A stretch of 64,000 nucleotides of DNA from assembly GCF_000003815.2 (NCBI RefSeq), contig NC_049979.1, positions 20,722,759-20,786,758 of the forward strand. The letters run 5' to 3'. This stretch comes from Branchiostoma floridae (Eukaryota; Chordata; Leptocardii; Amphioxiformes; Branchiostomatidae). Position numbers and translations under genes: made by a program. Below are positions 1 through 64,000 of this stretch, in pieces. Position 1 is the stretch's first letter, and every line of letters begins with the position of its first letter. The notes under the pieces were generated by a model that did not search any database, was not told the DNA's origin, and was given only the letters and a program-made list of their open reading frames with translations.

Positions 1-2240
1 CCCACTATATCCACAAAAATATCGGCCGTCCCGCAACATCACCTTCACCTACCGACACAAACATGTTAAAGAAAGTGTCCAATTAATGTGTACGATGTTT
101 CCGCGAGAGCAGAATAAAACTTGAAAAGACGTAGGTTTCTAGTGCCCGAACAAAGGGTTTTTATACGCATAAACTACAATTTGCAGCCAAACTGAAAAAC
201 TTTGAACAATCACGCTTCATTCATTCTTCACTTTATCAAACAGCGTATGTAATCTAATAACAATATTCAACGCACATACTATCGTTGTGACGTAATGATG
301 TCTGCAAGTGCAGAATAGAACTTGTAAAGACATAGGTTTCTAGTGCCCAAACAAAGGGTTTTTATATGCATAAAATACATTTTGACGCCAAACTGAAAAA
401 CTTTGAACAATCACGCTTCGTTCATTCTTCGAATTCACTATACTAAACAGCATCTGTAAACTATTCAACGCACATAATATCGTTGTGACGTAATGATGTC
501 TGCAAGTGCAGAATAGAACTTGTAAAGACATAGTCTTCTAGTGCCCGAACAAAGGGTTTTTATATGCATAAACTACATTTTGCTGCAAAACTGAACTTGG
601 TCATTCACGCTTCATTCATTCTTCACTATACTAAAAAGCGTCTGTAATCTAATAATAATATTCAACGCACATTATATCGTTGTGACGTAATGATGTCTGC
701 AAGTGCAGAATAGCACTTGGAAAGACGTAGGTTTCTAGTGCCCGACACAAACGAAGGGTTTTTATATGCATAAACTGTACTTGGCAGCAAAACTAAACAA
801 CTTTAAACAATCACGCTTCATCTATTCTTCACTATACTAAACAGCGTCTGTAATCTAACAATAATATTTAACGCACATAATATCGTTGTGACGTAATGTT
901 GTCTGCATGTGCAGAATGGAACTTGTAAAGACATAGTCTCCTAGTGCCCGAACAAAGGGTTTTTATATGTATAAACTGTATTTGGCAGCAAAACTAAACA
1001 ACTTTGAACAATCACACTTCATTCATGCTTCACTACACTAAACAGCGTCTGTAATCTAATAATAATATTCAACGCACATAATATCGTTGTGACGTAATGT
1101 TGTCTGCAAGTGCAGAAGGGAACTTGTCAAGACGTAGGTTTCTAGAGCCCAAACAAAGGGGTTTTACATGCATAAACTACATTTTGCAGCCAAACTGAAC
1201 AACTTTGAACAATCACGCTTCATTCATTCTTCACTTTACCAAACAGCGCATGTAATCTAATAACAATATTCAACGCACATAATATCGTTGTGACGTAATG
1301 ATGTCTGCAAGTGCAGAAAATAACTTGTAAAGACAAAGGTCCCTAGTGCTCGAACAAAGTGTTTTTATATGCATAAACTGTACTTGGCAGCAAAACTAAA
1401 CAACTTTGAACAATCACGCTTCATTTATTCTTCACTATACTAAAGAGCGTCTGTAATCTAATAATTATATTCAACGCACATGATATCGTTGTGACGTAAT
1501 GATGTCTGCAAGTGCAGAATAGCACTTGGAAAGACGTAGGTTTCTAGTGCCCGACACAAACGAAGGGTTTTTATATGCCTAAACTACATTTTGCTGCAAA
1601 ACTGAACTTGGTCATTCACGCTTCATTCATTCTTCACTTTACTAAACAGCGTCTGTAATCTAATAATAATATTCAACGCACATAATATCGTTGTGACGTA
1701 ATGATGTCTGCAAGTGCAGAATAAAAATTGTAAAGGCGTAGGATTATAGTGCCCGAACAAAGGGTTTTTATATGCATAAGCTGTACTTGGCAGCAATACT
1801 AAACAACTTTGAACAATCACGCTTCATTCATTCTTCACTATACAAAATAGCGTCTGTAATCTAATAATAATATTCAACGCACATAATATCGTTGTGACGT
1901 AATGTTGTCTGCAAGTGCAGAATGGAACTTGTCAAGACGTAGGTTTCTAGACCCCAAACAAAGGGGTTTTATATGCATAAACTACATTTTGCAGCCAAAC
2001 TGAACAACTTTGAACAATCACGCTTCATTCATTCTTCACTTTACCAAACAGCGCATGTAATCTAATAACAATATTCAACGCACATAATATCGTTGTGACT
2101 TAATGATGTCTGCAAGTGCAGAAAATAACTTGTAAAGACAAAGGTTCCTAGTGCTCGAACAAAGTGTTTTTATATGCATAAACTGTACTTGGCAGCATAT
2201 CTTTACAACTTTGGACAATCACGCTTCATTTATTCTTCAC
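1..2240. repeat. Satellite array, block 1 (about 200-bp unit)
   Basis: About eleven tandem copies of a unit of roughly 197-206 bp fill this block. Landmark words recur once per unit: TGTGACGTAATGATGTCTGC, ACAAAGGGTTTTTATATGC and TTGAACAATCACGCTTCATT. Landmark spacings measured here are 198, 197, 206 and 201 bp. Units near 1100-1330 and 1910-2140 share private variants about 810 bp apart, so multi-unit segments have been copied as blocks. Short reading frames in the array are by-products of the repeat and are not genes. Confidence 0.95.
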
Positions 2241-5038
2241 TATACTAGAAACCTATGTCTTTACAATTTTTTTTCTGCACTTGCAGACATCATTACATCA
2301 CAACTATATTATGTGCGTTGAATATTATTATTACATTACAGTCGACGCTTTGTAGTTTGAAGAATAATCGAAGCGTGATTGATTAAAGTTGTTCAGTTTG
2401 GCTGGCAAGTACAGTTTATGCATGTTCAGACTCTCTGTTCGGGCACTAGAAGCCTGTGTCTTTAAAAGTTCTATTCTGCACTTGTAGACATCATTACGTT
2501 AAAACGATATTATGTGCGTTGAATATTATTATACATTACAGACTCTGTTTAGTATAGTAAAGACCAAAGGAAGCGTAATTGATCAAAGTTGTTCGGTTTT
2601 CTTGAAATTGTAGTTTATGCATATAAAAATCCTTTGTTCGGGCACTAGAAACCTACGTCTTTACAAGTTCTATTCAGCACTTGCAGACATCATTACGTCA
2701 CAACTGTTTTATGTGCGTTGAATTTTATTATTAGATTACAGACGCTTTACAGTTTAGTGAAGAATAATATAGAATCGTTATTGATCAAAGTTATTCAGTT
2801 TTGCTGGCAAGTACAGTTTATGCATGTTCAAACCCTTTGTTCGGGCACTAGAAACCTATGTCTTTACAAGTTCTTTTCTGCACTTGCAGACATCATTACA
2901 TCACAACTATATTATGTGCGTTGAATATTATTATTACATTACAGACAGTTTGTAGTTTAGTGAAGAATAATCGAATCGTTATTGATCAAAGTTATTCAGT
3001 TTTGCTGGCAAGTACAGTTTATGCATGTTCAAACCCTTTGTTCGGGCACTAGAAACCTATGTCTTTACAAGTTTTATTCTGCACTTGCAGACATCATTAC
3101 GTCGCAACGATATTATGTACGTTGAATATTATTATAACATGACAGAAGCTGTTAAGTATAAAGTAGAATGAACGAAGCGTGATTGATCAAAGTTGTTCAG
3201 TTTTGCTGAAATTGTAGTTTATGCATATAAAAATCCTTTGTTCGGGCACTAGAAACCTACGTCTAGAGCTACAACTTCTATTCTGCACTTGCAGACATCA
3301 TTACGACAAAACGATATTATGTGCGTTGAATATTACTATTACATTACAGACGCTGTTTAGTATAGTGAAGAATGAACGAAGTGTGATTGTTCAAAGTTGT
3401 CTAGTTTTGCTGCAAAATATAGTTTATGCATATAAAAACAATTTGTTCGAGCACTAGAAACCTACGTCTTTACAAGTTCTATTCAGCACTTGCAGACATC
3501 ATTACGTCACAACTGTATTATGTGCGTTGAATATTATTATTAAATTACAGACTCTGTTTAGTAGAGTGAACAATGAACGAAGCGTGATTGATCAAAGTTG
3601 TTCAATTTTGCTGAAATTGTAGTTTATGCATATAAAAATCCTTTGTTCGGGCACTAGAAACCTACGTCTTTACAACTTCTATTCAGCACTTGCAGACATC
3701 ATTACGTCACAACGATATTATGTGCGTTGAATATTATTATTAGATTACAGACGCTGTTTAGTATAGTGAAGAATGAAAGAAGCGTTATCGTTCAAAGTTG
3801 TTCAGTTTTGCTGCCAAGTACAGTTTATGCATATAAAAACCCTTTGTTCGGGCACTAGAAAACTACGTATTTACAAGTTATATTCTGCACTTGCAGACAT
3901 CATTACGTCACAACGATATTACGTGCGTTGAATATTATTATTACATTACAGACGCTTTACCGTTTAGTGAAGAATAATCGAAGCGTGATTGATTAAAGTT
4001 GTTCAGTTTGGCTGGCAAGTACAGTTTATGCATGTTCAGACTCTCTGTTCGGGCACTAGAAGCCTGTGTCTTTAAAAGTTCTATTCTGCACTTGTAGACA
4101 TCATTACGTTAAAACGATATTATGTGCGTTGAATATTATTATACATTACAGACTCTGTTTAGTATAGTAAAGACCAAAGGAAGCGTAATTGATCAAAGTT
4201 GTTCGGTTTTCTTGAAATTGTAGTTTATGCATATAAAAATCCTTTGTTCGGGCACTAGAAACCTACGTCTTTACAAGTTCTATTCAGCACTTGCAGACAT
4301 CATTACGTCACAACTGTTTTATGTGCGTTGAATTTTATTATTAGATTACAGACGCTTTACAGTTTAGTGAAGAATAATATAGAATCGTTATTGATCAAAG
4401 TTATTCAGTTTTGCTGGCAAGTACAGTTTATGCATGTTCAAACCCTTTGTTCGGGCACTAGAAACCTATGTCTTTACAAGTTCTTTTCTGCACTTGCAGA
4501 CATCATTACATCACAACTATATTATGTGCGTTGAATATTATTATTACATTACAGACGCTTTGTAGTTTAGTGAAGAATAATCGAATCGTTATTGATCAAA
4601 GTTATTCAGTTTTGCTGGCAAGTACAGTTTATGCATGTTCAAACCCTTTGTTCGGGCACTAGAAACCTATGTCTTTACAAGTTTTATTCTGCACTTGGAG
4701 ACATCATTACGTCACAACGATATTGTGTGCGTTGAATATTATCATTAGATCAAAGACGTTGTTTAGTATAGTGAAAAATGAACGAAGCGTTATTGATCGA
4801 AGTTGTTCAGTTTTGCTGCCAAGTACAGTTTATGCATATAAATACCCTTTGTTCGGGCACTAGAAAACTACGTATTTACAAGTTATATTCTGCACTTGCA
4901 GACATCATTACGTCACAACGATATTATGTGCGTTGAATATTATTATTAGATTACAGACGCTTTGCAGTTTAGTGAAGAATAATCGAATCGTTATTGATCA
5001 AAGTTAATCAGTTTTGCTGGCAAGTACAGTTTATGCAT
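2241..5038. repeat. Satellite array, block 2 (reverse orientation)
   Basis: The same unit as block 1 runs here as its reverse complement (CTTTGTTCGGGCACTAGAAA, GCAGACATCATTACGTCACA), about fourteen copies. The switch point is near 2240-2250, where block 1 text (TTCACTATACTAG) runs directly into reversed text (AAACCTATGTC). A segment of roughly 770 bp starting at 2359 recurs at 3969, an offset of 1610 bp. Several 60-70 codon frames in this block therefore occur twice. They are repeat artefacts. Confidence 0.95.
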
Positions 5039-5126
5039 AGCCAAACCCGGCTAAGGAGTAGTTTACGACCCAAAGCATTGACTTTTTAGCCCGACGCCAA
5101 TACCGTGCGTCGGCGGTCAAATACAG

Positions 5127-7937
5127 CTAAAGTAGTGTCTTCGGGGTTGCATCCTGAAATCTACTGTCCCAGTTCAGTTAGCCGTGTCTTGACGTTCACT
5201 GTTTGAGACTTATACTTGCAAGTGGATTTATGAGTTGGACCATTGATACAGTCAAGCATTGCGTCGATTCAGCCGTCGATTTGCTTGAAGCCAGCGATTT
5301 AGCCGGCGATTTGTCTTGCACAGAAGGTAGCATCTGATTCGGGCGTCGATTCGTACAAACTGCAACTGCTTCATTTCCATTGAAACCTATATATATAGAT
5401 ATAAAAAAATGCTACTTATTGTCTGTTACCACCCAATATAACGTTATGTATAACGTTATTTAAACATAAAAGTAGCTTTCCGGTCCCTGTCATATTAACG
5501 CTATGGCGTTTGATAGTTAGAAATATACAAGTTCATTTATGTAAATACTGCATTATGTACCTCAAAGACATTTGACGCCTTATAGCAAGGTAGCTTGATG
5601 ATTTTTGAAGTCCAAATGACATTCTACAATCACTAAATTAGATAGTAAATAAGATTCAATAATCAGAATTAACGCACACGCAATCGTGATGTCATAACGT
5701 CTAAAATATGGACAATACTAATAACAGTTGCTTTCCATATCCCTGGTATTCTAGGTAAATACAACACTTTCAAAGCCTTGTAGAAACGTAACTAAGTAAT
5801 CAATAGCAGTCAAATGGATTTCTACTCGCTCTCGACGGGTTTTACTATCAAAATCAAGTGATAAAAGTAACGCACATTTTTTAACCTTGATGCCATAACG
5901 TTTGAAATTTTTGGTACCTTAGCCTCAAACCCTTTGTTCGGGCACTAGAAACCTGTGTCTTTAAAAGTTCTATTCTGCACTTGTAGACATCATTACGTTA
6001 AAACGATATTATGTGCGTTGAATATTACTATACATTACAGACTCTGTTTAGTATAGTAAAGACCAAAGGAAGCGTAATTGATCAAAGTTGTTCAGTTCTC
6101 TTGAAATTGTATATTATGCATATAAGAATCCTTTGTTCGGGCACTAGAAACCTACGTCTTTACAGTCAAGTTCTATTCTGCACTTGCAGACATCATTACG
6201 ATATTATGGGTGTTGAATATTATTATTACATTACAGACTCTGTTTAGTATAGTAAAGACCAAAGGAAGCGTGATTGATCAAAGTTGTTCAGTTTTGCTGA
6301 AATTGTAGTATATGCATATAAAAACCCTTTGTTCGGGCACTAGAAACCTACGTCTCTACAACTTCTATTCTGCACTTGCAGACATCATTACGTCACAACT
6401 GTATTATGTGTGTTGAATATTATTATTAAATTACAGACTCTGTTTAGTAGAGTGAAGAATGAACGAAGCGTGATTGATCAAAGTTGTTCAGTTTTGCTGA
6501 AATTGTAGTTTATGCATATAAAAATCCTTTGTTCGGGCACTAGAAACCTACGTCTTTACAAGTTCTATTCAGCACTTGCAGACATCATTACGTCACAACT
6601 GTATTATGTGCGTTGAATATTATTATTAAATTACAGACTCTGTTTAGTATAGTGAAGAATGAACGAAGCGTGATTGATCAAAGTTGTTCAGTTTTGCTGC
6701 CAAGTACAGTTTATGCATATAAAAACCCTTTGTTCGGGCACTAGAAAACTACGTATTTACAAGTTCTATTCTGCACTTGCAGACATCATTACGTCATAAC
6801 TGTATTATGTGCGTTGAATATTATTTTATTAGATTACAGACGCTGTTAGTATAGTGAAGAATGAACGAAGCGTGATTAATCAAAGTTGTTTAATTTTGCT
6901 GCAAATTATAGTTTATGCATATAAAACCCTTTGTTCGGGCACTAGAAAACTACGTCTTTACAAGTTCTATTTGGTTATGACGTCACGATGACATGATGTG
7001 CGGTAATTTGGATGCTTTAATCTGATGTAACAAGTGATTCAATGATTGTTGAATGTCGTTTGGATTACAATCATTATTTTAAGCGACCTTGATACATGGC
7101 GTTTCTTGTCTTGGATGTATATAATGTATTATTTACATAAATGACTTATCCAAAAATTTCAAACGTTATGGCATCAAGGTTAAAAAATGTGCGTTACTTT
7201 TATCACTTGATTTTGATAGTAAAACCCGTCGAGAGCGAGTAGAAATCCATTTGACTGCTATTGATTACTTAGTTACGTTTCTACAAGGCTTTGAAAGTGT
7301 TGTATTTACCTAGAATACCAGGGATATGGAAAGCAACTGTTATTAGTATTGTCCATATTTTAGACGTTATGACATCACGATTGCGTGTGCGTTAATTCTG
7401 ATTATTGAATCTTATTTACTATCTAATTTAGTGATTGTAGAATGTCATTTGGACTTCAAAAATCATCAAGCTACCTTGCTATAAGGCGTCAAATGTCTTT
7501 GAGGTACATAATGCAGTATTTACATAAATGAACTTGTATATTTCTAACTATCAAACGCCATAGCGTTAATATGACAGGGACCGGAAAGCTACTTTTATGT
7601 TTAAATAACGTTATACATAACGTTATATTGGGTGGTAACAGACAATAAGTAGCATTTTTTTATATCTATATATATAGGTTTCAATGGAAATGAAGCAGTT
7701 GCAGTTTGTACGAATCGACGCCCGAATCAGATGCTACCTTCTGTGCAAGACAAATCGCCGGCTAAATCGCTGGCTTCAAGCAAATCGACGGCTGAATCGA
7801 CGCAATGCTTGACTGTATCAATGGTCCAACTCATAAATCCACTTGCAAGTATAAGTCTCAAACAGTGAACGTCAAGACACGGCTAACTGAACTGGGACAG
7901 TAGATTTCAGGATGCAACCCCGAAGACACTACTTTAG
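5127..7937. mobile_element. Foldback element with 788-bp terminal inverted repeats
   Basis: The left arm (5127-5914) and right arm (7150-7937) are reverse complements of equal length, 788 bp, with every block I compared matching. The element begins CTAAAGTAGTGTC and ends GACACTACTTTAG, and ACAG lies immediately outside both ends, a possible 4-bp target duplication. The core holds about five reversed satellite units (5926-6968) plus about 180 bp of more diverged related sequence (6969-7149). No transposase frame is visible, so this would be a non-autonomous or foldback element. A segmental palindrome is the alternative. Confidence 0.85.
5926..6968. repeat. Satellite units inside the foldback element
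   Basis: These are about five units of the same 200-bp satellite as 1-5038, in the same orientation as block 2. They show the GTTCGGGCACTAGAAA and CAGACATCATTACG landmarks. Both margins are abrupt: left at the end of the inverted arm and right at TACAAGTTCTATTTGG. Confidence 0.9.
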
Positions 7938-10900
7938 ACAGATACCACAAACCCCCATGTGGTGCCCACTTCAAATTTCTCGGCGTGGGGCCATCCCATT
8001 GAAAAACAATGGGGCCGACACCTCAGCGAAATGGTCAACTTTGATGCGCCGGATGCCGTCTTAGAATACATTTTGACATCTTGAATGAAGTCCACAATGT
8101 TCTCTGACTTATCAAGAGTACGATGATACAGTTATTATCCCCATTTGACAAATTGTTTATTTTCTATGATTTTTTTGTGTAAAGCATCCTTATGCCTAAT
8201 TCTGGCTGTCGACATTCACGGAAGGCCCGCCATTTTGGTTTGAAAATCAGCTGCTTTGGACAGAAGCTAGCCACTTATTGTGTTACAGATTGCCGTGATA
8301 CGGCGTAAATTGCCTGGATGCGCAAGTGTATGAAGTATGAACAAAATAAAGTGTAAAGTGTGTAGTCTCCATATCTCACCGACAATTTATGTTATGAATT
8401 TGGGAAGTTATGTTGGAAAAGCCGAATCTTTAATCAGCGCTGTGTTTCATCGTCATAATGCGTCCCCCTGAACGCCACGACTGCGTTGGACGGGTGCCCA
8501 GTGAAACGCTGTGACGGTCCGATTTCATGGGGATACTCGAGCCACGGAGGAAAAAATTACTTATACCTTAAAATAATGTTTAATTGTACAAAGACTACAC
8601 GCAATTTTCGCAATTAAGAAAATTTCACATCCTTGGATTTTTTTTTACTTTTGTTTCGTTACACTGTCGTTGCCGTGTGTTCACCTGCACAAGGAAACGG
8701 GTTATACAGTACATCGACTTTATACGGCACTTTTTTAGCGGGTTTTGGCGATCAGAAACGGGAAATGTCTGTCCGTTGATTGTTTTTCGGTCGACTGCCC
8801 GATGACCAGGAACGTCCGATGGCGACTTTCCGACCCAGTTCCAACCCAAGAGCGCCGTCAGGAACAGGTAGGTCTTCATGCAGAGTTGCGCCCTTGACTA
8901 CCAGCCAGCGGATGAAACCCAAATTCCTAGCTACCGATGTAGCTACACTAGCGATGGCTAAACTAAGGAATATCAACTTATCTAGAAATACATGTCGTAA
9001 CGTAAATAGAACTGAGCGTACCCGGTAAAAATTGGAAAGGTCTATTATTATAGGGGATTGTTCTGATTAAGTTCATTGAAGTAAACAAAATGCCAATTGA
9101 AATATTTCATACGGTTGTGAAATGTTGCTACATATTCAAAGGAAGCTGGCCAAATTACTTATCTTTTGAAAAAGTTTATTTCATATTTCTTTATGTGATT
9201 CTCCCCCTGCTATTACTATTAGAACGTCCCTTAGATCGTGGGAATCCCCAATATATAGAAGTTCGCTACATCCAAGTTGTACTGGGTGTCGGTGCTTTGA
9301 TCTAGTATCATATGTACCGCGCCGACGACAAAATCAATCAATTTTGACTACCGCCTATCACGCAATGCATGACGGTCTAGCATCAGTTGTCGGTAGAAGA
9401 AAATATTTGTGCGCCTTGTAGGAAATGCCACAAACATTATATTTTCTCCCTTTAAACTGGTACATGGACAGTGTTTTGTAAGAAAAGTGGTAAGAAGAGG
9501 TTTCAGTCTAAATATACACTTTGAAGGGATATTGGATCTCGTTTTATTGTCAATGTATTGGCGCGGGACGGACAAGACGTGAGGATGCCCACGGAAGTGC
9601 GTGCGTCGTCAGTCAAACAACAAATGTGCCGGTATCATTTGTATAGGTGATACTGCGCTATTTATAAACGAAACTGAAAGCATTTAATTATGAATTATTG
9701 TACACATCGCCTGATATATGCTCATTGCTCAAATTTATACATAACACAGATATTATTACGTGTAATCACTTGGAAAAGTAAATTGTACATGTACATCGTC
9801 TGAAGGAAAAATCATCAAAAACGAAAATCGCATGTGGGGAAAGCGTCCAGAAAGACGGGAAAGGACATGAATAATGATAGGGAAAAAGATTTGTCAAGGA
9901 AACTTCTACAAAATGTTTTCAGAGCCTACAATAGCAAACTTCTTGGCTCTAGGGCCAACAAGCCCCCAAGAATTGAAGAAAACTCTCAACTCTCGATGTA
10001 ACGAAACGACTCCCTCCGTCCTTTTTTAGACCAGAGTCAAGCTACGTTTTTGTGTGTGTGTGTGTGTTGGTGCAAGGAAGTGGTAAGCTTTAGATGTAAA
10101 CCAGAAAGCAAGATATTTATACAAAGACCAAGTAGATTAGAATAATTTTTACGTTGTTTCCTAGCCTAGTTTCGTAACATCGGTTCATAACATTGATTTG
10201 AACGAACAGTCAGCCATTCTTGAGATTATCGTTACAGGAAGCAAGCGGGCGCTCCTGGTGCACCCGACGGGCCGACATGCAGCGTGGCCTCCGGCGTTAA
10301 ATATCTGCTAAAGAAAAAAAAAAAATATTGAAATTTGAGTCACGAGGTTTTGTTATCAAGTAAACCAGCTTATAATAAAGAATCAAGTATAGAAGATGTT
10401 TAGTTTATGACTTGTCTGTATGCATCTGGCTTGTGAAAGGAAGACTCGAAGCGTAAACTCTGGGTCATACTCGCAAATATTATGTTGTGTGCGTGGTCGG
10501 TGATATTATATACTGATAATACCTGACCCATTTCCAATCCGAGGCCCGGCTATGAAGTTTTGCGGTACAAAAAGTATGACATTAAAGACAACAAAAGACG
10601 CTAAACGTGCTAAATTATTCAAGTCTTCAAGGGCACACATTGTTCATATCTATTGATTGTTTTTTTTGTATTTTTTTTGTATTTTGTTTCCGAAACAGCC
10701 CGGCCCGTCGGGAACTCTAGCAATTTAGCGTGCTGCTCAACACGCTATTTTATAAACTGAAGAGTATGACTAGGAAAACATTGACTCAATTATTTCAACA
10801 AGAGAGTGTACAGAGTGAAAAAAAAATTTTACCATCGTCTTGACATAACAAAATTGCATTTGGTGTAACCCGTTTTGGCGTGCGACTCAACACGCAATAA

Positions 10901-11523
10901 CGGGAGACAACCGGGTCGGCGGCTTAGTGAAATTAGCATACCGAAAAAGAGATCTGCACACACAAAAAACAGAGAATAATCTCAAAAAGGAAAACCTAAA
11001 ATCTATTGCCATATTGATGTGCAAATTCTGCGTGCTAAGGCTCCAAACTGTTGGTGTGTGTATGTCCGTCCTTTTGCGCGGCTCAACACGCCATAACGGC
11101 GTCCTGGCGTGCCTGCTGTCACATGCTGACGGTCGGACTGGCAAGTTCAATGTGTGTCACTGTGTGTGTTGACGTTATATTATGAAACATCTATGATTTA
11201 CAAACAAAGTTTTCAGTACCAAAATACTTTTATGCAACCTCTGGTTCTCGACAAAACAACCTGAAATCGTATGCGGACAAATGAAACGCACACCAACCCA
11301 TGCTAGATGTGTGTGTAGAATAAGTGGCTAGCTTTCCTTCAAACCAGTTCGTATCAGTCATGGCGCGCGGTTCTTCCGTGCCGTGCACTGCGCGGCGGAT
11401 AGGTACGATTTTACACAGGTCTATCAGCAACTAATCGGTGCAATACGCTTGGTATAACATCTAAAAATTATGGAAAAGGTAAAAGTTATAAATTCTGGTG
11501 TTCGTTACTTTTTTTATTTGCAG
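7938..11523. other. Stretch without a supported gene
   Basis: I see no multi-exon gene here. A possible first exon at 8819-8867 starts with ATG in a GC-richer patch, encodes 16 residues and ends at GTAGGT, but nothing confirms it. A short GT run lies near 10052-10068. Small GCGTG-N8-CACGC hairpins occur at 10727 and 10878, with a degenerate relative near 11069. The rest is AT-rich and unassigned. Confidence 0.5.
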
Positions 11524-11631
11524 AATGGATTCGTCAAACTCCCTCCAATCCGCGGCGCCCACCCGACCCACGAACTTCGCAAACTCGATCAATTTTTCCC
11601 AGGCTTTGTCATTCTTCATATAAAAAAATAA
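11524..11631 (+). CDS. Possible terminal coding exon, product unknown
   Basis: A pyrimidine-rich tract ending TTTGCAG is followed by an open frame (starting NGFVKLPPIRG) that stops at 11629-11631. AATAAA signals overlap and follow the stop, with another near 11693. This arrangement looks like a last exon. A second frame is also open for more than 100 bases, so the phase is uncertain. If it is real, the upstream exons should lie between 7938 and 11500. I recognise no family. Confidence 0.25.
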   Translation, partial: NGFVKLPPIRGAHPTHELRKLDQFFPGFVILHIKK

Positions 11632-11828
11632 ATAAAAGGCGATTATAAGGTATTTTCAAGTCAGTTCTCTACACTTTACATTTTCTGGATGCAATAAAAG
11701 ACAGCCGTTCTTGGTGCCCTATACAGCACCTCATGACTGCCGTCACTGCGTGTCCGCTGTGCACGTCATAGCTACGTTATAGCGTGTCAGTCAGCACGCT
11801 TACATACCTACATCATAGTACACGTCTG

Positions 11829-12783
11829 ATGCATCATAGTCCACATCCGCCAGGTGTCTCTTCGCGCAGGGTGAGACCTCGTCTTCCTCCCTCCGACGCT
11901 TCTGCCTGTTCAGACAGCCGTCCATGTAAATCAAGTCCACGGTCTCGTCGTCTCACACTGCTGGTCACCTCGGGTAGACCGCTTCACCACAGATCTTCTC
12001 CGGCCGAAGCTCACAGCTGGCCGTTTTTGGGACAAAGTGTCCGCAAAGGGCAGAAAGTGGTTTCTACCGGCAGGTTGGACAGCACACACGGTCATTCTGG
12101 TCAATCCTCTGCACCTGGCCGAACCGCTGGACTCTGATGTCGTCACATCGTCTCCGGAGTCGTCGGAGTTGCTCTGTAGCGCCGGAGAAGCGGACAGACC
12201 CAGCAGGAGCTCTCTCGCTACAGACGACCTTTCTCCTCCGGAGAACCCAGGTGTCTGCGTAGTGCTGGGTGGAAGCGGGGTGAAGTTGACGTGACCCGCC
12301 GGCTTGCTGGGACGGATGGACATCCGGGCGGTCTTCCTTCCCTCGTAATGCTGCCAGGCCAGCCCCCTCGCGACCCGATCGTTAAGTTTCAGCACGTATC
12401 TCAGCATGTACGGCTCCATCCTCTGTCACCTGTCTGACGTTAGATTGACGTGAATCACGGCGAAACGCGACAACAACTCAGTGGTTGAGATCAGCCGTCA
12501 ACTCTGAGAGGATCTGTAATAGAAAGACATTACTGTCCACCTGATATCATGTTATGTTGTTCACAACTTCAAACTGCCAACAGAAAGTTGTTCAACGTGA
12601 GATATTTGAGAAGATTCAAGAGGAAAAGTTAAAACAAACCTCTTTTTTTCAAGATGGCCGACTTCATTGTAGAAAAAGAACCACGGAGAACGCCGAACGT
12701 TCTATTTACCGTCACTTTATTACGCCATTCCATGGCAACAGTTACTACATGAGGAGCAGTGTTGTAGAACTGTTCTTGAACAG
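11829..12783. repeat. Left arm of gene-bearing inverted duplication
   Basis: This segment is the diverged reverse complement of about 13513-14500. The similarity covers a whole intronless gene plus roughly 350 bp upstream of its start, including the CAAGATGGCCGACTTC block. The arms face each other across a spacer of about 730 bp. Confidence 0.85.
11931..12419 (-). pseudogene. Frameshifted copy of an unknown intronless gene
   Basis: The frame encodes 162 residues starting MEPYMLRYVLKLNDRVARG and matches the plus-strand gene at 13885 almost to its end. Relative to that copy it lacks 10 bp after codons for QQCETT. The frame then shifts and stops within five codons. The lost C-terminal frame (QKRRREEDE and CAKRHLADVDY equivalents) still reads open downstream to about 11799, so the lesion is recent or a sequence error. 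The family is not recognised. The protein is rich in Ser, Arg and Asp without membrane segments. It could be a working truncated paralog instead of a pseudogene. Confidence 0.6.
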
Positions 12784-12954
12784 CCAAATCTACAGACCAC
12801 TAGCACTGCTCGTGCGATGAAGTAACGTTAGTATCTTTGTAATAATTAAGTGACAAAAGTCGTTGAAACAAGCGCCGCCCCACATTCCGGAAGAAATATT
12901 TTCTACGGTCCGTTGATTCGATAGTATTATGTAACGATGCATTTTATGGCATTG

Positions 12955-13010
12955 CCGAACTTTCTATTTACAGTCACGTTATCATACCATTCCATGGTAG
13001 TTACTACATG
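12955..13010. repeat. Partial third copy of the shared upstream block
   Basis: CCGAACTTTCTATTTACAGT through CCATTCCATGG and TTACTACATG is a diverged direct copy of the block at about 12691-12750, which is part of the left arm. Only this fragment of the upstream region is present, with no coding part. Confidence 0.6.
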
Positions 13011-13512
13011 TACATGCATATAGAACGGGCTTGAATCTCCCTCATTGTGTTCTGTGGGAAGAAAATGAAACAGGTTACAATAATTACACGGTCAAACAAA
13101 AGGAGAGTTATTTACAGGTTACAGAATAAGTGTATAGGAAAGAACGTCTTAAGTCACAATAGCTTCGTATTACTAAACGGACTAGCAACATCCCGCACAG
13201 TTTCTGATGCTGAACGTAACACCATTGATTCACAGTCACTGTCCTTGGTGCTGAACACTATCCAAAGAAGAAAGCACAACACAACAAATGGGCAGGCTCC
13301 GCGTATACGTAAGAGACAACATCCGCAGATGGACTCACATATCAAAAGCTAATTGACCACCGTTCATCAATAATAGCTAAGTTCTGTCTTTGGTACTGAA
13401 AGTCATACAAATACATGCAACAAAAGGTTTCCTTCCGTAGATTAGCATATACATTGTACTCTATTTCTCAGCACAATTCTTGGTTTGGCGTACCAGCGGT
13501 GTGTAATTTTGT

Positions 13513-14500
13513 CTGTTTTCAAGAACAGTTCTACAACACTGCTCCTCATGTAGTAACTGTTGCTATGGAATGGCGTAATAAAGTGACGGTAAATAGAACA
13601 TTCGGCGTTCTCTTAGTTCTTTTTCTACACTGAAGTCGGCCATCTTGAAAAAAGAGGTTAGTTTCAACTTTTCCTCTTGAATCTTCTCAAATATCTCACG
13701 TTAAACAACTTTCTGTTGGCAGTTTGAAGTTGTGAACAACGTAACATGATATCAGGTGGACAGTAATGTCTTTCTATTACAGATCCTCTCAGAGTTGACG
13801 GCTGATCTCAACCACTGAGTTGCTGTCGCATTTCGCCGTGATTCACGTCAATCGAACGTCAGACAGGTGACAGAGTCAGAGAGGATGGAGCCGTACACGC
13901 TGAGATACGTGCTGAAACTGAACGATCGGGTCGCTAGGGGGCTGGCCTGGCAGCATTACGAGAGTAGGAAGACCGCCCGGATGTCCATCCGTCCCAGCAA
14001 GCCGGCGGGTAACGTCAACTTCACCCCGCTTCCACTCAGCACTACCCAGACACCTGGGTTCTCCGGAGGAGAAAGGTCGTCTGTAGCGAGAGAGCTCCTG
14101 ATGGGTCTATCCGCTTCTCCGGCGCTACAGAACAGCTCCGACGACTCCGGAGACGACGTGACGACGTCCGAGTCCAGCGGTTCGGCCAGGTGCAGAGGAT
14201 TGACCAGAATGACCGTCTGTGCTGTCCGACCTGCCAGTAGAAACCACTTACTGGTTATTCCGGACACTTCGAATTCATCCAACAAACGGCCAGCTGTGAG
14301 CTTCGGCCGGAGAAGAGCTGTGGTGAAGCGGTCTACCCGAGGTGAACAGCGGTGTGAGACGACAGGAGGGAACGAGACAGTAGACTTGATTTACACGGAC
14401 GGCTGTCTGAACAGGCAGAAGCGTCGGAGGGAGGAAGACGAGAGCGAGGTCACACCCTGCGCGAAGAGACACCTGGCGGATGTGGACTATGATGCAGACG
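13513..14500. repeat. Right arm of gene-bearing inverted duplication
   Basis: This is the partner of 11829-12783 in opposite orientation. Similarity starts at the GAACAGTTCTACAACACTGC block and continues to GACTATGATGCA near the 3' end of the coding region. Differences are scattered substitutions and a few small indels. Confidence 0.85.
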
Positions 14501-14514
14501 ACGAGTCCAACTGA
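13885..14514 (+). CDS. Unknown intronless basic, Ser-rich protein
   Basis: One uninterrupted frame of 209 residues, starting at ATG 13885 (MEPYTLRYVLKLNDRVARG). A longer frame begins upstream only at a GTG and the paralog starts at this same ATG. The N-terminal 40 residues are helical-looking and basic. The middle is Ser/Thr/Asp-rich (SSDDSGDDVTTSESSG). The C-terminus has a bipartite-looking nuclear signal (RQKRRREEDE) and an acidic end (DVDYDADDESN). There is no signal peptide or membrane span. A small intronless nuclear regulator is my inference; I considered IER-like immediate-early proteins but could not align the hallmark N-terminus. Its inverted paralog lies 1.5 kb upstream. Confidence 0.65.
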   Translation: MEPYTLRYVLKLNDRVARGLAWQHYESRKTARMSIRPSKPAGNVNFTPLPLSTTQTPGFSGGERSSVARELLMGLSASPALQNSSDDSGDDVTTSESSGSARCRGLTRMTVCAVRPASRNHLLVIPDTSNSSNKRPAVSFGRRRAVVKRSTRGEQRCETTGGNETVDLIYTDGCLNRQKRRREEDESEVTPCAKRHLADVDYDADDESN

Positions 14515-15211
14515 AAGGGCGCATTGAAATGTGGACTAGAACTGATTGTCCACATGAAAATGAATACCTATTTTTAATATGAACTTGGTGGAAATAATTG
14601 CATACCAAGTTACCGTGAGCTATGAGTCGACTTTTCGTGTCGAAAAATTAAGGGAATCTGAAATCTATTTATTGTTTTTATGAGAAGAATGATTTCCCGA
14701 AAATGCTGTCTTAAGAAACAGAACCAATGTGCAGATGATTGTAGAAAAAAACTTCAAGAGTTTCAACCTTAATCAAACTACGACTGATGAATTTGACAAG
14801 TTTTTGGGTACATCTTTAATTTACACATTGCATTACATTACACGAGCACCTATATTTAATATGAACTTGGTGGGGAGAATTGCATGCCAAGTTACAGTGT
14901 AATTTAAACGTAAATTTCAGACATTTTATGTAAACGCTACTTTCAATTGTAAAACATGACTTCCATGAATTAAAATGGCATTGATGTTTATTAAGAAGAA
15001 TTGGCATAAGTTCTTAAATCACCTGGTTTGTGTATCTCTCATGAATTGTTGAAATACAATTTGCCGTCCTAATTTTTGCTGTAGCCTTCTTGGATCTTCT
15101 TGCTGTAAATACTAGTACGGTACTAGTATGCTGTAGCAAACAGAATCATAGACTCCATGCGGAATTTAACAGCACTGCAGAAAGATGTATTCTCTTGGTT
15201 GAATAAATATA
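14515..15211. other. 3' region with a short direct repeat
   Basis: No gene is visible. AATATGAACTTGGTGG followed by AATTGCATNCCAAGTTAC occurs at about 14565-14613 and again at about 14847-14899, a diverged dispersed element. A 21-bp palindrome (ATACTAGTAC-G-GTACTAGTAT) lies at 15109-15129. Confidence 0.5.
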
Positions 15212-15395
15212 CAGTCAAACCTGTCTATAGCGGCCACTCAAGGGACCGGACAAATTTGGCCACTATACATGTAGACAGGTGGCCTCTGTATAGAGGTGGT
15301 AACTTGTAGATAAAATACCCAAGGGACCGACAAAAAGTGGCCACTATGGACAGGTGGCCCCCCTGTAGAGGTGGCCCCTAATACAGGTTTGACTG
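15212..15395. mobile_element. MITE, Tc1/mariner-like
   Basis: The 184-bp element starts CAGTCAAACCTGT and ends ACAGGTTTGACTG, and TA flanks both ends. The interior repeats phrases such as GTGGCCACTAT and GGACAGGTGGCC. Inverted ends with a TA target site are typical of Tc1/mariner-derived MITEs. No coding capacity. Confidence 0.85.
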
Positions 15396-15649
15396 TAATC
15401 AGTCGTTAGAGTATCCTGCTAACTGCTACAGCTATAACGTTAGTGTTAGCTTTTATTTCGTGATGTCCGTTCGATCAAAGAGCTTGGTTGTTATAACGTT
15501 ACACATGCAAAGACTTTCTTATCATTCTTCGAATTGATTGGCTACAAATCAGGAGCTGCATATTTGTAACGTTTGACCTCTGGTGACCCTCCCATGCCTA
15601 CTGAAGAAGTGTACAGAAATCTCAGAGGTTTAGTTGCCCCAAACAGAAG

Positions 15650-16974
15650 ATGCCTCTAGTTTCTGGAATCATCAGAGGTCTGATTAGAGGCGCAGACAGG
15701 AGTAGACCATGGAACAGCAAAATGGGGACAAAGTACAACAGAATGGGTACGTAGGGCCATGTCACTTTTTGTTGTAAAATCATGTGGGGAGGGGGGCAGG
15801 TTTTAGGAAGTCGCGTTCCCGTGTCGTTGTGTCAGTCCTCTAATGTTGATTATCCCGAAATATGGTAACATAGTAAGGAACTGAACTTGTTTCAACACAT
15901 GAAATGCTCCACATATTAAGTCTTTAGTTCAGCTATGTCGTGTATTTATATGTAACTGTTTGGTATTGCCGAGCTTTTATCACTGATAAAAGCTCCTTGG
16001 TATTGCGATGTGTGAATGTCACAAACAAATTATTTGTGGTATATGTAACGTTATATGATCAATTTCTTCTTGTTCTTCCAGGGAGAGGTGCTCCAGAACT
16101 AGTTCAGTTCAAGAAAGGTATGAAGACGACTTCTTTTCTTAGGTCGCATTGCAAATTTTTTTTTCAGTTTCGCAAGCTTGTCAATGTGTCATTATTCATT
16201 TTATCGCATGTGATACTACATATTGAAGTTCGCTGTCAAGTACTGTCAAACAATTATCAATCACAATGTTGTTTTGAATGACTGTGTGTTATAACTATCA
16301 CCTACATATCCCTCCAGTAGAGTTGTAGATAATAAGGCTGAAATGTTATTGTCCTGTTCCCTACACAGGCAAGAGGATTGTAATGAGAAATTACATTCCA
16401 CAGTACATAGTACCTGATCTGACAGGATTTGAGGTAAGTTTCCAATGAATCTTACTTGTAAAAAGTATACTGTTCTTTGATATATTTTTCTAAAGGCATG
16501 GGTACGGTTATGTACATACACACGTAGATACTAAGTATGTGCATGGATAGTTTTGGATACACTCGTATGCTTGCACACACTCATACATGTAGATAAACAT
16601 ACATGATAACCGTTGCATACATACACACACACACATATATGCATGGGTTTATGTATATCAACACACTTGCTTTTATACGCAACACACGTCTGTGCATCAA
16701 AAATCATGGTTAGACATTTTTTAATCAAATTGCATGTTTGCTTTATTGACAAAATTTATACAAGGATTAGATGTGTATGATTTCAAGTTTTGCTTTCAAC
16801 AGCAGTTGTGTGCTAAAACCCTGCATGTGTATCTTACTGTTCCAGTTGAAGCCATACGTTACTCCCAAAGTCCCAGAAGTCCACTGCAATCCTGTCACGC
16901 CGAAGGACATATTTGATGTCTGCTGTGCACCGGAAATAGAGGCACAATTCAAGGAAGGGGAGATATCAGAATGA
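15650..16974 (+). CDS. MRPL41: Mitochondrial large-subunit ribosomal protein mL41
   Basis: Four exons: 15650-15746, 16082-16117, 16369-16433 and 16846-16974. All junctions are GT-AG with matching phases, giving 108 residues. The N-terminus MPLVSGIIRGLIRGADRS resembles the basic mitochondrial-targeting start of vertebrate MRPL41, including the RGADR block. The core reads IPQYIVPDLTGFELKPYV, close to the family signature VPEFVVPDLTGFKLKPYV, and is followed by a conserved helix ending APEIEAQFKEG. The product is a structural protein of the mitoribosome large subunit. It ends about 25-30 residues before the vertebrate C-terminus. A shorter ATG at 15709 lies in another frame and was rejected because the 15650 frame matches the family. 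Confidence 0.9.
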
Positions 16975-17327
16975 CATCATATTATGACTTTAGCAACTAT
17001 CTTTTTTTTTTTACATCACAATGAATGGAGAAGATATTGCATGACCTTTTGGATACTCCAAATGGTCTGACTTGTCTAAACAACCCTGCATGATGATGTG
17101 AAGTCTTGTATATAAGTATGATAGAATTTGATAGCTCACTGCTGTTGTTGTGTTTGGAAAGACATTGTAAGTTTGGAACAAATGTTGCTTTGAAGATTGA
17201 TACCCATGTATGGTTCATGGGTAACTATGTTTCTCAAATTGGAGATCATATTGTTACTAGAGGCCAAAATTTAGACTGTGTACAGAAGACCTAAATTGTC
17301 TATTCAGGCAATTTCAGTCACCAACAC

Positions 17328-17333
17328 AATAAA
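17328..17333 (+). promoter_or_regulatory. Polyadenylation signal for the mL41 gene
   Basis: AATAAA occurs about 350 bp after the mL41 stop codon in an otherwise empty 3' region. It is the first canonical signal downstream, so it probably ends this transcript. Confidence 0.6.
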
Positions 17334-17339
17334 GATTAA

Positions 17340-18410
17340 ATGTTGAAACAAATAAGCAAGTAGTAAGTTGTTTATTCTGATCTGTCAATCACAAATATGA
17401 AGCACACATTGACTGGATCACAGGACAGAAGTCTTTAGAATATATTTTTCAACGGTAGAAAAATAGTCACTAATATTCTCTTAGCAAGTCTACCACAAAT
17501 ATCAGCTTTGCAGTTAGTGGTCAATTTCCTCGGTCTGCAATTTGCACTTTTTAAAATTACTCAGTTCATTAAAACAATGAAAATGTATAGACAAGAAAAT
17601 AGATACCTTTCTCTATACATGGAACTATTTTGTATCACTAAATGTATGCCCCTGATTTGGATACCACTAAAAATGGACAGAATGTAACTTTCTGTTAAGA
17701 CAATTGTTCAAATTTACACTTATTGTTGATAATCATAACGAACTGGACCTATCACATACATTTACATGTACTCGGTAAGGATTTTGTATACAACCATTTG
17801 TGTTACTTTTACCAAACTCATCTCACAATATTATCTTGACACTTACCATGTATATCAAGACTCAAGGACAACCTTTGTGTCACAAAGAAGTCTTTTGACT
17901 ATTACAAAGAAATTTTTTGATTACCATAAACAAATCTTCTGTTGGATAACAATAATTGATATCCTTTTAACATTCTACACATACAATGTACAAATATATA
18001 TATATCTTACAATTGACAAAGTTTAACACAACACACTGAGAAACACTTAAATTTTCACACAACATACACTATACAATATTTTCAAAGAATTCTTTGTACA
18101 AGAATACAGATAGTTCTAATGCAATGGCCTCACATACATGTACAGTAGGAAAAATATGTCGCATAGCAGCATGATAAATTTGTTTATTGACCTGAAGTGA
18201 CTGAAAATTTGTACTTGACAAAGCATACAACAGTATTTTAATACAATTGTAGTCAACAAGGACACCTCTGCTACATTAGCAAAGACTATACCTTGCTTTC
18301 TCTTCATCAGTATTTAACTTATAGCATCCAAACAAGATGACGACAAGGAAGGCAAGTGTTTGTATAAAGTTGTGGCGGGAGTCCTTTATCTTGGGGTGTT
18401 GTTTGTTGTA
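17340..18410. other. Convergent intergenic / 3' UTR region
   Basis: AT-rich sequence without a supported gene, lying between the 3' ends of the mL41 gene (+) and the IQ-motif gene (-). TTTATT at 18183-18188 reads AATAAA on the minus strand and could end the latter's transcript. Confidence 0.45.
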
Positions 18411-21400
18411 TCATCTTGGAGAGACGTTGAGCTTGCCGAGCCACTCCTTGAGGTCCATACCCCCAGCACGGAAACTTAAATGGGATGAAATAAACAAACA
18501 CAATTATTACCTTTTTTTTTTTTTTTTCAATGGTCACCACGTAACAAGGCCTGAAGGCCACTCAAGGTTACGGGTTACATGGTTGGAACTGTAACAGCAA
18601 CTCTTCGCCCTAGGTCAGAAACATCATGATTGAGACCAGCCCAATTGCTCACTATGAGTGAGGACTAACTGACCCAATAGGCGAAGCAGGGGTTACGAGG
18701 GCTGCTCGGGAGATTCCCTACCCCTATTTTTGGCCGGAATGGTTTGATCCGCTCAGGTGGATGTTCGCACATGTGGGGGTTCTTTAACATGCTTGGGGTG
18801 TTGCTCTCCCCAAACACGGGACTTCCATTTAACGTCCTATCCGAAGGACGGCCCGAGCCGAAGCTGGGTACTCATTTTCACCTGAGTGAAGTGAGGAAAG
18901 TTGTGTTAAGCGCCTTTCCCAAGGGCACAAGATCGGTAACACACCAGGCGGATTCGAACCCGCAACCTCTCGGTCACGAGCTGAAGAAACTGCCACTGTG
19001 CTACACGGTCCCACCTATTACTTTTAAAGCATCAAACAATCTCACATTTTCATTTTTGCTGAAGCAAAGAGCACAAATGCAATCTTTCAACATGTTGTTT
19101 ATAATGTATGATATTTGTTAAACATTTTTGTCTTCTGATTCAGAAGATTCAACACTTACCAGGTAGATTTGACCACACAGCAGCAAGAAATAAACAAGAA
19201 AATAAGAAATCATGTCAACTGGATATTCTCAGCCCTCTTATTATACATGTAGAACCAGCAGCATATATGTATAGAATTTTCTTCGATTTGCCATGTGCAG
19301 AATTATTAGTGGCTTTGTTCATGTTTCCTTTTATGTGATGCATCCTTGATGTTTCTGCAGCAAGATTTTGAATGTCATTCAGGGAGGGGTTGCTAGCTGT
19401 TACATCACCAATACTGTTTGAATCCAAACTGCCATTTACAGGAATCTTGTGTCTATCAATTACACTATCACAGAAAGTCTATTACATAATGATTGACACA
19501 TGCAGCACACCCTACCTGTCAGGGTCCTCCAGCTGCCACTCATACTCATGTAGGTCCTCCATGTCCTCATCCAGCTGCTGGCCCAGCTCAGTCAGAACCA
19601 CATCCACTGCCTGGAACATGGGGAGGGGGTAATGTTGTGGGTCATTATGGCCTTGTGTTATGACTCAGCAGCTGCAAGTTGATGCCAAGTCCACGCGGTG
19701 ACTTGGAGTCTTGACTGAGAAAATGTTTGTCTAAGTTGGGCCTAATTATTATTAACCTGTTCTACTGCACTGTGATTGCTACATGGTCAATCTAATTGGT
19801 CTCTCAACCAATCAGGCCATGCCATGTTCAAACCTGTTACACAGTTAATCTAATCGGTATCTTGACCAATCAGGCCACACCATATTTAAACCTGTTACAC
19901 AGTCAATCTAATCAGTTTCTTGACCAATCAGGCCACACCATATTCAAACCTGTTACACAGTCAATCCAATCAATCTCCAATGGTTCAGCAGTTTCCATCC
20001 ACAGGAAAGGGGGCTGAAGCCAGAGTAGATACATTGTGCAACGTGACAAAGCTAATACAGTGTCAGAATTCTAATATAGTAGTAGTAGCCAATCTTTACT
20101 GACAAGGATTGTATTTCACACTCACATGGATAACAAGGAGTAAGTTGTGTATTACATACCGTGTCAGTGACGACTTTCTCATGAAGTCGTTTTGTAGGCC
20201 AGTTGTCCAGGGTGAACTGTCGATTGTTTCTGACGATGAAGTACTGTTTCAGTAAGTTGTCCAGCACAATGCCTAGTGGGGAAACAAATGGCAAAGTGGT
20301 ATAGATAATTATCATAATTGGCAATAAGGAAACTTATCAGATATATATCCTCTAAATCAAACATTAGAAGCTTTCTGACTGGGGCATGATACACACAGGT
20401 TTCTCCTGCATTTTCCCTGTGCTTCAACTATTGGAACATCATAGAGTTAGAAACAAGAAATTTGCTCAGGAATCAATAAATATAGAATACAACACGGTGT
20501 ATTCCGTATCGCCCAAGGTATCAGCCCGACTGCGGGTCAGATCGCCCGGAGGGTGATCCGACCCGCGGGAGGGCTGAGACCGAGGGTGATGCGGAATACA
20601 CCGTGTTGTATTTTATTTATGTCATACCCACCTGAGAAAACCCATATTTTGATGCAAAATGCGCCAGAAGTTGAACAAATTTGGTGCCCTCGAACAATAA
20701 GTGATGCAACAGCAATGTTCCAACGTCCGAATCAGGTATTCGAATTGCCAATTCGGCCCGCTCGAAACAGTTCGATTTATTCGAATGGAGCCTGTGTAAT
20801 ACGCCTTTCGAACCTGTGCGATACAGAAACGTACGGCCCGGTCCGGAACACCCGTATCGAACGTTTTCGCGTCACAGGTATGACATAAACATAAATATAG
20901 CATGGCTGGATTATACAACTCTTTTAGAAACCATATGTATTTGTTTAAAAGATTAGATAATAACTGTCCTAAAGAAAACTATCAAACGTTTCTACTGCTC
21001 TGTTGTATGCAGTAATTTTGCTGAAATATTTCAGAAAGGGACAGTCTTACCGTCCAAAGCCTTCAGTGCCAGGTCCTCTCTGCTCATGACTTGGCCGTCC
21101 CTCGCAAACAGGTTCAGCAAATGGTGGAGAAACACACCGTCTAGCAGTCTCTTGTTAGCACGGCTAGCCACCTGGTCAGCAATAAGAAAACAATTGCTTC
21201 TTACTGGTGTGTGGTATAACTATATTGTATATTAACAAGCTTTCAAAACATACCACAAATATACAAAGGGCAGCACAAGGGATTAAACAAAGATAGAAAA
21301 CACTGTGGCTGGATCACAATGATGAAATACAAGGCTACACTGGCAGGCAAGATCTAAAGAACCTCTTCACTGCCTTGGTAGAAATCTACAGACCAGTGCA

Positions 21401-24400
21401 TGTATAACTTGTAAGCGCAATCCCCTTACTCTGCATGTACAGTGTAGATCCTGGACTGTGGAGCAAAACACTTCATACCACTCATGCATTAAATCAATCT
21501 TCATATGTCAATGGCAAAGTCATATTGAGTCAGCTCCCTCAAGTACCATTCAACGAAACACTCAATGACATTCAAAACCTATCACATAGAGCTAACTGGT
21601 AAATACTCTACTATGGTGACTCGTTATGTCAAGTCAAGTTGAATTATCAAGATTGTTCCAATGAGCTCCTTGCAATTCAGCCCCTGGCTGCAAAGAGGAA
21701 CTAGTCAGTCCACCCAAGAACAAATTCAATGTTACCTGATGTTTTTCCTCACTCTGAAAGCATGTTGGAAAAGAAAAGTAACTATAACATCTGGCAGCAG
21801 CTACATTCTGAGCAAGTAAACTCTGACAAATTATACAAACACTCATTTTAAGTCTTCCTGTCTACTCCAAGCATATTTTGTGAAGCAACATTAGGAGGTA
21901 GATGCAACAGACAATCAACCACATTGCATTACAAATCTCTTTCTGTTATGTGTATTTTGTTGTGTCTTACATCTAACTTTTACATCTTACATCGTATCAA
22001 AATTACCGGTCACAAAAATTCATTTTGGTTGCTGTACGATCACTTAGTAATTGCCATCAGGGGGCCTACATTGTATAACCCTACATGTACTACAGAATAC
22101 CAGCAGGAGAGAGACACAATCATGTAAAAGCAGGTGGTTACCTCACAGTCACAACCATGGGGGAAGCATAGCTGGGAACAAATTAAAGCAGGTCGTTAAG
22201 TATTGCTGAAAACTGCACTCGCAAAAATCAACCTTAAGGCCACAACTAGTTAACTCTATGGATGGAATTTACATGCACGCTGATTTTCACCTGAGCTAAG
22301 TAAGACATCTTGTTTTTCTCTGGCAATGGCCAACATGGCAAGAAAATACCGAATATGGGAAAATGTCTTGTACAGTAGCATAGAATGTAAATGTAGAAGT
22401 TCCAGTGAGGTAGGATGTATTTGAAGTGATTCTTCCCTACCAAACTAATATCACTTTTTGCACTTCTGAAATGCAGGAATAAAAAAGTTATTGACAGCAT
22501 ATTCTGTCACTTCAATTCCTGTTACAATGATTTCTATATTGAAAATTTAAGGCACAATTTTTTTTTTTGCTGATCATGTCTTTTTTCCGGCTCATGCATT
22601 AGATTTGGCTGTCGTCCATAAAGTTTCTTGCTGTGGCCTAAAGCTTAACAATTGCTATATAAAGCAACCTCTTCTAAAAACCTTTCATTGTGGTTCTCTC
22701 CCTGGTGCTGAACATGCCTTCCATTGGTAGGCTAGGCCATGCTACTACTGATGTTTTCAAGAACTACAGATCAGGAAATTCCCTCCATGAGTTTATGTTT
22801 GCAGTTTTGTGGAAACCTTTCACAACAAACTCATCACACCGTGAAGATATGATTTGCCTCAAATTGTGTTATAACGAACGTAAAACATATGATTTTCCTT
22901 AAATTGCGTTATAACGAACTCAAAGCAGTATAATGCCTTGTCTCCCCCCCACAAAATTAAGTCTCCAAGAACTTAAATCAAATTACCATAAAAATGTAGG
23001 GTACATGTAAAAAAGCTTCTAATGTCTTTAAGAACTGGCATGCTTTCCTTGGTGCTGAACATGCCTTCCATAGAAGGCTTACTCATGCTAATCTCAATAA
23101 AGATGATCTTTTTTTATAACTATTAGTGCTTTTACACATTGCTTTGACACTAAGTACTCCGTGGGTGCTGAACAACACAAATTTGTACTGGGATGAAAAG
23201 TGCAACAGTTAACATCACCTACAGCTGTTGTTAAGAAATACAGGTAAGCACGAGAATTTCCGTATAAAAACAGGTATTGCTTACCTCACGAAGCTCTCTC
23301 CTTTGCACGGCGTTGTCGTACTTTTCCAGAACCTGTGTGGACGTACTCCGGGCCTCCTCTTCCACGACCTCTGACACAATCTCCGTATCGATCATCTGCT
23401 CCAGAATCACGTCAAACACAGCTTCCCTCACCTAGCACAGCAATCATTCTTACAATTACTAGTAATTTACAGTAATCATGTCTGAAAGATAAGCTTTCCA
23501 TAGTAACCTAATGGTTAATCAGTCATGAAAATTACAGGAAGTTAAAGCTAACAGCCTCCCACACTTCACAGGAGGTTGGTACAGTACCTCAATGATATGC
23601 ATCAAAAAGGCTTCTTTTTGGCTCAAAAGATAGCATAATTGTGTTATATATGAAATACGTTTTCTTTTAGCCTTAATTGATCCAGAAGGCATCAGAGTTT
23701 AAACACTGGGGATAAAAGGTTTTAGCAGGTGGATGAAGCCTGATTGATGTAGAATCTAATAACAGAGCTGCTGTCATGTTGTTTACGGCAGACTGTCTGT
23801 ACTTTTCCCTGAAGGGTGGATCAAAGATGGGAGGTTTCTGAGCCAGGATGCAGTTTGACACACTACAGCTGCTCCATCGAGACACTGCCAGTCAAGATCA
23901 ACTCGGAGCATGGGAGGACTGATCAACATGTGACTGCAGAAACATTCATGCCTCCGTGGACTTCTGTACAGAATGTTCTTGATGTACAGAATGTTCTTTG
24001 TTTTTTCATGATGCTCCAACGTGTTAGTCTATGGGCGTTGTCGGCATGATGTCACCAGAACAGAAATCAGAGATTGACAGCGCCAAGGGCACGGCACATC
24101 ACGAGAACACAGATTGGGCAACCGCACAAGCTGACTACTTGATGGAAGTAAGTGTGTCTACTTACACCAGTACCACATTTTTTGAAAAATGCCCAGCCGG
24201 GCAGTTTGCGGGAATGGAAATCATGATACAAAAGAAGACAAAACATGAAAAATGACAAAACAATAGTCATATGAGCATGAATCGTGTATGTCCATTGATA
24301 TATACTTTTACTTTTCATTCCCGAAAACAATCTGGCCTGGTCCTGGTCTGGAATTATGAGCCTGGCATTAGCTCTGAGTGGATTGATGAAGAAATATTAT

Positions 24401-27400
24401 GCGCACTCAAGCCCAGACTTAATTACTTAGATTGCCTATTCATGTTCTTGTTATACATTGTACCTTATGATATGAAGTCCCACTGGTGACATGGTTTCTT
24501 TGAAGCCTTCCTTTAGAGTTGGGCTTTAAGCCAACGCCTCTGTGAAAATGAAAGCGTCCCAGACGACAAGACGCCCTTTGTGACAGGAGTTCTGTAGACA
24601 GCAAGGGATGGGCTCAGACGCGCTGAGACGCACTCACGCGGTGTTCAAACAATTTCAGACGCTTTGATTTTCACAGAGGCACTTATGCCGTTTCCTCCCT
24701 AGGAAGGCTTGCCCCACTTTCTGAATGCCCTTGTGCATATGGGCTGAATATATCATCATTGCATTGGCATTAACAGTAAATATACCAACTTAATGACCTC
24801 CATAACAAAAAACCTGCTAAAATCTTCACACTACACAAGTACTCATCCTTACTATGTCAGGCATGAACTCTCCAATCACATCCGTGGCCAGGTCCATGGT
24901 CCAGTCGTACGCTGCCCCGCGGTATATCGTGTCTCCCACCATGTCTGCTATGGCACCTTTTATAGCCTCCTCTGTGCCTTCTTGTACCACTTCTTCCATG
25001 ATCTCTTCTGAAACATCTCGGATCAGTCTGGGATCAAAGGACTTCTCTGCAAAGTACCTGTTTGGAATAAAAGTGCATCATTATGAGGATACAGTACTAG
25101 GTATGATATGATATTCTAAAGGAATAATGAAAACTAATAAAATATTTGTTTCTTTCAACCAAAATACCCTTTTTACTGTACCATAATAAGACAATACAAA
25201 GACAATATGGCTGAACTATACTTTTTAGTAAAACATGTTTCAAGGCAAACAGTATTGTTCTTAGTTTTATAGGACTGGTATGAATATTATGTAATTGGTA
25301 TCCTGCACCATCAATACAAATCAAGTCAGATCAAAAATTATTCAATCAGCATGACAGTCATGTATGCATACAGCACTGAAATTCATTGATTTGTCCCACA
25401 TTGTTTTATTATATCTGTATCTGTATCTGTATCTGTATCTATATAGCCGGTATAACCGCCATTCGGCGTAACACACCAGCTTCGCAGGCACGCGGCGCGG
25501 CAGCAGCTGGTTATATTACACTGAACGATCCGTCACACCTAACTTTTGCACATCTAACTGCAAGCGTTCTTTAAAACTATCCATTCTAATGTTCCTCATT
25601 ACAAATGAGAATGCTTTATGTCTGGCAGTCCAGCTGTTAAGGTGTATGAACTGAGCTTTCCTGTTCCTCAGCTAATGTACATTGTAACATAGTGTCTTAT
25701 CAGGTGGAAGTAAGACGTGGCAGGAGTGAGAGGTGTCTTGTAATTTTCCTTTTACTAATCCATTAGTGAGTCTTCCCTTCTCCTAGACTCAAGGGTTGGC
25801 ATGTGCAAATGGGGACTGTTCAGGCAAATCTTTTGTACTCTTTCCAAGTATGACAAACAGAATGTAAGAAAAGAGTAGTAACTGTTGCCCATGTTGGCTG
25901 TCCCGGCCACTGACAATTTTATCCAATAATGTTAGTACAGTCATCATGTTTAAATTTTGATGGCTAAAATTTCTAACATTATATACTAGCCAGAAAAAAA
26001 AGGGTCTGACTCAACAAGAAATTAGTAACTTACAGTTTTGCAAATTTCCTGACAAATATGACACAACCATTTATGTTATATGCATGTCCATTTAACACAT
26101 TACATGATCGGGTTATTGACTTTTGGTCATGTGCCAACATTCACTTCCTGTCAGCCTGCTGAGGTAATTTGGACACAGACCAGCTAAACCTTTGCATCCT
26201 GCTAGTCTCTAGTCACAACTGGATCAGGGCCAGCAGAAATAAATTTGAACACACGCCAAGACAAACAAACAGACCAAAAAAGTACATTGAAGTTCGTTTT
26301 CACAGAAGTATTATTAGAACAAATAGAAATATTACTGCCACCAAAGACAATATACCGGTACAAATGAAATTCCCATCCTTTATAGCTCAACTGTTACATG
26401 CAATATAGCATTACCTGTCTACCAGTTCCCTGTTGGATTCCAGCACGACATCCCTGAGTTGCGGTTTCAGCTGTGAGTTTAGGAAGTCTTCAGTAACACC
26501 AGCTGCCAGATCTTCATGTGCTGCTGTCAGGCCATGAGGTAATCGTGGGGAGTATATCACAGGCGCCTTCCAAATAAGGAATTTAAAAAAATTGTCAGTA
26601 AAACTAGCTCTACTCTGTATTTGTGCTTTTAGAACATTGTATAAAGTGTGAGCACCTAAGGAAGTAAAACTACATGACATTGTACCCCTTCATTTGTGTC
26701 TAAAAATCAAGATGTGCAAAGTACTGCAAGAAACTGTTCATAATAAACTTCAACCACTGCACAGTGATCTACTCAGAAATACTGGTATTGTACATTCATA
26801 TTAATATTAGTTTATGGTACATCCTAACCCAAAGGTTAACTGGATGTAACTGGTGAAAAAACATCAAGCAATAATTCGCAGGCATCATAGTCTGATGCAT
26901 AGCAGCTAAAAGACATCAACAGTTCACGCCAGGTTGGTCTGTCCTGGGCGTACTCCCTCCAGTTGGTTCTGGAGACCCCCAGCTCTTTGAGTGTGTTGAA
27001 GATCTGATCTTCCCATCTCCCTTTTGGGCAGCCTCTTGGGCGTTTCCAAGCAGTGTTTGGGTCCGAGGGTGTCAGTTTTATCATGTCCTAAGTGAGAACT
27101 GCTCTTGATGCGTGTCCTTAGAAAGTCATCCTTTGTTTGGCAATTCTAGAATTGATTAGCCTGGGTACCATCCGGAAAGTAGTTTGCTCTGGTGATCATT
27201 ACATACTATATACAGTCGCTTCTAGCTCTGACATTCATTATACACTATATACAGTCGCTTCTCTGCTGTTCTGTCCGGGAACGCGGACCATCTTAACGTC
27301 TGGAATCGTCCAAATTTTGGACGCAGGCGCTGATTGGTCACCACATGAGCAAATTATGGAATGGGTTCAAGCGATCGTTCGAACACTCAAGCGTTCCAAC

Positions 27401-30400
27401 ACCGGACAAGCCCTCTGTCTGCTTGCAGGAGGCCTGTTGTCATCGAACGAGTGCTCTAGATAGAACCTATTCCTTTGATTTGCTCATTAACTGACGTTAG
27501 CACCAAACGGTTTGTTGAAATTGCATGTCTCCAGACGGATAGCAGAAGCGAACATAGGAGCGAACTACTATTCGGATGGTACCCAGGCTAGGAATTGATA
27601 ACATCATGAACAATAACACAGACCAATGGGCACAATGGTTGTGACCTCCCTGTTACCTGTGCGGTTTGGTTTCCGTGCTCTGACAGCACCTCGATGAGGA
27701 TGTCTGGTACCAGCTCCTCCTCCATCATCTCCTCTATGAGAGAGTCTACATAGTTCTGAGCAAACCTGCGGTCTGACTGGAAGTGCAGGGCTGCTGACAT
27801 ACCCTGGTGAAAGTGAAGTGGAACAAAATCCAAGCTGTCAGCTTATGGATAAAAGAAAGTTGCTTTCATTTTTGCATTAAACTTTCAAACAGGCGTCATT
27901 CAGATTGATTATTAAAGACTGGTCTACAAGTCTGAAAAGTGTTAAAGTTAAAACCCTTAAACTGCCAGAGTTTCAGCCCAATAAGATTTTCTCAGGGCCA
28001 GGTTTTGACCGCTGACGTCCAAAGAGAAAACCTTGAACAAGGCCAATGCCCCTAACTCCCAGGTTTCTTGTGCTACATGCAAGCAAAGCAGTTACTTTGG
28101 GGAATGCCCTATACTGGTTATATCCATGCATGGCACACAGGGCATATATTTGTATGCCAGATATATCAGGGCTTGGCAGTGTAAGGGTTGTAACAGTAAT
28201 ATGTAATTGATATGTCTTGTTCAGTTGTAGAATCCCTTTGAAGTTCTTGTTGTAAGAAGAAAACTTGTCTTGTGTACAAGTTTTAACGAGTAACTTATCA
28301 ACAAATTACCAAGTTATTAACTAGCATATCTGCCATTGCTCTGTGGGTTTATACTTCTGATTTCATTGATAATGGATAAGTTTTTTTGTTTTGTTTCAAG
28401 AAGCAAGTGTTCTTACAAAAACTGTACTCAGCATTACTTACAAATTATTGGGTATGTGTTTTTACATTACACTATGATTGAAAGTCTTTGATTACATTGT
28501 GCTATATCAAACTATTGAAGTGCAAATTTTCACTTAGTTTACAAAAAAATCACTACTTTGAGTAGAAAATATAATGTAAAAAAAAATGTTGGCAATTATC
28601 TAACTTGTTTTACATGACAAAAAAGGAATATTACACATTACAGCAATGAAGGCAAACATCCACAGAAAGCTATACATCAATGGCAGCACAAGTTAATAAC
28701 GTGACCACTTGTAGACAAGTTACCACTTTGGGCGCGTCGGTTTTAAGAACGCCAATCAGGACATCAGGAATGGCCTCGTCGTCCAGGAGGGTGTTGATGA
28801 AACTGACCACAAAGTTCCTGAGTACGCGGTCATAGTGAAGTCTCTGTTGAGTGTAACGGTGCAGCAGGAAAACAACAGAGATGATTAACTCAGTTTTACT
28901 CAGGAGAGCATATAACAGTGCACAAGAAGAAGAATGTTATATAACTTGCACACGGTTTCTCCTACAGGTAAGCTATATATGATCTCTAGCTCTACTGCTG
29001 ACTGTTGTTGACTACCTTCTATCTATGTACACTAAGTAGGCTTAGGAAAGTGGTGATTAGATAGATCACTTACTAATTGTTCTTTCAAAATGTTGGAACA
29101 TTGCAGGAACTAAAGCTGCAATACTCAAATGCATTACCCAGTAAACAACTTTTGTCCTCTACACCTACATGTAATCTAGCAGCATTAGCTTNNNNNNNNN
29201 NNNNNNNNNNNNNNNNNNNNNNNNNNNNNNNNNNNNNNNNNNNNNNNNNNNNNNNNNNNNNNNNNNNNNNNNNNNNNNNNNNNNNNNNNNNNNNNNNNNN
29301 NNNNNNNNNNNNNNNNNNNNNNNNNNNNNNNNNNNNNNNNNNNNNNNNNNNNNNNNNNNNNNNNNNNNNNNNNNNNNTGGCTGGGCAGTTCCGCAGTCGT
29401 CTCAGGAGCCAGTAGATCTGTGAGTGCCTTAGGAATAAGACTTTCTGACAGGTATCCATCAATGTAGCCCTCTGCCATGTCATAGGCAAACAACTCGTCC
29501 AGAGCGGATGTGTCCGGTTGGGAGGGCCCAGAGTCGGTTATTCCTCCACCCACATGGGCGGGGTCACGTGAGGGCGTCGTCTGTGTGTGGGGGGAGGGAG
29601 TGTTCTGTCTGGTCAAAGGTCGCAGCTTCAAACTTTGTTTGTGAAACTTGACGGTCTTGTTTTTTCCGGGTACTTGTCGTTTGTCAAGGTCAGTTACAAT
29701 GTCATGTTTTATGAGGTCAGGAGTGTGGTTCTCAGAAGAGGAGGAACATTCCTAAATGATGATGACAACAAAATACAAGGGATTGGGAAGACACCAATCT
29801 TAATGATGAAAAGGACAGAAGAAGTGATATGATTATGAACTTGTCATGTCAATGTGAAATGCAATGTATTGGGCAACCAACAGTAATACTGTACATGTAG
29901 TAGCATTTTTTTCTTCTGCCATGGCTAAACTCTGTAAAGAATACACATTTGATTTAAAAAAGGAATTTCAGTATCTAGAAGATTCAACCATCAGATTTAT
30001 AGAGTATCCTTCACAATGACACACTATAAGAGATGGAAATCAATACTAAGCGAGTTCTAAATAAATCTCAATATTTTTCCAATTAACTTACCATATAACC
30101 TGATCATGCACTATGCATAATTTCAATTTATACCAAATTAAACTACTATGATAAGTTGTGGCCTATTCATTTTCTTGGACCTTCTTCTTACGGTTGTAGA
30201 AAACTATGTAAAGCTTAAGCTGTAATCACCTTCCTGGTGCTGTAGCCCCGGAAGGTCTTTTGGATGGCAGTTGCAGCTTGACTAGGATCTGCCAGGGGCG
30301 CCTCATGANNNNNNNNNNNNNNNNNNNNNNNNNNNNNNNNNNNNNNNNNNNNNNNNNNNNNNNNNNNNNNNNNNNNNNNNNNNNNNNNNNNNNNNNNNNN

Positions 30401-33400
30401 NNNNNNNNCTGTAGGACGGTTTGTGCTGGTCGGGATGGATGTACTGAAACAGGCAGCGGTTATGTTACTGTTTATTGCCATCCAACATGTGTGTTACAGT
30501 TAAGTGAGGATGGAAATTTGAATTGCCTTAATTGGTTAAATACTTCAAAATACTTTTAAAATGAAGACCTCGTAAAGTCAGGCGACATCATTTCGACATT
30601 TAAATGAGAACGAGCCTGACTGTTTGCATGGGATGAATTCGAAGTCATTCCATTTCCCCGCCCAAAACGTTGAAGGCTGTTATTGTGGTTTAATTTTTTT
30701 GTCATCATAGACATTTATATTTTTCTTTCCCAACCAATTTCAAGTTACCAAAAACTTCACACAAGTAAGTATTTTAGAACATATTATCACCTACTTGTCC
30801 AAGCAAACTCTCCTTGTACCCTAAATGTACTAAAAAGAATACGCAGTTCCTGAATGAACATTCTATAAACTATGACATACATTTGTACCACATACAACAT
30901 ACCTCCCAGGGGGACTTGGGGGGCAAGCATGTACATGTGAAAAGGTCTTTTGAATTAGTGTTACAGTGCCAGTGCCCTTCAAAAATGTACACTCTATTGC
31001 TTGAAATAGCTAAACCTGTCATTAAAAACAGGTATTCCAAGGATTTACTTGCCATTACGCAGCAATTACCTGAAGGTGTGCTTGGTTAATACTGTAGGTT
31101 AATAAGGTCTTACTGGTGCCCTGGGACATTGCTGCAGAGTCAACGTAATACTGTAAGGGATCCATCAGTGGATTAAGTCTAGAAGTCGATCAACATATTA
31201 TAGGATGTTCTGCAGCTTAGCTTTCTAGTAAGTACCTTAGGACTGTACTGGTACTTTAAGTAAAAATTGATTAGGGATATCAACCAATCAGACAGCTTGT
31301 TGCAAGTCAGTCAGGTGTTTCATGGAATCCGATGTTCCTTGGCCTAGTTTTTACGAGTGACATGAAATGGGCATTATGAAATGAAAACGACAAATTGACT
31401 GGACGATAATGGCCATTAATGGGCTTTTAATGATGTCATCTTCAAAAGGACAAGCCATGTGTGGTAATGGGAAAATAAGATTCAGGCCATTTTCTTCCCC
31501 AAGGCATTGTTGCGTGCAATTGGCAAGGAAGTACCTCTAATACTACATATTACATCAAAGCTTTCAAGAACAGTCCTAAGCCTAAGTGACCATTGTTTTT
31601 CCGTCTAAGACATATTTTGACCTTCTATACTTAGTCTAGTACAATGTACTTGCATTTGCAGCAAAGTCTATTGACGGTAATGGCACAAAATAAAGCCTGA
31701 CATGGATACCTCACACTTGAACAACCCAGACTGACCAACTGTCACCACAAAGAAAGGTGATGACAACCTATTCGTTTCTTTTGCCCTGTCTAATGACGTG
31801 TCCAAGACACCAGATCGATTCCCACTGAAACGGAAAATCCGAGCTTTACGAGCGCATTTGAAAAGTTGCAGTTGAACGGAACGTGAGCAGACTCCAACCA
31901 CGCCTAGCTTGGTGGTATCCATCAAAATTAGCTTGTAGGAAGTGTAACTGTTAAGCTAGCTATCGTAAAACTAAGTATCCTGTGCAGGTATAGGGTTTTA
32001 CAATGGACTCAAGGGATCAACGAATAGATGCGTACAAATTCAACGATATATACAGAGTCTCGTCCCTTAGAGATGCTCCCGACAGTTTAGATGTCACAAG
32101 GAACATCAACAACAAGCTGAATGGCACGCAAGCCAAGATGCAGGTACGTGTTTGGATACATACATGTACAAGTATCTTATATAATGGAAAAACTCTACTG
32201 ATTGCCACATCTATACATGCATGTTACAAAAATGTACATGGATAAAGCTACAGATTCCTAGTAAAGGAAAACTGTATGGTTTGGAAGCCAGGAGAAAAGA
32301 ATGTATGTTGAATTGGATTATTGCAATGAATCAACATTGGTGAGGTTTGGGCATACGGTATCAAAATACCAACCGGCAGTTTGCAGGCAAATTTTTGGAC
32401 AATGCATATGTAAATATATTGTATTTTGGCAAGATATTCAATTCAGGCTCGGTATTAGGAATAATGTATGGCAGGGCCTGGTGAAAAAAGACATGCAATA
32501 GCAATTACCAGTAAAACGTACCTTATAAGTGTCCAATGCTGGATCATAAGGGTACAGTGATGTGCCCAGTTGAGGGGACGGTCTCCGATGTGCGTACAAG
32601 TTTGCAGTATCGTAGACCGCTTGCTTTGGTCTGAGGTAACCTACTTCCAGCGGGTCCATTCTCCCCCCTGCTGCCTTTGGATAGTTTGTCTTTTTATCTG
32701 CAAAATCGTTCACAATGGGGGTATAGTTCAACGACTCCTTCGCCTTGAACTTGGACAGTGCCCTCGCATCCTGGACGGTATCCGACTCATCCGCTTGTAT
32801 CCCCCGCTCCTCTACGGTATGCGTTGCGGCGTCGCGGTGGCTTCTATGTGTCTCTGCCGCTCTCCGACTGCCAAGGTGCTTAACTCTTGTATCACCTTTA
32901 TCCTGTGGACGGTATCTCCCCTTTGCCTTGCTTTTCCCTCGGTCCCGTCTCTTACTTCTTTGGTGGTGGGGTTGTGGTTGGGGTTGGGGGTAGAAGGCCG
33001 GCATGGCGGGATACACCATGGGTGGCTGGTAGTATCCGTAGGGGTAGGGTTGGGGAGGGGCGGGGCCATTGTGGTACGGGTAGGCACGATCTTCGTCGGA
33101 TGATTCCCCACTGTCGTAACTGTCCTCATCTGACACAGGCCTGAGGAGAATTCCGGGATCATTACTTGTGTACAACAGCACACATCATGTGTGTGTCTTG
33201 GTTAAAACTAGAGACTGAAGAAAAGTGGCTGCTGAAGGGGTGTGGTTGCAACAGAAAAATGTGTTGGTTGACTGGGTAAACAGTACATGTAATATATATG
33301 GTAATAGACTTATGCCTGTACATTGTAATAAGTAAGACAATGTTGCAATGAAATTACCATAGAATGATAGAGCACATTGTTAAATGGAATAACATCAATT

Positions 33401-36400
33401 GAAAAGAGAACATTTTATTCAATTGAGATACAATATATACAAAACATGATTTTTAAAAAAATTTGATACAGATGCATTAAATAAAAGATGCTTAGAGATG
33501 CCCAGTTTTTCTAAATGGTTTGATTTGTACTTTACAGTCTAATTTTGCCTTGTGTGAGGAGGATTCATCATCAACTTTGGTTGTCAATGGGGCATGAGTG
33601 CCACATTGTTACTTAAAAAAGTGATCGCTGGTTGGGTAAGATACTTCAAGTTTAGCAGAGGGTCCTTATTATGTAAACTCTTACGTTACTTTTTGTTGCA
33701 AAGAGCTATTTTAGCATAGACCACGTATTCAACAGATATTCTATACAATCTGAATCATATAATTAATATGTTTACAATTCCTACAAAAAACATTGAGGTT
33801 GAAAATGAATATGAAACAGAATACCGTCACTGAGAATCAGATTGACTATACTGCATATCAAATGAAAATTTCTGTGATAAACATGCTTTTAGCTAGGATT
33901 TTATCATAGGGAATCTAAATTTCTAGAGTCACAGTAAGTGCTATACAATGTTTGTAGGCCCGACTATTGTAGGGGGGTCCAGGGGCATCCGACTTCCATG
34001 GTGCAGATTTTTTGAGAATTTTAAGTTAAAATGGTGCATTCCAAGGTATCTTAGGGGTAATTACTGTGAAAGAGGTCACAGTAGCATCTAGTGACCTAGT
34101 GGTATTCCTGGTCAATCAGAATTTCATGCTTGTCAGAGGATCTTCTCCCAGTGAAAAGCCCATCTACCTGATGCCATGACCCATGCCTGGCTAAAAGCCT
34201 GGTTATACAACAATTACTCATGACATACATACACTGGCTGACACCTGTTGTGGCTTACAACATGGACGTCTGACATCTACCTTATCTAATCTGAGAAGCT
34301 AGCTATATGCCATGTATAAATCAGAGATTACTGACTACTCATCCCGTCTCTTCTGCCTCATCAATCTGTACCTTTTGCATTAGTGACATAAAATGTCTTT
34401 CTTAAAGACTATGCACTTTGTCTGAGCTATTTTTATCACAATTAGAATAAATCTTGATTATCATGTTTTCCCATTTTTCAAAGGGGAAAACATATTGTTT
34501 TTGCTGGTACATTGTATGTTCTTCCTCCAAGCAGAAAAGGTTTACTGAAAAGGATGGGCTGTGCACCAGGCCTGGCTGCCTGGGCTGTCTATCACTCAGA
34601 CATCCCCATTCATAGACCCAATTCTTTTTTTTTTCACTCGCACACACTACTTTTGGGTGAGCCTGATTATATAGTATTGTATGCGAGTAGCTTGACACAA
34701 GGCTAGAGGGAAAACATTCTGCTTTTTTGCAAAAATGTTGTTTTTCTAGTTTAGGTCTCTCCTCACATGGGGTTGAGGTTTTGTGTGAAAAGATTTGTGT
34801 GAAAAACGTGCGCATCAAAAATCTGCTTATTCTTCTGGTGCATATTTTTCTCCCCGCCAGAAAAAATCCTGTATGAGCTTTTCTTACCTCTGGAAAGCAT
34901 CCCTCTTCGGTTTTACTGGAGGAACAACTTTGCGTCTCCCTCTCCGGAGGTCATCATCACTGTAATACTCCGGGGGAGTACTTAACCTGTTCAGATAAAC
35001 AACAGTTGTTATAATAGTGAGGTTATGAAAACTCACTATTGATTATATTGGTGTGGCCTAACTATAGGAAGTACGTCCTAATTTGCATTATGTATAACCT
35101 CAAACAAAGTGAAATATGTCACAACTGGAGTTCTACAGTCTCAATCCTTTGCCAAATGATTTTGTCTCAGTACAATGCAAATGTGTTGCAAAGAGATAAA
35201 TGCAAACATCCTTCTAAATGAACACTGACAAAAACATACATGTAACCTTGTTGGCAAAGGAATGCAGAGAAGATTCAAAGAAATGACTGTGACGGCTTAA
35301 CTATTGACTTTACCCTTTATCCATGACCTTTTCCTGAACTTACTGCTTATCAAAAAATAACGAGCTCATAAATTAGCCCTGAGGTACACTAAGAAGTTTT
35401 CCTTACAATCTAAGACTGTCAAAGCATCACGACCTGAGCTCACCCCAGTTGGATCAGCCAGACTTAACTTTGCCACATTGCCCTTGGCATGACTCTGAAC
35501 ATAAAAGGTGCCAGTCAAAGGGAAATGCCGCTAAGGTTGTGATATTACCAACCTCATCAGACAGAAAGTCTGGAACGATTCATCTTTGGTAGGGATTGTT
35601 GTGCTACTATTATCAAATCATCATGAGCAGAACCAGGTGCTTGACTCTGAAACTACTGATTCTATCTGAATCTTCCAGTTTTACAATTGACAGCCATGGA
35701 TCTTTTTTCTGTGTCACTGAGGCCCCAGAAAAAATGTTACTCTTTTAATAACACATTCATGAATGATTCAGAACTAAGGACAACACCCATTCCAATTTGA
35801 AAAATAGAAAGGCCACATTTTCAAGAAAATTCTCTAGAACCTTGAAAGGCAATGACCCTTTTCTTACTTTGAGCAACAACGGTGGATTAACTGGCCTTGT
35901 TTTAATAAGTATCTGTTGATGTTCCTCTCTTTCTCAAATGTCCCAAGTCAAAGGAAATAAGCCCTAATAAGGCTTGAAGTTCTTAGCTAGCTGCTGGATT
36001 ATACATGTACAACTTCTTTATGAGCCCAAGAGGTATTTATCAAAAGATCATAACCATATAGGATGTCCAGAACACAAGATTTAAAAACCAGACGTTCTAC
36101 TGCAGTACCACGGATGGTGATCTATACACAAAATTTAAACTTTCCTTTCCTGACAAATAAAATGCACACACCAAGCAAGTACTAGTATCATAGATCTATT
36201 CTTGAATGGCATTGGATGACTGACAAAAACATTTCATGATGCTAGACTTAGTATAGTGTAACTATCTTGGCAAAAATAATCTTGCTATCAGTTTTTTCCC
36301 CCTCAAAGGAATCTTGAGTCAATGTGTGATAAAACTCAGATCAGAACATTAAATGAAAATGAGTTGAGAGACAAATTTCAACTATGGCTGACCAAGGAAA

Positions 36401-39400
36401 CAATGCGTTTGATTGTTATACATGTACCTTAGCTGTGGTAGCTGTGGAGGTGTTCTCCTGGATGGGTAGATGTGTTTATGTTTGCCAGCTGACATGACTC
36501 TGGCAGGCTTGTCCTCTGGTTCTAGCGAGGCATGTGGCTTCCCTCCTCCCAGCTCCTTCCGCACACGGTTCAACCTGAAAGTAAGATGTGAAACGTCGTA
36601 GAAAAACCAATGTTCCTGTGACCCTCATAGTTGCTGTTATGCTGCTACATCTTACAAATCTGTCAATTATAAAGAACCTGTCATAACCGGAGTACCTGCA
36701 ATTTGGTGTACCGTTTCTGGTTCACAGGCACAGGGTGTTGGCTGGCTATAACTAGTTATCTGACACCAAAAGGCTAACCCAGAGTTAAATGCAAACCCTT
36801 CTAGTAATGCTAACCCTAAACCTAAACTCCAACAACCTTGATCATGAAAACAGGTACCAAATCCTGTGATAGTCTACTCTGGGTTTATAAGACTGATATC
36901 TTTTGAACTGAATGTGTGATAATTCTTTAAACCGTAACAAATTATTACTTGCCGAATATACGGGCATTACTTAATATACAGCATACTTCATCTTGATTTT
37001 TAGCCATCTTGCATTTATGAGACTAGTGCCAGACACAGAATACATGAAAGTAACAAAGAGACTATAAAGTGTGAGTGGGATTGAAAGCTTTTTTGTTGCC
37101 ACTTAAATGTAGCGTTCCTTTGTGAATTTCTTTACAATGGAGTATTAGAGGCTGTCTAGATAAAACATGTATTTAGATGTTGGGGAATTTTCCCATCATT
37201 GCAATGAGAACAAGTTCTTGACTGTGTCCCTCTGTACCTTTGACATTCTAACCAACAAAATCCATGACTGCTGGTACAATATTCTAGTCTGTGAAGACAG
37301 TTAGACTCAATAGCTTCAAAAGGCCAAATACTAGTAACTGGAGGGCTGCAAGAACCAAACAAGCTGCTACATTGTACGAGGCCAAACATGGCTACGTCGG
37401 TGTTGTGTTTGTGGCTAAAAGTCAATACCCAAATGCCTTTCAATGCAAATCCAGAACAGTAAAGACACCTCCCTTAACTGTAGGGCCTGGCATTAAGTTT
37501 CAAATCATGAAAGGTAAAAAAACAAAACCTTTGAGATTCTTCACGATACAGCATTTCCATGCATGTTGCATCCTGAAATAATGACCCCCCCCCCCCCAAA
37601 AAAAAAAATTCCACCAACCACCAAAGAAACATCACATCTGGCTGCATTTGTAATACAAATCTGACTATTCTATGCTACTCTAGATCTAGATCTTAGACAT
37701 TATCTGATACATGTTATAAGAAACAAATACACACCAAAAAGTACTCCTACGCCTCAGCTCCTGACAGCACTAGTACTGGTACAAAGCTTCTTTGCCATGC
37801 AAATTTTGACCATTTGATCATAAATTTTAGGAAATGTTCAAGTTCTAAGCCAGATCTAGCAGTACACTTCTACACATACGGCACCATCAAGCTATACATG
37901 TATAGGTGTGTTTGTTGCTCCTGCACAATTTATTCATGAACTTACACATTGTGTTTTTTTGACGTATTGCAACATAGCGTGCCTTAAAATGTTAAATTAC
38001 TATAATTTCCATCATTTGTATAGATTTGGCACAATTTCAGACCCTTGAAGCTTGTCAGGAAAAAAGGCAATATTTTACCAATTGGTGGCATGCATACATA
38101 GATTAGAGCCGCTTACCAAATGCAGTATTGCGTGACTCGTAAGTTGTATGAAAGATTCAAACTGTCATGAATTCTTTATGACACCTCAATCATTGCATAC
38201 AACAGGAATACAATTAGGGTGACCAGAAAAGATCATCGCTCAATACAATTGCATGGCACAAATTGTTCATTGAATGTTCAATCCGCCGACAGAAGAGGAC
38301 TTCTAATTGGTGGCTTCCATGGGCGGATACGTACCTCCTGTGCGTGCTCATTATTTTTTGGTGGGAGCTATACCTGTCCATTTTACTCTTTGATGAATAA
38401 TGCATGATGGCAAATGGCTCTTTTCAACGTTGATGCATGGTTGCTAATCTTGTTATTCGTTTTGACAATAGCGCCCAGTACGACTGTTAACTGGTACACT
38501 GTACGTGCATTTGGAAAAGCCCAGGTCTCAAAGTCAAGTTTTCCTGTACATGTATTTGAAGAAACTAAAACACTAGACAATACTGTTCTACAGACTACAG
38601 AAAGACTAAATCCTGTCTCAGTAGAATGAAGCAGAATTGAGCACTAACTTGACTAAGTAAAATCAGAAAAACTCTTATATAATACAAAATATATACTCTC
38701 GCTCTGAGGAAAACCCAACATGTAAAACTTCATACGAATTATCAATAATTTAAAAGTTGCATAGGTACTAGTACAGTTCCATCCAAGTCTAGACCTAGCC
38801 TCTCCTTTGTTGCTTTACATAATCATCTACTAGTAATTCAACTGGGAAAAACAGGTGTCAGCTCAGAGAAGAGACAGACACAGGGGAAGAGTGTTCTTTG
38901 GGTGAAGGTCATGAGGAGATACTGCTCTTCAAACCCTTATGATCTCTAAGGACTCCTGGTTCAGGCCCTCTGGATGTAGTGTTCTGAGTTGACGAATCCA
39001 GTAGGATTCACAATGTAAACCACAGGGGGAAGAGTTACCTGGATATTTGTATATATTGTTTCTGTTTGTTTCTACTCCCTTCTTGTTTCACAGGTCCTTA
39101 AAAGGCTGGGTGGGAGCTTTGTAGCAGCAAGGACGTTATATGAAACGTCCTTGGTAGCAGAGTTGAAACTTAAAGTTGACCATACCACAGGGTAGATTAA
39201 AACAACTGTAAAACCTGACAAATACAATATCTGGGAAAACAGTGCACAGAGCAGACATCATCTAATGTTTTATAACATAACGTGTATTACAGTGTAGTAA
39301 TCCAAACGTTAGTGTACAGCACCACAGTAAACTCAAGATGTCACATCCACAAATCCCTTGGGACTTACTGATGTGTGCATGCATCATTTCATGGCATGGC

Positions 39401-39809
39401 AATTTGAATAATCACATTTGAGAATCTGCACCCCTCAATTGTGATATAACCTTAGTTTGTAAGTGATTTTCCTTGAAAGTGGTCTGTATCAAAACAAAAT
39501 CTTCAAACTTGCTACACAGACAAAATGATAATTTTTTCCCCAGCATTTTCTAGTTTTGAAACGCATTGGGCTTTCATACCTCACAGATGGACGATGTATC
39601 TTCCTGTCTTTTGAACATATGGTACATCTAATAGCTATGGCATCGTTAGGCGATATTTTGACTTAACTGTTAAACAAGGCACACATTTTAGTCTGTGAGC
39701 TATAACTTGGCTGAATGGTAAAGAAGTATGTGTGATTTAGGGGGAGGGGGGCGTACACTTACCCCTCTTGAAGTTGTGTCCAGTTCCTCTCTGGGTGAGC
39801 AGTTGTCAT
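18411..39809 (-). CDS. IQ-motif protein with exon-encoded helical repeats
   Basis: Exons on the minus strand, 5' to 3': 39763-39809, 36428-36574, 34888-34986, 32522-33140, 30409-30443 and 30230-30308 (either side of a gap), 29378-29625 (cut by a gap), 28724-28843, 27657-27803, 26415-26566, 24853-25057, 23285-23431, 21051-21171, 20160-20272, 19516-19610, 18411-18474. All intact junctions agree in phase. The protein starts MTTAHPERNWTQLQEG. Next come a basic segment, an acidic stretch (DEDSYDSGESSDED), a Pro/Tyr-rich tract, and an IQ motif (AIQKTFRGYSTRK) that should bind calmodulin or EF-hand light chains. Six or more amphipathic repeats follow, such as YVDSLIEEMMEEELVPDILI. It ends KEWLGKLNVSPR. 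No signal peptide or membrane span. I do not recognise the family; a ciliary or cytoskeletal scaffold is inferred. Confidence 0.8.
18511..19014 (-). mobile_element. tRNA-derived SINE
   Basis: On the minus strand the element begins with a tRNA-like head: A-box-like TAGCACAGTGGC (18992-19003) and B box GGTTCGAATCC (18950-18960). The body follows and the element ends in a poly-A tract, seen as T(15+) on the plus strand near 18511-18528. TATTAC flanks both ends, a likely target duplication. It sits in the last intron of the IQ-motif gene in the gene's own orientation. Confidence 0.8.
19799..19975. repeat. 58-bp tandem repeat, three copies
   Basis: CCAATCAGGCCA recurs at 19808, 19866 and 19924, a 58-bp period, followed each time by AAACCTGTTACACAGT. 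It lies in the intron between the 20160 and 19516 exons. Each unit contains a CCAAT word, which may be coincidence. Confidence 0.8.
20487..20897. mobile_element. Foldback MITE cluster
   Basis: ATACAACACGGTGTATTCCG (20487-20506) is matched by its exact reverse complement at 20592-20611 around a GC-rich core. Directly adjacent, ATTTATGTCATACC (20615-20628) pairs with GGTATGACATAAA near 20877. These are two nested or abutting inverted-repeat elements in an intron. Confidence 0.7.
22700..23110. repeat. Diverged intronic direct repeats
   Basis: GGTGCTGAACATGCCTTCCA occurs near 22705 and again near 23051, followed by related text (CATGCTA). Between them a unit of about 48 bp containing GTTATAACGAAC occurs twice in tandem (about 22845-22920). 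No coding content. Confidence 0.6.
24536..24680. mobile_element. Short MITE-like element with 23-bp inverted ends
   Basis: GCCTCTGTGAAAATGAAAGC at 24536 and the reverse complement at 24658-24680 match with one difference over 23 bp. The interior is rich in AGACGC words. It is intronic and non-coding. Confidence 0.7.
25409..25443. repeat. Hexamer microsatellite (CTGTAT)n
   Basis: About five copies of a CTGTAT hexamer. They are followed to about 25600 by a GC-richer block (CGGCGTAACACACCAGCTTC) that looks like a dispersed repeat but cannot be classified here. Confidence 0.75.
26836..27084 (-). mobile_element. 3' fragment of a non-LTR retrotransposon
   Basis: The 82-residue frame includes RPRGCPKGRWEDQI and REYAQDRPTWREL. 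These follow the C-terminal pattern found after the reverse transcriptase of many animal LINEs (RPRGRPKxRWxD, then AxDRxxWR). Nothing of the catalytic domain is present. It lies in an intron, in the same orientation as the host gene, next to a MITE. Confidence 0.65.
27157..27591. mobile_element. hAT-like MITE with 8-bp target duplication
   Basis: The ends TAGCCTGGGTACCATCCG and CGGATGGTACCCAGGCTA are inverted, with further similarity inward. GAATTGAT lies directly outside both ends (27149-27156 and 27592-27599), an 8-bp duplication as made by hAT transposases. The interior repeats TATACAGTCGCTTCT twice near the left end. No coding frame. Confidence 0.85.
29192..29377. other. Assembly gap (186 N)
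   Basis: A run of 186 N cuts the 3' end of the IQ-gene exon that starts at 29625. The exon's donor site is hidden. Confidence 1.
30309..30408. other. Assembly gap (100 N)
   Basis: Exactly 100 N, often a placeholder for unknown length. It separates YIHPDQHKPSY from HEAPLADPSQAATAIQKTF in the IQ-motif gene, so the two pieces may be one exon or two. Confidence 1.
32003..32143 (+). CDS. Possible first exon of a nested plus-strand gene
   Basis: ATG in a good context (ACAATGG) opens a 47-residue frame starting MDSRDQRIDAYKFNDIYRVS and ending QAKMQ at a strong donor, CAG|GTACGT. It lies in an intron of the minus-strand IQ gene, and no coding frame on the minus strand explains it. I found no convincing downstream exon on the plus strand, so the gene, if real, is nested, very short, or partly decayed. 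Product unknown. Confidence 0.35.
33141..34887. other. Intron of the IQ-motif gene
   Basis: No feature beyond short simple runs, including T(12) near 34626. The minus-strand frame at 34402-34818 crosses low-complexity sequence and shows no family motif. Confidence 0.5.
38930..39180 (-). mobile_element. Relic of a Penelope-like retroelement 3' end
   Basis: On the minus strand, about 39015-38950 encodes ESYWIRQLRTLHPEGLN. This matches the tail of GIY-YIG endonucleases in Penelope-like elements (ExxWIxxLxTLxPxGLN). The adjacent plus-strand sequence has a small inverted repeat, GGACGTTATATGAAACGTCC. The frame decays soon after (stop codons). It lies in the long first intron of the IQ-motif gene. 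Confidence 0.5.
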
Positions 39810-40639
39810 ATTGCATTACACTGTTTCATATCAATGTCAAACGCACTATAGAAAATGTAGAACTCAGAAGATACGCTGTCAAATCAAACCGCCATTTTCT
39901 GTCCCACCAAAACAAACTTGCCCGGAAAGTCGCGACGCTGTCCCGTTGTCATGGCTCACTCGACAACCACATCATGAAGTTTTAATGTGAACCAGAGTCT
40001 CAGTCACGTTCTTTAGCTCTGTTAGCGATGTCTTTGGGCTGTCAGTTCCACTACAGTGACATATGGGTCCCCGGGAGGGACATTTGATACGGTGTGAGGG
40101 AGGTACTTGAGTCTTGGGTTCCAAAAACACAAAAATATCCGGAAAGTTTACTCACTAAGGGTGCTATCCCAGCAGGCCATTGTGCAGATTCGTCCACTTA
40201 AGTTATGGGGGTTACTTGTATTGTGTGCAATGAAAACGTTTCAAGTTTCTAGTTTATCTTGGGCTGTTTTATATTTTTATCGGCAGAGCGTTACTGAAAT
40301 GAATAACCTCGTCATTTCTTTAACGTTATATGTGACGAAGTTTGCACTTAACGTAACTTTTCTTTTACATTTCCACCCCCTGCCATGGATAAGGCAGTGG
40401 AATATTCAATTGCAACAGGTGAACAGATCTGAAAACAATTGCATGTTATGCACTTGAATTAAACTCTCTTTACATGCGTAACCCCGAGAGAAATATTCTT
40501 TTGAGCAAATGAAGCAAAACTACTCAATCTCCTTTATTTTCCTTTGTATTGTTTTTTATTGCAACATATATTTACAAAACATGGTGGCATGGGTGGCGAC
40601 ACACTCAAGTCGTAACATACATTAGACTAGTTCCTCCAC
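39810..40639. other. Upstream region of the IQ-motif gene
   Basis: No coding gene. GTTGTCATGGCTCAC at 39945-39959, about 135 bp upstream of the minus-strand start codon, loosely resembles an RFX X-box. CCGGAAAG nearby is ETS-like. Both are weak inferences. Confidence 0.3.
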
Positions 40640-43020
40640 CGATGACGAATACAAGCACATGGGTAAATAAATACATGAAGACAAAACAAAAGAACAAATA
40701 AGCAAAGCATCGAGACATAATTTACAAATGAAAAGTCTTCGGTATCGAAGCAATTGGTATCTAACGTTACCAAGAAAGTTTGCACCAAGGAGGTTTGCAC
40801 ATACATTAATATTTGGAGATTTTGGCCGAGGACAGAAAGGAAGACCATTTAAATGCAACTACTAAAGATTGTCCATATCAAAACCCACCCGTCTTTTTTT
40901 TAATTGCCGATGAGGGAAGCTCTCTGTTGATGAGTGTCGTTTGGGCAGTGTAGCAGAAAGTGACAAATGCTTTCACATGGGTTACCACAAGTTCAAGCTG
41001 GGCTAACAACAAGATTACGGATGCATGAGCAAATTCTGATTTAAACTGTGGGTACCAAGACAAAAACATGAGAGTAAAGCGCAGGGGTAACGGGGGACCG
41101 AAGTAAAAAAAAAAGAAGAAGGACGGGCCGGGGCGCACAGATTTGATCAATTTTGTTCTGACTGACATGCTTTTAAATAGTGAAGGCTCAACGAGCGATC
41201 GGCTCGGCATAGTCTGGTTGTTCCAATGGTAAGTAGCGTAGCGAACAAGAGATCTTTTGAAACGATTTGTATCACATATCGTTATGGGTATATGACTATT
41301 TTGTTTGTTGCGTAGATCGTAGTGAGTGGAGTCAAAACCAAAATGTGGTATCAATTCTACCGTGTAAATAACTGTGGAACCAGTCAAGAATTGGCCCTAC
41401 CACCCTGTTTCGTTGTAGCTTAAATATCAATCCTTGATGCCAATATAAGGGCAAACAAGTTTTAAGAAACGGTTAGCAACATTGTCCCATCCATACGCTT
41501 TGGAGATATCTATCTCAGAAATATACAATTCTACCTCAGCAGCTGAGGTTTCAAAATCGAAAAGATGTACACCAGTCAGATAATCAAAGCGCAGTAGGCA
41601 GGCATTAGCGTCGTCAATTACTGGCTGGAGAGAAAAGTATTTGTTGAATCTAGAACTGAGTCTAGATCTATTACAGGGGTGATAAATAAGTCCTCGGCCT
41701 CACCTAGAAATTATAAGCACAACTCAGATTTCGAACCCTAGTTGTCAAGTATAAAGTCTTTTATGAATGTGTACCGAAATTCAAGTTATTATGATCAAGG
41801 AGGTTAAAAAAAACTCATTGTTATGATCATTAGCAGGCGACACCCAGTAACGGTAGGTAAGAGCAAGAAGGAGAAAAAAACATGGACGCCAGAGGTGCGC
41901 AGGTTAACTTGCGCTGCTTAAAGCCAGTCACACGCTTCTTTTTACTTGAAATGCGAATGGAATCATTATCAAACATTTTGGCAATGTCTTTAAAGAATTT
42001 ACAGCATGGAGAACTCGACCCACACATGTCTGATCACAATTCACCCTTGTTTCTCTCGCCACTTACCTACTGATTTTCAAGAAGACGTGACCTGGAAAGT
42101 AATGACTGCAATGATTTGAAATTTAGAGGGTATTGATAAAAGGCTTCATACAAGTTAAGTTCTGCCTTGAGTTGTGATTATTATTTCTGGGTGAGGCCGA
42201 GAATTTTTCCCTTGTAACAACGTACTTAACAATGTGCCACCATGCCAAATATTTTTCTGCCAGTGGTAGAGTGATAAAGGATTTATTTAACGAGTTTTAT
42301 TTCTTATTTTACGATAGGAGGCCCAGAATGAGAGACTGTCAAACAATTAACATTTTTGTGTGTATCTTATCTCTTTTGTTCATTAGTCTTCGCAGCTGGG
42401 CGACATCCAGGGCTTATCGCGGGGTATAACAGTGATGTTTCTGTGTGGAACACATTTACTTTCAGTCTCAATAATAAGGTTAACTGACATGTTATTGGTT
42501 TCGTCAACGGTATTGCATTGGCAAACTTCAAACCATTTGGGTCTGTACAGGTTTTTGCAAGAATGGCTTGATCAGTTTTGGTGTAGCCCCAGACTGTTCG
42601 GAATATGGGAGCTTAATAGATTAACTTGGGAGCTTAATAGATAAGTTAGAATTAATGATGATGGGGCAATGGTGGCACCCAGACAGAGGAGAAAGCACAG
42701 AGGCTGATAGGACTAAATTGGAAGCATCTGCGAATAAGATATCAATTAGCGAATGCGAGCGAGTTAAATCGCACATCGGTTCCTTCATCATTTGCTTTAT
42801 ACTTAAGACTCAACATTTCTGAGAAGTCCATTTTGAACCAATTGACGTGTTAGGGTCAAGAGGCCACCAAGCGTGTTTGGCTTTAAAGTCCCCTGTGGTG
42901 ATAATTGTATAACATTGTGAAGCCCCAGCTGTCAAAACGTAATCACGAAACGAATCAACAGAGAATGAGTCTTGCGCAGGTGGCCGGTATACGTAGTTAG
43001 CCTGGGTTTACACAATCTCT
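40640..43020 (-). mobile_element. Decayed non-LTR retrotransposon (LINE)
   Basis: Reading the minus strand from high to low coordinates: near 42905-42840 lies TTGDFKAKHAWW, matching the GDFNAKH block of LINE endonucleases. Near 41650-41440 lies FNKYFSLQPVIDD then ISKAYGWDNVANRFLK, the start of a reverse transcriptase domain. Near 41330-41220 lies YDLRNKQN then FKRSLVRYATYHWN, the C-terminal YxLRN...FxxRxxxxWN pattern. The polymerase core between 41440 and 41350 is missing and the frames contain stops. It is an old, internally deleted copy. Confidence 0.7.
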
Positions 43021-43096
43021 CGCTGGCTGGGGTTAATGGCCTCCTCTAGATGGTGGCAACTGTAAGGCTGGCCGCTAGGAGCGCGATTTTAATCAG

Positions 43097-43375
43097 GCTA
43101 GCCGGTAGTCACTTAAGGTAGCAGAACACAGTTTTCCGCCTATAGAGTTTCTTATTGTTAAGGGCCAGAAGGTGACTGGCTTCGACGCGGAAAAACATGA
43201 AGTAGAGTGCACTTTAGGAATACCAAAAACGGATATGTTCGAGTTCAGAGTACATACAAGCCACAAAATATTGAAAAACGGCAAATACGTCGGCGTATCG
43301 CCTTCTCAAGCCCACTTTGAAACGTCGCTCTGCGGAGGTCAGCCGGCTCGCACCAGAAGAGTAGTTGCGTAATGG
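43097..43375 (+). other. Open segment, nature unclear
   Basis: A frame of about 66 residues (TGFDAEKHEVECTLGIPKTD and onward) is open here between the LINE relic and the first channel gene. It has no clear splice acceptor, and its donor side does not match the phase of the 43690 exon. It may be a repeat fragment. I recognise no domain. Confidence 0.25.
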
Positions 43376-43689
43376 GGCGCATTTATACACGAAATAGAGA
43401 ACGTTTACAATCCAAATCATACAGTCAAAGACATTTTAAATGTTCAAAGACATTTGGGAATCCATGCGTTCTGAGATTCGTTTTATCTCGCGGATCGATG
43501 AAGTGGTCAATGTGGTGTTGTAGTGGGTAAGGCTCACAGTGAAGAAAGAGTTCAAATTTCGTGGTACGATGTGGAGTCCTCACAGCATACGTACACCTCC
43601 GGACGCCATCTTGTCATTCAACTCAACAAAGTATTCAGGTTTTTCACAGCCTTCATATTGTATAATTGTATCTTGCTTTGTCCTTTCAG

Positions 43690-46600
43690 CAAGGAATACC
43701 GAGGCCGAAAGTGATTCTTCAACATCCAAGACCTTCCAGTGTACCAGGGAATACGAAGGCAAATGAAGAGAAATCGTCGAATGACAAGAAAGGGAAACAG
43801 ACGGTTTCACAGCTGAGCAAGCAGTTCTGTGACGCCACGACATGTCACGGACTGAACCGTATCGGGTCGGCGCAGTCCACGGCGGCTCGCCTGATGTGGC
43901 TCGCGCTCGTGCTGACCGCTGCCGCCTTGACCATGTGGCAGGGGAGCAGACTGTTGACCAAATACATGTTATATCCCGTGCAGGTCAAGGTCAACATCGT
44001 CGTGAACAACAGGCTCGTGTTCCCCTCGGTAACCGTCTGCAATCAGAACAGACTCAGGAAGTCGAAGTTGAACGGATCACGTTTCGAGCCCCTCATAGAG
44101 ATCGACGACGAAACTATCGGATCGGTTGACTTCCTGGAGATGGACAGCCAGGACGGACCGCTAGATGGCCTAGATGCGACAAATAGATCCAGGAGATCGA
44201 CAGATTCAGACGGACCGGAGTCCGCGATGCAGATGCTGGAAAAACGACGTCAGATGCTGAAACGGAAAACCAGAGCTACTTCCCCCTGCCCCAAGGCTCC
44301 CGTGAGTGGGGTAGATATAGTTTGTGTGGACGTCAAGCACTCGATGGACAATGCCTCCGAGGGCTGTGCTCAAATAGGCATGCAGCTATGTTCATACCAT
44401 CAACTCCGAACGGCGCACGCTAGAGGCATCCGCGATCCGCTGCCGCTGGAGCAAGGCAACTCCTGGCGTTTCTTCAGTCGTCCCGGATGGGACGTCACTC
44501 TTCAGTCCGAATGTGGACCTCGCTATGAGAACGTCGTGGATGAATGTTACGATGGCATGTTCCCACACACTCCTCGTGCGGGGACTGAGGGATTCCTGTA
44601 CTGCTGTAACAAGGAGTTCATCGTGACCGACGAAACCTTCACCGATCATCAGCAAGCAAAACAGGCCTGCGATGATCAAGGGTTTCAATTGTGCTGGCCT
44701 CAACAGCTCAAGAAGATTTTTACGGATGGGTTTCGGGGTGAGACATGGGGCTTTGTCAGTGATCCGACGAGACAAGCACACCTCAGTCCGTGCGGCTGCC
44801 GACCACAAAAGATGTGCTACCAGTTCACGTACGGCTACGTACTGAAGACCAGACGAAACATGCCAGCATACTGTTGTCAGCAAACATACGCATTCCAAGA
44901 CGTGGACTCTTCTCTGCAAAACCGCGCTGCCGACACATGCTCATCAAAGAACTTTAAATTATGCCCCATCCAACGATTGGTAGACGTACACAAAGCAGGA
45001 ATCCGATTTGACAACTGGGGCTGGGTGAAGCACCCCGGTAGAATTGCTCTCCTTGGCGAACGGTGTGAAGAGAGCAACGATACGGAATGCTATCAGCAAC
45101 GTGTGGCTTACTTGGACGACCAACCTGAAAGCACTAATAAATCTCATTGCTGTTCACCAATGATTGCCATCTTTAATGACCGGTTTCAAGACGAAGATGA
45201 TGCATCAAACTCCTGTGATCGACAAGGCCTTCAGCTTTGCACTCTCTCTCAGCTGGTGACAGCTTATCGCAGAGATACCCCGATTGAAGACTTCGGTTGG
45301 GCAGCCGACACCAGAGACGGCACCTACCAAGTCATCGTCACCAAGTGCAGCTCAGGCCCGAACTGTTACAACCCGATACCTGTTACTCCTGGTGACAGAT
45401 TCCCAGCATATTGCTGCCAATATGTGGAGGCGAAGATCGCTATACCACCAAGAACACAGTGTACCAACATATTTAGGGGCTGTAGCGAGCCTCTAGGTAT
45501 GGAAGATGGTCGAATCTTGGATCAACAGATCACTGCTTCCTCCAGTATGGGTAGAAACGGCACGCTGCCATACCAAGGCCGCTTGAACGGGTGGGGTGCC
45601 TGGTGGGCCGATACCATTTCAGATAGCAATCTGGGCAGCAATGAGTGGTTCCAAGTTGATTTACTGAAGCCGATGTATGTGACGGGACTGATGACGCAAG
45701 GGGTGCGGAAGGGCTTCATCATAACCTACAAGCTTTTGTACAGCAACGATTCTGCTGGTCCGTGGATTGTGTACATGGACAAGAGCAGTAACCGGGATGA
45801 GTTGTTCAAAGGCGTAACCCGTCTGGGTGAAACGAGCCACCAGCATTTCGCCTACCCGATCTTGACGAGGTACGTCAGGTTACAGCCTCACTTCTTGTCC
45901 CACAAGTACGCCACCCTGAGGATGGAACTGGTCGGCTGCGACCCCGAGACGTGTGCCGATCCTAGGAGCACGGACGAGCGTGGGGTGGTGAACGTATCAT
46001 TGGACTGCCAGGGACGGGACTGCTACGTGGGCAACGGGGAGAACTATCGAGGGACGAAAGGAACGACGGAATCTGGAAGAGGCTGTCAGCAATGGGCGCG
46101 ACATGACCCACACCCACACTGTAACGTCACCAGTGACACCTATCCAGCAGCGTGTCTCGTAAACGACTATTGCCGCAACCCGGACGGCCGACCAGGCGGG
46201 CCGTGGTGCTTCACCAAGGACCCGGACGTTCCGTGGGAATCCTGCGGCGTCGGAAAATGCACACTGCAGGAAAACGAGGTCTTAGACAAAGCTGCGTGGA
46301 GAGGGTACATTGAAAAATCGAACACCTCCGACAACAGTGACCTGTCCGAAATCCTTCCTCCGGCCACTCGACAGGAGCTGCGGAAGCTTGGACATCAGAA
46401 GAACGACTTCATCCTGCAGTGTAGCTTCGACAAACAGCCATGCTCACCTGACGACTTTATCATGTCACAAGATGCAAAGTAAGATTCGTTTATTTTCCAT
46501 AAAATGACGTGTTATCTTACGGTTAATTGCTGTTGGATGTCGTCTGCTTGAGATAGGTTCTCTTTTCCAGTTTCTAATAGAGTCTATCATCTCGCCTGTT

Positions 46601-47541
46601 CTTTCTGTAGGTACGGCAACTGCTACACATTCAACAGCGGTACCAATGGAGTGGTGCGCACAACTACCAGGTCAGGAACTAGCTATGGTCTTAAACTTAC
46701 CCTAAACGCCGAGTCAGCAGAATATTTGGGTCTCTTCGGACAAAGGGTGGGCGCTAGGGTCACCCTCCATCCGGTCAACTCCACTGCCTTCCCGGACACG
46801 GAGGGCATCGACGCTCCTCCCGGAACTGCCTCGTCCATCTCGGTGAGACAGGTGGTCATCACTCGCACGCCTTGGCCGTACGGACAGATGGACTGTACCA
46901 ACAACAACGACGACTACATGTCGCTGTACAGCGGGAAGATCTACACCCTGCGTATGTGTGAGAACACCTGCTTACAGTGCGCCATCATCAACCGGTGCCA
47001 CTGCGCCACTGACATGATCGACCTCACACGAAAGAAGGCCATCAGAGAATGCTCCCCGTTGTTTGCCAACTCCACTGTCCCCGTATGCAACATCGCTAAA
47101 TCGCGAGTTCAAGCGTGCGTCAGGGGCTTGTGGAAGCGTTTCCAGCGAGGGGAACTCGAATGTAAGTGTGACCAGGCCTGCAAAGATGAAATATTCGAGC
47201 TCAGCCTTTCGTCCTCCTTGTGGCCGTCCGACCGGTTCGTTCCGTACATCTTGAGAGACCTGCACATGATCCAGGACATCCGGAGAAACAACCTTCCGCG
47301 GAGTATGCAGGAGGTGAGGGACAACCTGGTCCGGGTCGAGATTTCCTACAAGGAGCTGAACTACGAAAGCATCGCGGAAGAGTGGAACTACAAAGAAGAG
47401 AACCTCCTCGGAGACATGGGCGGTCTACTGGGCTTTTACATAGGCGTATCTATCATCACCATTTGTGAGTTCGTCGACTACGTCCTGGATCTGCTTGGAC
47501 TACTCTGCAGAAAAATCAAAAGAAGCATAAAGAGAAGGTGA
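43690..47541 (+). CDS. DEG/ENaC channel with Link-like, discoidin and kringle insert
   Basis: Coding exons 43690-46478 and 46611-47541 (1239 residues). The first exon is unresolved: an in-frame ATG at 43666 lies in the acceptor tract TCCTTTCAG and is rejected. Order: cytoplasmic HG gating motif (TTCHGLNRIG), TM1 (43888-43956), post-TM1 block FPSVTVCNQN, two furin-type sites (RSRR 44185-44196, RKTR 44263-44274), and four Cys-rich Link-like modules (44285-45420). Then come discoidin/F5-8C (about 45460-45955), kringle (46018-46260), the ENaC motif LQCSFDKQPCSPDDF, YGNCYTFN, the palm, and TM2 with filter GVS (47443-47451). It is probably an amiloride-family Na+ channel subunit in the plasma membrane. 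The modules sit in the finger region. A close paralog lies downstream. Confidence 0.85.
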
Positions 47542-47544
47542 TTG

Positions 47545-47568
47545 AACAACAACAACAACAACAACAAC
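47545..47568. repeat. (AAC)n microsatellite
   Basis: About eight AAC triplets immediately after the channel gene's stop codon, in its 3' UTR. Confidence 0.9.
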
Positions 47569-47641
47569 TAAACTTTAGAACTTTTGGCAATGACGGTAAC
47601 TGGTACTTTAACATTTTCGACAATTTATTTTTGAATGATCG

Positions 47642-47947
47642 ATAGGGTATCAGTAGAATGCATTCCTCACATTCCTAAATGGACAAAGCCCAAATTTCTC
47701 TTCCAATGTTCTGCTTTATAATTATTTATCTCCCACTTTGTCCAGTCCCCTTTTCCTCTGAGGATCAAACACTCATCCAGAGGGCGTTACACCTTCGTGT
47801 TGACACGAGGGTATCTTGAGCTAATATCCCCAGACTTTTTTTACATTCTTTGAACTAAGCTAGCCTTGTTAAAGATTTCATGGGTGAAAATAGGCCCAAA
47901 GACAATGTTGTTTGGCCTTTCAGGAATGCATTCTACTGACTCCCTAT
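47642..47947. mobile_element. MITE with 26-bp inverted ends
   Basis: ATAGGGTATCAGTAGAATGC at the left end pairs with GCATTCTACTGACTCCCTAT at the right end with a few mismatches. It overlaps a second foldback. Confidence 0.7.
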
Positions 47948-48276
47948 ATACTAAATGAAATACGCAATGTACAGATACTAGTAACTCTCTCATGATGTAA
48001 GAAGTGCAGAAGATTATAGGCCCTTGAATTTAACAAGCTAAGAGAAGCTTTCCATATGATCATGACTCGTCATGATTTTTTCAGATGACGCTATTGTAAA
48101 AGATAGTTGTGGAGGAAAATCTGCTCGCAACTACTGTTTTCTAGGTTTGAGCTATTGTCACCCTTAAGATCGTTAAAATGGCAGATTCAAGAAATGTGAA
48201 GAAGTCTGGGGGTATTGCTCAAGATACTCTCCTGTCAAGAATAACGCCCTCCGGCTGGGTGTTTGGTCCTAAGTAG
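47756..48276. repeat. Second inverted repeat overlapping the MITE
   Basis: The block at about 47756-47836 (GAGGATCAAACACTCATCCA to CCCCAGACTT) recurs inverted at about 48205-48276 (AAGTCTGGGGGTATTGCTCA to GTTTGGTCCT). The overlap with 47642-47947 suggests one element inserted in another or a composite end. Confidence 0.65.
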
Positions 48277-49333
48277 CTGTTGGAACGGCAACACTTTGAG
48301 ATGTGATCGGTAGAAGTCGCTTCTACACTGTACTGAGGTACCGATGCAGTTGTGAAGGGGTGTGGGCTTAATGTTATGAGTCTTTACATGTTGGACCACT
48401 TGAGCTTGATCTTATGGATGACAATTTCTACAAGAATATTCCTTGCAGTATTAAAACAAGCTGCTAAGGAGCTCAAAACTGCTTCTTTTCGACCCCAAAA
48501 GCTATGTATCTGCCGCCCAAAAGGCAAGTCCACAGCGCCCATATCCAGAGCGGGACGTATTAAAACTGGACGCCCAATGCAACCCACAGGGAAAGCTGCC
48601 AGGAGGCAAAAAACTTTAAATCTTCTCATTCCATATGAAGGCATATCATGAACAATACTTTGACAATACATATGCATCAAATGTACAATATATTTACTTG
48701 ACAATCGGGCAAATAAGAAAAGAAAATGAAACTATAGAATCTAAAGCATAGAATTGCCTTATATCGTTGGTCATTGTAAAAAGATGATGTTGTCCTTGCA
48801 AAGCAGCGCTAAATGATAATCTACGTCATCCTTAAGACAAAGACTGTGTGACCAAAGTATGTCGATCGTGATGTCATTAAGTATTAGCCAATCAGTGTGC
48901 GTGTTCGTACCTGTATCATGCATCGGACGTCAGGCATTGTATGTGTACTTTACGTTTGTTAGTTGGTTACTTTGTTTGTGGACAGGATGAGTCTATGGAA
49001 TACGAATTTTCAATAATTTGACATGAGTAAAAATGTCATTAGTGGAAACATCTGTTTTCCGGCCATATGATGAAGAATATGTTGAATTTGCCAGATAGTG
49101 AGCCTATCAATGAGGTGGTTTGATATCAGCGGTTTTGTAACACATGTGGGGATGACCACTGAATCATAACATAAAAGATAGGAAATATAACACACTAAAC
49201 AGTGTAGCGGGTCAGTTGTAATCGAGGCAGACTGAAGGAATAATTTCGTCCACAAACAAAGGAACTCCATGATGGTAAATTGTAAGAGATAAGTACCACT
49301 TTACGTGAAGTGCTTTACTTGATACGTGTTGAT

Positions 49334-49702
49334 TAGGAGTGGGTACCGGTACGGTGTACCGATGCAAAACCGGTTTTTCTTGTTGGCCCGGACCGGACAA
49401 ACGGGAACTGACAAAAATCATCAGTGGACCAAATGTCGGATCTAATAGAAAATGAACAGATCATGCCGGCACCTCGGTGGCTGGCGTTCATGTGTTTTGG
49501 GGCTTATTGGTCAAAGAAAATAGCAAGAGTGAAGTAGAGGAGAGCTAATAGTCATTTTCAGAGGCAGATTCCTTTGTAGTGAAATGGACCAATGTTTTGA
49601 GTCATTCACAAACAATTAGATTATAGGTCCGGACCTGGACCAGATCCTCTGGACCTGAAACGAACCTGTATCTGAATTATCTGTACCGGTACCGACCCCT
49701 AG
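49334..49702. mobile_element. MITE with GGTACCGGTAC ends
   Basis: TAGGAGTGGGTACCGGTAC at the left and GTACCGGTACCGACCCCTA at the right are inverted with two mismatches. The interior keeps GGACCGGA and GGTCCGGACC words. No clear target duplication could be read. Confidence 0.75.
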
Positions 49703-50340
49703 TGTCTGCTGTATACCCGTATTAGCTGTATATGTATAACGTTATCTCTGAACGTTATGTATTTCGTATAATGTTGTATCACATGCCCTGCAATCATAAC
49801 GTTTAGTGGTAGAGGTTGCGCATTAATTCTGAGCACTTTTTCCCCATTGATGTAATAGCTATTATGCCCCTGTCACATAGTATAAACATCGATAAGCTGG
49901 CGAGTATACAAGCTCTAAATAACATAAAATAGCAGTATTACGACCGATGTTCTCTCGATAATTGCTACATTTTTAGGGATCGACTGATATCACAGGTCTC
50001 TAATCCTCGTCCACTGTGATGGGGTATATTTTCGGGTGAAAAACACTGTCGAGTCGTTTTAAATTCGGTGACTTTGGGGCGAAAAACAAACACCGAAGGT
50101 CGTGAACTATGTGACAGGGGTTCTATACTTGTCAATATAGGGTGTTTATAATTACTTGACTCATGTAAACCAACCAACATAGCAGAGGCGAGAAAAAACG
50201 GCGAGGGTATTTTGTGGAAAATGTTTGAAACGAATATTTTTCTAACCGGTCAACATGCATGTATTTGTCATTGGGCAGCATTAGGGAGTATTTTAACCAA
50301 AAAAATAAGGTCACTAACCATTCCGAGTTAGCATTTGTAG

Positions 50341-50536
50341 CGACATGAATTATGGGTAATAGGTCAAAGGTGAAGACACCTGACTTGTGAAGACCATGAC
50401 AGTTCTATTGATACTACATCCATATTCTGGTCTTGACATCATCAGCAGTCTTGACTTTTGTCTCGACTTGCCGTGAATATCCAGACCTGTTTTGTTTATG
50501 TCTTCACCTTTGATATATTACCCACAATTCATGCTG
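50341..50536. mobile_element. MITE-like inverted repeat
   Basis: CATGAATTATGGGTAATAGG and GTCAAAGGTGAAGAC at the left are matched inverted by GTCTTCACCTTTGATATATT and ACCCACAATTCATG at 50500-50533. Short non-coding interior. Confidence 0.7.
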
Positions 50537-51177
50537 GTCATCATAGCGCCGACCATCTCCAAATGTAGACAGCTAGGCAAAATAGACATGAATATGCAAA
50601 TACATTTGTATTGGCGGACATGCAGCCATTTTCTCATTGGTCAAACCGGTAATTGCCATGCTATCATTGGATGAACTGTTATTTGTTATTGTACTGTATG
50701 CATCGATAATAAAGTTAGTTTTAGATGAGAGAAAGCGCGGTGTGCATCATTTAAGTTTGATACCAACCTTACCGAAATTATGCTGACAGTAGGGGCATAA
50801 AACCAAATTATACTATGGATAACCTGTCAGCTATTAGAACTTGAAATCGTCATGTCCCAAACTTAGCTAAAAAGTATTGAGTCTTTTGTTTTGTAGGCAA
50901 GGGTACGTACTGTCTGACATGATATTTGACTACGTCTACGAGGCCTATGTTTTTGGCATGTGTTTTTGTTTGGGTTGGGTTGTCATATGCCATGTCATAT
51001 GACATACGTCTGAATCTTGACTAAATTTTGGATATGTCTCTGCCAGAGTCTGACCTATCGTTAACCGGTGAGTTGGGGGAGGGGGGCGGTGTCTGTATCT
51101 ATGATGTCATAGAATAACATGTCTGCTATGAACATTGAGGGAAAAAACTACACTACGTTATCATACATGAATTGTGC

Positions 51178-51735
51178 ATTAAATCCATCTTTTGTATCGC
51201 TATGCGATAGAATTGCAGTTGAAATTTATACCCAATTGCAAAAGGCATAACCCCTAAGACTATACAGACATGTACGAAAAGGAAACAAAATACATGAAAT
51301 CGTCGCGGGGAAATACAAATCTTTACAAATATCAACCACAAAGAAGATTATTCGCCCTCCCACAGTGAGAACATCCATAGCTTACTGTCTTTGCTCCCTA
51401 ATCCGGCCGCCTTTGGAGCTTCCTCCTACCAAATCGCCCCAATCCGCTCGATGATTGCCATATAAAAGAAATAGAAGTAAGACATAACGTTATTCTATGC
51501 AATTTTTGATTTCCCTATACGACAGAATTAATTGTGTTTGATATTTCTCCAAGAAGCACATGACCCCTGAACTATATAAACATTGTGTAAATCTTTACAA
51601 ATACAAATCATAAAAAATATAACTCGCTCTCGAACAGCGGGATTATCCTTAGCCGGTTGTCTTTCCTCGCTAATCCGACCGTCTTTGCAGCTAATCCGTA
51701 CCAAATCTCCCCACATCCACCCGATGATCCTTTCT
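51178..51735. repeat. Diverged direct duplication of about 300 bp
   Basis: The segment 51178-51470 resembles 51500-51735. Shared landmarks in order are CTATNCGANAGAATT, AAATCTTTACAAATA, CTAATCCG, ACCAAATC and CGATGAT. Divergence is high, so the duplication is old. Confidence 0.55.
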
Positions 51736-52282
51736 GCCCTTCTGAACGACTGTTACACACAAGAAACCTTCGTGCAGTAGTACATTGAAAGACCCCTTAG
51801 TCTCCTTTGCTGAGGATAACGTGACCAACGTTGACCTTTCTGCCCAAAAGCTGCCCAAATCCATATATTAGATCGAATCCGCTTTTCAAATTACATCTGC
51901 TTGACGTAAGGTGCTTTAAAGCTTCTTCTGTTTGTGTTAATTGTGTTACAGAAAGATTTACCATATTAAATGGGTGCGATGAAGACAAATGTTGCATCAT
52001 CAGTATAAATATATACCATATTTCTAAGAACTCCATTGAAAATTGAAATCTGAAGGAATATCTTACGTGCCGGATGTCTATTACTCGTGCATCATCAAAA
52101 TCTTCTTATCTCGCCAGGGATTGGTCGTAAGAAGAAGATAAAACTTAATGACGATAAAGAAAATCCGATAGCTTAATTTTCTTCACACCTGATCCAGAAT
52201 TGTCGTTTTCGCTGGACAGAGAGGACTGGCCATCGCAAAGCTCTTCGACGGGAACAGGTTTTCTGTTCTCGGATGTCCGAAA

Positions 52283-55200
52283 ATGTTTTCCAGCGTTCAC
52301 CCGATCAAACTGGGCCTTGATGCGAAGGTAAGAGTACTGTATTGATTTGTATTTACTTCATTGTGTAGTACGCAACTTTAGGCGCTGTGACACTGTAACT
52401 TGTACACGTATTTGCCGTTCAATTAGCTACCTTCTCTTACCATAGCTAGCAACACTGCTTAAGGTAATGATGACTATGAATTGATTGAAACAAAGACTGT
52501 CAGCCGCAAACCGTGAGGGGCATTTGGCGCAGGAAACATCTTAAAATATATTTGCCACATACAACAAGATATAGTTTCAAGCTTTAACTCGGGTGTTATT
52601 TGCTTTACATCTGCACAGAAAGTAGTGGGGCTAAACTCTTTAATGGCAAATGCGGTTCTGTTTTTTCGCCATACAGGGTGACAAGAAAGGGCCCAGGAAG
52701 ATATTCGTCATCCCAGTCGCCACTAACAAAAATGAGAAGGAGGAGGAAAGGCCACGGAACATGACGATTCCGCAGTTGTCCAAGAAGTTTTGCAGCGCCA
52801 CCACATGCCACGGTCTCAACCGCATCGCTCAGGCGCAGTCCCCGGTCGCCCGCTTCATCTGGCTGAGCCTTGTCCTCACCTCGCTGACGTTGTTTTTACT
52901 CCAGGCTAATTTGCTCATCACCAAGTACATGGACTATCCAGTACAGATCAACGTCAACATTGTCGTCAATCACAGACTCCCGTTCCCTTCGGTGACGATC
53001 TGCAACCAGAACAGAATGAAGAAATCGGAACTGAACGGAACGCGCTTCGCACCGCTAGTGGACATCGACGAAGAAACCGTGAGCACAGTGGCTTTTCTGG
53101 GGAATGATGGAGGTGCAGTGAGCAGTCAGGGGGAAGGGTCAAGTGAGCAAACGGTACGGATGAAGAGAGGAATACCAGCAGCAGAAGATCGCCATAACCT
53201 TGGCAAAGACAGGCCCATTGTTGCTCGAAAACGCCGAGCGTCACCAGGGTGCCCCAGCGACCCCGATAACCCGTACGGAATCGTTTGCCTGGACGTCAAG
53301 ACCTCAATGGCAAATGCCTCCAACAGATGCGCTACCATCGGCATGCAGCTTTGCACGTACGACCAACTACGAAAGGCGCATGCCATGGGAGTCCGAGACC
53401 CGCTGACCAGCGACGACAACGACGGTTGGCGATTCTTCAGCCGAAATGACTGGGACGTGACGTTACAGGACGACTGCGGGCCGCGTTACGAGAAGGTCGT
53501 GGACGAGTGTTATGAAGGAATGTTTCCCCATACGCCTCGGCCAGCTACCCATGGGTTCCTGTACTGTTGCACCAGAGAAATGCTTCGAACCACCGATAAA
53601 TACAACACACACGAAGAAGCTGAACAAGCCTGTGAAAGCCAGCAATTTCAGCTGTGCACCCCGAAGCAGATGGCGAACGCTTATGACAATGGCATCCGAG
53701 ACGAGAAGTGGGGGTTCATCAGCCAAGCAGACAAACAGGCCCACCTCGCACCGTGCGGGTGTCGACCAGATGACGAATGTTACCACCTAGCGTTCTCCTA
53801 CATTCAGCGTCAAAGCCCTTCCCTCCCGGCGTACTGCTGCAAACGAACATACCAGATGCGAAACGACTACTTCAGCCACGAAGGAGCAGAGAACGGCTGT
53901 TCTTCAATAGGATATGATATCTGCAGCCTAAAGCAGCTTGCCGTAGTCCACGGCTTAGGCTCACGTTCTGACGCTTGGGGATGGGTTCAAGAAGAGAACA
54001 CGATCTCCCGGCTTCATGGGACTTGTGTGGAAGCTAACGGATTCCGCTGCTACGAGAATGCTCTGCAGTACCAGACTGCTGCACCAGGAGGGATCTACCG
54101 GCTACACTGCTGCACCCCCACCTTTGTACAAACCACTCAGACATTCTCCAGCTATGGCAACGCGATGGATACTTGTAACAAGGATGGTAAGCAGATCTGT
54201 ACATTGACCCAGCTGGCGGAAGAATATAAGAACGGAGTTCGGACAAACACCTGGGGCTGGGCTGAAGACCAGATGCAGGCCGTCGTGGGGGAGTGCGACG
54301 CTAACCTTGACTGCGCCAGTAACGTGACCAATGCGATCCCTTACGTAACAGCGGACGGGACGGCCAAGCAAGCCTACTGTTGCGAGTATGTCCGAGTATG
54401 GCCGGAACTCCCTCCTCGGACCCAATGCACCAACCGATTCAAAGGGTGCAACAATCCTCTTGGGATGGAGAATGGTGTTATCAAGGACTACCAAATCACG
54501 GCTTCATCTACGGACGGGCGGAACGGGACTCAGGCCCACTACGGCCGCTTGAACGGGCCGGCTGCGTGGTGGTCTAACGGTGTCCCACAAGGGGTGCTTG
54601 GGATCGACGAGTGGTTCCAAGTAGACTTACTAAAGCCGATGTACGTCACAGGTGTCATCACCCAAGGACTGGCAAGAGCCTTCATTTTAACATTCAAGAT
54701 TCGCTACAGTAATGACACGGGCGGGCCTTGGTTCGTGTACACTGACCCGTACGGAGGACGTGATGAGTTGTTCAAGGGCGTCTCCGCAGAGGACCAAACA
54801 GGTCATCAACACTTTGCCTTCCCGATTCTTGCCAGGTACATCAGGTTCATGCCTTGGTTCATGTCAGAGTTTATCTCGCTGAGGATGGAACTTGTCGGCT
54901 GTGATCCCGAGACCTGCTCCGACCCGAAGAGCACGGACGGACGCGGCGTCGTCAACGTAGCCCTAGACTGTCAGGAGAGAGAGTGCTACCTCGGCAAAGG
55001 AGAGAACTACCGCGGCACGAAGAAAACGACTGAATCGGGACGAAGCTGCCAGAACTGGGATCGACACTACCCGCACCAACACTGCAACATCACCAGTGAC
55101 ACCGACCCGGACGCTTGCCTGGCGAAAAACTACTGTCGCAACCCGGACGGTAGACCAGGCGGGCCGTGGTGTTACACAGTCGACCCCGTCATCACCTGGG

Positions 55201-57309
55201 AGTATTGCGGGGTCGAGAAGTGCACGGAGAGAGACGACATCGTGCTGGACAAGACGGCGTGGAGAGAATACATCGAGCGGTCCAACACCTCCGATTTCAA
55301 CGACCTGTCTGATCATCTTCCCCGGGCCACGCGGGAGGAGCTGCGTCAACTCGGACATCAGAAGAACGACTTCATCCTGCAGTGTAGCTTCGACAAACAG
55401 ACCTGCTCACCTGACGACTTTGTGTCTACCCAGACTGAGAAGTAGGTAGTACTATAACTTATCCATAAAGAGAGAAGAAGCCGAAGCTGTAAATGGTAGA
55501 CTTCGATACTACATAGAAGAACTTTATTGCACGACAACTGTAGAGGATACAGTGTTTGGCAACTTGAACATACAATACATACAGAACAGTTTAACTACAT
55601 GAGTTACTAGTATCTAAAAATCTAAGAGAATTATCTATTTTACACATGGTATATTATATTTACAATCAGGCTAGCATTATGTGCTGGTTTATGATAGTAT
55701 AATATTGTCTCGTTTTTTAAATGAGTTATATATAAATTGACCGACATAGGCAGATATATCAGCAGGACATGATAGTAACATATTAAACATTTCTGTCTTG
55801 GTAGGTGGTAACATTGTATCAGATTTTCATTTTATAGACTGTAACATTTTTTGTCTCTCTCTATCATAAGTTGGACAATCCATTATAAAGTGAGATCATA
55901 TGTATATTCTTGTGAGTTGTCTTTGCTACCGTGTGTAGAAAAAAAGTGTAGAACAAAATTTCATCCAATCAAAATCAAGGTATTGAATTTGGAAAAAAAC
56001 AAATCAGCAAGTATTTTTCCCTGGCACGATGGCATGATTACAGGTTGCAAACAATCAGCTTTCATTGAATAGATAGAAATTGTAATCGGATAACAGAGTT
56101 TAATTTGGACCAAATGCATTATGTGGATCATCCAGAAAATATAAGACTCCCTAAACTATACTTGGTGCGTCACTTGGTATTCCATCCACACTGTCAGTGA
56201 GACGTATGTCGCTTGTAATTGCAGTGTTTTTGTGTTGCTCTGCCGTGATGCGGATCAAGGGAAAGTTAGATGCGAAATGTTCCTCTCCTGTTAGTTTAAA
56301 AATCTGTAACTTATCCCATCTATCTCACAGGTATGGCAACTGCTTCACGTTCAACTCCGGACGTGATGACAAAGAATGGGTGACCACCAGGTCCGGCTCA
56401 AGCTACGGTCTGAAGCTCACCCTCAACCTGGAGACGGCAGAGTACCTCGGTCTGTTCGGCAACAAAGCCGGCGCCAGGGTCAGCATCCACCCCGTCAACT
56501 CCACACCGTTCCCGGAAACCGACGGCGTCGACGTCCCTCCCGGCATGGCCACGTCCATCTCGGTCAGATCCCTGGTCATCACGAGGACGCCCTTCCCTTA
56601 CGGCGGTGGGGACTGCACGGCCAACGTGGACGAGGCCGTGTCGCTGTACGAGGGAAACAAGTACTCCTTCCGCCTGTGCGAGAACAGTTGCTTTCAGTGC
56701 CAGGTCATGCAGAACTGCAGCTGCACCACGGACTTGATCGATTTGAGCAAGGTCGAGGCAATCCAAAAGTGCAACGACCAGTTCCAGGGTGCCCCCGTCC
56801 CCATCTGCGACCTCGCCAATCCCCGGGTCCAGGCCTGCGTCAAGACCCAGTGGAAGCTCTTCGAAAGCGGTGAGCTGAACTGCTCCTGCAACCAAGCCTG
56901 TCGCGACGAGGCCTACGAGCTAAGCATCTCCTCCGCCATCTGGCCGTCTCGCCCGTTCGAACCGTACATCCTGAGAGATCTACATATGATCCAGCAGTTG
57001 AAGAGGCGAAATCTTCCCCGGTCCTCTGAAGAGGTGCGCGACAACTTAGTACGAGTCGAGGTGTACTACGAGGAACTCAACTACCAGAGCATCAGCGAAG
57101 AGTGGAACTACAGGGAGGAAGATTTCCTCAGTGATCTCGGCGGTCTTCTCGGACTGTATATCGGTATTTCCTTCATAACCCTTTGCGAGATCCTTGACTT
57201 TGTTCTCGATATGATTAAACTACTGATGAAAAAATGCTTCGTACTGAGAATGAAACAGGAATCGCGCAAGTTCCAACAGCCTGCTGACGACGGTAAAGCA
57301 AATGAATGA
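52283..57309 (+). CDS. DEG/ENaC channel with Link-like, discoidin and kringle insert (paralog 2)
   Basis: Exons 52283-52327, 52677-55441 and 56331-57309, with matching phases, give 1262 residues. Exon 1 (MFSSVHPIKLGLDAK) ends at a GTAAGA donor and joins GDKKGPRK in frame. An in-frame ATG at 52650 lies inside the acceptor region and is rejected. The domain order is identical to the upstream paralog: HG motif, TM1, FPSVTICNQN, furin consensus sites RMKR (53157-53168) and RKRR (53226-53237), four Link-like modules, discoidin, kringle, LQCSFDKQTCSPDDF, and KYGNCFTFN at the last intron. It ends with the palm and TM2 with filter GIS (57163-57171). It is probably a Na+-channel subunit. Whether it partners the paralog is unknown. 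Confidence 0.88.
55442..56330. other. Last intron of channel paralog 2
   Basis: An 889-bp intron, against 132 bp at the same position in paralog 1. The segment near 55510-55870 (AACTTTATTGCACGACAACT and on) resembles a LINE 3' tail. That insertion may explain the length difference. Confidence 0.45.
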
Positions 57310-58619
57310 GGTAATGTTAAATACAGTTTCAAATTGCATTCAACGACGAACATGTACTCATAGTGGCTGCGTCAACTGTGTATTCGTAGTCTTCAAGAAC
57401 ATGTCGTCGAACCAATATGTACTATAAAACTTAGAATTATAAAACAAAAGGTGTCGTCACAGACTTCATTACAGAGGTGTAGTTTGGATATCAAATGAAT
57501 GAAAGGTAATTTTTATGTAACATAAGATGAACACTACATATATATTATATTCGTTGCCAGTCATCATTTCATATGTTAATTCTATAAGAATCCGACATCG
57601 TGTCATTGTTGTCATCTATCATTGTTCAGATATAACGCAAAGAAGGTTAATGTTGATGTAACATCAAGCTAAACATAGCCAGAGTGAACGTAGTCCCATG
57701 TTTATATACATGTGTTACATACATGTTCTGATGTATACTCAAGGAGAATCTAACATCGTGTTCTTGTATTATTGTTCAGGCTAGATAACCAAACAATTAA
57801 CGCTGCAGTGACAATGCAAAGATCAGTTAACGTTGATGTAACAGTAAGTTAAACATGTGATACATGTGACTTACAGACATGTCGTAATATTACAAATATA
57901 TATATACTGTTGGTGTCATTTTGTCAAATGAAAGTGTCATAACAAGTGCTAACTTCACATGTAATGCATGAGTTATCTGCTATGGGAGTGATTTCGACAA
58001 GCAAAACGTTTCGTTGTTTTATCAGTTTATGTCAAGACTATAACGTTAATATTGATAATTTATCGGATAAAATTTGACGCGATGAAGAAAAATATTTTTG
58101 TGAACTATATATCATCAGCATTATCATATAGTATGATAAGTATGTGAAATGATAGCTATGTACTATTTCCTAAATATCATAGTAAATGAATAAAGAATGT
58201 AAAGATAGGATATAAGCGTTGTTTTCTCAATCATTAAAAACCATACTATTATCAAATAGAGATCAGCTCAGCCTATACAAATGCTATCTTTTAAACGTGT
58301 ATTTGCTCCATCTGTGTATTGCCTCAGCCGTTTGTTTTGAAAAAAGAGGTTGTACTTTTTCTTTGATTTTCAATTTTGAAGAAAGTAATTATCTATACCA
58401 ATTTTAGACTAGATTACGTATTACGTGAAATGCATTGGCTACGCTTTATGGTAAGTCGTCCCATCCTCACTATGAATTACGTAAAATGAAATAGCTTCCC
58501 TATGAGTAGCAAGGAATTAAAAAGACCCGCAGACCTTCTTTATACCACCACGGTCGCTATATCATGCACGTACGACCATGTTCTGAGGTACCCTGATAAA
58601 GTAGCCATGGCGCAAAGTA
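57310..58619. repeat. Intergenic region with a diverged direct repeat
   Basis: No gene. A segment near 57585-57675 (ACATCGTGTCATTG, TTGTTCAG, GTTGATGTAACA) is repeated in diverged form near 57748-57860. The remainder is AT-rich. Confidence 0.5.
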
Positions 58620-58748
58620 AACAAAGTGACCGTTATGGGTGACCTAAAGTTACCCCAACCTCATGTGCCTGTCTCAGGACTAATGTTTGCTAACGGAACG
58701 TGTCAAAGTTCATCCAGGTACTGCAACAAACACACGAAGACAGGACAT
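58620..58748 (+). other. Predicted 5' non-coding exon of the LRR-Ig gene
   Basis: The text around CTGTCTCAGGACTAATGTTT is conserved at 62895-62991 upstream of the second LRR gene. Both blocks end at a donor (GTAAGC and GTAAGA) and both genes have an acceptor TTACAG 6-9 bases before the start codon. The exon's 5' end is not determined; the block start is approximate. Confidence 0.55.
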
Positions 58749-58913
58749 GTAAGCTTTTCCTCGCTTCTTTTGATGTTTTTTTCAAGCTGCACGGGGTTCA
58801 TAATATTGCTTGGTTATATAGTGTGTCCACTGTATAAATTATACAGACTTAAGTTATACAACATCTAGACTATGGCAAGCGAAATATACTCTGCAAGGAA
58901 CCATGGGGGGGGG

Positions 58914-58937
58914 TCTCTCTCTCTCTCTCTCTCTCTC
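58914..58937. repeat. (TC)n microsatellite
   Basis: Twelve TC dinucleotides after a run of G, in the predicted 5' intron. Confidence 0.95.
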
Positions 58938-59174
58938 CTAGCCGTCGTATAAACATTTGGTCGCTGCCAAGAAGAAAATATTCAGGCAGAAGAATTTAAC
59001 ATTCAGGACAAGTCTGACATAAAGCATAACAGCTAAGCAGTAAGGCAACGCCTTTTCTGCTATCAAACATGGTGAACTACCTCAGGGGACAAGTGTGAAA
59101 AGGTGACAAAGCCATGAAGAACAAAGTCAACTATTTAGTTAGTTCCTTATTTGTGTTCGGTTACAGTCGAAGCC

Positions 59175-62043
59175 ATGAGGGCGGTCTGTTTTCTTCTGGC
59201 GATTTGTGCCGTGAGTGTGTTGCCCTGTTCGTCTGCCTGTCCGAAGTACTGCAATTGTAGCGACTTCGGCAACGAGTACACGGTGTATTGTCGCGGAGAA
59301 AACATCACTGCTATCCCACGGGACATTCCAAAGAACACGTCACGATTGGATGTCTGTAAGTACGTGTTATTATCATCTTTAGAAATCTTCTATGTGCCGT
59401 GGTTTATTATGGGCCGAAACCCCGAAAGTGATCCTACCTTTGTTTTCAATGGCATATTAAAAAAAAAAAAAAAACTATTCTATATAGTCAAAACGCCATT
59501 GGCATTGTTTGGATGGACTGATTGACTGATTAAACCTTTGCTTATTCATGAGAAGCTCAAATCGGCCCGCAGGCCACTTATCATTGAGGTCATGAGGATA
59601 GGCGTCAAAATACATTGAGGTCATGAGGAAAGGCATAAGAATACAAGGAATACATGCATTACATCATCGCATCAAATGTACAAACACATACCGTTACACA
59701 TTTCACATCTTTTTGAAGAATACTACTGTTTTGAAGAATATTACTGTGTCGAAGGTTCAACGTATGCTCATATGAACATAAATCCTTCTCATTTCTGCAG
59801 GTTTTACCCCAATCACCATGCTACGGAAAGGCGACTTCGTTGACATGCCCAAACTCAAACAGTTGAACGTTTGGTGGAACCTCAACCTGACCATGGTCGA
59901 ACTGGGAACCTTCGACAATCTACCAACCATCACGTCACTCGGACTGTTCAACAACTCCTTCACCAAGCTACCGACCGGGCTGTTCGACAGCTTAAAGAAC
60001 CTGAAGACTTTTGACGCTCACAACAGTAAGCTGGAGACGATCCAACACGGTCTATTCACCGACCATCCTACCCTACAAGAGATCAGATTGCCCTTGAACA
60101 ACATTACGGGGCTGGAAGATGCCGCTTTTGGTGGCCTTCCTCACCTGACCTCCTTGTATCTCAGTTCCAACAGCCTAACGTCTCTTAACCCGTCCGTCTT
60201 TGAGGGTTCGCCTAAATTGAAATCTTTGGATGTTGACGATAACGCCATTACCGCTATTAGTAAAGATACCTTTGCTGGCACCAACTTTGAGTTGTTGTAT
60301 CTCAATAGAAATGCCATCAATACCGTAGATGTCGACTCCTTTTCCAATCTCAAAAGCCTTCAGTATGTTTCCCTGGATCAAAACAACATCAAAGATCTAC
60401 AGGACGTCTTTAAAGACCTTCCCCAACTTCAGTCTGTTTCCCTGTTTGATAACAAGCTTACCAGCATCGAGGGTGTCTTCCAAAATCTCCCCAAGCTTGG
60501 CACTCTTTCGTTAAATGGTAATCAAATCACGAAGATCAGCAGCACCACATTCGACAGTGTTCCTGCCATGACGTCATTGAGCCTCAGTAACAACGCCATC
60601 GCTGAGGTGGAAAGCGGGGCTTTTAGAAACCTTGACAGCCTTGATTCACTTTACATTGACAACAACCAGATTCCAGAAATCTCCTTGGCAGGCTTGCATT
60701 CTCTTACGACTCTTACCATGAACGTCAACAACCTGCAGAGATTTCCTACCGACTTGGAAGATGCCAACCAACTCACGTATCTGACGCTGACCAGCAATCC
60801 AATCAAGGAACCGCTGGACGAGCAATTGTCAGTTTTGCACAGGTACGTTTCTCCATGTTTCAAACTTCCATGATACGTGTGGTCTCATCTATGTATTGTT
60901 ATATACTATTGGGATTTTTAATCATAATTTATTTGAATTACATTTTCATCCAGGCTCTCCAGTCTGTACCTGTCTGGCATTACAAGTCTAAAGTTGGCGG
61001 GGACACTGAATCCGAAGGCGCTATGTGGCTTGGATGCCCTTGAAGCTGTGTGGATTAAAGGCAACGAGCTAGTTTCAATCCCACCCACAACCTTCGAGTG
61101 CACACCGTCTATTTCCGGAATATGGCTTTCGAACAATAACCTGACAGAACTGAGTCCCCGCTTGTTCCATGGTCTGACGGAGTTGAATTGGCTGGATCTG
61201 ACAGACAACCAACTGAGCCACCTGGACCCTGACACGTTTGTCGGTCTTGATAAGCTGAGGTCTCTTTCTCTGATTGGAAACAACTTCACCAACATGGCAC
61301 ATGTAGCTCCGGCATTAGCACACCTCCCAATTCTACTGTACCAGACACTGGACAATAACCCATTTGTCTACCTTGGTCGCGACTCCTTCCCAATGCCTAT
61401 GAAGCATGTTAACTCGTTTTCTGTATCCAAAACACACATTCGTGTCATAGAAGAGGGAACTTTTTCTGCAGATACATTCCCCAATCTGACTCGGTTGGAA
61501 CTTGAGCAGGATGATTCTTTGCACTTCCTGCCAGGCAATATGTTGGACGGCCTTGACAACCTCACGTCCATGCTTGCGTACGGCGATCCTTTCCATTGTG
61601 ACTGCCAGCTCAAGGCCTTCGTCACCTGGCTACGCGAACAAGTCAACCCTCCGTACGTGAGCGCGACTTGTGCCAGCCCGCCGAGTCTAAAGGGCAAAGA
61701 CCTGACGGACGTTCCCCTGGCCAGTCTGACGTGTGACTGCCAACAGGTGGAAGTTCCTTCAATCGATACGAGTGGCAGTGATAACTTCACCCGTGAGGGT
61801 CAGACCGCCATGCTGAACTGTAAGGTCTCAGGCTGTCCTGAAGCCGAGTTTTTCTGGACCACCCCAACCGGAGCCATGTTGGCTGTGGAGTCGGGGTTCC
61901 CTAGGATGGAGGTACTGGACAGCGGTACCCTGGTGGTGACAGACGCGAGGGAAGAGGATACAGGGGTGTACACATGTACCGCTGTCAACTACCGCGGGAA
62001 GGCCAGCAAGGAAGTGTCTCTGCATGTAGGCAACAAACAATAG
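59175..62043 (+). CDS. Secreted leucine-rich repeat and immunoglobulin protein
   Basis: Coding exons 59175-59355, 59801-60842 and 60954-62043, phases agreeing, 770 residues. A signal peptide (MRAVCFLLAICAVSVLPCSSA) is followed by an LRR N-cap (CPKYCNCSDF...YCRG), about twenty LRRs of about 24 residues, and an LRR C-cap (FHCDCQLKAF...ATC...LTC). One C2/I-set Ig domain closes the protein (61780-62030; CKVSGC, then DTGVYTCTA). It ends GNKQ with no membrane span or GPI signal, so it should be secreted. LRR-Ig proteins act in neural adhesion and, in amphioxus, have been proposed as recognition molecules; which applies here is not visible. ATG 59175 is used because the upstream in-frame ATG at 59151 precedes the TTACAG acceptor. 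Confidence 0.88.
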
Positions 62044-62894
62044 TTCGTCAGAAGGCTGACGCAAAAGTGGACAAACGAACCCTCGCGCAAATGTGTGCCA
62101 CTAAAAGCAATGCATTGCTGCGCTGTGCTGATACTTTTAAATGGCAATCTAAACATGTTATCGCTCCATTGAAGAAGTTTATAATCCCATCGAATATATT
62201 TTCGTGAAATTGTATAATGATTTTGTATATGTTGATGGCAATTGCTATTTGTAAAAATAGAGATAGATTTCGGATCCTTAATAGCTATGTTTTGAGCTAT
62301 ATTTATAAATGAATTATGAGCTTAATTCTTAAGTTGAATTTGTAAGAACGAGAATTATATATATATATCCATACACCACAAATGCTTCACTGTGTTACAA
62401 TAAACGTTCATTTCCTACAAACTGAAAGATCATGAGTACAAAACTAGCAAATAAAGATAGAATGAGAAGTTGTTGCTGTCTTTCTGACTCATTGTTTTGA
62501 CCTTTCTGATAATTTCTACCGTTGTGACTCGACGGTGACCAATGCACCAAAAAAAATAAATAACTGACAGCTCTGAGCAACAGGTGTAGGCCAAACTGCT
62601 TCTGTTCAGGTAATTGTTTTATATAAAATGTATCTAGATATACCGGGGGAATGTCCTAAGGTGACCCTGCTGCCTTGCGTCTGTCCTAAGACCAACGTGC
62701 ACCGAGTACTTATCATTTTATACCACTGTGTCCCTAACGTCACTTATTAAGTATGCAAATTAAACAAGACCATAATCTGAGACCTCTGGTACCCTGATTG
62801 AAACAATGTTGAAATCCACCACTTTGGAACGGCTTGGCCAATGAGCGGGCCTTGCATATTTTATAGATTCATTCGCCCAGGGCTTTGTTATGAC
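62044..62894. other. Spacer between tandem LRR genes
   Basis: 3' UTR and promoter of the two LRR genes. TATA-like TTTATACCAC occurs near 62716 and has a counterpart near 58540 upstream of the first gene, so the duplicated block includes promoter sequence. AATAAA at about 62399 could end the first transcript. Confidence 0.45.
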
Positions 62895-62991
62895 TGACCT
62901 TAAGTTACCCCGTCGTCATATGCCTGTCTCAGGACTAATGTTTGCAAAACGTGTCAAAGCTCATTCAGGCACTGAAACGAACGCATTGTCG
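62895..62991 (+). other. Predicted 5' non-coding exon of the second LRR gene
   Basis: Conserved with 58620-58748, ends at a GTAAGA donor, and is followed by the TTACAG acceptor at 63400-63405. The start is approximate. Confidence 0.5.
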
Positions 62992-63413
62992 GTAAGAATT
63001 CCGATTTTCGTTGCTTGTTTTCATGACTAGGGGGTGGGGGCGTTAAGACTATCGCTTGGTCATATGCCGGTCACTATACAATGTATATACACCTGTTGTA
63101 GGTTATGTAACATCCTTGCCTAGCGAAAGTAGTATATCCTACAAGGAACCATTCGGGGGCGTGTCTGCTTCCTGTGTCCGTCGGCACGTATCAACATTTG
63201 GTCTCTGCCAGGGCTAGGGAGCTAGTTTTCAGGCAGAGGTTTGTAAGAATGTATCATCAGGACTAATCTGACATAGGAAAATAACAGATAATGGCTTGCT
63301 TGCTCTTAAATATGGTGAGCTACCTCAAGGGACAGTCTAAAAAGGTATGGGAGCCATGACGGAGAAAGTCAACATGTTATTTACTTAGTTTGTGTTTGGT
63401 TACAGGCCCAGCT

Positions 63414-64000
63414 ATGAAGGCGCTCTGTTTCCTTCTGACGCTTTGTGCGGTGGGCTTACTGCCCCGTTCTTCTGCCTGCCCAAAGTACTGCTACTGCGAC
63501 AGTTACGAGAAAGATGAATATTCTGTGAGGTGCAATGGTGCCAACATAACTGCCATTCCACGGGACATTCCAAAGAACACAACAATGTTGGATATCAGTA
63601 AGTCTCGGAATGTTTCGTATTTTTGCTTTTGTCATTCGTATGATATTAAGTAAACGAGACCTGTCCACCCTTCAAGTTCAATAATTCGTGGACACCGTAC
63701 CTACAGGTTTCAGTTGGCCTTGTTTACTAGTAGGCAAACTGACATTGCCATTCACGCTCACAAAATATAAAAGTAATTCGCAGTTTACGATATAACATTA
63801 ATAATTGTCCCATTTCTACAGGTTTCACCCCAATCACCATGCTACGGAAAGGAGACTTCGTTGACATGCCCAAACTCAAACAGTTGAACGTTTGGTGGAA
63901 CTTCAACCTGACCATGGTCGAACTGGGAACCTTCGACAATCTACCGACCATCACGTCACTCGGGCTGGATCAAAACAACATCAAAGATCTAAAAGGCGTC
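63414..64000 (+). CDS. LRR protein, tandem paralog (5' part only)
   Basis: Coding exons 63414-63597 and 63822 to beyond the window end. The protein starts with a signal peptide (MKALCFLLTLCAVGLLPRSSA) and an LRR N-cap (CPKYCYCDSY...RCNGANITAIPRD), nearly the same as the first gene. Exon 2 matches that gene to TITSLGL at 63966. It then jumps directly to DQNNIKDL, which in the first gene lies 429 bp (143 residues, six LRRs) further on. The reading frame is kept. The ATG is chosen by position after the TTACAG acceptor and by similarity. The rest of the gene, including any Ig domain, is outside the window. Confidence 0.85.

Follow-up and report, generated by a model that had tools for sequence, protein, structure and literature searches.

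Channels of the DEG/ENaC superfamily share a common build. The alpha, beta, gamma and delta subunits of ENaC have an HG motif, two transmembrane (TM) segments, a cysteine-rich palm and thumb and a G-X-S filter, and ASIC channels have the same fold. In ENaC a polybasic pair follows the first palm strand and precedes the remaining finger, which contains the GRIP domain. FaNaC, a further member of the superfamily, is gated by peptides via its ectodomain and is not known to carry adhesion modules. According to PMC8791634, alpha, beta and gamma ENaC carry a PPXY motif at the C-terminus, furin excises residues 206-231 (26 residues) of mouse alpha-ENaC, and the paired cleavage sites of vertebrate ENaC are claimed to have co-evolved with terrestrial life.

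The thought that such channels are held by the matrix has been put forward for MEC-4 and the MEC-5 collagen, for UNC-105 and LET-2, and for N-glycans of alpha-ENaC (PMC10148893 and PMC7958617). The latter, a 2021 study, refers to extracellular matrix tethers proposed for ENaC and to a hyaluronidase-sensitive shear response of delta ENaC with added glycans, and describes knowledge of DEG/ENaC-matrix tethers as scarce (PMC7958617). In these degenerins and in alpha-ENaC a separate protein or a glycan serves as the tether, while in the two genes described below the tether would be a part of the channel chain itself.

The DNA analysed here (the window) is a 64,000-nucleotide stretch of the Branchiostoma floridae genome. 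It contains two neighbouring genes (gene 1 and gene 2) that combine a DEG/ENaC frame with extracellular modules. Their features are collected in Table 1.

Table 1. Features of the two modular channel genes, in window coordinates
Feature	Position	Strand	Evidence or remark
Gene 1, whole	43690..47541	+	
Gene 1 open frame	43666..46482	+	
Gene 1 big exon	43690..46478	+	within the open frame
Gene 1 N-terminus, HG motif, TM1, first palm strand	43690..44070	+	Pfam ASC positions 1-90
Gene 1 motifs	CHG at 43843; FPSVTVCNQN at 44020	+	motif scan
Gene 1 spacer with two furin-type motifs	44071..44280	+	RSRR 44185-44196, RKTR 44263-44274; motifs only
Gene 1 Link-like repeat 1	44281..44604	+	Xlink 14.3 bits alone
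Gene 1 Link-like repeat 2	44605..44877	+	Xlink 26.9 bits alone
Gene 1 Link-like repeat 3	44878..45153	+	no Pfam match alone; included in the repeat alignment
Gene 1 Link-like repeat 4	45154..45417	+	Xlink 24.9 bits alone
Gene 1 F5/8 type C (discoidin) domain	45445..45942	+	Pfam E 1e-15
Gene 1 kringle	46021..46260	+	Pfam E 5e-23, profile 1-79 of 79
Gene 1 linker, ATRQELRKLGHQKNDF stretch, LQCSFD...CSPDDF, end of big exon	46261..46478	+	joint common to types B and C
Gene 1 intron, phase 2	46479..46610	+	GT at 46479, AG ending 46610
Gene 1 last exon: YGNC, palm, thumb, TM2 with GVS, stop	46611..47541	+	Pfam ASC 174-455, E 1.4e-55
Gene 2, big exon to stop	52677..57309	+	
Gene 2 candidate first coding exon (MFSSVHPIKLGLDAK)	52283..52327	+	47600-52660 has three phase-0 ATG candidates, this being the longest
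Gene 2 big exon	52677..55441	+	GT at 55442
Gene 2 N-terminus, HG motif, TM1, FPSVTICNQN, start of spacer	52677..53156	+	Pfam ASC 1-87
Gene 2 motifs	CHG at 52806; FPSVTICNQN at 52983	+	motif scan
Gene 2 furin-type motifs	53157..53240	+	RMKR 53157-53168, RKRR 53226-53237; motifs only
Gene 2 four Link-like repeats	53241..54383	+	Xlink summed 50.5 bits
Gene 2 Link-like repeats singly	53241-53567, 53568-53840, 53841-54113, 54114-54383	+	Xlink 15.7, 26.6, 15.5, 25.9 bits
Gene 2 F5/8 type C domain	54411..54905	+	Pfam E 7.2e-16
Gene 2 kringle	54984..55223	+	Pfam E 3e-26, profile 1-79 of 79
Gene 2 linker, ATREELRQLGHQKNDF, LQCSFD...CSPDDF, end of big exon	55224..55441	+	pair alignment and joint comparison
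Gene 2 last exon: YGNC, palm, thumb, TM2 with GIS, stop	56331..57309	+	AG ending 56330; Pfam ASC 166-455, E 2.8e-60

Channel identity and architecture

Both halves of both genes match the ASC family (PF00858) above its cut-off of 23.6 bits (78.0 and 189.6 bits in gene 1, 79.8 and 205.1 bits in gene 2), and the marks of the superfamily, HG before TM1 and G-X-S in TM2, are found in each. The complete DEG/ENaC frame claimed in the first-pass annotation is present, and at the sequence level both genes are shown to encode DEG/ENaC channel subunits. As read from PDB match scores, ENaC subunits are the best matches for both channel halves: that of gene 2 scores 118, 115 and 113 bits against ENaC beta, delta and alpha and 99 bits against ASIC1, and that of gene 1 scores 112 bits against ENaC alpha and 96 bits against ASIC2. 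FaNaC matches the two halves at 67-101 bits. Unlike alpha, beta and gamma ENaC, neither window protein has a PPXY motif in its translated C-terminus.

Where ENaC has the GRIP domain, the window proteins have a module array. The array consists of four Link-like repeats followed by one F5/8C domain and one kringle, and lies after the first palm strand and before LQCSFD, the insertion site being the one read earlier (between FPSVT and LQCSFD). The block measures 660 and 661 residues in the two genes, somewhat less than the 700 or so first estimated, and the distance from FPSVT to GHQ is 790 residues in both, as compared to 76-93 residues in four short-fingered, module-less relatives from this genome, three of which look ASIC-like by eye. 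Each protein has 60 cysteines, and the big exons are 54% identical. The comparison shows that in the predicted proteins an adhesion head stands in for most of the finger. In the literature searched we found no described DEG/ENaC counterpart with such an architecture, as had been supposed.

In both genes the N-terminal half of the channel, all modules and LQCSFD lie within one open exon, so the earlier view that the modules are in frame with the channel, and nearly all in a single exon of about 2.8 kb, holds. The chance of a 930-codon open frame at the local G+C content is about 5e-18. The last splice join of both genes is K|YGNC, in phase 2. The candidate first exon of gene 2 (MFSSVHPIKLGLDAK, followed by GTAAGA) comprises 15 codons and is in frame with the big exon. 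The big exon of gene 1 has no ATG upstream of TM1, and a search of positions 40500-43680, limited to phase-0 ends and a short list of donors, gave no convincing ATG exon.

Identity of the modules

The Pfam run called ASC, F5/8C, Kringle and Xlink over their cut-offs in both genes, in agreement with the identities first assigned by pattern: Kringle with 81.7 bits in gene 1 and 92.0 in gene 2, F5/8C with 58.4 and 58.9, and Xlink with 47.6 and 50.5. Chance domain calls were considered and judged unlikely, the Pfam E-values being 2e-12 to 3e-26. The relatives of the F5/8C domains in the PDB are the C/b domains of factor V, factor VIII and neuropilin, and those of the kringles are in plasminogen and HGF; all these are soluble or single-pass proteins, not channels.

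The Link assignment had been regarded as the least certain. The Xlink cut-off of 27 bits is passed by the summed score in both window genes and in the type C sequence (63.0 bits), and by none of the eight single repeats of the window, the best of which reaches 26.9 bits and one of which (repeat 3 of gene 1) has no match alone. The label of Link therefore leans on the summed score. In all four type B frames scanned, Xlink scored 16.5-20.8 bits. The Pfam matches confirm that, as far as sequence tells, these repeats are a divergent form of Link. Among 26 Link-like repeats, a set that is not unbiased as it was chosen by a pattern demanding an extra cysteine, none has, at the aligned columns, the CxCGW and following YP/FP present in the five canonical Link domains taken from this genome. 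The canonical hyaluronan-binding residues of the repeats look lost. Some type B repeats and one type C repeat have an insert ahead of the W.

The lysine-binding site of kringles consists of the anionic residues of a DXD motif and a cationic arginine. The window kringles read NPDGR and VPW or ITW where plasminogen kringle 4 has NPDAD and VRW, and a part of this site appears to be lost. The suggestion of a carbohydrate, phospholipid or protease ligand is accordingly weakened for two of these kinds, given Links without CxC and YP and the partly lost lysine site.

A family of modular channels

The first-pass annotation described two genes. Both are real, and the plan is wider: the B. floridae genome has 11 modular loci with three module plans, namely the window pair, five loci at C16:12.25-12.30 Mb, three at C6:22.02-22.08 Mb and one at C16:11.75 Mb. 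With the channel half of gene 1 as query, matches at E <= 1e-10 fall at eleven places, ten of them modular loci (gene 1 itself included) and one a module-less gene on C8; the eleventh modular locus lies elsewhere, beyond these matches. An assembly chimera or contamination was judged unlikely because the 11 loci are spread over three large contigs. In the type B locus L009, the channel half matches ENaC alpha and ASIC1 equally well (135 vs. 134 bits, a tie).

The 3' joint of the insertion is common to all modular loci (ten sequences of types A and B, and type C) and in gene 1 aligns weakly, at the same place, with DRAGH...LSC...CSPEDF of ASIC1 (E about 0.8). The 5' joint is common to the five loci where it was read, both window genes and the three C6 loci, and the C8 gene has the same insertion place without modules. 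One insertion followed by duplication would be the simplest history. Of 678 candidates in the genome 67 were scored; beyond the channel loci these gave single kringles and one F5/8C piece as matches to the array, and no source gene for it.

The fusion could in principle be an illusion of the genomic frame, with the two halves belonging to different proteins that are spliced apart in transcripts. We regard this as extremely improbable in view of the single exon that joins the N-terminal channel half, the modules and LQCSFD in the window genes, of the type B loci, where a single frame of some 1300 codons is open across modules and the C-terminal channel half, and of the modules adjoining a channel at all 11 loci. 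That several copies are pseudogenes of a decaying family is suggested by L016, whose broken frame is split into 798 and 530 codons; this reading is nonetheless very unlikely, as both window genes and L009, L010, L012, L014 and L015 are open, gap-free, over modules and channel half, and dN/dS is low where estimable. In the channel of L017, the place of the modules is taken by roughly a thousand residues of mucin-like, Ser/Thr-rich sequence. A scan for bacterial-type promoters and an Rfam search gave nothing useful.

Paired furin-type motifs in the spacer

A feature absent from the earlier reading, and new here, is a pair of furin-type motifs ahead of the modules, at the place of the activating pair of alpha-ENaC. 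At the motif level, both genes have two polybasic sites around a short finger tract, as in alpha and gamma ENaC: RSRR and RKTR in gene 1 would be 26 residues apart from cut to cut, and RMKR and RKRR in gene 2 would be 23. The second site of gene 1, RKTR, is a minimal RXXR only. In ten family sequences (11,459 residues) R-X-[KR]-R occurs three times, always in the two window spacers. Since these spacers are so basic, a single R-X-[KR]-R is not significant; it arises in 14% of shuffled spacers of gene 1 and 11% of those of gene 2. The type B stretches read, which cover the N-terminal exons in part, have no R-X-[KR]-R, and none was found in the short fingers of the four module-less relatives. In the type C locus, RRKR is located upstream of the Links. 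In a control scan of 29 loci, R-X-[KR]-R was found in three (L017, L019 and L022) of the 22 that have a tail after FPxVT, eight of these 22 tails being type B exons that end within 19 residues.

Proprotein convertases may cut the spacer at both motifs and free a tract of 23-26 residues, as in alpha-ENaC. After such cutting, the head would no longer be joined to TM1 and would stay attached through its C-terminal linker. We propose, tentatively and with considerable doubt, that a chordate ENaC-type channel has a chain-encoded tether freed by double convertase cleavage, which would have evolved in parallel to, or before, the cleavage of vertebrate alpha and gamma ENaC. The claim of co-evolution with terrestrial life (PMC8791634) is touched by a non-vertebrate channel in which paired motifs have a comparable position and distance.

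Proposed gating and selection on the modules

The 660-residue adhesion string, with a plan common to nine further copies, suggests that these channels may carry their own tether to the surroundings. The explanation as a whole, DEG/ENaC subunits with a head that binds matrix or a partner, gating by force or ligand and a spacer cut by convertases, has in our judgement about an even chance of being right. Trimers would carry three module heads above the palm, and these heads might bind the extracellular matrix or a partner at the cell surface. Force or a ligand acting on the head would then move the finger and thumb and so gate a presumably sodium-selective pore. The force gating is suggested by analogy: for ENaC and degenerins an extracellular tether has been proposed, and the head would be a possible built-in counterpart of it.

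Alternatively, the head may be a ligand sensor and not a mechanical tether, with a soluble glycan, lipid or protein of immune or environmental origin opening the channel in a manner comparable to FaNaC. Identity between gene 1 and gene 2 is 75% in the kringle, 67% in Link1, 63% in F5/8C and 62% in the channel half, and falls to 43, 33 and 32% in Links 2-4; such fast-diverging Links in tandem clusters resemble diversifying receptors, and PMC4284660 describes heavy recombination of promiscuous domains in lancelet genomes. We consider this reading rather unlikely, because no sign of positive selection on the Link repeats was seen and dN/dS is below 0.45 in every estimable segment; in the window pair, four segments out of ten (Links 2-4 and the spacer) give no estimable dS, and dS exceeds 2.4 in Link1, F5/8C and kringle. 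Between L009 and L014, dN/dS is 0.07 in the kringle, 0.14 and 0.24 in F5/8C, 0.19-0.27 in the Links and 0.06 in the channel. At the codon level these ratios show the modules to be under purifying selection.

The modules could also serve mainly in trafficking, assembly or spacing within the glycocalyx (adhesion or shielding), with the pore gated by the usual stimuli of the family. The number of N-X-S/T sequons (10-20 in each of ten sequences counted) is consistent with this, as is the mucin-like stretch of L017, as if bulk outweighed identity, yet mere bulk would need no conserved folds, cysteine number or joint, and we hold this possibility to be unlikely.

If the tether reading is true, these channels would offer a natural model, within one chain, for force-from-filament gating. 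With Link-like, discoidin and kringle modules in the finger, such a channel lends itself to tests of one module at a time, and the finger appears to tolerate a large insertion while the pore stays under strong selection. Among the remaining pairs compared, dS between L009 and L012 is estimable in no segment, L012 and L013 give a channel dN/dS of 0.22, the sole trustworthy value as one motif was not located and the borders of their other segments are misplaced, and L009 and L010 have zero changes in the linker.

Results

The first-pass annotation described both window genes as DEG/ENaC channels with extracellular modules inserted in the finger, and our exon reading and translations of both genes agree with this. 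In each gene, a single exon of about 2.8 kb encodes, in order, the N-terminus, HG motif, TM1, FPSVT strand, a spacer, four cysteine-rich repeats, an F5/8C domain, a kringle, a linker, and LQCSFD...CSPDDF, and is followed by a phase-2 intron with GT/AG ends and a last exon encoding YGNC, palm, thumb, and TM2. Each product contains 60 cysteines. In a Pfam check of both genes, ASC (the DEG/ENaC domain), Xlink, F5_F8_type_C, and Kringle exceeded curated cut-offs, although the Link assignment depends on summed scores, as single repeats 1-4 remain below the Xlink cut-off of 27 bits (14.3, 26.9, none, and 24.9 bits in gene 1; 15.7, 26.6, 15.5, and 25.9 bits in gene 2). The inserted block is large, as proposed, but measures 660 and 661 residues instead of about 700. 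The FPSVT to GHQ distance is 790 residues in both proteins and 93, 76, 91, and 85 residues in module-less DEG/ENaC relatives of the same genome (L050, L051, L057, and L023, respectively; seven loci were tried, three of which had no measurable stretch).

Features of the modular DEG/ENaC genes and of other loci noted
Feature	Location	Strand	Description
Gene 1, big exon	window 43690-46478		type A: Link x4 - F5/8C - kringle
Gene 2, big exon	window 52677-55441		type A: Link x4 - F5/8C - kringle
Type B	five C16 and three C6 loci		by eye: Link - F5/8C - degenerate kringle - Link x3 - F5/8C - kringle, then channel C-half
L016	C6:22.071-22.080 Mb		type B copy
L044 (type C)	C16, 11.75 Mb		five Xlink stretches (63.0 bits), two F5/8C, kringle start; channel exons downstream
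Kringle	G000:C4:2872029-2872256		frame of 1674 codons
L017:803-4450	C2:34.71 Mb	+	DEG/ENaC N-terminal half (ASC 1-99), RRKR, then about a thousand in-frame Ser/Thr-rich mucin-like residues
L019	C13:13.98 Mb		DEG/ENaC relative; RKKR shortly after first palm strand
L022	C2:29.69 Mb		DEG/ENaC relative; RLKR and RERR shortly after first palm strand
L028:6566-8242		+	frame of 559 codons near DEG/ENaC exons
Next gene downstream	window 59139-62043	+	LRRNT, many leucine-rich repeats, weak LRRCT, Ig domains
Open frame	window 11931-12425	-	MEPYxLRYVLKLNDRVARGLAWQHYE...
Open frame	window 13819-14514	+	similar to the preceding, opposite-facing

The window occupies C1:20722759-20786758 of a genome that comprises 513 Mb and 431 contigs. 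An ASC profile search of this genome, followed by reading of the loci, revealed three module plans, types A, B, and C. The open frame of type B comprises about 1300 codons. Four of the eight type B loci (L009, L012, L014, and L015) were scanned with Pfam, which called ASC, a single kringle, and two F5/8C stretches in every one; Xlink reached 16.5-20.8 bits there, below cut-off, and no second kringle was called in these four, so the names "Link" and "degenerate kringle" in type B come from eye and alignment. L015 is devoid of the first Link, and L011 and L013 contain runs of N. The frame of L016 is broken into 798 and 530 codons, which reflects either a pseudogene or an assembly error. The kringle start of type C covers positions 1-33 of the 79 in the profile (28.0 bits, below the cut-off of 34.3), where the frame apparently ends at an intron.

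The channel half of gene 1 used as a query (E <= 1e-10) matched eleven places, ten of them in the A and B loci, gene 1 among these, and one in a C8 gene that lacks modules. The module array matched A, B, and type C loci over many modules; its remaining matches were single kringles, except one F5/8C piece on C7 (68 matches; 67 of 678 candidates were scored, and a weak or distant module source might thus be overlooked). The 3' stretch W...S(N/Q)TxD...A(T/S)(R/K)xE...GH(Q/R)K...LQC(S/T)FDK occurs in every one of the ten A and B sequences; type C shares it from TDDYSDIS onward. The 5' stretch (R/K)KSxLxG(S/T)R...L...(I/L)D occurs in gene 1, gene 2, and all three C6 loci; a 5' joint was looked for in the C16 loci and not found. 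In the C8 gene, stretches resembling the 5' and 3' ones are both present, and no modules separate them. These common joints, together with the C8 gene, suggest that the modules probably entered the finger once, in the part that follows the first palm strand and ends at the stretch preceding LQCSFD.

All modules of the window genes lie within one exon, and 148 of the 150 kringles among the matches listed lie in open frames of at most 223 codons, one of the two exceptions being that of gene 2. The simplest source of the modules would be a cassette without introns, which may have arisen by retrocopying. The C4 kringle, besides that of gene 2 the sole one of the 150 listed in such a long frame, may belong to another intronless modular gene.

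Identity between genes 1 and 2 is 53% from the N-terminus to the first palm strand, 34% in the spacer, 67%, 43%, 33%, and 32% in Link1 to Link4, 63% in F5/8C, 75% in the kringle, 71% in the linker, and 62% in the channel C-half. Their dN/dS is 0.05-0.26 in the six of ten segments where it is estimable, the values being rough in three (dS > 2.4). Between L009 and L014 (dS 0.7-1.8), dN/dS is 0.27 in the N-terminal Link, 0.14 in F5/8C a, 0.22 in the degenerate kringle, 0.19 in the Links, 0.24 in F5/8C b, 0.07 in the kringle, 0.07 in the linker, and 0.06 in the channel; between L009 and L010 it is 0.07-0.44. Constraint on the kringle and linker is about equal to that on the pore; the Links drift.

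The spacers contain polybasic, furin-type motifs: RSRR and RKTR in gene 1 and RMKR and RKRR in gene 2, with putative cuts, as read from the motifs, 26 and 23 residues apart, respectively. R-X-[KR]-R occurs three times in 11,459 residues of the ten A and B sequences (counted without type B N-terminal exons and with L016 represented by its second piece), each time in a window-gene spacer; type C carries RRKR. At least one such motif appeared in 14% and 11% of trials with shuffled spacers. The motif is not exclusive to the modular family, since among the tails of other DEG/ENaC loci, 3 of 22 (L017, L019, and L022) hold one or two. According to PMC8791634, paired sites in the finger GRIP domain of vertebrate alpha and gamma ENaC (RSRR and RRAR in human alpha ENaC) free an inhibitory tract, the paper's table gives no such sites for lampreys, and paired cleavage is argued to have co-evolved with land life and lungs.

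Discussion

In known Link modules, the Tyr of the YP motif forms part of the site for hyaluronan. Five canonical Link domains from this genome carry a CxC before GW and the YP after it; both are absent at the aligned columns of the 26 Link-like family repeats, which have a cysteine at the position of the canonical Ala, a feature that is partly due to choice, as the repeats were picked via a pattern containing it. The window-gene kringles have NPDGR...VPW or ITW, whereas plasminogen kringle 4 has NPDAD...VRW, residues with roles in lysine binding, and because of this replacement lysine binding by the former is doubtful. With the Link motifs absent and the kringle residues changed, classical hyaluronan or plasmin-type ligands are not predicted; a different glycan or protein is a possible ligand.

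In DEG/ENaC channels, the finger and thumb pass signals to the pore. An extracellular matrix tether through N-glycans has been proposed for ENaC, and hyaluronidase lowers the shear response of glycan-added delta ENaC (PMC7958617); the tether model also appears in PMC10148893. An adhesion head of 660 residues, carried on the finger, would amount to such a tether encoded directly in the channel gene. We regard a built-in tether as the leading reading, at about even odds with all other roles combined, ligand sensing and spacing among them.

Searches of the freely accessible ENaC, degenerin, and amphioxus literature listed no title or abstract that describes a DEG/ENaC with such modules. The word "kringle" is absent from the main text of PMC10507113 and PMC9949801, both with trees including cephalochordate DEG/ENaCs, and the former mentions uncharacterised cephalochordate channels. 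An unremarked protein-database entry for such channels is likely.

L017 encodes a second giant finger, different in kind from the modular one. The L028 frame resembles, by eye, a non-LTR reverse transcriptase. The two opposite-facing frames in the window, which had no Pfam match, represent an unknown gene duplicated in inverted orientation.
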